This document shows, in pieces, positions 1-64,000 of a DNA stretch of 64,000 bases. The stretch covers positions 434,001 to 498,000 of the forward strand of contig JAQGEQ010000270.1 of the NCBI GenBank assembly GCA_034620365.1, in the 5' to 3' direction. This DNA is from Pegea sp. RAD2-039 (Eukaryota > Chordata > Thaliacea > Salpida > Salpidae). How positions within the stretch are numbered: position 1 is the stretch's first letter; each line of letters begins with the position of its first letter. The notes under the pieces are model-generated. The model searched no databases and was not told where the DNA came from. It was given only the letters and a program-made list of their open reading frames with translations. The position numbers and the translations under genes are program-made.

Positions 1-3000
1 CTCTCATTTCATTAGCAACTGCAGGTGGTGGTGCCTTGATTGGTCTCACTGGAGGTCTAGCTGCTCCTTTAGTGGCCGCAGGAGCAGGTGATCATCGATT
101 GAAAAACTTTTTCATGATTTTAAAAATAAAGTTTTCAATATTTGTTAAAAGTGATTAATTTCAGGCGCGATAATAGGTACAGCCGGAGCAACAGCTCTTG
201 GTTCAGTGGCTGGAGTGGCTGTCATCACATCACTATTTGGTGCTGCTGGTGCAGGTTTAACAGGTTATAAAATGAAGCGTAGAGTTGGAGGGATTGATGA
301 ATTCGAATTTCGACAAATAACTTACTCAAAACAATTGGCTATCACAATTTCTATTTCAGGATGGCTTAGTGATAACACAACTAGTAAGCATTCAATTTTT
401 CAAGTTGCTAATTTTTATCAATTTATTGATGATTACTAAATGTTGGTTAAAATATTTTCCCGATCAATTAGAACAGTCTCTTGCAAGCATTAAATTACAA
501 TGATGCTTTATGATTCAGTTTTTGTTTGTTTTAAGCATGAAATTAGCATTCCACTGAAAGAATTTTGCATTTAATTTAGTAAATCTATTTATGAGTACTT
601 CCAAAGCTTTATCAATTCAAATAAAAAGATGAATAAAGCATTTCTAGTTGTTTGTTTTTTTCAATTTTAGATAACTTCTTTTACCCTTGGAAAAACATGC
701 TTCAATCTAATGAACAGTACACACTTCTGTGGGAGTCTGAACACCTGAAACGCTTGGGAAAAGCTTTTGAATATATATTTGACAGTCTAGTTAGTTTTGC
801 CGCAACAGAAGCTTTGAAATACACAGCACTTGCAGGTTTGAAACTTAAGTAAACAAAAACTTTATAATTTAATTTATAACTTCGAGAAAATACTTAAAAA
901 TTTGACAAACTGTCATTTGCTAGGTCTGATCACTGCAGTTGCTTGGCCGGCGTCACTTTTATCTGTTGCTGGAGTAATTGACAACCCGTGGAGTGTGTGT
1001 CTTCAACGTTCCTCACAAGTATGTAACTTCAATATATCAAAAGTAATTGATGTAAGAAGTAGAAGAATGTTTTAATAATAGATAGGAAGACAATTAGCTG
1101 AAGTACTAATCTCTCAAGAACATGGTAAACGGCCTGTCACCTTAATTGGTTTTAGTTTAGGAGCAAAAGTTATTTTTCATTGTCTTCAGCATCTTGCTAA
1201 AAAGAAAAGTAAATTAAAATATATATTTTTATTTAATTTCAAATATTGACATCAAATCTTGAAAAAATTAGATAAAATTTGCATGATAAATTTTTGATGA
1301 GTTTTTAGCTTGGTGATTTCAACAAAATTTGGAAATATTTTCCTAAAAACAGTTTTTCGTTTTCTGTTAAACTCTCTTTAAAATGTTGTTAAAATAATTA
1401 GAATTTAATTTTCATAATTATATATTAGTAGTTTTAAAATCCAGCAACATAATAAGGAGTTAACAAATATTTGTTTATTAAAATTCTTTCATCTCAAGAT
1501 GTTTTATAAATAGATCATAGCGGGGTGGTAGAAGATGTCTTTCTTATTGGTGCCCCTGTTTCAGGTAAACCTTCAGAATGGGAAAATCTATCATCAGTAG
1601 TTGCGGGTCATATTACCAATGCATACTGCAGGTATCTACAAGTTTAATCAGTGACACCTTATACCTTCTCAGCAATTTGTTGTTTATTAAAACTTCTGAA
1701 AATTGAGAATATTGCTTTTAAAAGTATTATAAAAATTAATTGGTTTTATAGAAAAGACTGGCTACTCCAGTTTCTATATCGAACTAGTAGTGGCCAGCAG
1801 ACTATAGCCGGCTTGCAGCCAATTAAATGGGAAAATAGAAGAATGATAAATATCGATTTATCATCTGTGGTAACAGGTCACTTTGATTATGTGAAAAATA
1901 TGGACACAGTTTTGTCTGCTGTAGGTGTCAGGTTAGTTTTATATCATCGAGGTTTTTTGCTAAACTATTTATTTGACTTTAGATAAATTATTAATATTGA
2001 ATTTTTTGGTATTTAGATTTTTTTAAGAATTGTATTTTAATACTTGAAGTTATAGTTGATATTTACAGATAGCTAAATGATTTTGATGTTCATGTTTATT
2101 CAACGCATTACTGCAAATAATAAGTTGAACAGCTCTTATAGCGAACACAGAAAAATATAATCGTTAAAAAGTCACTGAAACCACATTTCAACTTGAGTAG
2201 TGTTGAGAAAAAATAGGAGTTTTGCAAAGGTTGATAAGAAAATGGAGAAACTGGCAATATTATATATGATTTGTCAACAAATTGAACTAAAATATACTTT
2301 ATTTATAAAAGTGGTAAGAGAAGAATTCAATCTAGCTATTAAAAAAGCTCTTAGTCCACTGGAAGTGACGAGTTTCTTCTTTGCAACCTTTAAAGAAATC
2401 ATTAAATTTAAAAACCCTTGGAGATTAAGATATTTTTTTATTGGATAATTACTTTTGGTTATTGTTTCCATTGTTTTCAGATTATTAGATGAAATTCTTT
2501 TAAGGTTTATACAAGTATCTAAACTACATCAGCTGAAAAGTAGCCTTTGCATATTTTGATTTCACTTTTCGCTTCATTGATGCATTATTGATTTTTACAT
2601 TTCTTTTTTGCTTTCAAAATTCTTCTTTGATGAATCCAAATGTTCTGATAGCTTTCAGACTTATAATAACATTCATACCAAATCTTAACCATCTTTAGTG
2701 GGTCCTCTCTGACATTTTAAGTTGAAAATCAGATTATTTTCTGTTATTGAAGTATTTTCAAGCTAAGAACTGTTTCTATTTTTGGAAGCAAAGTTTTTTA
2801 ACCCAGATAACTTTCTGCGTGTTCGTCTTGTTGCAGTATTATTACTCTCAGCTTTAGAATGAGTTTTTTTGGCCTGCTTCGGCTGAGAACGACCATGTAT
2901 ATATATATGCCAGAGCAGAAGTTATGAAGATCCAGTTGTTGCCCATGTAGCAGGAGACCATTCTCCACGCCAGCCAGGTAACAGAACATTGACGCAACTA

Positions 3001-3420
3001 CACCTATCTGGCGTTGTAGTAGCTGCCAGAACGGCGCTGAGTACAGTCTTTAGATTCGGAGTTTTACATCTCCTAGAAGTGTTGACATTAACCAGACTCA
3101 CAAGACCCTTCTACCCGGGTTGTAGACTTTTCCTTGTTGCAAATATGTGTCCACCTTCTCAACGAATCCAAAGAAAACCTCAACCTTGGCGGACAAGTCA
3201 CTATTTTTTAGCTTTGTGGCTCATCACGATAATTAGATGTAGGCTTCTCGAAAATATTTATTTGTAAAATATTTGTTAAGTTTGATAAAATGTACAAAAT
3301 TGTCAAAGAATTTTTGTTTTAAGGACTCGTGATATGTTTCGAAGTACTTCAAAGGACCATCCTCAAAAGGTAAAAGAGACTACATCTTCAAATAAAGAAG
3401 ATGTAAAAGAAGATCGTTAA
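1..3420 (+). CDS. TMCO4: TMCO4-like DUF726 membrane protein, 3' part (partial)
   Basis: The last eight exons of a TMCO4 orthologue, cut by the window start: 1-87 (frame from base 3), 165-383, 671-835, 924-1018, 1082-1208, 1514-1631, 1752-1931 and 3324-3420, stop TAA at 3418-3420. All introns are GT-AG and phases join without a break, giving about 361 visible residues. The first two exons encode a Gly/Ala-rich hydrophobic stretch typical of the TMCO4 membrane region. Exon 1082-1208 carries GFSLGAKV, the GxSxG nucleophile-elbow motif of the alpha/beta-hydrolase-like DUF726 domain. Later exons read GAPV, GHITNAYCR, DWLLQFLYRTSS and AGLQPI, all as in animal TMCO4. The short charged C-terminus is poorly conserved. 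Its biochemical role is not established even in mammals. The last intron (1932-3323) carries a SINE. The gene converges on NAE1. Confidence 0.92.
2805..3155 (-). mobile_element. SINE copy, family 1, inside last TMCO4 intron
   Basis: This stretch lies in the last TMCO4 intron. Read on the minus strand it matches the element at 10135-10515: both share the ACAAGGAAAA, ACCCGGGTAGAAGG and ACACTTCTAGGAG landmarks in the same order, and a later ATCTTCATAACTTCTG-type block. The tRNA-like head is missing or degraded here. A 92-codon open frame across it has no homology and is a by-product of the somewhat higher GC of the repeat. Confidence 0.65.
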
Positions 3421-4721
3421 ATCTGATTTTTTTATTTTCTAAATATTCTAAGTGCTTTTAATGACATTTGTGATAATACGTATCTGTCTCATATTTTTTC
3501 TTCATTGTGCTTTTCAATTTATTGATAGAGTAATGCCTTAAGTTATAATCTTATTTATAATTTTCCAGATACTTTTTGATTTTTACGATTTAAAAAGTCA
3601 CAGTTTATTTTCACTTATAAAAATTTTAATGAATTATTACAGTTTAGAATTTATATACCTTTTAAACTTTTTATTATTCTATACTATTTGGATTTTGAGT
3701 ATTTTATTTTCATATAAAACATTTAGGTTTTGATAATTATTACCAAAGCTGATATAATTGAAATAATTAATTTGCAAATTAACTTGATTTCAAAAATTAA
3801 ATATTTTGTGAGTTTGAAATGGATCTTATATTCAGTTTTCTTAAAACTAAAATATTTAGATTAAAAGGTAGAAAGCTATTCAGGAAAAGATGGTGAAAAA
3901 TGAAAATAATTTAAAACTCAGAGTATCTTTGATTATTTTCAAAGTTCTCATTACAAATTTGAAGAATTTGTTTGCTAGTTTTATAGAAAACTTCATTAGC
4001 ATTTATTTTTTTGTTAATATAAGAATTCAAGCTTTCTCCTGTCAAAATATTGAAGTAATGAACAGATTCACTAACTTCTGTTTTTTTTTACTTCAAAGTC
4101 AATGTAGCTAATATATTAAAAGTTTATTTTTACTTTAAAAATTCTATAAATTTGATCCATTACTTATTCAAGTGTTTACCTTGAAACTGATAATCTTTAT
4201 ATAGTAAGTGTGAAAAACTGGCTATCAAAACTTTCAAAATAGTAAACCCATTTGTCTGAAGGTTAAATAGTTTATTTATTATAAAATGCAAGGTTTGTGG
4301 GTGATGACAACCTTATTTGAACATCATGTGGATAAGAGATTTAAACGTGAACTGACTTCGATTGTTATATCGCAGAAGTATTTTAAAACTTTTTTATATT
4401 GGTTGAAAAGAGAAACTGTTGATGATATTTTGAGATTTTTCTGAAGATTCTCTATAAGCTTGTCAATTTAAATCTTAGTAAATGATTGAAAGTTATTTGT
4501 CTGTCAAATAATTTAAATTAGGATTAAAACAAATATATTAAAACATTGTCTTTTACCTAATAGCAGGTTTGGTTCGTAATATTCACAGAGATAAAATTGA
4601 CTTAAAATAACATTAACCAAAAAAACGTGAATTTTAAAAACAATCATGTAAATAAGCAACTGATTCACAAATAAATGAATAAAACAATTTCCACAAAAGA
4701 TATATGGAGTAGAAAAGAACT
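3421..4721. other. Convergent 3' intergenic region, TMCO4 to NAE1
   Basis: AT-rich DNA between two tail-to-tail genes. It should hold the 3' UTRs of both, but I see no conserved coding potential, no RNA gene and no recognisable repeat. Confidence 0.6.
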
Positions 4722-4727
4722 TTTATT
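4722..4727 (-). other. Poly(A) signal of NAE1
   Basis: AATAAA on the minus strand, about 45 bases past the NAE1 stop codon. It is the first canonical signal downstream and so the likely 3' end. Confidence 0.6.
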
Positions 4728-4773
4728 AAGTTTTTAACATCGATAATATAAAAATGTTGCCAAACAGCATCTT

Positions 4774-7700
4774 TTAAACCTTAAATGTTGTTGAAGAAGC
4801 TGTTATACCGTTGTAAATAAATGCATTTGATAATGGAACGTATTGCCGCGTGATTAATTTGATTATTTCTTGTGAAGCAACCCCGCCTAAATATGCAGCA
4901 ACTGAATGAAGTTCATGAGAAGCATATCTACAAATTTCATGACAATAGTTGTTTAAAACAGCGTCCACAACACCAGGTACGCCCCAGGAAACTGTAAGGT
5001 CATCCAAGCAAGCCTGAAAGATCGTATTGTAGAAATTTGATTGCTTGAAAGTTAAACTGACTTTGAATTGAGCTAAGTCTGCTTCAACTGCAGGGAATCG
5101 GTTGAACTGTTGGCGAAAACGTTGTGAAGCTCGTAGAGTCACATACCAAATGATATCGCTATTTCCAGGATCATCGCATTTTAAGCAATTCAATACTTGA
5201 TCACATGGAACATTTGCATACTCTTCTTGTAGTGAAGATGAACTGAAAATGTACATCAATTAAGTTTTTTTCAAATTATAAGATCAGAAATAATGTAGCT
5301 TACGTAATGTACTTGAGATAATGAGCATTTTGACAAAATCTTTTCAAATAAGCTTCAGGTATTTTAACATCTACTACTTTTAATTCAGCGCAAATGTGAC
5401 AAACCAAATCAGACATTTCATTAATATCTCTTGTAGCTTTACCACGATAAACATTTTGAAGTTCAATATAACTATTTGAATCAGCAAACATATCTGGCAA
5501 TGAGTCATTTAGAGGAAGAGTTCCATTTTTGTCTAAGAAACGCTTTAAAGCTTGACATAAAATCCAAAAAAGCTCACTACTACCATCTAGTGTTAAACAT
5601 TTCGGATGGTTTAAAATTTCATAAACATCAGATGAGATAGCTCTATCTACTAACGATATATTAACTTGTTTGCTGGCTTCAATAAAATTTTCTTCGTCTT
5701 CATAAAGACCTTTGTCATTCTTTATTCGCTGAGTCATAACAAACTCTCCAAACTTCTTTTTTTCTTTATAAGTTTTTGGTAAATGGGAATTTTCTGCTTT
5801 CCATTTTTCAATACATTTAAGCAATACAACCACATAAGGAAGATGCGAGTGTTCCTTCTTAGACATCGAGTCTAGATCAATCTTTTTGACATGATCTAAA
5901 AGCTCCGGAAATGGATTAGTTAATCTTAAATCAGGATGTAAATTATCTGGATGTGATTCGATTATTGTCACATCTTTAAAAACCAGCCGCAAATAACCTA
6001 TAAGTAAAGTAGTAAGTAGAAAAAATGATCAATAACTCGAATTACTAACCTATAAACCCATAACTAATACATAATACTAAAGGTATTTGATGCTGCCAAA
6101 GAAATGAGCTAATCTCCATCAAATCATCTTCTTTTAAATCACAAGCTATGACTAATGAAAATTTCAAAAAAAAGTCAGCATTTTTTTCAAGCAGTTTGAG
6201 AGGACATTCTTCCATAAATTCTCCTTTTACATCTGGATTTAATTCATTCAATAGACTTGTAGCAACCTACAAAATACAAGAATTGAGGGTAAAGTTGTTT
6301 TTTAAAAAAATTTCAGCAAAGAATGGCTTAATTAGGTTTTAATTTAAATCATGATTTTAAAAGCATTTTATGAGTTGAATTACATCAATTAGATTTGATT
6401 TTCTCAAATTTCAGAGACTGTGAATAGTGTCAGAAAGCTATTTGTATAATAAGTGTTCACTAATTAATGATTTCGTTATCTTTTATGTAACTTCTTGAAC
6501 TTTTAGTTAACATATACAAATGTAAACAAAGTGAAAGAATCATTCAAAATAGTTAAAACAGATGTTTTTCATTAATACTACTAAATAATCCAAGTATAAA
6601 GATACACTCCAAGTAACTTTATTACTAATATTTAAAGCTAAGGCACTATAAAAACATCTACGTGCACTTAAATTTGATTATTTGGAAAAATAAAACTTCT
6701 AATGGTAAAAAGTTATTAATAATATCATCATTCTATATTAAAACAAGCAAGTAATTACACACAAAGTGCAAGATTTAATAAAACATGTCATAGCTTCAGT
6801 AAACATAAATATTAATTTTAGTAAAATAGTAATAGCCAGCTTCAGTCAATCACTACCATGCTGGATGCGCCTAAGTGTTGTCAAAGTGAACTACAAAAGG
6901 ACTTACAAGATTTTTAGAATTTAGTAAAATGAAAACGCAGAAGTTTAATATCAATTTATTAAAATCTTCATTACTAAATACCTATGGGAATGTAATGCAA
7001 AGTCAAGCTTTTTATTACTTATTCAGCTTCTATCTTCTTTAGAGCCTACTAACCTATGGCTTGAATCCAAATAACTAAAGTTGGCTACAAACTAATGGTC
7101 CACCCGTCAATAAATAACCTTCAAGCTCTAACCTAACATCAGCTGACTTTTTACACGTAAACTATTTGTTCAAAATTGGTTAAACTACAACAAAATTCTC
7201 CAATCTTTTAAAACCAGAAGTATTTAGAGACTGTTAAAACTTTTCACAATAGCATCCATTCTAAGCTATAGTTCAACTCTTTCATATGCAACCTTCATTT
7301 TGAACAGATATTATTAACCTTGAATTCGTTCAAAGGTCGTTTACTAGAAAAGCTTTCCTTTATACCCTCTTGTCACATAAAGTCCTTCTCTATTAACTTA
7401 ATGCAAAACTCTTGAAATATCGACGCCCTTTCTCTGACCACCTACTACTATTTAGAATCATTAAAGTTTCTTTCATTTAAACTTAAGTGATTTCTTTGAA
7501 GATTACAATCCATCATGTATCCTCAGAGATTCGTCGTTAAAAATTGATCTATCTTCTTTTGGACTCCATCAAAATCTTTAATCTTTTTTTAAATAGTTTT
7601 AAAAATATAATTTTAGTAATTTTATTAAGTGATTTAAAATGCTGCCAGTTTTCCAACTTTTTGTTATTTTGTATTTTTGATTCATAAGCTATTCAAATTG

Positions 7701-8413
7701 AAGTATGCCAAACTGTGATATTTAAGACCTTTTCACTATCATTCTCCAGTCATAAAGTTTTTTTCCACTATAAGAACTGTGCAACTTGCCATCTTTAGCC
7801 ATGAGTTGAATAAAATATTTAAATAAAAATATATTTTCATAATATAAGGTTAAACTTTATGAAGATGATTTCAACTTTTGATTTAGTAAAAATATTATAA
7901 AATACAATTTTAGATATATTTGCATTTTATAAAACATAATTTACTTGAGCTTTAGATGATCCAATCGAATCTGAGTTTATAAAAAAGTTATTGCCCACAT
8001 TTTCTGCACTCACTAAAGTATTATCAATGATACAAAAAGCTCCAATTCCTAATTAGAAAAAGATAACAATTTAAAATCAATTTTTTTTAACATATTGTTA
8101 ATATATATATAAGCATCATAAATAAAATTTTGGTGCAAAATTTAATTTAAAGTTATTTAATTTGAGTGTAAAATAACTAGAAATTTATTTTACTATATAG
8201 AAATAGTTTATCAAAATTATTAAACTTCATGTAATGAGATCAAATTATGAGTGAAAAAAGTATTTCTAAACCTGGGAGTATCAAATTTTTTAATATTTCA
8301 GTTCCTGAAGCAGTTACATTTAGCAAACATACACTAGACTTTTCCAAGTCACATTGTCCATGATTACCCCAAAGGCGTAACTGTCTATCATATTTTTGTT
8401 CTCTTCCATCCAT
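4774..8413 (-). CDS. NAE1: NEDD8-activating enzyme E1 regulatory subunit (APPBP1/ULA1)
   Basis: Complete five-exon gene, read downward: 8413-8272, 8048-7945, 6266-6050, 5997-5304 and 5242-4774. Phases agree and the product is 541 residues (human 534). NAE1 pairs with UBA3 to adenylate NEDD8 and pass it to UBC12 for cullin neddylation; the NAE1 half carries no catalytic cysteine. Visible family blocks are [12 protein letters not shown] at the N-terminus, [17 protein letters not shown] (ThiF/MoeB-type fold), [67 protein letters not shown], and a C-terminal [20 protein letters not shown]. The ATG at 8413 is chosen because it lies seven residues before the conserved QLRLWG block. Intron 2 (6267-7944) is the longest and holds nothing recognisable. 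Confidence 0.95.
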
Positions 8414-10134
8414 TGCAAAATATTTATTTTTGTAGATTACAAAACAGCTAAGAAATATAAAATGACTAAATTGATATCAATATAGATACACTATTGACAT
8501 AAGTATACTACATTCATACTAACAAAAATTGAAGCATAAATAAATTATTTGTAAAATATGAAAAAAAACTTATAAGTATTTTAGATGTAACTCCAAAAAA
8601 TTTTACAACAAATCTTACTTGAAAATAATAATCTTTTTTAATGTGACTTTTTAAACTTTGTTTGGTCTTTTGACAAAATAAACTAGAGAATAGTAAATAT
8701 TTGAAAAAAAATAATCTTACAAAGCAAAAATAACACGTAAGCAATACATAAGTTATTGATAAATAAAAAATACTTTGTTAAAACTCAAAATACTGATATA
8801 ATTTTGTAGACAAATAATGTTAAGCTTTGATATTACTTAAAAACAAATTTTTATACCCAATAAAATAGTTTGAATAAAATTTTGTTTTAAATAATTTTTA
8901 AAAAATCGCTACTAAAACATCAGGATACAAAAGACACACTTTAAACTAATTAACTAAATAAATTAAATACCTATTATTATAAAAAACAAGTGTAATACTA
9001 CTAATTTGGCTTTTATTGTACTTGTATTATAATACTCAAATCAACAATTTGTAAAATTATTGTTACTGTTCTGTGTCAATAGCACCTGGCAGATAAAAAC
9101 TAATAATTTATAAAACTAAAGAAAACAAATAAGTCAAATATTCCCGATTTTATTTATCATTTTATTTTGAGTTATTAAAAGAAGAGACCGAAGATAGTTT
9201 TCAAATGTGTGATAGAACTGAAAAGATACATAACAACGATAAAATATTGAAATGCTTGCAGTAATTGTATTTATCATTTGTCAAAGCAGTATTTTTCAAT
9301 CTATAGGTCGTAATCTTGACAGATACCGTGAAGTTTCAATTCAGCAGAATAGGTAAAAAATTTTATCATTGAATAAGCTAGTAATTTTGTCTTTTATAAA
9401 TTATTTACTGAATCACATTAGTTTTATTTTGTATAACAGTAAATAAATTGTTCAGTTTAATTACTAAAATAAACAACAACTGCAAAATTACAGTTGCTCA
9501 TGAAATAACTAACAAACTTCGGTATATTTTTATTTTAGACTGATGTTTATGCATAAATTTTTACTTTACTATATTTGATAAAAATCGTACTTATTTATTG
9601 AGGCTAAAGCTAAATTTTATCCAGTCTTTAAATGCAACTAAATCACAAATTTTTAATAAATGTCGTTTATATAAAATTATCTATTTAAGTTTTTATCCTT
9701 TGAAACTTTACAACAATTAAAATAGGCTTACTGAATTTTTTCGATAGATATATTAAGTACTTAATGATTGATGGGTAAAAAATTACAAAGCAAAGCTGCC
9801 TTTAACTATTTTGTGCATAAAATATAGAGTTTACTTTTTATGTAGGTTTAAATTTGTGTTAAAAATATTTCAAAACGCAAGTTACATAAATCTTTACGTT
9901 TTTTTTATCAATTTTATTTCATGTGTATAGTTCTATACGGATAGTTTTAATAAAAGTACATTAACTAGCCAGTTTCTAATAAACATCATAATGCTCTGTA
10001 TTAAGCTATCCGCTTCTAAATTTAAGCTAACAGAAGCAGCATTCAAAATCGGCTATTGAATATCTTTAATTTTCTTTATTTGTTCGTTGAAAGTACTGAA
10101 AACATGGAGCTTTTTACTGTATGTAAAGTTAAGG
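8414..10134. other. Intergenic, NAE1 upstream region
   Basis: AT-rich spacer between the NAE1 start codon and the first SINE. It must contain the NAE1 promoter, but I see no distinctive motif, coding homology or repeat. Confidence 0.5.
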
Positions 10135-10515
10135 GTCAGTCTCCGTAATACAGCGGTTATCACGCTTGCCTAGCACGTGGAAGGTCTCGGTCTTGCACCC
10201 GGGCAGATATTTGCTACAAGGAAAAATTAAGAAACCCGGGTAGAAGGGCCCTGTCAGTCTAGTATAATAACAACACTTCTAGGAGACGCAAATCTTCAAA
10301 TTTTAAGCCGAAGATGAAGTCTTGTAGGGAGTTCATTATTGTACTCAATGTCATTCCGGTAGCTCCTGTGGTGTTAGATAGATGTAGCTAAATCAGTCGT
10401 ATTTCGCTGTGTACCTTACTGGCGTAGAGAGTGGAATTCTGCTGCGTGGGCAGCAACTACATATCCATAATTTCTACCCTGGCTTAAAGCATGTCCGTCT
10501 TGGACCAAAATAGAC
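10135..10515 (+). mobile_element. SINE copy, family 1, with tRNA-Val-like head
   Basis: The first 70 bases resemble a tRNA-Val gene on the plus strand: CTCCGTAATACAGCGG, then GGTTATCACGCTTGCCTAG, then GGTCTCGGTCTTGCACCCG. These correspond to the D arm with an A-box-like motif, the anticodon arm, and a damaged T arm with a degraded B box. A body follows that is shared with the copies at 2805-3155, 21215-21560 and 33255-33612. The anticodon-loop and B-box mismatches rule out a functional tRNA. It lies just downstream of the 3' end of array gene A. Confidence 0.75.
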
Positions 10516-10564
10516 CATATAATAATATAATACTGAAAATTTACCGTCAGAAGAAGAAAAACAT

Positions 10565-10570
10565 TTTATT
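10565..10570 (-). other. Poly(A) signal of array gene A
   Basis: AATAAA on the minus strand 46 bases past the gene A stop codon. Confidence 0.6.
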
Positions 10571-10615
10571 AAAACTCGCTACATTTGAAAACAGTTATTA
10601 AAATTTGTTTTCTTT

Positions 10616-13600
10616 TTATATTTCTCCTCTATACTTAAAAAGTATAAGATCCATTAATTCGAGTAAAAAATTAGAATAATTGATTTGATCACATGAACCA
10701 TCCACAATCAAGGCACCAACAACAACATCATTTCTTAAACTGTTTTGTTCTCCAAGCGGGTACATTAAAGGTTTTTTTTGCAAGTGCATGCCGTTTTCAG
10801 TTTTTTGTGACGAGTTATCAGCTATAGCAAGCGATGTTTGTGTTGTCGATGTACTACCACCATGGGCATATGTGCTAATCGTATACCCGTCTCTCAGCCC
10901 TTCCTACAAACAAATATTTGTAAAAAGTTATTCTCAAATATTTTTATTGTAAGAAAAAGCTTAAACGTTCGGTAAGTATTTTAATATACATAAGAATATA
11001 TACAATTTGGTATTAAGTAAAGATGAAATGGTATTTTTCAAAGCTACAGTAGCCGCTAAATAATGATTTGAATATTTATTCATTTATTAAGTCAACTTTA
11101 CAAATATTTATTAATTGGCACAATAGGCGTATTATGCTAAAGTTACGTTTTTATTGACTGATTTTTCTACTAAAAATCTACTAATATTAACAAAAATTAT
11201 TATTTACAAAATCATAACCCATCAAATAAAGTATTTCTGTTACCTCCTCTACAAAACCTTGATCAGAATATTCCCAACCGATAGCTCTACAAATTATTCT
11301 TGAGTGTAGACGACGCCTTTGATTACTATAAGGTGGAGTTCTATCAGTCATCATTTCTACTATCTATCAAATAATGGTAAATAAAGAAAATTAGAGTCAG
11401 ACATCGTTACTTTCTCGTGACCAATTGGGTGTGTAGCTGGATTGCGTTCATTCTAAAAAACAAAAATTTATGTTATAAGCCAATAAATCAACTGATTATG
11501 CAATAAAATAAAACATGTTTTATGTCAAAGATTTTTACTTATATTGCAGTATAAGTATCTTATTACAAAAAAACTTTTATTAGTTTCGTAATCCTGAGAA
11601 AATCCTTTGATGTGCATTGTAATTTTTAAGAAAAAAATTTATTTAATCAACTGAATACCATTATGAAGATTAAGTAAAATCAGAAAAAAGTTACATCAAA
11701 AAACACCTTAAAAACGTTTATTCACAAGTTTAGAACTTTTAATTTTTTTTTTAAACTGAGCTTTAAGATATTAGTTCACAAAATATAAAATTGTGCCAAA
11801 AATAGTTTTAAGTTTTTAGTAATTTAACCAAATCTTAGCAATTGAACTTGCTTGTATTAATTTACAATTTCACAAAGATTGTCTTCTTCAGCTACAGAAA
11901 TTAGCTATGGAGAATTATAAGCGATCAAATCAATTTTATAATTAGTTTTAAAATACCAACTCTGTTTACTCTATTGTACCAGAACTGTTGACCCAATTAA
12001 AAATGTGATTGATGGCTTAACTTTTTGAGAAATAGTAGATTAAAAAATGACAAATATATAAAACAAAATATAAAATAACTAAAAACTAATAATTACTAAT
12101 AGGCAGTTTGCAATAATGTTTCCATATTTTATAAGATCATCAAGGGTTGATCTAAGTCCATAGCTAGCTTCAAACCAAACTGGGTTCGTAAAAAAGGATC
12201 TTGCGCCATGCTGTACATTTTCTAAAAGTGAATAGGTTCTGAATAAAATTAAAAGTAATTTGTAAATAATGTTGCTTTGTAAATCTCCTATTTGCCAACT
12301 AATGTTTATCGATTTCCTCGATGATTGTTATTTTGCTCTTATACAAGCGATGTAACTATTTTTTATTATATATATTCGAAGAAAACATTATTTGACTTAG
12401 CTACTAACCATTAATTAACTTCACGATATGCAATAAATAAATTCACTTGCATTACCTTAATCTATCTAAATATAAACCTTCTTTGTAGTCAAAATCAGTA
12501 TCATATAAACCCATTTTAGCCAACTCGTCTCGCAAGTCTTCCACAAAACTTCGTCCGGTACGTTTTTCATACATAAGTGCGAGTAGTTGGTATGCATAGT
12601 TTGAGTAATTAATACCTTTCAATAAAATCAATAATATTAGTATTTTTTACAAATACAAGCCTTAATTTCATACAGGAACATGGCATAAGATCGTTATCGC
12701 TTTCATAATATATTTATTGCTATTAAATGATTATAGAGCTTGAAAAATTTTAGTTGAAAGATTGACATAGCTAACAATATATCAAAAAATACTAAATTTC
12801 GAAATTTCTAACCGTCTGTTCGAGGAATGTCTGCACATTTAATGTGTTCAATCGATTTTTTTAAATCTCCTTCATCATAATTTGTAAACAAATTAACTAA
12901 TCTAAATTGGAAATATTTATGCTTCGTATTAACTGAATTTCCTTTTATACCAGTTATATGATGGAAAAGTTCTCGAAGGGTGTGTTTGCACTTTAAAAAT
13001 TGTAATGAAGTAAAATTATACATAAAGTTAATTTGTTAGCCTTTTAGTATAGTATGGAACGAACAAAATCTAAATTTGGAGCTACAATTTCTCTACTTTT
13101 ATGCAATTTCTAATAAATATCTGACGCTAGTTCCATTCTTTTGGAAGCTACTAAACAAATCTAAGATAATCAAACAATTAAAAAAGTATTTTTTTACTTT
13201 TTGTCCATCTGTCTCTCCCTGTACAAAATGTTCTGGCCAAATATCAGGAGTTAATATATCCTCCACATAAGAGTCTAATGTTATTCTTGAAAACTCATCA
13301 CTTTCACTAGTAAATTCTTCATCACTTTCGCTAGCAGATTCTTCATCACTTTCACTGAAGCGTTGTCTTTTATGAGGTAGACTATTTTCACTTTCACTTT
13401 CACTTAGTGCTTCTTCTTTTTCAATAAGCTTCATAATCATAAGGGCTGTGAACGTTTTAGTGATACTTCCAATTGCACCAGCCATATCTTCTTTTGCAGG
13501 TCTTAAGGTTTCTCTATCTTGATATTTGAATGCTGGATTCAAAGTTGATATAGTTATACTAATTGCAAATATCAGAGATTTGCTTGCATATCTTAAATGG

Positions 13601-15005
13601 CTGCATCAAGAAATTATATGATTACAATATTCGCTTCCTTAAAAAAGTTTTTAAAATAGTTTAGTATTTAAACTGATTTCTTCTTATTGTTGTGTTGTCA
13701 TCTAATGATAAACACATAAACAAAACATACGAAAATAAATTAATATAAAATTTCATAGACCATTTAATTTATTTAATTTTTGTTTTGTATTTATCTGCAT
13801 TTTTGAAGAGCCAACATTGTGTTGGTGTGTATCTTTGAAGATTTATCGATAACAAAGTTTAACAGTTCTAAATCAGAAAAATTTTTCATTGGTTGGTTTT
13901 GTTTGTATAAAAAAGACTATAAATTTAAGATGTTATATTTATCTAATTGATATTTTATCAAAATTTGTCTTTAAATTAGAATTTAATTTGCTTCTATTAT
14001 ATTTCTAGCTTAAACTTAAACCAGAACACAAATTAATCCCTTCAAATGTGATGATCTAGCAACATAATTTTATCTCTATCATTTAGTAATTCATCTATAT
14101 TATTGATTATTTTGTAGATATAGACTAGATATTTAAATATATATTATATAACTGTTACTTAATGTCTAGTTTAACATATTATAACTTTAAAATATACATG
14201 ATGTTTATTAAATAATGATATATTACAAGCAAATGACCAAGAAAGCATTTGTTTCTCAAATCTTGTACAAGACTTGTAGAGGTCTAAATAGAGTCTACAG
14301 ATTCAAAATCATTGAAAAATGTTTTAACCTTGTTTTATTACCATTTCACCATTAATTGAAACAGCGAATGAAAAAGTTACATCTCTTATGCGGTTTTCAG
14401 TTAAAAAATGACTCAAAAAAAGTCCTCTTATTTCTTCTTCAAAATAATCATCTTCCTGAAAATTTCAATTAGATTTCTAAATTTCATAAACTCAGAATAA
14501 ACATCATTAAAATTCAATTTAAATTACTTTAAAACTATTATTTTTGGATTTAAAAGTATAACACAACCTTATAAACAGAAAAAAATCAGGCAATTTAAAT
14601 TTTGAAAAAATGTTTTGGTTGACTTGATGATTATAAATCTAAGCATTCATAATTTAAAAAAATATAGAAAGTAATATTTTTGACTTTTCTTACTAGCAAC
14701 CAATTCGGTGGATTAACCAAGGGGTCTCCAAGCAAATTAGCTTGAGGATTCGCTTCATTAAATAGTAGATAAAAATCACTTTCAGAATCCATTTCATGAT
14801 TGAATTGACTTCTAAACGTTCTATCTAAATTATCCTGTTCATAATTTTCATCATCTACTTCAGTTACTGTACATCTTTCACTGGTATCTTCATTTATTAA
14901 ACTCTTACACTTAAACTTATCTTGGCAATCTCGTAAACTGTTTACTCCAACAAGATTGATAAGACAAGGCCTTAAAATTGTTTTTAATGTATTTCTAAAA
15001 CTCAT
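10616..15005 (-). CDS. LACTB-like serine beta-lactamase family protein, array gene A
   Basis: Nine exons, read downward: 15005-14694, 14455-14329, 13532-13198, 12990-12813, 12615-12456, 12238-12097, 11452-11411, 11363-11244 and 10903-10616. All are GT-AG, phases match, product 567 residues. The fold is peptidase family S12, as in animal LACTB: exon 2 gives the FAVSING strand; exon 3 has GSITKTFTALM (SxxK, catalytic Ser and Lys); exon 5 has YSNYAYQLLALMYEKRTG (YxN); exon 6 has WFEASYGLRSTLDDLIKYGN; exon 9 has AHGGST (HxG). A Ser/Asp/Glu-rich linker around HKRQR follows SITK. The N-terminal block (RPCLINLVG, FKCK) is shared only within this array and could be a targeting or accessory segment; LACTB itself is mitochondrial. 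It lies head-to-head with gene B, with a LINE between them. Substrate unknown. Confidence 0.9.
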
Positions 15006-15131
15006 ATTTTGCAGCTGGACTTGACGATTAGAACTATTAACTTATGATATCTGCTTAAAAGCAATGCACAACCTACTTATACCTTTAATTACTAGTAATG
15101 AAAAATAAATCACAAGAAGTTTTCCGATTAA

Positions 15132-15138
15132 TACGTCA
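15132..15138 (-). promoter_or_regulatory. CRE/ATF-like half palindrome upstream of gene A
   Basis: TGACGTA on the minus strand, 127 bases upstream of the gene A start codon. The surrounding TATGACGTATTAAT and following GGAAAACTT are shared with the matching site of gene B, so the pair descends from one promoter. It is the array's CRE palindrome with one base changed. Confidence 0.55.
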
Positions 15139-15404
15139 TACTTAAGAGACATTCAACAAAACATAAAAGTAACGATTAATGAGAATACTTTCAGCAATTT
15201 GAATCAAAACCTAAGTTGATAATTAAAGAAAATAGAATATAATAAAAACAATTTAATCATTAAAATAGGAACATCATATTATAAGAAAAACTTATTTTCA
15301 AGATATAAGACATATTTCAACTAAAAAATAAATTCTTAAAATAAGCTAATATTAACCTACAAATAAATTTTGATTAATAATATTTTTTCCTATTTTCAGT
15401 AATA

Positions 15405-16627
15405 TGTTTACACAGCAGCTTCATATTAAAGTGGATTGAAGATTATTTACTAGGTAGAATCCAACAAACTGATCTAATCCGTAAGATCTACTCCTAGTCA
15501 AGTCACTATTGGGGTTCTCCAGGGTTCCGTTTTGGGTCCCCTTCTCTTTTTATTTTTCATTGAAGACCTCATCAGAAGACTAGTAGCAGTAGATGATGTC
15601 AGTGTAAATTTATATGCAGTTGACATCGAGCTATTATCTTGCAATCCTTCAAAACTTAAAACAGCTCTGCACGCTGTAACAAACTGGTTTATAAACTGGC
15701 AGCTCAGCACCCAGCCCATAAAGTCTGAACTTATAACTTTCTCCCGTAAACCAGTTGCAAGTTCCTTACACCAATATTCAATCAATACATTTATGGTTCA
15801 ACAAATACCTTGGCATTACCCTATCATCTGACTTTAAACTGCACATTTATGTTTCTAAAATCTTTGAAAATCAACCAACCTTTCCTATATACTATAAAGA
15901 CCTTTAATTCTAGGGATTCAGACTTCTTCATAAATCATTTCAAATTATACGTACATCTAGTTCTTGAATACAATGTTAGTGAATGGATGCCATATCAAGT
16001 TAGTGATAACGAAAAAATTTAATCCGTTCAGGCCACATATACGAGATTGGTATGCAGGAAACTTAATATTAAATATGATAGTTATAAACATCGCCTCGGC
16101 TTCTTCAATTTAGATAACTTAGATAATTACTTAATTCTTATTTTTAAAACTATTCTTAATTTAATTGACCTTCAGTTTGATGATTTTTTTCTATTAGTCC
16201 TTCCCTCAAGTTATATCTGCTCAGACGACACACATTGCATATTAATAAGCCTATATCACCTAGTACATTGGTCAGAACAAATTTTTTCTCATACCGCACA
16301 ATTAGTACATGGTACCACCTGCCATCAGACATTGCCATGTCGAAGTCACTCGTGTTGTTCAAGCAGAAGTTGAACCGTTATAATATTGCCAACATTTTCA
16401 TTTCTAAACTGTGATTTTTTTTTCTTTTTTATATTATTAACATTCCATGTAATTTTTCACTGTTATATGCTTTGAGTGTTATCAAAATACCATGTGTTAC
16501 ATCTTTTACTTTCTATATTTTTGGCTAAATAGAAGTTATTTGTGAGAATGTGTGTTAGCAAAAGGTGCTCTTTTCAGGTACCCTCCTTCGCATTTATTGA
16601 AATAATTAAATAAATAAATAATTGATT
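15405..16627 (+). mobile_element. Degenerate CR1/jockey-like non-LTR retrotransposon (5'-truncated)
   Basis: The 3' part of a reverse-transcriptase ORF plus 3' UTR. At about 15500-15790 the frame reads GVLQGSVLGPLLFLFFIEDL, then LYAVDIELLS where an active enzyme has YADD, then NWFINWQLSTQPIKSELI. Frameshifted downstream pieces give LSSDFKLHI, TRLVCRKLNIKYDSYKHRLGFF and YRTISTWYHLPSDIAMS, all typical of the thumb and C-terminus of CR1/jockey-like elements. It ends in a 3' UTR with GTGAGAATGTGTGTTAGC and an AATAAATAAATA tail. Stops, frameshifts and the lost catalytic Asp make it dead. It sits between genes A and B and separates their promoters. Confidence 0.85.
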
Positions 16628-17070
16628 GATACACCTTTTGGTTAGTGGATCTAAGCGTGGGTTTGAATCCTACCCTATTGTTGCAGTCACGATGATATGA
16701 TAATCAAATACTAGATTAGTCTGTAGGAAAAAATGTCTTAGCTTGGTTGCTTGAACGAGAAGGTTTAGAATTTTTGTTTGTTTGAATTGTTGCAATGATA
16801 ATAACTCTTTAAGAGAGCTTTACTCAATTGTAAACGGCGACTAGCAACAACGGTACACGCTACGAACAACACCACAGTCAGATACAGAATGATCTAGGTA
16901 TGTAGAGTAGTAGGGGATTGCACATTTACACTAGGTGTGTAGAGTAGCAGCAAAATATTCTACTGTCACTCAATTCATTTTTACAATTATCAGTTTAGGT
17001 TTTCATTTAAATTGCTGAAAGTATTGTGATTAATCGGTATTTTTGTGTTTTGTTGACTGCTTTTCAATTA
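16628..17070. other. Intergenic, upstream of gene B
   Basis: Spacer between the LINE tail and the gene B promoter. The segment 16625-16950 has somewhat higher GC, possibly another old repeat, but I cannot name it. Confidence 0.4.
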
Positions 17071-17077
17071 TGACGTA
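17071..17077 (+). promoter_or_regulatory. CRE/ATF-like half palindrome upstream of gene B
   Basis: TGACGTA, ending 132 bases before the gene B start codon, in the same context as the gene A site (TTATGACGTATTAAT). Confidence 0.55.
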
Positions 17078-17208
17078 TTAATGGGAAAACTTACTATAAT
17101 TTCATTAATTCTAGTAAAAGCTATGTAATCATGCAGATTGTAAATTGCTGGTAAACAAACTTTACATTCTTTTGTTTAAACTGTCAAATTTTGTTGTAAT
17201 GCTAAAAC

Positions 17209-20200
17209 ATGAGTTTTAGCAGCAAATTAAAAACAATTTTAAGGCCTTGTCTTATTAATCTTGTTGGAGTAAACAGTTTACGAGATTGCCAAGATAAGTT
17301 TAAGTGTAAGAGTTTAATAAATGAAGATACCAGTGAAAGCTGTACAGTAACTGAAGTAAATGATGAAAATAGAACGCCACAGCAAATTAGAATGGACAAT
17401 GTAGAGTCCTTCAGAGGACGGACTAGATTCTATCTTGAAGATTTAGTTGATAGCTATAACAGTCGAACACAATATACAAATCAGGGTATTATACCCATAG
17501 GTTGGTCACAGGTAAGAAATCTTATGAACTTAATTTTTTTCTTATTTTACATTTTTGATTCATAGTCATCAAAAATTTATCTTGAAACTGTTTCTGTGTG
17601 AATATTTTTGAGTACATACTTAACATTTTCTTCTTAATACTTAAAAGGGAAATAGGGAGTTTGAAAGTACACTAGAGGCAATTTTTCACAAATATTTTGG
17701 CAGATTAGTCCACTCAGGAACAGTAAACAAATTTGGTTTTTCTATTGCTGTTTCAATAAACGGAAAATTGGTGCTGCACAAAGGTTAGAAAATTTAAAAT
17801 ATACAAGTTTGTAAACCAAATTTGTTGATTAATGCAACAATCTTGAAATATAAAGCAATTAAGACCTTTAAAATGTCAAGTTTTAAGTTTTCACGCATTA
17901 AACAATATTAACATAATCTAGATTGAATCTAGATTGACACAGTATTATTTTTATGTCGGAAATATACAAAATAAAATTCGATTACATCTTGTTAGCAAAG
18001 GTAATGTAAAAAATTGTAAACGTTTCAAATTATCGACCTGTCTAGCTTAAAAATATTAAAAATTTACTATTTGTATGAATAAATAAATAAAAGAAGTCAA
18101 CATTTTAACATAGCATTTAGATATCAAGATAGAGAAAACTTAGTACCTGCAAAAGAAGATATGATCCAAGGAATTGGAAGTATTACTAAAACTTTAACAT
18201 GCATGATGATTATGAAACTTATTGAAGAAGAGCAAGAAAGTGACCGAGTGCCTAAGATAACATTAGACTCTTGTGTGCAAGATATATTAACTCCTGATAT
18301 TTGGCCAAAACATTTGGTAGCGGGAACACTAAAGAGGAAGAAAGTAATTTACTTGAAAAACATTAAATTCAGTATCAAGCAGTTATTGGTAGTTATAAAA
18401 AAGCAGAGATACAAATTAGTTTTAAAACTTGCACATCTAAACTTATTCTTAATTATACCAAGCAAGCTAATCTATAATTTATTTTATAATTTTGCAATAT
18501 TATTTTTTACAGCGTACGAACACCATTCGACAACTATTGCGACATTCATCTGGTATAAGGACTAACCAAGTGGTATTCAAAAGCAACGCTGACACTTCGT
18601 ATACTGCAAGCGAAGCATTTATGAACTACGAAGGAAATCTGAAAGCTTCAATTGAAAAAGTTAAATGCAAAGATCTTGATAAAAAGCCAGGTTAGAGAAC
18701 CTTCAAATTTTGATATTTTTACAAACTATGATCAACCTCATTTTTTCACCGAATGGTTGTTGCTTTGTTGTAGAATCAACTTAATAATAACTATACCATC
18801 AAAATGGTTACAGTTTTGTTGAAAAAATAAGGTAAAAATTAAGAAAAAAAAACAAACTTCTTATTTAAGAAAAATTACAAGAAAATACTCAAATTGTTAC
18901 TATTTATTCATCCTGTAATTCAAATATCTTTTTAAAAGATGATAAATCTCAGTATTCAAACTATGCATACCAACTGCTTGGACTTGTGTATGAAAAACGT
19001 ACAGGACGAAGTTTTGTGGAAGACTTGCGAGACGAGTTGGCTAAAATGGGTTTATGTGATACTGATTTTGACTACAAAGAAGGTTTAGATTTAGATAGAG
19101 CAAGGTAATGCAAGTGTTTTTCTTTAGTTTATACTATATCATGATTATATTTAAGATGTAATTAGTATAGTACTTTACATTTTATATTTAATTAGAATAT
19201 TCATTTCAACTAAAGTCACAACAAATGTTACTTTTGCGAATATATTTTTAAGTCTATTGGTGTGTTTTTATCTTTTACAGAGGTTATGAAAATGGTGTGT
19301 TTCGGGATAAAAAGTTATTAAGAACAAATTTATCTTGGCATGAGGCAAGTTATGGGCTCAAATCAACCGTTTCAGATCTCGTGAAATTTGGGAATATCAT
19401 GATGAACTGCTTATCGGTAAACTTTGCATTTTTTATTTAGGATTTTACTCAATATTGTTAAATTTTAAGCTTTATACTAAACGAGCTCTAAAACACCGAC
19501 AGAAAACTTTAACAAATAGCTTAAATTCAAAAATAAAATAAATATTTCAAAGTTAATTTAACTATAGAGCCTTAGAACAATTTTATAATACATAATTTAT
19601 GTTTATTTGTAGAATTTAATCTACATTGACATAATTTAAATCAATTGTAGGTTACTTTTTTAAGCTTTAATTGAAATTATTTAATAAAGTTTTTGATACA
19701 AAACTAATTAATTACCTACAATTAAAAAGTTAACATTTCAATGAAAAAAATGATAACTTTTTTGAATGTAGAAAAGATGTAAGATTTTTAATCCAAATAA
19801 ATATTTATTTAAATATAGATGATAAAACGTTTATAATGTTTCTATATTTAATAAATTCATCTACTTAACAAACTTCTATTTTTTAGAATAATCGAAACCC
19901 AGCAAGACATCCCATTCACCAAGCGAGCGTAAAGACAAATTCATTCAATATTTCTTATTTAATAAATTCTTTTATTAGATGGGCCAACTTTTTCAAAATT
20001 TGAAAGGGAGCTTAGCAAATCAAATAACCGTTTCCGGTTTTAGGAGTGTACATGATGTCTATCAAGCGCACGGATGGCACTATGAAGTATTGCAACCGTT
20101 AAATCGGGTAGAAAAATAGTTGATTTATTTTTTTTCTCAATGAAATTCTCACACTTAGATTAAAATATTTGTTTTTAATATAAATTTAAAAGTCTATATA

Positions 20201-20943
20201 TACTGTTAATTGTGTTATATTTGAAATGTATAACAGTACAGTATTTTGCCGTTGATGTAAATATGTTACTTGTCATTATTGTTTAAGTTGCTGCCATTCG
20301 GTAACAGGTTGTGCTGTAGGTAGCGCGTATCGTTAGTATACTTATCGTAGTTGTTAGTCGCCTTATTAATTTGAATAAAACTCTATATAACGAGTCATTA
20401 TTATTACATTAATAAAAACCTACATTAAAAGTTATTAATAGCAGTTTGAATGTTTTTAAGATAATGTGATTTTAAAATTACTTTTGAGGCTAGGTTATAA
20501 AGCTAATTAATATTTTTCTATTTGCAAACGATAATTTATTATACTTTTTAGTTTATAGAGTTTTTAAATTATTTGATATACTTAATCAAATTATAAATTA
20601 ATACTTTATTATTTGATAGAATATAGAACACGGATACGATGAACTTGAACCATATCGAATTATGTCGATTTCTCATAGCGGTGGGACTACAGAAACTATA
20701 GCTCAATTATCTATGATTTTAAACGAATCAAACAGAACGGTTGTTGGCCATAACATAAAAACTAAATCTTTACTGTATCCGCTCGGAGAACAAGGCGAAG
20801 GTTTTAAAGACGATATAGCTGTTGGTGCTATACTTGTAGAAAGATCAGGACCTCTCGATGTTGAAAAACTTCTTGAAGATGTGATGAACATTTTACTTTG
20901 TATGTACAGACATGGTTGCGTAGATTTTGCATATGATATATGA
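17209..20943 (+). CDS. LACTB-like serine beta-lactamase family protein, array gene B
   Basis: Exons 17209-17511, 17648-17783, 18114-18343, 18513-18690, 18939-19104, 19281-19416, 19887-19928, 19979-20107 and 20620-20943; product 547 residues. Motifs: FSIAVSINGKL (exon 2), GIGSITKTLTCMMIMKL (SxxK, exon 3), YSNYAYQLLGLVYEKRTG (YxN, exon 5), WHEASYGLKSTVSDLVKFGN (exon 6), SHSGGTTETI (HxG, exon 9). HSGG is closest to the HTGG of vertebrate LACTB. Exon 3 is the shortest of the array: it lacks the Ser/Asp-rich or KRRR linker of its sisters and has only EEEQESDRVP. Its conserved exon 3 end also diverges most. Exon 1 is very close to that of gene A, its head-to-head partner. It lies tail-to-tail with gene C. 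Confidence 0.9.
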
Positions 20944-20986
20944 GTTTGAATTTACTGTTCCAAAACTTTCAACTCTTAATCAGGAA

Positions 20987-20992
20987 AATAAA
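20987..20992 (+). other. Poly(A) signal of array gene B
   Basis: AATAAA 43 bases past the gene B stop codon. Confidence 0.6.
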
Positions 20993-21214
20993 ATGATCAA
21001 AAATTAAACGAATGATTGTTAATACTGCTTTTCATAGATAGAATTTATAATTTCTTTTTACTATTTCTATTTAATTTTTATTTTTCAAATGTTGTAAATG
21101 TTGAATGCGTTATGTCAAATATTTTATTTTTCCGTATTCTATTTGAATAAGTGATAAACATAAAAATGATTAAAAAATAATTAAATGGCTAAGAACTAAT
21201 TTCTATCAAAAAAG

Positions 21215-21560
21215 GCGAATTAAGACTTCATTCTTTTGGATCTTCCAAGAATATGAATGAATTGAGTCCTTGTAAGTTGTTCAGTATTGAACTCAGTGTC
21301 ATATAGCGGCTCATATGACAGTATCTGGTCGTAGCCGCATCAGTACTTCTGTTCCACTGCATATCTTATTAACGGGGATAATGTAATTCTACTGCATAGG
21401 CAATGGGTGGATCTCCATAATTCTTGCTCGGGTTTTGTGCTCTGGAGAGGTTTTACTATTTAGAGTACAATACAACACGGATAATTTCAGATATCGGTTA
21501 TAAGTCTGATATCATTTAGCGTAAGGACAGACTCCAGAAGTAGTTTTCTTCGGGATTTTT
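21215..21560 (+). mobile_element. SINE family 1, diverged copy
   Basis: Weaker match to the body of the 10135-10515 element, in the same order: AGTCCTTGTAAGTTGTTCA against its AGTCTTGTAGGGAGTTCA block, CTCAGTGTCAT, a GTAATTCTACTGCATAGGCA block, and TCCATAATTCTTGC. The tRNA-like head is not recognisable. Confidence 0.5.
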
Positions 21561-22199
21561 CTTCTCAGTAAGCAGCTACTTCCTGCCGACATCCGAGGAG
21601 CAAGTGATACCAAATCCAAGTACAATGATATTAGAAATAAAACCAAACCAACACATTGTACAATATAGTCACAGCCTCTTCATTAAGCTCTGTTATAAGA
21701 TATAATGATGTATTAAGGTCTGTGCAAATCGGATAAACGTTTTACAATAATGTAGAAATTATTTGGTCAGTCGTTCACTTTTTTGGTTTCTAAGCGACCA
21801 ATTTTTACTACTAACAAGACTTTGAGACTTTAAGTCTAAAGGGCAATGCAACAAATAGTGTATCAATTAGTATAAAACTATCAGCTATGAATGCTTTGAA
21901 ACTTCTAAAAAAATGTTAGTGACAATCAATGAAATTATGTCTAAATTTTGATTGGTATTGGCCAATAATCGAATGAGAAATCTATAAATTTTGGCCAAAG
22001 CTCTAATGATAAGGAACAGGAATTTTCATTAAATAGCTTCCGAAAACTCTTTGAAATTTCAAACAGTTTAAGTTTGGAGTTTCTTTACCATAAGAAGTAA
22101 CGATTGCTGTTCATACAGAACCGTTATTTAGCTGTTGACTCTTTGCTGCCAACTCAAATCTTTTAAACTTTTTTCAGTAATTTTCACCTAAAAGTTCCT

Positions 22200-22680
22200 G
22201 AAATATAAAAATAAGATTCTAACTAGCAAGTCTAAAGTAAGGAATTCGTCTGCTCTCCATCTAACGCATGTGACTGTGCCAACACATCATGTACTGACTT
22301 AGGATACTGTATATTAACGTTCTTAGTCCAGCACGCTATATGATTTTTTCGATTGAAAACTTTTACTACAACCATATATCTAGGATACGACTAAGAAAAC
22401 TAGAATGAGAGATTTGAAGTTCTTTTTCGTTAGACTTCGACACTACTCAAGTTTCGCTGGTGTATAATAGCGTACTGTAGTCAAAGCTCTGTAAATGACA
22501 GCTTTAAATTTGGTTTTTATGGATAATTTTGATTTATCTCAAACCCAAGAGCTAAGCCGTGCAAATGTAACCGATGCAGCTGTTAATTTTGGCTTCTATT
22601 GATATTAAAGGTGTTAGTTTTTAGCCGATATCGACAAAGTTATATACAGCCTCAGCCTATTGGTGTTGATTGGCTGTAGA
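22200..22680 (-). mobile_element. RTE-like non-LTR retrotransposon relic (RT C-terminal region)
   Basis: On the minus strand, broken frames read IEAKINSCIGYICTA, then STLLYTSET, then NEKELQISHSSFLSRILDI, then IQRAGLRTLIYSILSQ, then WHSHMR and MESRR. This is the order seen after the reverse-transcriptase domain of RTE/craniate-type elements: an LLYGxETW-like motif, an LRxILxI motif, a RAGL motif, and the WxGHVxRM-x-xxRLP motif. Several stops and frameshifts show it is dead. It sits in the tail-to-tail spacer between genes B and C. Confidence 0.65.
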
Positions 22681-22819
22681 ACGTTAACATTTTAGCTGTG
22701 AATCTTTGGAAAAATACAAACAAAAGGTTGATGAAAATAATAAAATTAACCTCAAATGATTTTTAGTTATTTACAGTTTGTTAATTAACCTTCATGTTGC
22801 ACACTGAGCGGGCTGCCCC

Positions 22820-25800
22820 TTAACAATTGAACGATTTTTTATTATTAATCTGTCGGTATTCAAAAAGCACAAGATTCATTAATTTGAAAAGTAGCTTTTG
22901 AGAATCAAAACGTTCTAGATTTTCTCCAATTAATGCACCAACTACAAAGTCATTATTAAACATAAGGTTTTCACCCAACGGATACAAAATAGGTTTTTTC
23001 TGTAAAACTTTTTCTGTTTCTGTTAGACACAACAAATCGAAGTCTAAACTTAAGCTTGTCAAACTCTCCATAGTACTTCCCTCGTGGTTAAGAGCTGTGT
23101 GTTCAAGCTGATTTTCCAGAGAAAATTGTCCTTGGTCCTAGTAATCAAAATTTGTTTTAAGTAAATTTTAGATAATGAGATGCAAAGTTTGTAAAAAAAC
23201 TAACAACTTAGAAGATTTTATTTAAAGATTACTTTATATTTTTAAAGTTTCATTAGTCATTGCACTATACAGACTCAGTCAAATTGTATATACGTGACGA
23301 ATGATTCTAATTACTATTAATAACGATTTGTTAAAATTCTGCATGAGCTCTTTTCAATAACTTTTAGACATTGAGTAAAAACTTAAATATTTCTAAGATA
23401 TTTATAAACGTCAGAAAGTTGCAATATTTTTGGACAAAAAAATGATAAAATTATCTTACATTCACTACAAATGGAATAAATCGGTAAGCAGACCAAGCAA
23501 ATCCTTGCTGCTCCTCAAAATACCAATTAATCCAATCTTTCCAAACATCCATACTTTTGTTAACACCATAAGTTTGGACCATTTTTGTAACCTACCCAAA
23601 AATAGTGTCTAATTATTTGTTTTAAATAAACATGTTTAATAGAGCATTAAAGAAATAAAATTACTTGGCTTTTACTCAATGGATTAGTCTCCGAACTTGT
23701 ATTGTTCTAGAAAAAGACAAACAAATATAAGAATTTTTTACAAATCTATCAATTAAGTATCGTTTTTAGCCATATTTAAAGTATAAGCAATTAATCCTCT
23801 ATATCTGGTTGTGCAGCTTATTAAATTTCGTTTTTGGAAGTTATACTGAAGATAAAGATTCAAAAAAATAATGAAAAAAATTAGATTAATTAAAAGATTT
23901 TTTACTTCAAAAGCCTCGTGATTGAGACTAAAAAACCTTTAATTAAATAAAAAGGTATAAAAGTAAGAAAAAATAATTATTACTAATAAGCAGCTTGCAA
24001 AAATGTTTCCATATTTTACAACATCAGAGACTGTTGATACGAGGCCATAAGATGCTTCATGCCAGCTCATGTCTATGAAGGAACCTTTCTTAACTCCATC
24101 GTTTTTTCTGTAGCCCCTTGAATATGAATATTGCCATTTAAGTTTATCATAAGAAGCTCAGACTGTAATGTTATGACTTGTCACAGACATAGTATCATAT
24201 ATGATTAGTTTAATAATATTTTAATAATATGTTGGAAAAAAAGTACAACAAGACATGCGCGATGCAAAGATCTAATCGGGGCTTTCAGACTAATCTTTGT
24301 TATCGCGATCTTTTTGAAATAGATCATTAAGAACTTTTGGTAACTTGTCATTATTAAGGAAGCATTTTACTTGATAAAATCTGCATATAATTTAATCACT
24401 TTACCTTGCTCTATCTAACGCTAAATATTCTCTGTAGTTGAAATCAGTATCATATAAGCCCATTTTAGCCAACTCGTCTCGCAAGTCTTCCACAAAACTT
24501 CGTCCTGTACGTTTTTCATACACAAGTGCGAGTAGTTGGTACCCATAATTTGAGTAATCACATTTTGTTCCTTTCATTTAAAATGGAAGATGAACAAAAC
24601 TTAAGTTTAGAATAAGATAAAAACGTAGTTATGAATAAAGTTAAAACTTACATAACTTAAGTAATTACTATTATTGATGTATTTTGATAACTTTAACATC
24701 TACCTAAGTAGACTCAATAAATATTTTATCAAAAAACCAGCAACTTTGAAAGTAAACAAATAATTAGAAGACTTTTAAAGCTAATAATGATCAAAATAAT
24801 TTTAATGGTTTACCTGGCTTAAAAAAAAGTTCTTCATTTCTAACAAAGTTTACAGAACTTTCGAAGTTACCATCGTTGTTATTTGTAATTATATCAATAG
24901 GATCTCCAGTACAAACATCTAATATAGGATTTTTGTTACTTCTCAAGCCAGACTCGTGTAGTAAAAGTTGTCTTATAGTAATTTTATACTGCAAAATAGG
25001 TGATGAACTTATGAAAAAGAAGCATAATTTTAATAAGCAAATATTTACAATCAACAAAACTAAGTTATTAGTCAGTCTCAAAGTTTATTTTAGTAAGCCA
25101 AGTGTTTCCGGCACCTTCCTTCGCATTTATTAAAATAAATAGATGAATCTGATAATCACTACTAATTGTTATCAATTGTATTTAGCATTAAGAAATTACA
25201 CAAAGTTTTTTTTTTTAATTAAAGCCGATTTATAATCGAATTGTTGTTATTGTAAATAAGTTTAAATTAGCAAACAAATAACGAAAGTGTTTACTTTTTG
25301 TCCATCTGTCTCTCCCTTTACAAAATGTTCTGGCCAAATATCAGGAGTTAATATATCTTCCACATAAGAGTCTAATGTTATCTTTGGTACTCTTCTATTT
25401 TCAAGGATACTTCTTCTTTTACCCGTAGGCTCACTTTCACTTAGCGCTTCTTCTTCTTCTTCAATAAGTTTCATAATCATCATAGCTGTTAAAGTTTTAG
25501 TAATACTTCCAATAGCACCAACCATATCTTCTTTTGCAGGTACTAAGTTCTCTCTATCTTGGTATCTATAAGCTGAAGTGAGAAAAACTTATAAGTTATT
25601 ATAAGCTTAAAAACTTATTATAAAATCTTGCAAGCTAAGATGTTGTCTTTCCTACTATACATCTACTAAAAATTTATTCTGATGATTGATGAAATTATAC
25701 GCTTCTTCTAGTGTACATGAAATTATCAAAAATGAGTTTTTGTATTTTATATGTTATCGTCACGGTGTAAGTAATATTATCCGCAGTTCAGTAACTTAGA

Positions 25801-26717
25801 AGCACTTTTAACCACCAAATATAAGTTATTTCTATAAGTTCTCTCGTACTGTTTTTGTCCCAGAAGTAATTTAAGGTCAGAATGTTAAGTTGAATTAAAA
25901 AACTTTTATTGAAGGTTTGTTCTTTTTGTGAGATTTGAGTTAGTATAGATGATATTACAAATGGAATTTCATGTCATGTTAATAAACGAGTATAATATTA
26001 AATCACTAATTATTGAGATGAAATATTTTTTAGTGTTACCTTTTTTAAGGACCATTTTGCCGTTGATTGACACAGCAAAAGATAAATAGTTTTGTAAAAC
26101 CTCTTCAATACCAAAAATATCTTCGAGTCCGTCAGTTAGTACACTCAATACTTTTTTTTGAAAGTCCTTACTCTATAAAATTTGGGATAATGTAGTACAT
26201 TTAAAGCTGAATAGCTGTGCTGGTTTATTTTTAAGTAAATATGCTTTTAATGGTTAAATGTTGGAAAATTATTACGGATACAATTATATCAATTTCTAAT
26301 TAAAAACAATATTGATGTATGATAAGCATGCTTTATTTATTAAACTTTAATTAGAGTAACAGTTATTTTGTTTACTTATTTAAGATATTTATTTAATAAA
26401 GAAATAAAATTCTTTACATTTGTAAAGCTTTCGTCAAACTCTAACTTTCCCAAATAATTTCTGTTTTCATGAAATGAGACATAATTTTCTAACTGTTCAT
26501 TATAGATTTTATCGTATCGTTGCATCCATTTTTGATAGGGAGTTATCTGATTGTTGATCTCTACTTCAGTCACTTGATGATTGCTACTAGAGCTTTCATC
26601 CACTAATATTTTGCACTTAAAATCATTATGGTTATCTCGAAGCTTATGTATACCAACAAGGTTAATAAGACAAGGTCTTAGTAGCTTATTTATTGAATGT
26701 AGAAAAGACCTCCGCAT
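22820..26717 (-). CDS. LACTB-like serine beta-lactamase family protein, array gene C
   Basis: Exons read downward: 26717-26418, 26172-26040, 25572-25295, 24988-24814, 24570-24405, 24116-23984, 23706-23665, 23591-23460 and 23137-22820; product 558 residues. Motifs: LSFAVSINGKMVL, GAIGSITKTLTAMM (SxxK), YSNYGYQLLALVYEKRTG (YxN), MSWHEASYGLVSTVSDVVKYGN, NHEGSTMES (HxG, with Glu in the middle where sisters have Gly, Ser or His). The exon 3 linker is the TGKRRS/ILENRR type. The start is placed at MRRSFLHS, aligned with sister starts; an in-frame ATG 33 bases upstream would add eleven residues. Intron 2 is nearly identical to that of genes F and G although C is inverted and 17 kb away. Intron 3 carries a LINE 3' fragment. 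It shares a 645 bp head-to-head promoter region with gene D. Confidence 0.9.
25106..25146 (+). mobile_element. LINE 3'-tail fragment in gene C intron 3
   Basis: GGCACCTTCCTTCGCATTTA followed by TTAAAATAAAT matches the very end of the LINE at 15405-16627. Only the last 40 bases are present, a typical extreme 5' truncation. Confidence 0.65.
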
Positions 26718-26866
26718 GGTTGTAACATTGAGAAAATTTGAATAGAACACTTACAAAACAAACTAATTTAAGTTAGACTTAAACAAATGAAATACAAAAC
26801 TAACTTTATTAAATACTTTTAGTAATATTTTAGAAGCTACAAAGTTATTTCTAACTAGCCGTATTA

Positions 26867-26874
26867 TGACGTCA
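26867..26874 (-). promoter_or_regulatory. CRE palindrome TGACGTCA upstream of gene C
   Basis: Perfect palindrome beginning 150 bases upstream of the gene C start codon, in the context TATGACGTCATAAT. This is the canonical full CRE bound by CREB/ATF bZIP dimers. Confidence 0.65.
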
Positions 26875-27238
26875 TATTTACAAATTTAGCGATTTTTTTG
26901 TAGTATTATAGTAATTGCAAAATCCATAAGTTCGAAATTTACTTAATAAAAGCGTAAATTATAAATGATACTTTTTAAATCTGTTAGCTAGCTGAACATT
27001 ATCAAATTTTTTTAACTTTTTACATAACAGTCACCTATGCTTACCTCATACAATACTTTAATAAGAATTTCTGTTTTTAATTGATCAACTTAAATTTTTG
27101 CAATTATATACAATGAAAGAATTTGTAGAATTGTGTTTTGTAGAATTTAAAGTAGTTTTAAAGCTTTAGATTTGAAATTTAGCTTCCTTTGAGATAATTC
27201 ATGTTTTCATTAAAGTTATTTTTCTTTATGACGTCAAT

Positions 27239-27246
27239 TGTAATAC
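27239..27246 (+). promoter_or_regulatory. CRE palindrome TGACGTCA upstream of gene D
   Basis: Perfect palindrome ending 117 bases upstream of the gene D start codon, in the context TTTATGACGTCAATT. The flanks differ from the gene C site apart from ATGACGTCA. Confidence 0.65.
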
Positions 27247-27362
27247 AAGTTATGGTGATTAACATTTGCTGAATATCAATATAATCTTTTTAAGTAAACT
27301 GTGCATCATTCATAAAATATTTTGTGTTTTAGTTTGTACTTTGTTGTCGTAAGTGTAAAAGC

Positions 27363-30300
27363 ATGAGCAAGTATTTTAGGCCCACACTTAAAAACTTTTT
27401 AGGACCTTGCCTTACTAATATTGTTGGGATAAAACAAATTCAAGACTATGAAAATGAACCAAAATGCAAAAGTTTACTGTACCATGATTGCGACAATTTC
27501 CAATTAAATGAAATAAGTGACCAAGGACTAACTAGTAATACGGAAAAGTACCTAACTGAAAATCGATCTTATTTTTCTGAACATTTAGAAAAATATGATC
27601 ATGATTTTTACAGAGATTTATTGTATCAAAGAGTCCCTCAAACCACTGCAGTAAGATCTTATTTTTTTTATATCATCATCATAGTTTTTAAACAAAAATA
27701 TTTATCTGCTTGAAAATTGTAACTATTATTTAAAAGATAAAACTTTCATCAAACAATTATATAAGAAGTATGAAAACTATTGTAAGTACTTAAAAACTAA
27801 ACAATTTTTCAGGAATCTAATAGCAATAGGTTTTACATATATAAATGTAAATACAAAATTTTTAACTTTAAAGATAATTGTTACAGCTCTAAAGTTTAAA
27901 TCTTGCAGATAAACTCAGAATTACAAGCAAAAGTTTGTGCTGTGCTTCATGATGAGTTTTTGGAAAAATTTTTGGAATTATTGGAAAAAAGTGGTGTAGA
28001 TACCAACGATAGAAACATTGACTGGAGTCTGTATACTAATGCTGTTACAATTGCTGTGTCAGTTAACGGAAAATTGTTGCTTAAAATAGGTGAACGAAAA
28101 TATAAAAATTTAATCGATAATTAAGCTTTCATTAAATAAACAAACCAAAACCTTGTTTCAAAGAAATACAAGCACATTATAAGACATTTTTCAGTACAGT
28201 TGACAGTTTAATACAAACACAAAAAAGCTATAATCCGCACAATAATTGCCTATCACCTATTTATCATCGTAAAAGAAACTTTTATTTTTGATACTGGTGA
28301 AACTGATGAGATTTTTATATAATTTAAAAAAACTATCCAAAACGATTTACGATACAGACCTGTAAAAGTTCTCGCTTAATATTGATAACTTATTGACTAA
28401 TTTAGTAAATTAAAGGTAAAGTCTACTTCTCATAAGACAATTTTTCAATTGATGATTTCACTTTTATTGAAAAATCTACAGATTTATGAAAAGAATCTCT
28501 GTAATCAATTCAAGTTATTGACCATATGAACAGTTTTAATATTTTATAAATATTTGCTGATACTTATTTTTATATATAAAAAAGGCTTAGTATATTGTTG
28601 TTTTATTTGTATTTCAAAACACTTGTTATTATTTATACTTACATTATTATTAATTTCAAACTTTAGATTAAACAAATAGTTAAACTTAGGAAAATAAGTT
28701 AATTACTCGTTATTAATTCCTATTTCATAAATATAAAAAGAAATGACATTTATTAAAATTATGTTTTACTGGTTTATACTGAAAAAAAGTTTTGTTCTAA
28801 AATTTTTAAAAAGTCAAGTTAGATTTTATATTTTTAACTTTATCAACAACAAATATATTTTGTGATTTAGCATTTAACAACCAAGACAGAGAAAACAGAG
28901 TTTCCACAAAAGAAGATATGGTTGGTTGTATTGGAAGTATCACTAAAACGTTCACAGCCCTTATGATTATGAAGCTTATTAAAGAAGAAGCGCTAAGTGA
29001 AAGTGAAAATAGTCCAGCTCATAAAAGACAACGCGCTAGTGAAAGCGATGAAGAATTTGCTAGTGAAAGTGATGAGTTTTCAAGAATAACATTAGACTCT
29101 TATGTGGAGGATATATTAACTCCTGATATTTGGCCAGAACATTTTTTAAGTGGAGAGACAGATGGACGAAAAGTAAAAAAAACTTCTTTAGTAGTTTTTT
29201 TCTTAATTTTTCAGATTTTGCATAAATATAGATTTAGCATCGTATATTCATTGGGAGTAGATTAAAATTGAAATTGAAATGTAACTGTTAACACACTCCC
29301 ACTAACCTAAGTTGCAACTTATTCGCTTTATTCTTAGTGTATGCTGAATAGCTTATTGATGTAGATAGTCCTAGATATATTTACTTATTTCAATAAATAC
29401 GAAGAGGCTTGAGCACATCCCGCTAACACACATTCTCACAAATAATACCTATTAAGTTGGAAATATAGAAAGTAAAAGATGTAACACATCAAATAAAATT
29501 AGCTTTTTTTAAGATAAATTTTAGTAAAGTTGCTCTCTTAGCTTTACTTGTTGACTTTATATTTTTTTTATATATATATAAATGTGAAGGAGGGTGCCTA
29601 AAGAGAGCACATCTCGCTAACATACATTCTCACGAGTTTTTTGGTTTTTCTCAGTTTTATAAATTAGTCTCCACCTAGGGTCGAACCCGGTACTTCCTAG
29701 CTACCCGCTTCGCCACCAAGCAGGACAATAATCATTTTGAATATATAATTTTGAATATAAGACTGCAAGAACTTCTATAAAATGTTTAAACTTTTCAAGG
29801 ATAGGATAAATATCGAATAGAAAAGTTAAAAAGATATTAAAACTTTTTTATAATTGTTTATTATTTTTATGTAAAAAAATAATATGAAAGAAAAGTTTTA
29901 ATCCTTTCATATAGTTATCGAAATGAATAATTTTTATACCTATGTAAAGAGCTAGTAGAAATCATCGATAATATTTAATTAGTGAAATAATGCATCAAAA
30001 TACTTATCAATTTTTTTTACTTTCAGCATAAGATTACTATTAAACAACTTTTACATCATACATCTGGTATAAGGAGCAATTACCATCCCCTTCCTGATGA
30101 ACTGCTTAACACGGGTCACGGCAGTTTGCAAGAATCTATTAAGGTAATCAAAGATGAAGACTTGTTCGGCGAACCTGGTAAATTGTTTAATTTGTATGGA
30201 CTGTAATTAGTAGTTTAATATCAAGCTTGTATAATCGTTTTATTTTGTATAGAATTAGTTTCTCATTAAGGATTTTTAGTTAATTTTATTTTAAGTTTAT

Positions 30301-32526
30301 TTTAATTGTCCAAATATCTGTCGCGATAACTTTATTTGTATACCATAATCCTTTTTGACCAGTAGATATTGTTGATTTTAGTCGTTAAAGCCAATTATTG
30401 ATATTTTCTAGGAGAATGTAAATTATACTCTAACTTTGGGTACCAACTACTTGCACTTGTGTATGAAAAACGTACAGGACGAAGTTTTGTGGAAGACTTG
30501 CGAGACGAGTTGGCTAAAATGGGTTTATGTGATACTGATTTCAGCTACAGAGAATATTTAGCTTTAGATAGAGCAAGGTTATAAGAAGTTTATAATTTAA
30601 TGTTAATTAAATCAGGATAACAAACTTGATATTTACTTTTGTAATTCAATTTCGTCGTTTTGTATTGTTTATTAAAAAAATAGGTTATATTTTCAATTTC
30701 ATATCAAAATTATTTTTTTCTATAATTTACTTCGAATTTAAAATTTTAAAAATTGACGAGATGTAAATGTTGAATATATAGAGGATACAAGTTTAGATAT
30801 CTAAATGGAAATATTTCTAAAAATATTTATGAAGATCTATCTTGGTTCGAAGCATCTTATGGACTCGTTTCAACAACTTCAGACCTAATTAAATATGGAA
30901 ACATTGTGGCAAACTGCTTACTGGTATTTTTTTAATTATTTGGTTACAGGATTTACTTTTAGTGAAATTTACGACAACTTTAAAGTTATCTTTAAGATTA
31001 AGAAACAAATCTAACCTGAGCTTGTTTCTTATACGATTTTTGAAGCTAACAAACAATTTATGAGAAAATATCAGTTTGAAGGAAATAAGCTTAAAATAAT
31101 TACTTATGTTAGAAGAGTTATATGACTGTTTGATTTTAATTTGTAATCATTTAAAATATTTGTAGCTTTTTTTGACAATTTTTGCATAAAAAATACTTTA
31201 TAATCTCCTGTATGTTTTGCATAAGTTCCATTTTACAAACTTTCTTATCATTTTATTATTAATAACTATCACCAGATCGCTGAGTTGAGATTAATATTTT
31301 GTAAGTAAAGATAACAACTTTTATCGGGTTTTTAAAAACCATTTTTTTTATTTTGAGAAAAGTTCGGGTTTGTTAAGTTGAAACCGGTCATAACTTAAAA
31401 CTAAAATTGAATGATGCAAAATATGATTCTCCAATATAAGTAGACAAGCTATAAATAGTGTCTCCATTTTCATCAATTTAATGCTTAGCTTACAAGTTTA
31501 GTGTAAATGCTAAATTAGAAGTAGAAAGACTAAAAGTAGATAATTGAGTCTGCCGACAAGCAAATTAAGACTGAAGCAAGTTTGAGATAAATCACTCAAG
31601 CATCAGTTACCTTTTTATATAATCAATAAAGAAGAAAGCGATCTAAGAACCATCGTAATCTAGTATATGTAAGCAGTATTATGATAGCATCACCAACAAC
31701 TTAGCTAAAAATGATTACTTTTTATTTGCATGCTTCGGCAAAACACATTAATCTTTTAAATTGATTAAATCTAATTCAGAATTAAAAAAAACGCTTTATT
31801 TTAAATCTCAAGCTTTTCAGCTGTATATGATGAATTGGTTTATTTTATTTTACATCAAAAAACTGTGAAGAAAAATTGAAAAGCTTTTAAATACTGAACT
31901 TGATATATTTTGATTGTAGAATGTTGAGAATGCAGCCACATACCCCCTAGATCATGCATCGGTATACTTGAATCTTAATTTTCTTTTATATCTTATAATC
32001 ATTGTTTTTTATTATCAGATGACATTGATGATGACTGATTATTGTGATTTTAAAAAAGATGTCCGGCACCCCTACTTTCGATTAGACGGAGAGTTAACTG
32101 CAGCTTATTGCTGGCATTATAGAGTAGGCTTTGTTTTATGATATTTCTCAATTAATCTTGAATTAAAAATAAATTAGTCTTGAATTTTGTAGATATATTA
32201 GTTAGACTTAAGCTCTTTTATTAAAACAGGCGCATTTAGAATACAGTGAAGATGAAGAAGCTTACGAAGAACAAATAATCTTCCATCATGGTGGAACCCC
32301 TGAAACTTTGAGCTGTTTGACCTTGTTTAGAAATAATATTGATGCTGCTGTACCGAATGCAACCTTGCAAAATGAACCTTTGATTTACCCACTGGGGGAG
32401 GATTTGAATTTTAAACAAAATATAGTTGTTGGTACTATTTTAACAGATAGATCACTAGAATATGGAGCCCATGATTTGCTATTTAAAATAATAAATCTTG
32501 TTTATAGTTCGTACATAGACCTTTAA
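27363..32526 (+). CDS. LACTB-like serine beta-lactamase family protein, array gene D
   Basis: Exons 27363-27650, 27909-28089, 28871-29172, 30027-30177, 30412-30577, 30782-30923, 31920-31961, 32019-32123 and 32230-32526; product 557 residues. Motifs: ITIAVSVNGKLLL, GCIGSITKTFTALM (SxxK), YSNFGYQLLALVYEKRTG (YxN), LSWFEASYGLVSTTSDLIKYGN, FHHGGTPETL (HxG). The exon 3 linker is the HKRQR/SESDEE type. Exon 4 (151 bases) and exon 8 (105 bases) are the shortest of the array, so the segment between SxxK and YxN is about nine residues shorter than in most sisters. Intron 3 (29173-30026) holds a LINE 3' end and a tRNA-headed SINE. Exon 6 and the start of intron 6 are very close to gene E. The stop codon overlaps an AATAAA hexamer. 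Confidence 0.9.
29383..29495 (-). mobile_element. LINE 3'-end fragment in gene D intron 3
   Basis: On the minus strand it reproduces the LINE 3' UTR from ATGTGTTACATCTTTTACTT through GTGAGAATGTGTGTTAGC to the CGTATTTATTGAAATAA tail, matching 16490-16600. Confidence 0.75.
29575..29722 (-). mobile_element. tRNA-derived SINE (family 2) with LINE-shared 3' tail
   Basis: On the minus strand it starts with a tRNA-like head containing TGGCGAAGCGGG, a perfect A-box match (29704-29715), and GGGTTCGACCC, a strong B box (29678-29688). A short linker follows, and then GTGAGAATGTATGTTAGC, GTGCTCTCTTTAGG and CACCCTCCTTCACATTTATA. The last part is homologous to the 3' end of the LINE at 15405-16627. This is the architecture of a SINE mobilised by a partner LINE. 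The intact pol III boxes suggest a relatively young insertion. Confidence 0.8.
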
Positions 32527-32530
32527 TAAA
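32525..32530 (+). other. AATAAA overlapping the gene D stop codon
   Basis: The stop codon TAA is followed by TAAAA, so an AATAAA hexamer starts at the second base of the stop. If used, the 3' UTR would be only about 15-30 bases long. Confidence 0.4.
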
Positions 32531-33254
32531 ATTCGTTGAAAGTTTTTGTATTACTTATTTCTGTATATCTTGTGCTGCTACTTAAATAATTTGCAAATGT
32601 AATTTTTTTTATTTTTATTTATTTAATGTTTTATTACTATTTTAAAAAAGACATATCTATTTATCAACAAGTTTTTGAGTTCCCAGATATAACACTTTTT
32701 AAACATTTTTTATGTATATTAGTTAATTTACAATTCTACATATCATTTATTAACTTATTTTGTACAAAATAAATATTGTATCAAACACAAGAGAATTAGA
32801 CATCGTTTAGTACAAATAAGTCTTGTATAAAGTTTATCAATAACTTTGTAATTTACTTTGTAATAATGTTTTCATAATTACAAAAGTTACAATTATAGTT
32901 TGCTTAATTTTCCATCACCTAACTTCCTTAAGTCAATAACATTTCTATATAAAGAATTATATCTAAAGAATAAACATTAAACAAGTTAACCTAATTTCAG
33001 GTTGCTTTATTTTCTTTACTGTAGAAAATTGTTTTATATAATGGCTTTTTAAAAACTTTCTAATAAGTTTAAGATAATTTTAAACTAAAAGTACTTCTAA
33101 ATTATTTATAATAAATTCATTTCTAAATTTTATAAACAATAAAACCGATTTAACTTCAGATTATTAAAAATCTTTAAATGTAAAGATTTTAAGTTGTTAT
33201 TCATTACTTTCTTTTCTTGTAAAACTTTGATACAAAAATAAATAATTATCATAA
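32531..33254. other. Intergenic, downstream of gene D
   Basis: Very AT-rich spacer with no coding homology or repeat that I can recognise. Confidence 0.5.
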
Positions 33255-33612
33255 AGATTTTGGACGAGTTTTTATTATTCTGCTCTAAATACTCATTCCT
33301 TTTTTGGCCCGTCTTGGCCATGAATACATATATGTGTCAGGACATAAATTATGAAGACCCAGCAGTTTCCCATGCAGCAGGATTCCACTCTCTACGCCAA
33401 CCAGGTTATGAAGCGGAACAGAAGGAATGATGCAGTTACACCCAGCTGATGTCGCAGAAGCTGCCAGAACGACACTAAGTACAGTGACGAACTACTGCTA
33501 TAAATTTGAAGATTTGCATCTTCTAGAAGTTCCTTCGAACCCGGAACCAACCGCTTGGTAGGTAGGTAGGTAGGTAGGTATGGTAACCGCTTTGCCACAA
33601 AGGTGGACCAAA
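33255..33612 (-). mobile_element. SINE copy, family 1, with TAGG microsatellite in its head
   Basis: Minus-strand copy of the family at 10135-10515. Shared blocks on the plus strand are TTATGAAGACCCAGCAGTTT, CCATGCAGCAGGATTCCACT, GCCAGAACGACACTAAGTAC and ATTTGCATCTTCTAGAAGT. On the minus strand the tRNA-like head shows GTGGCAAAGCGGTTACC (A-box-like) and CGGGTTCGAAGG (B-box-like). The two are pushed apart by a TACC/GGTA repeat expansion at 33557-33580. Confidence 0.75.
33557..33580. repeat. (TAGG)n microsatellite
   Basis: About six tandem TAGG units inside the tRNA-like head of the SINE. Confidence 0.85.
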
Positions 33613-34217
33613 TAAATTTTTGTTTTAATATTTAGAACTGAACTTGGAAAAAAACACTTAAAAATATTATGGATTTCTTTGGTGTAAGTCTTGTCGTGTT
33701 TAGTATACAAATAACTTTACTAAAACTGATTTTTTAAATAAGCCAGCTTAAATGAGATATTAGCTTTCATTCTATTAGATTGTAAGCATTTAATGAGCTG
33801 AATACAAATGAATTTGTCCTTCTTTTTCATTTCGATGAGATCTCATGTTTTTTATTAAATGACAATAAAGACAGTCTTTAGTTCTTTTTGTAATGTTTGT
33901 CTCAAATTAAAAGTAAGCAGATATTATGTTTAATTTACAGAAAATTTTGACGAATAAAATTATTAGTATTTGTTCTTGCATTCTTAAACAATCTTTTTGT
34001 TTAAAAAATATCATTTAGTAATAATTCAAATAATCAGTTATTTGGTGATAGTTTAGTAATTCTTTTGATTTTATCGTGTTTTGCTTTTGACTCTTTTTCT
34101 GGAGCACACTCAGCATGGTGGCACTCGGCCCAAGTAGGCTATTACCTTTTAGTAGTCATACGCTAGTTATCAAAAATTTGGGTGTTTTCATTCAAAGTGA
34201 TTATTATTTTTCTTTTA
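33613..34217. other. Intergenic, upstream of gene E
   Basis: No gene seen. A short GC-richer patch at 34100-34150 (around GCATGGTGGCACTCGGCCC) stands out from the AT-rich background but is unassigned. Confidence 0.4.
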
Positions 34218-34225
34218 TGACGTCA
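34218..34225 (+). promoter_or_regulatory. CRE palindrome TGACGTCA upstream of gene E
   Basis: Perfect palindrome ending 130 bases before the gene E start codon, in the context TTTATGACGTCAGTT, close to the gene D context. Confidence 0.65.
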
Positions 34226-34354
34226 GTTATATTATAACTTGTAATAACTTAAAACTTAATGAATTTTAATAACTTTTATAACGAAGCAGGATATGTGTTT
34301 AAAAAAATGTACATGTCATTTTAGCTTGTGTTCTGTTATTTTAAGTTAAAAAGT

Positions 34355-37300
34355 ATGAGCAAGCTTTTAAGATACTCACTCAAGCAACTTTTAAGTCCTT
34401 GTCTTTTTAATATTGTTGGGATAAAAAAATTTCAAAGCTGTGAAAATGAGCCTGAATGTAAAAGCTTACTCTACCATAATGATGGTAGTAGCTTAGAGTT
34501 AACTGAATTAAGTGATGGTGATGATGGCGATGATGATTACAATGTCAGGCATCCTTATAGATATTTAGAAAGATACGTGGAAGATTGTAAATACAAATTA
34601 AGTTTATCAGAAAGCGATGAAACTAAAACCTTTTTTTGTATGCCTAAAGTTCAAAATAATGATGTAAGATACCATTTGCTTTATATTTTAATCACACGTT
34701 GAGTTTTAAATAATAAAAGATACTATGAACGTTCTATAATGATTAAAATTTCACTATAAATTCCATTAAATATTTAGATACTATTTGTTGACATTTAAAA
34801 CAGCAAGAGTAAAAATTCAAAAAGTTTAACTCCAATAAAACATTGAAACACGTAATACTTAGAAAATAGATACAAAAGTAATTAGATAATAATTCCAGAC
34901 ATAAAACAATAATTTTTAAATTTTACAGGAAAATACGCTATTGCATGAAAAACTTGCCGGGTTAATTCATTTTGAAATCATGGGAAAGATGACAGATTAT
35001 TTCGTATTTAAAGGTATAGATAACTACAGTTTAGAAGATTATCGAAATATGAAAGTCCCTTATGTTTCGGTTGCTGTTTCAATCAACGGAAGATTGTTGC
35101 TTAAAACAGGTGGATAAAAACTTTGAAAAGTTTCACTGTAAAATATAAATAAAATTTTATAAGTGGCATTTACTTTAAATTAATCAAGAAAGTAAAAAGT
35201 AACGCATTAAGTGACTTTTTATACTTGACGAGTTAATAAAAGTAAACAATTTTTTAAATCCTAGAGGTTTGATTATCATTAATATCATATTTAAGTTAGC
35301 ATATAATATTTACGTAGTTTCATATGCGAAATATGATTTGTAATATCTGAGGCTAATCTTTAATGCAAACGGCAACTTGTAATTTAAATTCTTTCCTCGA
35401 TGTATTAAGTAAGTTATCTTTGGTTATCATCAAGCTAAGAAATACTTGTCCTACAGAGAGGTCTTCATTTGGTAGTCAACAGTGCCCTATAAGGTTAAAG
35501 TAGGGCAATTAAATAGTTTGTTATGTTTTCATGCTAGTATATAGATCAACAAATATTTGTTGCTAAGAAATATTTTCAAAACTTAGGTACTTAAAGATGT
35601 AATTGCTCTTCAAAACGGCTTGCTAACTTTAAAATATAAAAGAGTTTTAAACAACTTTAAGAGTTGAATTTCTTTAGCTCAGGCTTAAAGAAAAAAGTCT
35701 TGAAACTTTTTAAGACTTGAAAAATCAAGTTAAACTTGTGAACAATTTGTACTTAAAGGTTTCTAAAAGCTTTCGTTTAACAATTAACACAAAAATATAT
35801 TTTTTATTTAGCATTTGATTACCAAGATAGAGAGAACTTAGTACCTGCAAAAGAAGATATGGTTGGTGAAATAGGAAGTATTACTAAAACTTTAACAGCT
35901 TTGATGATTATGAAACTTATTGAAGAAGAAGAAGAAGAAGAAGCGCTAAGTGAAAGTGAGCCTCCGGTTAAAAGAAGACGTATCCTTGAAAATAGAAGAG
36001 TCCCAAGAATAACATTAGACTCTTATGTGGAAGATATATTAACTCCTGATATTTGGCCAGAACACTTTGTAAAGGGAGAGACAGATGAACAAAAAGTAAA
36101 ATAATTTTTGTCATTTTTTAAATTATACTAGATTACTTAAATGGTTTACGCAGCTATAGTTATAAGCTGTTGAAAATATAAAAGTAAATGTTGAATGTAG
36201 AATCAAGATTATCTACAAAAATACTTTTTTTCAACTTATTCTCATAAGAGGTTTGATTGAAACAAAATAGAATATAGAATTCAAAGTTTTATTAAAACCA
36301 AATCGTAGATATGCATCGAATGAAGAAAGGTTCTTTTCGGAGTGACCTAGGCAGCGATGAAATTGTTATTGTTAATATCTTTAAAATTAGAAATGCTATG
36401 TTTTATTCACCACTAAACCAATTTTAAGTCTTCTGTAATTTAAGCAGTAAAATAAGTTTGATTAAGTTTCTTTTGATCTGACTTTTTTTAATTCCAAAAA
36501 TAATTTACTTTAAAATTAAGTTAATAAGTTATTGAAACAGATAGAGGCCGTTTTTACTTGTTATTTGCTGATCACTAATTTTGTTGTCGCATATGATTGA
36601 AAAGTTGTTTGTGGTTTTTCTTCGATTTAAACAAATTAACATAAACACGCGTGTATTAAAAACCATATTTATGAACACAAATTTGAACAAAAACAATTAT
36701 GCTTAATAGTTCATTTAGAATTTGTTATAAAGCAGCTTATATTACTATTTAGTTAAAGTATACAATTTTTCCCTTCTGTGTATGGATTCTGTAAGCGTAA
36801 AAACAGTAAAAAATCATCAAAACTAAAATTTAAAAACATATTACTAACATTACAGTTATTTTTTATAAACTATTAAAATTGTATCAAAATGTAGTTCGAT
36901 TAGTTACCAAAAATTATATCTATTCATTTAAATTCAGTGATAAAGCAACAGCTATCTTATAACATTTATTTATCACCTATAAGCTTTGATTTTTAGCAGG
37001 AAGCTTACTTACTCTTTTCAAGTTTCTTACATGACTTCGAATAACAATAAACTCACGCCACTAACAATATTTCGTTCATTTTAAGTTATAATCAGTGATC
37101 AGCAGTCAATGAAAATTTGGATTTTTGAATCAACTAAAAAATTAACCTCACTTTTTGGATAAAATCTATCTTGATTAATTCAATTGAAATCTATAGGAAT
37201 AGTTGATACCAAATATTTTACTACTTTTAATCATAATATTGAATAGATAAATTTTGTTATTATGATCTTTTTACAGATTTTATTCTTATTTATAGTTTTG

Positions 37301-39590
37301 CTTAAAATAAAACAATAAATATCACTTTAAATTGACTCATAGATTGATAGTTATGATTAACATTTTATAACCAGTGAAATTATCATAAAGAGCTTATAAT
37401 TTTCTTACAGCACAAAAATACCATCAAACAACTTTTGCAACATTCATCTGGTATTGTAGACATTAATAAAAGTTACAAGTTGAAAAAGTTATGTTTTACT
37501 GGCTCCAATGAACTTTTGAACACTAACAATGGGAAACTAGTAAACTCAGTCAACTTGATTAAGTGTAAAGATTTAGATTTAGAGCCTGGTAAGTAAAGTA
37601 ATTTTTAAGCACATGTTTAGTAATTTAGTAATTTTTAAGGCTTATGATTTAGCATTACTAAATGATTTTGGGTAAGCGTTTTTCTCATAGCTTCTTCAAA
37701 ACTCAGATCTATCTACTTATGTAAGAGTATGTTTAAGTTCCATTCTATCTTTTAAAGTCTGCAGTCGTAGTTCATAAAGTGTGTGATTTGTGTCTGTGGT
37801 TGACTTGATTGGTTAATTCGAAGTATGATTTTTGTCAGGAGTTCATTTTAATTACTCAAACTATGCATACCAACTACTTGGGCTTGTGTATGAAAAACGT
37901 ACAGGACGAAGTTTTGTGGAAGACTTGCGAGACGAATTGGCTAAAATGGGTTTATATGATACTGATTTCAACTACAGAGAATATTTAGCGTTAGATAGAG
38001 CAAGGTAAAGTATAAGGAATTTATAATTTAATGTTAAATAAAGCAGGATAATAAACTTGATATTTACTTTTGTAATTCAGTTCGATTTATACATGTTTCT
38101 TATCGCTGATGGTTATTAATTAAGCTAACTATTGTCTTACATAGAAAATTCAAATTTATAAGCCCAAATCACCAGTATAATCATTCTCACTTGTAACAAG
38201 TTTTTCAAGTGAACAAAACTTTCACTTGATGACCAAGGCTTTTTAGAAGTTGACAATAGAGTGTATCTTACTTAAAGATGCGCATCAAGTATAACATAAA
38301 ATTGTTGAACAGTTTAAAAATAAAATATATTTTCTAGTTTTTAAATCATACATATTTGATAACTTCTAACTGTGAACATTGAATAAACAGAGGGTGCCAA
38401 TACCACTGGCAAATATCTGATATAAACAAGTCTGCTTATGAAGATATTACATGGTTCGAAGCAGCTTATGGACTCGTTTCAACAACTTCAGACCTGGTTA
38501 AATATGGAAACATCGTGGCAAACTGCTTACTGGTATTTTTTTAATTATTTGGTTAAAGGATTTACTTTTAATTTATTTTTAATAGCTTATTATGATATTT
38601 TTAGGAATAAAAAACAAATGGTTTTTAGAGGCAAAGTCTGATACTTATTTTATGATACTTATTAGCTTTTGGAAAATTTATTGATTCAAACCGCACTTAT
38701 ATCATAATAGTTTTGACTGGTTTAATTCAATTCAGGAAATTTATTAAATAAATTTGTATAAAATGTTTACAAATATACCTATATAAACTGTTTAAGTATC
38801 TAATAAACAACCACTAATATTAAGCTGATAATAGTTTCATTTTACAAATAATTTGTTTATTATATGCATTTATATTTGTCCAGAATGAACGCGACCATGC
38901 GACGTTTCCCTTAAAAAAGTCCAATGTAAGTTTTTACTTCTTTAAATTCTGTTTTATTTTTGTTGTTAATTTATCTTTCTAAGATGGAAATAATGATGAC
39001 GACTGAACCTCCAACATTGCAACGCACAAACGCTCAGCAGTATGACTTAAATTCTATTTCAAGAAGGCGTCTTGGTTGGGAGTATAATTTTCGCTATGAG
39101 GTGGTTTACTTTACAGCAACTTTTATAAAATTCTTTAAGATACTTTTTGACAATCATATGATTTTAAAAAGTAGTAGCCGTTTATATGATTTAATAAATA
39201 CTTTTACTTACTTAGTTACAGTAAAGTTAATTTTCTAGGAATCTTTGTTAAATCAAAACTAATTACTGTTGTTATGTATTACAGGATCGTAATAATAATA
39301 AATATAACGAAAACATGTATTTGCACGGTGGAGCAACTTTAAAGAATTTGTCTATGGTGTCTCTCTACATCAATGGTAATGATCCTTACTCAAATGGCCC
39401 TCCTTCATCAGTTGAAACTTTACAAGAAAATCCTTTGGTTTATCCATTAGGAGAGCAATCAATAGAGGGTGGGGATTTAGTGGTTGGTTCATTAATAACT
39501 GATAGATCATTGGACGTTAATGTAGAAGACTTATTAGTTCAAGTGATGAACCTTGTTCTTTGTGCATACAAGGGGTTTTATAAGAATTAG
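34355..39590 (+). CDS. LACTB-like serine beta-lactamase family protein, array gene E
   Basis: Exons 34355-34663, 34929-35109, 35812-36095, 37411-37588, 37839-38004, 38391-38532, 38884-38925, 38984-39100 and 39285-39590; product 574 residues. Motifs: VSVAVSINGRLLL, GEIGSITKTLTALM (SxxK), YSNYAYQLLGLVYEKRTG (YxN), ITWFEAAYGLVSTTSDLVKYGN, YLHGGATLKN (HxG). The exon 3 linker is the KRRRILENRR type, preceded by the longest GAA (poly-Glu) run of the array (from 35923). The start is set at MSKLLRY, aligned with sister starts; an upstream in-frame ATG at 34328 would add nine residues. Exon 1 has two acidic patches (GDDGDDD and ESDE). The exon 8 donor is GTGGTT, a weak but valid GT site. Intron 3 (36096-37410) is long and empty. 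Confidence 0.9.
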
Positions 39591-40369
39591 TATATACTAA
39601 AATTACCTTGAATAACTTATTGATGTACATTGTGTGTCGTAATTTTATTTCGTTTTATTAAAAAACAAATTATATTACAGAGAATTCAACAAATGAAATA
39701 CCTAAGATTACAGTATAAGTTTCTCTTCTGAAAATGCTTACAACACTAACAATTTGAGAAAATAATAATAATCTAAACTTCAAAGAACTTTAGTTTTTAT
39801 TTAATTATAGTCGTTTTTATAAGCATCTAAACAAAAGCCTAGAACTTTAGAAGAAAGTGATATACAGTTGAAACAAACTATTTGCTGGCTGTTAATATGT
39901 TCATGATTATTTTGGTACTGACGTAATTTTTCAGCTTTTTAAAGCTTTTCGGTTGTTCTTCAAATGTTTTATTTCAAATTTCACATATTCAGAAAAACTT
40001 TTAAAGTGCTTTTAACATGCAAATAATCCTTACTTAATACAAACAACTACTAATCCTTTAAATTATGGGTACCTACTGGTAAATACAGAACTTGTTATTA
40101 ATTGTCAATAGTTCTAAAATCTCACTTTTATCGAGGAATTTGACTTGAGTTACTTTCATTACTGTAATGACTCGTTATATCGAGCTTTATTCAACTTATT
40201 AGTAGGGCGACTAACAATCATGATAAGTATACTAATAATACGCGTTACCTACAACACAGTTTATTGCAGAATGATAACGGTCTATTACGAGAATGACAAA
40301 AAAATAACAAATTTACGTCAGCAGCAAAATACTTAAATAATATACTACATTCTCATCAACCAAATAACT
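39591..40369. other. Intergenic, downstream of gene E
   Basis: AT-rich DNA with no recognised gene. A 63-codon open frame at 40145-40336 has no homology or codon bias to support it. Confidence 0.45.
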
Positions 40370-40970
40370 GCCCCGAGCAGTAAAGATCGCACGTTGTCTA
40401 ATTATTACCATCAATAACAATTAGTCCCAACTGTAGCACTTTGGAGATACTTCTTTAAATGATCTGGTGGACCGCCGAGTTTCTACGCCGCCGTTTCTCG
40501 TTGGCTGATGTTATCCACTTCTTGTACTTGAACCATCAAAGCTCGTAGTCATTTTCCCATTGTAAACTAGAATCGTCCCTCTCTTCATCTTTTTCCTCTG
40601 TAGTCATGATGTTGTCATGGGATTCTCCCTCATTGGTGAAACCCAACAAGACTATTCTCTTCATTACATCGTCCTGAATGAACGCCAAAGTCCTATTCAA
40701 CAGCATTTGGGTATCCGGCTAGATTCCTCAAAGAAATGTTGGATTCCCTGTCATCCGGATAGCGGTCTCGCGCGTACATCGGACTAGCCTCCAGTAGTTC
40801 AACCTTCTTTACACTATCATCCTCTTATTTATTAGCTAGAATAAAGACAGGAGCTTTTAACATCTCTTCTTCTGGAGTGATTGTATGAATCCTTGTTCTA
40901 GCTTTGTCAAATCTATCTCTATCACAACTATCAACAACGAAGATTAAATATGTTAATAGTTCCAAGCCTT
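40370..40970 (-). pseudogene. Degenerate ARF-like GTPase fragment and adjoining GC-richer relic
   Basis: On the minus strand, 40968-40825 reads LIFVVDSCDRDRFDKAR, then EEEMLKAPVFILANK followed by a stop. VVDSxDRxR and the P-hydrophobic-ANK segment before the G4 NKxD box are hallmarks of ARF/ARL GTPases. No P-loop or G3 exon is visible nearby. Further along the strand another broken frame reads MLLNRTLAFIQDDVMKRIVL and SSLQWENDYEL, which I do not recognise. The whole stretch has higher GC than its surroundings and several stops and frameshifts. It could be a decayed retrocopy, a gene fragment or part of a transposon; certainty is modest. Confidence 0.45.
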
Positions 40971-42377
40971 TAAAATAAACCTCTAATTGTCAACATCAAG
41001 TTTCTACAATGAAATCTATAATTGAATGAATGAAAAAATCTGTTTCATAAGCTATAAAAGTCCCTGCGCTTACTGTTGCAAAAAGTACTCCCATTACCTA
41101 AAGTTATAAGAAATAGTTAAGAGCAAACTATAGTAATAATGTATTTAGTTAGAAACCTCATTTGAAGCTGATATTTGGCAGCTTTAGTAATTTTAATTAG
41201 ACTTTCATTTTATAAAGTTTATTTTTATCGTCAAAAGCATAATCTTTATTTGATTTAAGAAATAAAAGTAAGTAATATTGATACCGACTACTTGAAAATA
41301 TTAACGTATTTTTCTAAGGAAAATGATAGACTTGAAAGAGTTATACTAGTGGAGACAGAACTTTAAAATTTGAATGTAGTAATTTAGACTTTATACATTT
41401 AATTTGAAGTCTTCTAATGGTAAACTTTATGATCCGTTTCTAATAGATCTTGATATGGGCAAGCTAATGAAAAAAAAAATTTAAACATTTGTTTGTATTT
41501 TTAGAATTTTTTTTATCTGATGATACGATACAACATAAAAATATTGAAAAGTTAAAGAAGATTTTCTTTTTGGTAAGTTTTGAAACATATTAGAAAAGTA
41601 TTTGCACAAGAAGCAAATTGTTTTTCTAAAAATAGTCTATTTTCAAAATTAGATATTACTAGCATCAGTTTATATCTTGCCACGCCAATAGAACAATATT
41701 AAACGATTAAAGTAAAAAACTTAGTTTGCTTGATATCTGATAAAATTTTCAAAATATATTTTGAAATCAAAAACTTATTTTTTTATATTTTTTCGTAAAA
41801 CGTGAATGGTTGCTTAAACTTTAAATAAAACCTTTTAAATCAAGAAACCAAAAGAAAAGTTGTCTAATATAAAAGTTAAATTTGGTTTCAAATAGCAAAA
41901 GGCTCGACTACTTTTTAAAGATACCTTTAACTGTACTCAAGTTAAAATAGACTAATGATAATTTTAAAAAGTTAGTTTCGCCTCATAAAGAGATCATGAA
42001 AATGAATAAATAGAACTTTGAAAACATTCAACAAATTTTTAAATCAAAAACTTTTTGTCAATATGCAGAGGACTTTAAGTTTTCACTATTTATAAGTATT
42101 ACTTTATTCTTTTAGTCCAACCATATTTACTTACATATGTACTTACAAGCATAAAGCAAATTTTTCATCAAGTTCCTCTAAATAAAGTTAAGATACTTTT
42201 TAAATTAAATTGTAAATGTGGGATTTAAAAAAAAACTCATAATTTTAACCAGCCAGTTATTAGACTAAAAAATGATTATTTATAGATCTACGTTTTTATT
42301 GTTTAACTTGAAACTTAACAACTTTGTTATTACCATAAGCTTTATTTTTCAAACAATTTTTAATTTAAAAACAATTA
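40971..42377. other. Intergenic, upstream of gene F
   Basis: AT-rich sequence without recognisable genes or repeats. Confidence 0.5.
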
Positions 42378-42385
42378 TGACGTCA
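42378..42385 (+). promoter_or_regulatory. CRE palindrome TGACGTCA upstream of gene F
   Basis: Perfect palindrome ending 132 bases before the gene F start codon, in the context TTATGACGTCAAAA. Confidence 0.65.
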
Positions 42386-42516
42386 AAATATGACCAGCTC
42401 AAATCATTTTTTAATTTCAAAATATTCGTACAACTATGTGATAAAGTTAAACGGTTATTATGTTTGTTTAAGTATAATTTAAGCTGATTTATTTTACTAA
42501 AGTTTTATCAACAGAC

Positions 42517-45500
42517 ATGAGCAAGTCCTTACTACACCAACTAAATAAGCTACTGAGACCTTGTCTTATTAACCTTGTTGGTATACATAAGCTTCGAGAT
42601 AACCATAATGATTTTAAGTGCAAAATATTAGTGGATGAAAGCTCTAGTAGCAATAATCAAGTGACTGAAATACAAAATGAAAATCCGTTATCCCATAAGC
42701 GAAGGTGGATACAGCATTACGACAAAATCTATGATAATCTTTCTTCCATTGACACCACAAATTATGATGGAATTTTTGAATTTGACGAAAATTTCACACT
42801 TGTAATAAATCTAAATATTTTAACTTTGCATATAACTAGTTATTCTAATAACAGCAAACAAAATATTTCTCGTTTATAAGTCTAATAAACAGAAAATAGA
42901 ATCTTAAATTATAGAACATCTATATTATTTCCAACTTTACAGAGCCAAGATTTTCAACGAAAACTTTTGACACTGCTAAATGAAGAACTCAAAATATATG
43001 AAAGTGATCTTGATTATAGCTCCGACTTGTCAAGTAGTTCGAGAGATTGTTCGGATGAATCCTCAAGCCACCCAGAAGATTGTTCAGAATATCCAAATGA
43101 ATCTTTAAACAGCTGGAAAGATTTCCCAAATATTTTGAAGAGAGCACCTTCTGTTAACGGAGCTTATTTATCTTTTGCTGTGTCAATCAACGGCAAAATG
43201 ATCCTTAAAAAAGGTAACACTAAAAAGTATTTCATCTCAATAATTAGTGATTTCATATTATACTCGTTTATTAACATGACATGAAATTCCATTTGTAATA
43301 TTATCTATACTAACTCAAATCTCACAAAAAGAACAAACCTTCAATAAAAGTTTTTTAATTCAACTTAACATTCTGACCTTAAACTTCTGGAACAAAAACA
43401 GTACGAGAGAACTTATAGAAATAACTTGTATTTGGTGGTTAAAAGTGCTTCTAAGTTACTGAACTGCGGATAATATTACTTATACCGTGACGATAACATA
43501 TAAAATACAAAAACTCATTTTTAATAATTTCATGTACACTAGAAGAAGCGTATAATTTCATTAATCATCAGAATAAATTTTTAGTAGATATATAGTAGGA
43601 AAGACAACATCTTAGCTTGCAAGATTTTATAATAAGTTTTTAAGCTTATAATAACTTATAAGTTTTTCTCACTTTAGCTTATAGATACCAAGATAGAGAG
43701 AACTTAGTACCTGCAAAAGAAGATATGGTTGGTGAAATAGGAAGTATTACTAAAACTTTAACAGCTTTGATGATTATGAAACTTATTGAAGAAGAAGAAG
43801 AAGCGCTAAGTGAAAGTGAGCCTCCTGGTAAAAGAAGACGTATCCTTGAAAATAGAAGAGTACCAAAGATAACATTAGACTCTTATGTGGAAGATATATT
43901 AACTCCTGATGTTTGGCCAGAACATTTTGTAAGAGGAGAGACAGATGGAAAAAGAGTAAAAAAGTTTATCTTTAGTTTTTCAACTTCGCTGAATTTGTTT
44001 AACACAGTTATAAAATTAGTATCATAAAATTATTATTATTATAATTAGTATTATAAACTAAATAAATATTTAAGAAAAATTGATGAGATGAAGAAAAATT
44101 CAATACTTTTAACTAATCATCATTTACGTGAAAGCGTTTATGAATATCAAAAATAACTATTTAAGAAGCTTATAAGTATAACCAATAAATAATAATACTA
44201 GATAACAAGGTTAGTAGATAAACATAGATAACGTATGAATAAAATAATTTATTAAGTTATTACATAAAATGTATTTATACAACATACATTAATTTAAATT
44301 TCTTAGTATACGAATTACTTACTGCTAATTATCAAAACTTTAGTCTTGAAGATAATTCTACAGTCTTATAACTGTTTTGGCTTTTTGCATAAATAATATT
44401 TATATTTTAGTTAATATGATTACTTTAATAATCATTACAGTAATTAGACAAATTATTATATGCAGCCCTTTTTCTTTCCACTATCTTTACTTATTTTGTA
44501 TCTTATTGCTTTCATACCTTTATTACAACTTGCATAAATATGCTTTTGTAATAGTTTTACTTTCTCTTCATACTATTTCAGTTAAACTGTTGTGCTTGAC
44601 ACCCCTCTATGTTTCCTAAAAGTTTAGTACTTGCAGCTACACATTTGCAGCGCTAAATAAATTAATATTTAACCAATAAATCAGCTAAGTTAGTATTCTT
44701 TAAAGTGAATATTCTCTTGAGCTTGCTATTTATAACATCAATTTTTTTTGTAGCACAAAGTAACTATTAAACAACTTTTGCAACACACTGCTGGCTTAAA
44801 ATCTAATAAAATTGATACAAATAATGAAGATGAAGATGAAACTATGTTCGATAGTATAATTAATGATAACCAAGGAAATTTGATAAACTCAGTTAGACAA
44901 ATTCAAGTTAAAGACCTTGCTTCAAAGCCAGGTGTATTTCTTCAATTGTTTTTCTTTATTTATTTCAATAAACGTGAAGAAGGGTGCCTGAAGAGAGCAC
45001 TTCCCTCTAACACACATTATCACCAATATCTATTAAGTAAGAATTATAGAAAGCAAAAGATACAACACATGGTATTTCAGTAGTCCTCAAAATATTTAAC
45101 AGTGAACGATTACATAGAATGTTAATAATATAAGAAAGGGGAAAAATCTGTTAGTCTCCTATTGCCTACAAACAGCAGTAAATTATCAACTTTTATAATT
45201 GGGTGTTTGATCATATGCTCATCCATCAGTAAAATAAGATCTATTTTAAAACATAGTAAATAGTCTAAAGTTTTGACCTGTGCAACCTCATTGTCCACCA
45301 GGAATGACTAAATGATTTCATGTTGAAACTCTTCTTTTGAATTTTTAAAGGTTTACTGCTTACTGTAGGTACTAGCATCTAAAAGTAAAACTAGTTTATC
45401 TAACTATTAAGTTAATTTCAATTTTATTTGTCTTATATTTAAAATACCTTTTTAAAAAGGAGAATATTTTATCTACTCAAATTATGGGTACCAACTACTT

Positions 45501-47798
45501 GCACTTGTGTATGAAAAACGTACAGGACGAAGTTTTGTGGAAGACTTGCGAGACGAGTTGGCTAAAATGGGTTTATATGATACTGATTTCAACTACAGAG
45601 AATATTTAGCGTTAGATAGAGCAAGGTAAAGTGATTAAATTATATGCAAATTTATCAAGTAAAATGCTTCCTTAATAATGACAAGTTACCAAAAGTTCTT
45701 AATGATCTATTTCAAAAAGATCGGGATAACAAAGATTAGTCTGAAAAACCAACTATAACCTTTCGTTTGATTATTTGTAATTCTTGTGTTATAACTATAA
45801 TTTCTGATATTCAAACTCAAAACTTTATCAAAATTATCTTTTCTGATAAGACGGTTAGACTGAAGTATTCAGATTTTTTAAACAGTGAAAGCTTCTTTAG
45901 AAAATTAAACAGTTTTTTTTTAGAATTTTAATTTTAAGCTGAATTAGGTACTTAACAAAGTTGAACACATTTAATTTTTATGACTTTGTCACAACCTAAA
46001 GCTATTAAAATAATTTTCTCTAATTGTTACTTTTAAAGGGGTTTTATTAGAGAAAATTCAGGAATACTAAAAGTATATTTTGTGGACATGAGCTGGCACG
46101 AAGCAGATTATGGACTCGTATCAACAGTCTCTGATGTTGTAAAATATGGAAACATTTTTGCAAGCTGCTTATTAGTAATAATTGTTTTTTCTTACTTTTA
46201 TACCTTTTTATTTAATTAATGCTTTGTGTAAGCTTAATAGCAATTCATCCGTTTTTAAAACAGTTCTGCTTTTATTTATGTATGTTGTAACTTCTTTCAA
46301 TTCTATTTACAATTTGTTTATAGTTTACAAGATAGCTTTTCATCATGTACAATCAAATAGTAAATATTTTAACTTATAATTTGGATATAATAACTAAAAC
46401 CATGGCAGATAGTTTATTTAACCTTTATATGATATTTTTCTAGAATAAATCAAATTTGCATACCAGCCCACTCAGCACCAATCAAGTAATTTTAATATTA
46501 TTTCAAATTGTTTTAAGTAAAATTGAATCTTTGTTAGGCCACTGAAATGTGGATGAAACATCATCATGTAGTTAGTGAAGCTGATAGAACTTGGAGTAGA
46601 TGGATGAAAGAATATTATCAAGGACTTGGCTGGCAGGTTAAATATGTGGCCCCGCTAGATTTAAAAGTATGACTTTTTTATTCTTTTCTAATAATTATCG
46701 TGTTTTTTGTAATTTTAGTTGATATATAAAAATATCTTTGATTTTATTCATTAAAGTGTTTTTTTTCTAGCACTGTTGTAATAACTTTTAATAAAAATAC
46801 TATTGAATGCAAATCAATTGACATTTGCAGTATGTAAGTTTTGGTTAAAGTAATAACATCTTTGCTTATAAACACATTCAACAAACAAAACCTACTTTTG
46901 GTTGATAAAAAGCTGTTCCTAAATTATTCATTCCGAAAATAGAGTTTACTGTCAACAGTTGATAATTCTTATGACTGGCATTTTGTAGCAGATTTTGGTA
47001 AAACCAATCACCATAAATTAACTATATTTTCTTATAAGACTCTAGAATTAAAAAACTTCTTTAGCTTTATATGATTTTACATAGGCTGTTACAAACTTTC
47101 AAGAAGTTGACATCAATTTAATTAACTTTTTAAAAGTCACATAGTTTGTACAACCACTGATACAGACACAACCACAGATATATTGCAACAACCTAAAATT
47201 GATAATAACTTTGATTTAATCCTCTATAAGGTAACTTGTTTGATCATCTTAACACATTTGAAAGTCGTTTAGTTTGTGTTCAATCAAAAGAGTAGTAAAA
47301 GATAACAAATTACATTTCTTTGGTATCCTTTAGTTAACAAATTTAAGCATTTTATCTAATTCTAAAGAACCTTATATTGTTTTTGAGTTTTAAATAAAAA
47401 TTTTCTTAAAATGTTAACTTTAAATCAAAACTGTTATGATAATTTTTTCATCTTTTGCATACAACTTTCTTAAGTTATTTGAAGATTATTTTATACACTA
47501 GTCTACCATCGAAGGTGCATTCATACTTGAATTTCTGGTTGAGATATTTGAACATGGCGGGTCTACAGAACAAAATGAGTCCCAGCTTTGTATCTTCAAG
47601 GAGTCAGGCTGTAAGACACAAAGTCATAAGGTCTTGCAAAAAATGCCTTTAATGTATCCGTTGGGTGAAGATTTTGAAAGCGAACAAGATATTGTAGTTG
47701 GTGGAATAATTATAGAACGACTTGAAAACCAAGCAGCAGATGATTTATTGTCAAAAATAATGAATCTTGTTCGATATGAATATTTACGTGACACTTAA
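42517..47798 (+). CDS. LACTB-like serine beta-lactamase family protein, array gene F
   Basis: Exons 42517-42801, 42943-43213, 43678-43955, 44754-44931, 45460-45625, 46039-46174, 46444-46485, 46538-46666 and 47502-47798; product 593 residues. Motifs: LSFAVSINGKMIL, GEIGSITKTLTALM (SxxK), YSNYGYQLLALVYEKRTG (YxN), MSWHEADYGLVSTVSDVVKYGN, FEHGGSTEQN (HxG). Exon 2 is about 90-140 bases longer than in most sisters because of a Ser/Asp/Glu-rich, Cys-containing insert (SSDLSSSSRDCSDESSS). The exon 3 linker is the KRRRILENRR type. Gene G is its nearest relative: exon 1, introns 2, 6, 7 and 8, exon 7 and the 3' UTR are almost identical, while exons 4, 8 and part of 9 are not. Intron 4 carries a LINE 3' fragment. 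Confidence 0.9.
44950..45160 (-). mobile_element. LINE 3'-end fragment in gene F intron 4
   Basis: On the minus strand it matches the LINE 3' UTR at about 16380-16600: TATATTATTAACATTC, CATGTGTTGTATCTTTTGCT, GATAATGTGTGTTAG, a GTGCTCT motif, and the CGTTTATTGAAATAAATAAA tail. It begins about 20 bases inside the intron. Confidence 0.75.
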
Positions 47799-47854
47799 AA
47801 ACTATATTTTTAATGTTTTGATTTGCTACTCGCCCAGTATGTGCTGTGTTTGCC

Positions 47855-47860
47855 AATAAA
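47855..47860 (+). other. Poly(A) signal of array gene F
   Basis: AATAAA about 56 bases past the gene F stop, in a 3' UTR shared with gene G (GTGTTTGCCAATAAAA). Confidence 0.65.
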
Positions 47861-50519
47861 AATATTGGAGAAACTTTTTCAATCATACAACAGCAAAACA
47901 ATTAAAAATGTCAAATACATTGACATTGATTGGTTTTTCCTAAAAATATTTTTTATTTGTAATTTATTCAATAGAAGAATTTCTTGCAAATTCTGTAGTT
48001 CTTTTTTGCAGCTATTGAAATAATAAACCTCCATATCAGCATCGCTAGCATTGCTACAAATAGATCACAGCTAAAAAGTTATATCATCACTAGTGAGCTC
48101 TAGCCAAGATTATAGAAGATAAAAACAAGTTCCAGCATTTTTTCACTTAATTATTGCTAGTCGGTAATCTTCTTCAATTAAAATCGATGAAAGAAGAAAA
48201 AGATAGTAGAGATCGCTAAAGACTTTTAAGGCTTCAAAATCACTTACGACAGAGAATTTATACAAATATCTCGAACTTTCTCTCAATAATGGGAAAGAAT
48301 AAGGAAGTGCAGAAAAAATCTAAAGATAATGTTGGGGTACCTAACAAAAAACGTTCTAAAGCCTCAACAATCACTTGCAATGTTAAATTTTAATGTAACA
48401 ATTGAAGATCGTTTACCAGATTGGATTGAAATTGAGATCCAACTGCCAACTCAACTACCTAGGATTTAAAGTTCAAAAGAAGGGCTAGTCTTACAAAACT
48501 TGAGAAAAGTCATTAGTGAAGTGCAGAGCGAGCAGTTTCTTAGAATTAATAACATGAAGGAAGAGAAGAAGCCTACATCTTTTCACTCTGCAAGTCACTG
48601 AACTGAAAACGAATTTAAAAGAATGAATCTGTCGACGGTTTCATTCTTGTAAAACACTCCAAACTGAGTAGATGAGTCACTGACCCGACTTTCTTCGTCT
48701 ATTTGGGTGAGAGCTTGCTGGGAGCACTTCAACAGCTTTAATATAAGAGAACTATCAAAAATGCTAGATGAAAAAGATAGAAAATTTCCCTGTTGACAAA
48801 CACAAGTCACGTGATTGCATTCTGCAAGTTTTATTGACGGGCAAAAAACTAAAGTCACAACAATGTGGTCACAACAATGTCCAATAAAATTAGGGAGCTT
48901 AGGTACAAGGTAACCACAGGACCTTATATTTCGTTTGAAGGTTTATGGCTCACAAAAAAGAAGAAAGAAATCAATGGTTTTTAACTCGACAAAAGTAGCA
49001 CTAAACAGAGACTCAGTGCTAGCGAAATCCCAAAAACACCTCAGATGTGGCTGGCAAGACAACGAAAAGGTACAGAGAGAGTGCGATAAGAAACTTAGAC
49101 CTTATAATCGACGGAAAAGATATTTGAGCGCTTAAAATCTAGAGAGCTTTGACAAAAATGGGCATAAAATCTGGATTTCTGGAGTGCGTTAACTTGAAGT
49201 ACAACAAACATGTTTGCCCGCAGATGTGTAGACGTTTAATAAAAAAGGCTTACAACAATCCCTGAACCTCATTACAGAATTTTCTTTTAGAATCTTTGAA
49301 GACTATTATAAAATGTTCTTCGATTGAAATTAAGAATGTTGAGCAAAAAGTTTCCCTTTTTGGTGTACATGATAGAGACCAAATAGCGCCTGACGCTGTA
49401 GTAGAACTACTCAAAGTTTAAATTAAATTGTTTTAGAAAGGTTGTTAGAAAAATCTCATTTTTAAATTCCACTTCGAGTTGAAAAAATATAGATCATTGT
49501 TGACACTTTCAAAGCTGGCTTTATATACTTTATATCTTATACAAATGAAGGCATTTGCAAGCGGATTAAACTAAGTTATAAAAGAAATAGCAAAATGGTC
49601 GGTGGAAGCAAGTATAGGGGTTGACTGAACAGGAATTGAACAGCTTATTAAGTTTTGGGATATTACAGAATATAAGATCTAAAATATGTTTTATGAATGA
49701 CTTAATGAACACATTGAGTAAAGAAATTTGTGGCTGAAAAATTGAGGGTTGTTGTGAGAGTTATCTAGTATAAAAGAATAGCCTAATCAATTAGCAAATC
49801 TCCCAAAAACTAATATCACTTGGAATAATATTACTAATATATTGCAGATATCTTTGAAATATAGGAAGGCACTACAAGGAAGTTAGAAACATAATAGAAT
49901 TCTGCAAATGAGTAATAAAGTTAAAGAAGTCAACAAAAACAACTTCAAAGAAGTTTTTTGGAAGATGATAAATAATATAAGCTTGAATGAGTCTGTTGAA
50001 CTATTTATTTAATCATATTCAACAATTTTATTTGAGCGCACTGCATAGACAGTAGATAAACATTAGGAAGTAAAAGAAAGTAACAACCTTAGGAAAAAGT
50101 TTAACAAAAGTTTCAAATTCAGCATTAAAGCATTGTGCTTCTTATAAACTATTCTTATTAATTTACTTTAAAATTTCAGTCTGTTAAATTTGTTGTGTTA
50201 TTTCTGCATTAAACTAATCAAACTCTTTTAAAGTTATCTCTAATGCGCTAATCACAGCTGAAATTCTTTTTGTCTGTACTTCATTATTAGTAAAAAAGTT
50301 ACCATAAATTATCTTAACAATTAATGGTAATTAACAATGAAAACACTACTTTAAACTGTACAAAAAGATCCTAAAATAAAAGTTACTTGTATATAACTAC
50401 TAAAATGACATTTACGCACGCAGTAGAGTAATCTTCTGTCATGTCATACAGATATATTAGAAAACTGAAGCAATAGAAATATAGCATTCAAAAAATTTAT
50501 TGAAAATAAATATGATATT
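47861..50519. other. Long spacer between F and G with a GC-richer relic
   Basis: The part from about 48050 to 49420 is clearly less AT-rich than its surroundings and has many short open stretches on both strands, such as a plus-strand frame opening MGKNKEVQKKSKDNVGVPNK at 48289. None is long, and none matches a family that I recognise. It looks like a decayed mobile element or dead gene. The rest, to 50519, grades back to ordinary AT-rich spacer. Confidence 0.4.
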
Positions 50520-50922
50520 AAATTATATTTACTAATTAACTGTTTAAGACCTTTCACATTTGAAAAGTAGTCAGTTGAAAACGGATGCAAACATTTTTGT
50601 TGTATAAAAGATGCTGTGTCTTACTGAGTCTTTCTCAAGTATTTAATGTTTGTTTATATAAGTTTTAAACAGAAGTTTGAAGATTTGATAAAGGAATTGT
50701 AAATTTCAAACTAGTTTTTATATTCCGTAGAAATTATTGCTTCAGAAAAAGTCTTTCAAGTGTGGAGGTTAATTGTAGAAAAGATGTTGATAAATTATTT
50801 AACGTCGTTAAAACCATATTTCACATTATTGTTGTACTCCTCTATATTTTCAGTCAAACAATTTTTTCTACTAAAAAGATTATAAAAAAAGAGAACCTAT
50901 CTAATGAATAGTCAGATATCAA
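50520..50922 (+). repeat. Long near-identical repeat, copy 1
   Basis: About 403 bases, matching 61589-61992 in the same orientation with only about six single-base differences. It starts at AAATTATATTTACTAATTAA and ends at CAGATATCAA. I see no terminal inverted repeats, target-site duplication or coding potential. This copy is intergenic between F and G. Confidence 0.9.
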
Positions 50923-51571
50923 GAATTGATTTACTTGGCAAAATTTCTCGCTTGAAATGATTCTATTAAAAAGTTATTAGTTTCTCAATATTTGTTTAGT
51001 TCTTATTTGTTAAGTAAGCTTTTACTTTCAGTGATAATATTAACATATAACTCCAGTACTAATCTCATGGAAGTCTCTATTGGTAGAAAATCATTTTTTT
51101 AGGTTTTTTTTTTATTAAAAAGAAAAACACTCTTGTTCTAATTAGCAGTTTGCAATAAAACAAAATAGTGAACATTTTTTAAAGAGATAATTACTACAAA
51201 ATGTATTGAATTCTTTTGTCTAATATTTTTTCAGGTTTCAATTCGTGTTTCAATTTTTAGTAGAAAAGTACGTATTATTGCAGCTCTAAACCAATGTGAC
51301 TTTCATATAAAATTTTGAAAAGTGAATATTTGACGTGCTTGAAAAAGAATTGTCCTTTTCAGGTTGTTATTAACTGGTTAAAGAAGATAGGTTGTGGGAC
51401 ACATTAAGCATGTGTGTACTGGTTCGAAGCAGGCCATTACGTGATGAACCGCTGTAGCTAAAGTGAGTTTTAAAAACAGAATTATATTTGGATTTATTTC
51501 GTTAATTTTTATAAAGCATTAAACACCAGAAATGTTATTTTTTAAAATTTTTTTTTATTGAACTGATGAAA
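50923..51571. other. Intergenic, upstream of gene G
   Basis: AT-rich upstream region without recognised genes. A short GC-richer patch lies near 51380-51460. Confidence 0.4.
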
Positions 51572-51579
51572 TGACGTCA
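51572..51579 (+). promoter_or_regulatory. CRE palindrome TGACGTCA upstream of gene G
   Basis: Perfect palindrome ending 122 bases before the gene G start codon, in the context GAAATGACGTCACAA. The sequence around it differs from gene F even though the two genes are close relatives. Confidence 0.65.
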
Positions 51580-51700
51580 CAATGAATCCACATAACGCTA
51601 CATTTGTAGCTGTTAAAATATTACCACAACTAAAAGCTATCTGTCTGTTTTATTTGTTTAATTAAAATTGTATTGTTTTCTATGTGTCGTATCAAGAGCC

Positions 51701-54700
51701 ATGAGCAGATCTTTTCTACATTCAATAAATAAGCTACTGAGACCTTGTCTTATTAACCTTGTTGGTATACATAAGCTTCGAGATAACCATAATGATTTTA
51801 AGTGCAAAATATTAGTGGATGAAAGCTCTAGTAGCAATAATCAAGTGACTGAAATACAAAATGAAAATCCGTTATCTCATAAGCGAAGGTGGATACAGCA
51901 TTACGACAAAATCTATGATAATCTTTCTTCCATTGACACCACAAATTATGATGGAAATTATGAATTTGACGAAAACTTCACACATGTAATAAATCTAAAT
52001 ATTTTAACTTTGCATATAACTAGTTATTCTACTAACAGCAAACAAAATATTTGTTTTTTTAGTTTATAAAATCCTATTTGTTAGTATATATGCCTAACTA
52101 TTCAGTATTACAAAAATCTTAAATTTACAGAGACCAGACTTTCAGAAAAAACTTTTGGCAATACTTAATGAAGATTACGTAGTTAAAGACCCAGGGTCTG
52201 AATCTGAATCTGATTGTTCAAATAGATCCGGTGAAGGCCCTTATAATGAATTTTATATAGCATTAGCTGTGTCAATCAACGGCAAAATGGTCCTTAAAAA
52301 AGGTAACACTAAAAAGTATTTCATCTCAATAATTAGTGATTTCATATTATACTCGTTTATTACCATGACATGAAATTCCATTTGTAATATTATCTATACT
52401 AACTCAAATCTCACAAAAAGAACAAACCTTCAATAAAAGTTTTTTAATTCAACTTAACATTCTGACCTTAAATTACTTCTGGGACAAAAACAGTACGAGA
52501 GAACTTATAGAAATAACTTGTATTTGGTGGTTAAAAGTGCTTCTAAGTTACTGAACTGCGGATAATATTACTTATACCGTGACGATAACATATAAAATAC
52601 AAAAACTCATTTTTAATAATTTCATGTACACTAGAAGAAGCGTATAATTTCATCAATCATCAGAATAAATTTTTAGTAGATGTATAGTAGGAAAGACAAC
52701 ATCTTAGCTTGCAAGATTTTATAATAAGTTTTTAAGCTTATAATAACTTATAAGTTTTTCTCACTTTAGCTTATAGATACCAAGATAGAGAGAACTTAGT
52801 ACCTGCAAAAGAAGATATGGTTGGTGAAATAGGAAGTATTACTAAAACTTTAACAGCTATGATGATTATGAAACTTATTAAAGAAGAAGAAGAAGCGCTA
52901 AGTGAAAGTGAAAATAGTCCAGTTCATAAAAGACAACGCGGTAGCGAAAGTGATGAAGAATCTACTTGTGAAAGTGATGAGGTTTCAAGAATAACATTAG
53001 ACTCTTATGTGGAGGATATATTAACTCCTGATGTTTGGCCAGAACATTTTGTAGAGGGAGAGACAGATGGACAAAAAGTAAAAAATACTTTTTTTTTTTA
53101 AATAGATTTGTTTAATAATTTAGCTAGCTTAGAATTAGTATTCACGTACCTATTGGATAGCAATAAAAATAAAATGCTTCTCTTATATTTGCTGTAGCTA
53201 ACCGATTTCAAGTGATTAACTTCTTTACTTTCATTTAGTATTAAACTAAAAAAGACTTTGGAAAGAAAAAGTTTAAAAAGTTAAAAACTTTAAATAATTA
53301 ATTTAGTAAAGCTAACTTATGCATTTCACATCCTTCAAATCAGGTAAAAAAATTTAGTTATTTATCAGGTTAAGCTTTTAATTACTCTTAAGTATATTCA
53401 CCAAATAAGAAAAATTAATAATAGTAATAAAATTAATAACCTAGGATTTCCGAAAAGTTTTCTTTATTTGTTTATATATGAATTATTTTATTGCTAATCA
53501 TCGAAAAAATACCGCGAAGCTCATTTTTCATAACTAAATGATCTTTCGAATGCTGATAAATAGACTAGCAAATCGCTATGCAAGAAAAGCTTGTTTCTGA
53601 AAAATTGGAATTATAATTTAAAAACTTTACTACATCAATTTTACATCAATGAATCAATTTTTTATTCTCTTTAGTAACTTAAATAACTTATTTTACAGTA
53701 TAAAATCACTATTAAACAACTTCTGCAACATTATTCTGGCTTAGAGCCTGAGGGATCCTCTGAAAGTGATAGATCTTCAGATTTTAGTGATTGTTTGGTC
53801 AATAAAAGTAGAAATGATAATGAAGGAAGTTTGCTTGAATCAATTAATAATGTTAAGTCGAATAACCTTATTTTTCCTCCAGGTAAACTCTTTAAATCTT
53901 TTTTATTGAAATATTGAATACTTAAGTATAGTTCTTTTAAATGCTGAAATCAGCAATTAATTACAAAACAATCTACCTAGCATCTTAATAATAACTAATT
54001 AGTGTAACGTTTTTAATTCTTACTTCATTTTATTCGTTTTTTAATTCAAATATCTTTTCAAAAGGAGAACAGTTTGCCTACTCAAATTATGGGTACCAAC
54101 TACTCGCACTTGTGTATGAAAAACGTACAGGACGAAGTTTTGTGGAAGACTTGCGAGACGAATTGGCTAAAATGGGTTTATATGATACTGATTTCAACTA
54201 CAGAGAATATTTAGCGTTAGATAGAGCAAGGTAAAGAACTTTTTTTATTCAGTTTTTTTTTGAAATAAGATAGTTTAATAATATATTATATAATTGTTTT
54301 ATTTGCTAAATGAATTATTACATTTACTATTGATAATTACTCTTTAATTTTCTTAAGAAAATATTGGTTGTTTACTTAGCTATACTTTTTTATATTTCTT
54401 ATTCTTAATGTTTGCTAAATTCATTCCTATTTGATGCTTATTTAGCATTATCTTGAGAATATTTTTCTACCTTAATATTTTTAATCTTATTATTAACAAA
54501 CTATAAGGATATTACCTGAAGATAAACAGGCCTTTCCACGAAAGGGTTCATGAAAACTTTGTTCAGTATTTTCACAAAGGTTAATAGCCATAAAGCTTTT
54601 CACAGAAAACTTAACTGAAAAAAACTAAGTCAACCCAAATAAACAGTTTTAGTTGTAAAAAACTCCTTAATTACCCAATAAGAATATGTCCTTCAAAAAA

Positions 54701-57141
54701 CTTTGTACTTTTAGTTGCTGAAAGTAATTTTGTCTCAAATATAAAGTTTATGCAAAAATTACCAATAACTTAGAATGATTAAATTTTTGAATAGTTTCAT
54801 ATACTTAACTGAATAAATGCAGCGTGTAGCTTTATAAAGAATTGTTAATAAAGATAGAGATTATAATTTAGTTTGTTTTAATATAAACATTTTCACTAAA
54901 TAATATCATTAACAATTGTTAATATTAGAGGATACCTTTATAATTCACCAAGAGATTCAGCGAGATCATCTAGCTCTGAAGATGACAAGCGATCTGAAGA
55001 GAGATTGAGGTATTGCAATCAAATTATATAAAAATAGTATCAAGTAAACGATTTTCTAAAGTATGGCAAACATACATGGCTAAGAATTCTTTAAAAATGT
55101 TGTCAACATATTCCGTAAAACCCTTTACTTCATTCGATAACCAATAAAAACTTTAAAAAATTAATTAATCATCTTATAATTCTATTCTTTGACATTTGAA
55201 CTCAAAATTTTATCAAAATGAAGGTTCCCTTCAGAGGTTTTCAGATTTCCGAAACATCTAAAGGTTCCACAGAAAGCTAAACAGTTATTTCCTTCAAACA
55301 ATTAAATGCAAAGCTGAAATTAAAGATAAATAGAAAAATAATTCTTTTAAATAAATATTACTTCTAAACTGGCTACACCGAAAAATATCTTCTATTTATA
55401 GAAGTGAAGATGGTTCCACTGAAGATGAATTATTTCCGGAAAGAGTTAATTACATAGATATAACTTGGCACGAAGCAGATTATGGCCTCGTATCAACAGT
55501 CTCTGATGTTGTAAAATATGGAAATATTTTTGCAAGCTGCTTATTAGTAATAATTGTTTTTTCTTACTTTTATACCTTTTTATTTAATTAATGCTTTGTG
55601 TAAGCTTAATAGCAATTCATCCGTTTTTAAAACAGTTCTGCTTTTATTTATGTATGTTGTAACTTCTTTCAATTCTATTTACAATTTGTTCATAGTTTAC
55701 AAGATAGCTTTTCATCATGTACAATCAAATAGTAAATATTTTAACTTAGAATTTGGATAAAATAACTAAAACCATGGCAGATAGTTTATTTAACCTTTAT
55801 ATGATATTTTTCTAGAATAAATCAAATTTGCATACCAGCCCACTCAGCACCAATCAAGTAATTTTAATATTATTTCAAATTGTTTTAAGTAAAATTGAAT
55901 GTTGGTTAGGCCACTGAAATGGTGGAGAAAAACCAGCATATAGGTAGTGATTTTGATAGAACTTGGAGTAAATGGCTTAAGCAATATCATCAAGGACTTG
56001 GCTGGCAAATTACATATGTGGCCCCGCTAGATTTAGAAGTATGACTTTTTTTATTTCTTTCATAATAATTATCGTGTTTTTTGTAATTTTAGTTGATATA
56101 TAAAAAAATCTTTGATTTTATTTATTAAAGTGCTTTTTTTCTAGCACTGTTGTAATAACTTTTAATAAAAATACTATTGAATGCAAATAAATTGACGTTT
56201 GCAGTATGTAAGTTTTGGTTAAAGTAATAACATCTTTACTTATAAACACATTCAACAAACAAAACCTACTTTTGGTTGATGAAAAGCTGTTCCTAAATTA
56301 TTCATTCCGAAAATAGAGTTGACTGTCAACAGTTGATAATTTTTATGACTGGCATTTTGTAGCAGATTTTGGCAAAGCCAATCACCATAAATTAACTATA
56401 TTTTCTTATAAGACTCTACAATTAAAAAACTTTTTTAGCTTTATATGATTTTACATAGGCTGTTACAAACTTTCAAGAAGTTGACATCAATTTAATTAAC
56501 TTTTTAAAAGTCACATAGTTTGTATAACCACTGATACAGACACAACCACAAATATATTGCAACAACCTAAAATTGATAATAACTTTGATTTAATCCTCTA
56601 TAAGGTAACTTGTTTGATCATCTTAACACATTTGAAAGTCGTTTAGTTTGTGTTCAATCAAAAGAGTAGTAAAAGATAACAAATTACATTTCTTTGATAT
56701 ACTTTAGTTAACAAATTGTAAGTATTTAATATCAATTTAAATAAATTATTTTAGATGAGTTAAGAATTGTGATCTCTTACTAGTGATTTCTACAAGTTTT
56801 TGTATAAAATTGATCTAATTTAGTTAAATTGCTTTACATATCAGTCGCCAAATGAAAATGAAGTTTTGACTGATTTTGCGATTGCTGTATATGAACATGG
56901 CGGGTCTACAGATGTAAACCAATCTCAGCTTTGTGTATTCAAGGAATCAGGCTGTAAGACACAAAGTCATAAGGTCTTGCAAAAAAGACCTTTAATGTAT
57001 CCGTTGGGTGAAGATTTTGAAAGCGAACAAGATATTGTAGTTGGTGGAATAATTATAGAACGACTTGAAAACCAAGAAATTAAAAGCTTATTAATGAAAA
57101 TAATGAATCTTGTTCGATATGAATATTTACGTGACACTTAA
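51701..57141 (+). CDS. LACTB-like serine beta-lactamase family protein, array gene G (ten exons)
   Basis: Exons 51701-51985, 52131-52302, 52770-53077, 53699-53882, 54065-54230, 54929-55009, 55402-55546, 55816-55857, 55910-56038 and 56845-57141; product 602 residues. Motifs: ALAVSINGKMVL, GEIGSITKTLTAMM (SxxK), YSNYGYQLLALVYEKRTG (YxN), ITWHEADYGLVSTVSDVVKYGN, YEHGGSTDVN (HxG). Sister exon 6 is split here by an extra 392-base intron, and the added exon encodes a Ser/Asp/Glu/Arg-rich stretch (ARSSSSEDDKRSEERL). The exon 3 linker is the HKRQR/SESDEE type, although intron 2 before it is nearly identical to that of F, which has the other type. Start set at MSRSFLHS; an in-frame ATG lies 33 bases upstream. 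It lies tail-to-tail with gene H. Confidence 0.9.
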
Positions 57142-57197
57142 AAACTATATTTTAAATGTTTTGATTTGCTGCTCGCTAAGTATGTGCTGTGTTTGCC

Positions 57198-57203
57198 AAT
57201 AAA
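57198..57203 (+). other. Poly(A) signal of array gene G
   Basis: AATAAA about 57 bases past the gene G stop, at the same place as in gene F. Confidence 0.65.
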
Positions 57204-57763
57204 ACATCCAAAGCTGACATTGAGAGCTTTGTATAATAAATTTATCTATTTTTAAGATGGTTGTCATTTATAGTTAGGCGTTATATTTATTTTTAATTAA
57301 CTATTTACTATCAAGAAGATTTAGCAATTTTTAGTTTTATCAAAAGTTATACAAATAAATTACTTTGTCACAAGAGGTTTTAACAAGACTGTAAAAGTTT
57401 CAAAGATTTCGCTTTTGTTGAAAATAAATTTGATTTTTGGTAGTCACTAAGAAATATCTGATAACTAAGCTATTACTTTTATTATTACACTAATGGCATG
57501 TTATTCTATCCAAATTAGATAGAGAACTTCTCAGGTAAACAAGCCGAAGGCAGATACTTCTAACCAGCTCTAGCAAGTAACTCATTTATGATGTAGAATG
57601 TATGATATAAAGCCTAGACTCCGATAACCTCAAGATCATTGTGGTATTTTTGAACTTTATCGCAGAAAATTATTTTACCGTATGAGTAAATTAGATTCAA
57701 AGATAGGCACGCGCTTGTAACAAGTGTAGTGTTGTATCTGTGTACTTACTGTCGGGTTATTCA

Positions 57764-57990
57764 TCCCATTATTAGTTTATTCCAGTCCATAAAAAAGGGA
57801 TTAATAAGCCATTAAACTACCGAATAATTTCTCTCGTTAAAAGCTTCTTTGAATTTGATTGCTTCACAAAAATTCTATCTTCACATCAACTTATCAACCC
57901 CAAAACTAATCGATTCAAATCACTTGCCTCCAACCCCACAACTAAAATAATTTTAGCTGAAAACACATTTTTGGTTGGCAGTCTTTTTTT
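57764..57990 (+). mobile_element. Non-LTR reverse-transcriptase fragment
   Basis: One open stretch reads IPVHKKGINKPLNYRIISLV, then KSFFEFDCFTKILSSHQLI. It corresponds to the PVFKKGD-x-NYRPISLL segment and following helix at the start of CR1/jockey-type RT domains. The catalytic part is absent. It lies between genes G and H and runs almost to the gene H stop. The rest of 57204-57763 is AT-rich with nothing recognisable. Confidence 0.65.
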
Positions 57991-58002
57991 GTAATTTAAT
58001 AT

Positions 58003-58008
58003 TTTATT
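58003..58008 (-). other. AATAAA overlapping the gene H stop codon
   Basis: On the minus strand the last codon GAA, the stop TAA and the next A make an AATAAA hexamer, as in gene D. If used, the 3' UTR would be extremely short. Confidence 0.4.
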
Positions 58009-61000
58009 CTAGCTTTCTGTATTCACACAGAACTAAGTTTATCACTTTAAGCAACAACACATCTGTACTTATATTAAATGTTCTATCGACAGTTATAGCA
58101 CCAACTAATATGTCTCTATCATACAGATACTTTTCTCCTAAAGGATACACCAAAGGAGTATCTTGTATAGTTGCACCTGATGATGTAGTGCCTGAATTAT
58201 TACTGTAGATAGCCAATGTCGATAAACTTCCAGGAGCACTACCGCTGTGAAAGATAACTTTTTCCTCATATCTGTCCCGAAGTGTTGACTATGAGAAAAA
58301 AGACAATTTTAATTTTAGAGTAAAAATGATGCTTAAATTTTGTTAACTTAACCTACATTAGAAGATCAAAATAATTGCAAAAGCTGGAACTTTTCTCACA
58401 GTAAAGTGACTTTATGTTGTTTATTTTGGTGATTTGTTTATTTCAATATATTTGAATGCAATTTTACAATTAATTAGTTTATACATAAGTTTATCAGATC
58501 AAAAATATGATATTCAGATTAATAGAATAAATGCGCTTTGCAAATTCACTAAGTACAATTCAAAATTATTCAACAAAATTTTTTATAGAAAATATTTCAA
58601 GTTTTATCTTATGAGTAAGTGACAGCTTAATGATAAAAAACTATTCACTCCTATTTTAGGAAGACAGAGTTTTTTACTCCAGGCAAGAGCAACCCGACAA
58701 TCTGTTTCAAGTTGAAGATTATCTTCGGTTATATCAGGAACTTCTTCAAGTACATGATAGAAACTTGTATCATCTACAACTTTTAGCATCTGATCAAATA
58801 AATAAATAATATTGACAAAGCAAGTTTATAAATCGATAATACATTTGTAGGTTGTAGTGGATAAACATCGGTATTTTCTAAGTTCTGAAAAAACAAAAGC
58901 TTGTCAGTTTCCTTATTAACTAAGCAGCTATAAATACAATTATATTTTTTGGTAAAAAAAAGTTTTTCTATAACGATTTTGCATATTCATTATTTTAAAT
59001 GCCTGGTATCCGAGCAAATGAGAAAACTAAAGTAAACAAGTTTGTTTCTTTTAACGGTTTTAATATTTCAGCTAATGCAACGTTATAACATCATTTGCAA
59101 CAATTTTTAAAACAACATTTACAAATTTAAAAAACTAGAAATGTCTAGAAATTTCATAGAAGAATAAACTTTTGACATAGTAAAAAAATAATATAGATGA
59201 GGTATAGATTTTGTATACATTGCTTAAAATGTATGATAATTGCTGTATATAAATGAGAATAGGCAAGAACTTCTAAACTGTTTTTGGCTGAAATAAGTTT
59301 TTTCATTTTATTTTCTTAATAATATATTTGTGAATAAAATTATTTTTACTAGTTCATTGACAGTGTAAGTTTATTTATTTTTAAGTAACTTTCATTATAT
59401 AATTTTAGCTTCTCTTAGAGTTTTTTATTGTGTATCTTTAACTGTTATTTCCAAGGTCAGAATAAAAACAACAACAAGTTATGTTTACTAACTGTCTATG
59501 AAAGATAATATTTTACGTTTTTGAGCTTTAATTTAAAATTTACCAATAATTTTTAGAAAATTACAAAAGCAGTTAATTCATAAAAACATTATATATATGA
59601 TCGTTAAATTATTGTTTAATTAACAGTCAACTAATGATAAATACATAACTTTAAGAACAAAATATAACAAGTTTGCGTACTGAATAACAGTTTGTAACAA
59701 TGTTTCCATATTTAACAAGATCTGCAGTAGTCGAAACAAGTCCATAAGCTGCTTCAAACCAGCTAAAATCATTAAAAACCGGCTTTGTAGTATTTTCTGA
59801 TACAAACTCCCTATAATGAAAACATACAATTTATTTTCAGACTTATTATTCATATCTTTGTAAAAATTTCAAAACCTAATTTACTTTAAAAGCTCTACTA
59901 TATAAAGAATAATTATTTTCAAACATATGTTTTAAAATTATAGCTCAGATTCTATAAGAGTTTTAAAAGATAGGAAGAAACGGCACTAAATAATTTAATT
60001 TTTTGCAATTTTAATTAAAATAAGAAGCATAATGACACCACCTTAATCTATCTAAAGCTAAGTGTTCTCTGTAGTTGAAATCAGTATCATATAAACCCAT
60101 TTTAGCCAATTCGTCTCGCAAGTCTTCCACAAAACTTCGTCCTGTACGTTTTTCATACACAAGTGCGAGTAGTTGGTACCCATAATTTGAGTAGATAAAA
60201 TCTTCTCCTTTACCGAAAATATTTTGTATATTATATAAATAATAATAAAGTAATAATCGAAGAAATTATGTCAATCAACTATTAGAGTGAAGTTGATAAC
60301 TAAATAATCAGTAATTGCAATTAAAATTAATAAAAGTGACAAAAATGGTAAAAAGTATTTAGTTTACCTGGCTTACAGTAAAGATCGCTGCATCTAATAT
60401 GTGTTATCGACCTTTCTAAACTTCCTTTGTCATTATTTAAATAGGTATCTAGCGGAGCTCCGAAGTATTTATGCTTTCTAGCAAATTCATGAGATTTTAA
60501 GCCAGATTCATGTTGCAGCAGTTGTTTAATAGTGATTTTATACTACAGAAACAATTTTCCAGTTTAGTCAGAGTTGGTCATAAACATTTATTAAATTGTG
60601 AATAATTATTTTAAAATATTTTGTCAGCAATTAAATTTGGTGTTAAGTCTTTTAATCAGCGATTATAACTTTTTGAAAAAACTTTGTTGAGACTAAATAT
60701 TAGATTGTTAGCGTGATAATCCAATTGAGTTCAAAATAATTGAAATTAGCTTTAAGTGAATGTTAGTTGTTAGCATTCTAATTTTTATATAAGCAAATAA
60801 AATATGTGCGTTACATCAGAAAATAATATATGTTATTATATATTGCAACATAGTTTGATTTGTGATTATAACTATTTTACATGATTCTATAATTTTAAAT
60901 TATTTAACTATCTAATAATTACCAAAATAGTTTGAATATTAACACTTAGTCAAACTGTTTTAAGAGCTCCTAGTTAATTTTATATCTAAATAAAATTGAG

Positions 61001-62633
61001 TAACAAATAGTTTTGCTTATAGATGGAATTGTTGGAGCTACAATTTCTCTACTTTTATGCAATTTCTAATAAATATCTGACGCTAGTTCTATTCTTTTGC
61101 AAGCTACTAAACAAATCTAAGATAATCAAACAATTAAAAAAGTATTTTTTACTTTTTGTCCATCTGTCTCTCCCTTTACAAAATGTTCTGGCCAAACATC
61201 AGGAGTTAATATATCTTCTACATAAGAGTCTAATGTTATTCTTGGAACCTCATCACTTTCACTAGCAAATTCTTCATCACTTTCACTGCCGCGTTGTCTT
61301 TTATGAGGTGGACTATTTTCACTTTCACTTAGCGCTTCTTCTTCTTCAATAAGCTTCATAATCATAAGGGCTGTGAACGTTTTAGTGATACTCGCAATGC
61401 AAGTAACCATATTTTCATTTGCAAGTGTCTCGTTTTCTCTATCTTGGAAACCGAATGCTGTAATAAAACAATTTTTTTATAAATACATTTTTGTATGTTG
61501 AGATATTAAGCAAAGTTGTCAGCAACACCTATAAAGCGTTTTTAAAAGCAATTTATTTTATTTATTGTAGGTTTTGATAGATTAAAAGAAATTATATTTA
61601 CTAATTAACTGTTTAAGACCTTTCACATTTGAAAAGTAGTCAGTTGAAAACGGATGCAAACATTTTTGTTGTATAAAAGATGATGTGTCTTACTGAGTCT
61701 TTCTCAAGTATTTAATGTTTGTTTATATAAGTTTTAAACAGAAGTTTGAAGATTTGATAAAGGAATTGTAAATTTCAAACTAGTTTTTATATTCCGTAGA
61801 AATTATTGCTTCAGAAAAAGTCTTTCAAGTATGGAGGTTAATTGTAGAAAAGACGTTGATAAATTATTTAACGTCGTTAAAACCATATTTCACATTATTG
61901 TTGTACTCTTCTATATTTTCAGTCAAACAATTTTTTCTACTAAAAAGATTATAAAAAAAAGAGAACCTATCTAATGAATAGCCAGATATCAAAAAGCATT
62001 CATTTAGACAAAATTGCTCAAATATTTCCCTGACTATTTTACATCACTAAACAAACTCAAAACTTTTTGTAATGTGCTTACCTTGGTTGATAACGAGTCT
62101 ACCATTAAATGAGATTGCTATGGCAACTGTGTTGTCATGGGGATAAACTCCTTCTTCAGATGCTGTTTCTGAAAATTCTGCTTGTAATAGAGCACACAAC
62201 TTTTTTTGGAAGTTTGTACTTATCTAAAAAGATTTTTCGAAGTTTTTACTGCTGTCTTACAGAAAGCAAAATATAAAAATTTTATAAATATTAAACTTTG
62301 TTTAAATCTACTAATTTCTTATCTCTACAAACTAAAAGTTACATTATTTTTTTGTTGCTTTGGTGAATACTCAGCATCTCCATTTGTTTCTAGATAATTA
62401 TCGAACCACATGACATTTTCTTCAAACTTTGGTTCATACCTGTTTAGGTATGTCTCTCTCAGTAAGTTTAGATCTTCATTTGCTACCTCAGTAACTTTAA
62501 ACTGTATATTATTTTCCAGAAGTTTTTTACTTTTAAAATCATCATGGTAATCTTGTATCTTCTTTACAACAACAGAGTTGATTAACAAAGGTCTCAAAAA
62601 CGTTTTGACTGAGGAATGAACAAAGTTTTTCAT
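58004..62633 (-). CDS. LACTB-like serine beta-lactamase family protein, array gene H
   Basis: Exons read downward: 62633-62343, 62223-62082, 61457-61153, 60542-60368, 60207-60042, 59810-59681, 58884-58843, 58789-58649 and 58288-58004; product 558 residues. Motifs: VAIAISFNGRLVI, CIASITKTFTALM (SxxK with Ala before it, as in vertebrate LACTB), YSNYGYQLLALVYEKRTG (YxN), FSWFEAAYGLVSTTADLVKYGN, FHSGSAPGSL (HxG). It is the most diverged copy at the N-terminus: both Cys of the RPCL and FKCK blocks are replaced (RPLL, FKSK), and the region after SITK is the HKRQR/SESDEE type. The exon 1 donor (62343) and exon 8 donor (58649, GTGAAT) were chosen by phase and are the least certain joins. Intron 2 carries one copy of the 400 bp repeat. 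Confidence 0.87.
61589..61992 (+). repeat. Long near-identical repeat, copy 2 (gene H intron 2)
   Basis: About 98% identical to 50520-50922 over its whole length. It lies within intron 2 of gene H, antisense to the gene. Confidence 0.9.
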
Positions 62634-62733
62634 AGCTATAACTAAACAAATTACAAAACAATATTTACGGGTTCACACTTTTATTGGAGCTTATTCTTCT
62701 GCTCTAATATATGATTACTGAATTTTAATCGAA

Positions 62734-62741
62734 TGACGTCA
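62734..62741 (-). promoter_or_regulatory. CRE palindrome TGACGTCA upstream of gene H
   Basis: Perfect palindrome beginning 101 bases upstream of the gene H start codon; in gene orientation the context is GATTATGACGTCATTC. Confidence 0.65.
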
Positions 62742-64000
62742 TAATCAAAGATTAGCTTTAAAAAACTTCTGAACTACAATTACCAATTTTATAAAATAAA
62801 TTTTACGTAAGAATGATTCAATTTTAAAATATCAAGTTTAAGAGCAAATTTTGTTTGCTTTGTAGATTTTTCAAATTATTTGTTGTAAAAAAGTTGCATT
62901 CACTTTTTAGATGCTCACAGCGAAGAAAATATCGACCAGTCTAGAGCTATCTGTTCTGATAAGGATGTGTATCCTGGATTTATATGGCGACTTTTACTCT
63001 TCCCACCAACGTTCCATTCAAAACATCTTCTGCAGCAATTAGTCAGATTTTATTTTTAATACTGATGAACTTGTCAGAGTTAAATTGTCGAAAGCTCTCA
63101 TCTGGATACACAAACATATGTGCTTCAAAAAACCTACAACACTCTCGGTTGAATCAACTTGCTGTGGATCATGCATCATAGAAGACACCATCAACATCAT
63201 TTAACTAAAACCAATTTTATTGAAGAAAGATCACTTAACAATCTCTCTGTAAAAGCTGTAGTTAAGAATTGACGTAGTTCGTGATTGTGCCTACCAAAAG
63301 ACTACAACTTTCTTTTATTCTTCTACTCTCGCCTCTATAATTTCACTTATGCTTCATCTTTGAAGCTGGAAGCACTGTCATTACACACTTAAGTAGCTAA
63401 GCACTTCTAATCATTCATTATTTTTCAAAATTACTTAATTTTAAATGGGCATAGAAAGTTTAAGAATATAGATGGTTCATATCTTAATTTTTATTTAATC
63501 ATTTTATTTATTTGATAGAATTTCGTTTGCGACTAAGAAGCCATAAAAACTTTCCAACATTTATGAGATAAACTGAGTTTTTAAATCATACTGAAAAAGA
63601 TTCAGAATAAGGAAATGATTTTTGGTTGAATAAGGTCAAAAAGTAGTTTTGAAACATAAAGAGCCTTTGAAAGCAAATAATTTTGTATATTGATAAAGTA
63701 AAATATGAAAAATTACCAGGGCTAAACAAATGTAGCCTCATCAGGTTAAATAACAAATTTTAATCAGTAAATTTTGGAGATTGAAAGATAAGAGTTTTCA
63801 GGTTTCCTTGATCGATGTAAAAACAAACTGCTGTTCAATCAAGGTTGTGTGCGAAAAGCATGTAAATGTCATTTAATTTAGTTGGAATTTATTAAAGTTT
63901 GAATAAAAATTCCAAGATTCTCAGAATCTATTGCAAATATTAAATACAACTCTTTTCAAAATTGATAAACTTTTTATCACATCTTATTATTCGTATTTAT
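62742..64000. other. Right flank, no recognised gene
   Basis: The part from about 62930 to 63400 is less AT-rich and may be a decayed gene or repeat fragment, but no frame stays open or matches a known family. The rest is ordinary AT-rich DNA. I see no ninth array copy before the window end. Confidence 0.45.

Follow-up and report, generated by a model that had tools for sequence, protein, structure and literature searches.

Exon 8 of two neighbouring genes, F and G, is far more diverged than the introns on either side of it, and the most likely cause of this contrast is that conversion between F and G has been more recent in the introns than in exon 8. We assign a probability of roughly 0.6 to the explanation as a whole, in which F and G are LACTB-like serine hydrolases in a tandem cluster whose copies trade short tracts by ectopic gene conversion, and in which exon 8 forms the kind of divergence peak under conversion pressure that is described for exon 5 of the primate red/green opsins. 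The comparison is one of two paralogues within one genome.

The window, i.e., the whole stretch of 64,000 nucleotides that was analyzed and to which all coordinates refer, holds eight intact tandem paralogues (A to H) of the LACTB-like family. Gene F (42517..47798, nine exons, 593 amino acids) and gene G (51701..57141, ten exons, 602 amino acids) lie on the forward strand. Gene models and family matches place B (17209..20943), D (27363..32526) and E (34355..39590) on the same strand, and A (10616..15005), C (22820..26717) and H (58004..62633) on the reverse strand. In a profile search, all eight spliced proteins matched PF00144 (serine beta-lactamase-like; E<=0.001), with the gene F protein scoring 133.7 bits against a curated cut-off of 27, and the closest relative of solved structure was LACTB (E=4.2e-28). 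The three catalytic motifs, SxxK, Y-S-x and H-x-G, are all present in the cluster proteins, in which S208 and K211, Y343 S344 N345, and H513 and G515 (F numbering) are invariant in 8 of 8. Allelic copies elsewhere were set aside, as a search with exon 5 recovered all eight genes of the cluster, two paralogues outside it and a single weak match on C15. Between F and G lies a fragment of 430 bp from intron 2 of gene H. Among the literature matches listed, none reported a tandem LACTB cluster or expansion in its title or the opening of its abstract; the match for LACTB with tandem family expansion was the raccoon dog genome paper.

In both genes, exon 8 (F, 46538..46666; G, 55910..56038) is made of whole codons, 43 in number, with AG before it and GT after it, and its length and phase are the same. 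The two versions align without gaps and differ at 22 of 129 positions, as the initial annotation had counted. Its coordinates and its figures for the surroundings also proved correct in our alignment: intron 6 (F, 46175..46443; G, 55547..55815) differs at 3 of 269 positions, exon 7 (F, 46444..46485; G, 55816..55857) at 0 of 42, and intron 7 (F, 46486..46537; G, 55858..55909) at 2 of 52, both within its final 9 bases. Together with the first part of intron 8 (F, 46667..47322; G, 56039..56696; 18 of 656), the flanking introns show 23 differences in 977 positions, and the exon is indeed the more diverged (Fisher P=2e-10). The densest 129-bp window between 46094 and 47322 contains 23 differences, a number reached in 0 of 5000 shuffles, and begins at 46529, 9 bp upstream of exon 8. 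Exon 8 might also owe its differences to a local hot spot of mutation or to an error of assembly. This would fit the finding, described below, that silent and near-exon intron changes are raised as well, but both frames are intact, the splice sites are clean and the excess tracks the limits of exon 8 almost exactly, which makes this explanation very improbable. The longest run identical between F and G measures 165 bp and is marginally unusual (P=0.043). Different ages for the upstream and downstream introns were set aside (5/321 vs 18/656, P=0.37), and the 3' end of exon 6 together with exon 7 shows no difference from the introns (p=0.26).

Tracts of high and low identity alternate along the two genes. 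Introns 2, 6 and 7 and most of intron 8 are near-identical (intron 2, 99.1%; intron 6, 98.9%; intron 7, 96.2%; and exon 7, 100%), while introns 3 to 5 barely align, with a forced gapped alignment giving 72.1%, 77.9% and 76.3%, respectively, and 66.1% for exon 4. Introns 2 and 6 to 8 must thus have been homogenised later, and introns 6 to 8 are therefore unfit as an equal-age neutral clock for exon 8. The excess of exon over intron divergence is not limited to exon 8. Intron 2 (F, 43214..43677) differs at 4 of 464 positions and the adjoining exon 3 (F, 43678..43955; G, 52770..53077) is more diverged, with 21 differences in 278 positions of the BLAST alignment and 32 in 276 of the codon alignment. 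In nine exon/intron comparisons within homogenised tracts, which were chosen by us, overlap in sequence and are not independent, the neutral-rate estimate of the exon exceeded that of the intron in all nine and did so with p<0.05 in five. Part of this trend has another source than selection, as exon 3 shows haplotype exchange between paralogues: at 16 of its 32 difference sites F fully matches C and E, and G fully matches A, D and H, so that the excess there is at least partly due to exchange. Divergence is also seen over the final ~160 bp of intron 8 and at the 5' end of exon 9 (F, 47502..47798; G, 56845..57141); further into exon 9 of F the HGG part is conserved and a short patch, 47734-47753, is diverged. 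Genome-wide, the first part of intron 8 has copies in F and G alone and intron 2 in C, F and G alone, and on this distribution introns acting as mobile elements were set aside.

Strong diversifying selection on exon 8, as first proposed, is possible, but the intron clock does not establish it. The observation that all but two changes alter amino acids holds as a count, with 15 replacements and 2 purely synonymous changes among the 17 codons that differ (18.5 replacement and 3.5 silent changes by NG86 pathway averaging). As a sign of selection, the 20 of 22 count alone was rejected, since ~80% of random changes in exon 8 would be replacements and two or fewer silent ones are expected with P=0.17. 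The dN/dS ratio was addressed by a joint likelihood of introns and codons in which the age and omega of exon 8 were either tied or free. With the introns as the clock, a model of equal rates is rejected (M0 vs M1, p=1e-9) and exon 8 at the intron age takes an omega of 8.8 (M1, lnL -1609.58), which would suit a single recent conversion or duplication that spanned exons 6 to 9, exon 8 included, with positive selection changing exon 8 afterwards. Freeing both parameters, however, gives an age of 0.135 and an omega of 1.6, with an interval of 0.57 to at least 8, the grid limit (M3, lnL -1607.30), a value that differs neither from 1 (M2 vs M3, p=0.45) nor from that of the other F-G exons pooled (p=0.31). 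The equal-age model is disfavoured (M1 vs M3, p=0.033), the silent sites of exon 8 looking elevated too, and an older exon 8 with omega 1 (M2, lnL -1607.59) fits a little better. Selection after a single conversion also finds some favour in the comparison of all 28 pairs of paralogues, where exon 8 alone has a pN (0.601) not below its pS (0.593), although exon 8 is hard to align in distant pairs and its pN is inflated there. Given the likelihood results and the gathering of intron differences near the exon (P=0.007), we consider that explanation unlikely. The two estimates, 8.8 and 1.6 from the same data, make F and G a clean case, in an AT-rich eukaryote, of an intron clock misleading on selection.

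The preferred reading, in which exon 8 is older than its flanks, draws on two kinds of neutral site. First, the silent excess in exon 8, which amounts to only 2 to 3.5 changes per ~25 sites, is not significant against far intron sites when 2 silent changes are counted (P=0.096). Second, intron differences lie nearer to exon 8 than shuffling would place them (P=0.0068 for the mean log distance), the crowding depending on the cut-off used (for 10, 25, 30, 50 and 100 bp, P is 0.078, 0.005, 0.011, 0.077 and 0.022, respectively). Some of the near-exon intron changes adjoin a T run. Neutral divergence is about 0.13-0.20 per site in exon 8 and 0.024 in the flanks. The raised silent sites and the crowding of intron differences toward exon 8 together support, on modest numbers, a divergence in the exon that is older than that of its flanks. 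Relative to C, the common source of the F and G exon 8 is more recent than that of exon 4: dS/dN for exon 8 is 0.15/0.20 in F-G, 0.91/0.82 in C-F and 1.09/1.06 in C-G, and for exon 4 it is 0.45/0.64, 0.89/0.53 and 0.92/0.61, respectively. The exon 4 dS of 0.45 is the lowest among the computable pairs, which indicates that the F-G pair is younger than the rest.

The cluster shows active conversion. Exon 5, which carries the Y-S-N motif (F, 45460..45625), is homogenised in all eight copies, with a pS of 0.137 within the cluster and of 0.51 and 0.72 to the two outside paralogues; these last values led us to reject silent-site constraint as the reason for its uniformity. The initial annotation had offered exon-sized conversion from another paralogue as an alternative to selection, and conversion does appear to be the key process, but around exon 8 the recent conversion lies in the introns, and a donor exon near-identical to either version did not emerge. 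Genome searches, which score best candidates only, found exon 8 in F and G alone, with both versions used as DNA and that of F as protein. It is thus decidedly unlikely that exon 8 of F or G was replaced via a third paralogue, since lost or absent from the assembly. The haplotype exchange in exon 3 speaks for such a replacement, as does the piece of gene H intron 2 between F and G, a sign that pieces of copies come and go; against it, beyond the searches, no other exon 8 of the cluster comes close to either version (the smallest dN is the 0.82 of C-F), and the two versions share length and phase.

The pattern of exon 8 is of a known kind, best documented in primate colour-vision genes. In the accessible parts of two opsin reports (PMC3213168, PMC3924837), the L/M (red/green) genes have converted introns and retained exon divergence, with exon 5 as a divergence peak under conversion pressure. 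F and G resemble them as adjacent paralogues with introns less diverged than exons and a one-exon peak with low flanks (P=2e-10), near which neutral sites are raised and fall off with distance (p=0.033 and P=0.0068, though 0.078 and 0.077 at 10 and 50 bp). In the opsins, orthologues, polymorphism and known function support selection against conversion, whereas F and G come from one genome and belong to a cluster of eight copies that are more diverged and that also exchange exon haplotypes. A duplicated enzyme gene in which stretches of high and low divergence alternate, with apparently ongoing conversion, is likewise described in the available part of a study of GOT1p1/GOT1p2 in Tigriopus californicus (PMC3728101), although that pair was studied across populations and the F/G island instead matches a single exon together with its margins. 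Snake venom genes, as far as the portions at hand describe them, show accelerated exon change and ASSET (PMC2711939, PMC2474615). Fast change of coding segments is common to both systems, and the exon 9 patch resembles a segment switch, but exon 8 has an omega of 1.6 (p=0.45 vs 1) and scattered substitutions in an alignable exon rather than a swap for unrelated sequence.

Ectopic gene conversion would move short tracts among the copies of the cluster, and later conversion may have overwritten the F and G introns again while exon 8 kept its older divergence. Copies in which conversion ran through exon 8 would have been lost, perhaps because F requires one version of this segment and G another; alternatively, two tracts could have flanked exon 8 by accident. 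If selection does hold the peak, then the peak marks, without prior knowledge, which segment sets the functions of F and G apart.

Exon 8 aligns to a stretch of human LACTB that includes W454, E457 and Y460 and in which loop L15 begins (numbered here as chain index plus 96; PDB 7ulw, 7v1y). By homology, the segment so marked would adjoin the catalytic cavity and the start of the filament-contact loop. A further reading takes the cluster as composed of two exon kinds, with catalytic exons 3 and 5 kept near-alike across all copies by exon-sized conversion and the cavity-side exon 8 renewed fast in each copy by a post-conversion burst of amino-acid change (omega about 9). We think this rather unlikely; were it true, the cluster would be a repertoire with one catalytic core and many specificities. 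The cluster proteins share with human LACTB, as presented in the part of PMC9815587 available, membership of PF00144 and the S-x-x-K, Y-S-x and H-x-G motifs (SISK, YST and HTG in the human protein), but differ from it in number, with eight copies in tandem, in the acidic/basic low-complexity insert that exon 3 carries and in their N-terminus. Human LACTB forms filaments and is mitochondrial; the cluster proteins align to it in sequence across the L15 loop region.

Genes F (42517..47798, plus strand) and G (51701..57141, plus strand), two of the eight LACTB-like paralogues named A to H in the window, differ far more in exon 8 (F 46538-46666, G 55910-56038) than in the introns beside it. The counts in the initial annotation were correct: in the F-G alignment 22 of 129 bases differ in exon 8, as against 3/269 in intron 6, 0/42 in exon 7 and 2/52 in intron 7. 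Intron 8 has 18 differences in 656 positions over its first part, and its last ~160 bp are barely alignable. The contrast between exon 8 and its flanking introns is a strong observation (P=2e-10); the densest 129-bp window, with 23 differences, was matched in 0 of 5000 shuffles, and the longest identical run was only marginally unusual (P=0.043). Replacements account for 15 of the 17 differing codons, a share that says little alone because ~80% of random changes there are replacements (P=0.17).

The eight paralogues stand in tandem, spread over both strands, in a stretch of 28% G+C (C4:434001-498000) within a 105.7 Mb assembly. The gene models have nine exons each, ten in G; all eight give an ATG-to-stop open frame after splicing, with AG/GT at all internal junctions given three corrected exon limits in gene B. 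Every spliced protein matches PF00144 (8/8), all eight genes keep the three catalytic motifs unchanged, and LACTB is the best solved relative (E=4.2e-28); searches of the available literature listed no LACTB cluster of this kind. Outside the cluster, two paralogues have a recognisable exon 5 (C1:1173.8k and C4:1068.5k), and a locus on contig C15 is a weak match that by eye appears nearer LACTB. An RVT_1 (reverse transcriptase) fragment lies between A and B (15478-15831), and G contains an additional in-phase exon of 81 bp (54929-55009) that encodes much Ser and Glu and whose counterpart is absent from the F model.

Identity between F and G is a mosaic in which near-identical stretches (intron 2, 99.1%; intron 6, 98.9%; exon 7, 100%; intron 7, 96.2%) alternate with barely alignable ones, where forced gapped alignment gives 66% in exon 4 and 72-78% in introns 3-5. 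C and F also have tracts in common (10/464 differences in intron 2, 2/121 in part of intron 5). Exon 4 dS/dN is 0.45/0.64 for F-G, 0.89/0.53 for C-F and 0.92/0.61 for C-G; the F-G dS is the lowest among computable pairs, which makes these two genes somewhat closer kin than other pairs. The exon 8 values are 0.15/0.20, 0.91/0.82 and 1.09/1.06, respectively, so that the common source of F-G exon 8 is clearly more recent than that of exon 4. The common source of introns 6-8 appears to be more recent still. The small intron difference gives the age of the most recent patch and not that of the genes, and the F-G introns are no neutral clock.

The same contrast was found in other exons. In homogenised tracts the neutral rate estimated from the exon exceeded that from the intron in 9/9 comparisons (p<0.05 in 5/9), and omega (a dN/dS-type ratio) was below 1 in eight of the nine, exon 8 being the exception; we selected these comparisons, and they have sequences in common and are hence non-independent. 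A (13077-13197) and H (61032-61152) differ at 2 of the 121 bases that open intron 3 and at 33/305 in the adjacent exon 3, a second instance of an intron less diverged than its exon. Exon 3 (F 43678-43955, G 52770-53077) occurs as two main haplotypes, KRR-ILENRR in C/E/F and KRQR-SESDE in A/D/H/G. Of the 32 sites at which F and G differ, 16 have both C and E matching F and all of A, D and H matching G, and 22 have at least one of C/E and at least two of A/D/H agreeing likewise. Paralogues have swapped these haplotypes irrespective of the introns, and a source of the F-G exon 3 divergence is visible. After its SITK helix, exon 3 of A-H (e.g. 13198-13532) has an acidic/basic low-complexity insert of variable length (EEEE, SESD, KRQR), almost missing in gene B. 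Exon 5 (F 45460-45625, Y-S-N motif) is homogenised in all eight genes, with pS 0.137 within the cluster and 0.51 and 0.72 to the two outside paralogues; by our own count the matching block ends within 20 bp of the exon in 20/28 pairs, which points to exon-sized concerted evolution across A-H.

The likeliest mechanism is ectopic conversion, which would homogenise those stretches still alignable between cluster copies. In F and G, introns 6-8 have probably been overwritten by it recently, whereas its last passage through exon 8 lies further back. The sparing of exon 8 would be best explained by the loss of converted copies, two versions presumably being needed. The F-G pair is a further instance of a known pattern, a divergence peak at one exon with low-divergence flanking introns: in opsins, exon 5 divergence rises and the flanking introns remain low (PMC3924837), and intron/exon contrasts in gibbons support such a divergence peak (PMC3213168).

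We fitted the introns (HKY) and exon 8 (an MG94-type codon model) jointly with our own script. Equal age with omega free gave omega 8.8 (lnL -1609.58); an own exon 8 age with omega 1 gave 0.20 against 0.024 for the introns (divergence per neutral site; lnL -1607.59); freeing both gave age 0.135 and omega 1.6 (lnL -1607.30). By these fits divergence at the silent sites of exon 8 looks raised (p=0.033), and omega does not differ significantly from 1 (p=0.45). The silent excess is not significant when just the two purely silent codons are counted (P=0.096). The equal-age model is disfavoured. Strong diversifying selection, as initially proposed, is accordingly not established, since omega 8.8 needs equal age. 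Omega in exon 8, whose interval extends from 0.57 to 8 or more (8 being the edge of the grid), does not differ significantly from that of the pooled remaining F-G exons (p=0.31). A burst of positive selection after conversion is rather unlikely. Independently of the fits, intronic F-G differences are nearer to exon 8 than shuffled ones (P=0.0068 for log distance); with cut-offs of 10, 25, 30, 50 and 100 bp, P was 0.078, 0.005, 0.011, 0.077 and 0.022, respectively. Codon selection alone would not produce such crowding. The figures for both the fits and the crowding are modest and based on few changes. A hot spot at exon 8, or an assembly error, is a very improbable origin of the pattern.

The initial annotation had alternatively suggested exon-sized conversion into exon 8 from another paralogue. 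A search of the genome assembly with the F and G versions as DNA and the F version as protein yielded no donor exon among the best-scoring candidates, which speaks against this. That a donor paralogue existed and has since been lost is doubtful; it would accord with signs that copies, or parts of them, have been gained and lost, for between F and G a 430-bp piece (50520-50949) is 96% identical to part of H intron 2 (61589-62019), the only two places given by a genome search. It is either what remains of an H-type copy or a segment that was transferred.

By profile alignment, exon 8 corresponds to the LACTB stretch that contains W454, E457 and Y460 and runs into the beginning of loop L15; the remainder of the loop is matched by the diverged 5' end of exon 9. 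The exon 8 alignment is poor except at its invariant Trp, and we obtained the residue numbers by applying an offset to the chain index. According to PMC9815587, W454 and Y460 are listed near the catalytic site, E457 is part of an inter-subunit salt bridge, and a linker in place of L15 (467-482) abolished activity. Exon 9 also contains a 20-bp patch (47734-47753) with 13 differences, AADDLLS in F and EIKSLLM in G, preceded by 88 identical bp and followed by another 57, which looks like a segment switch.
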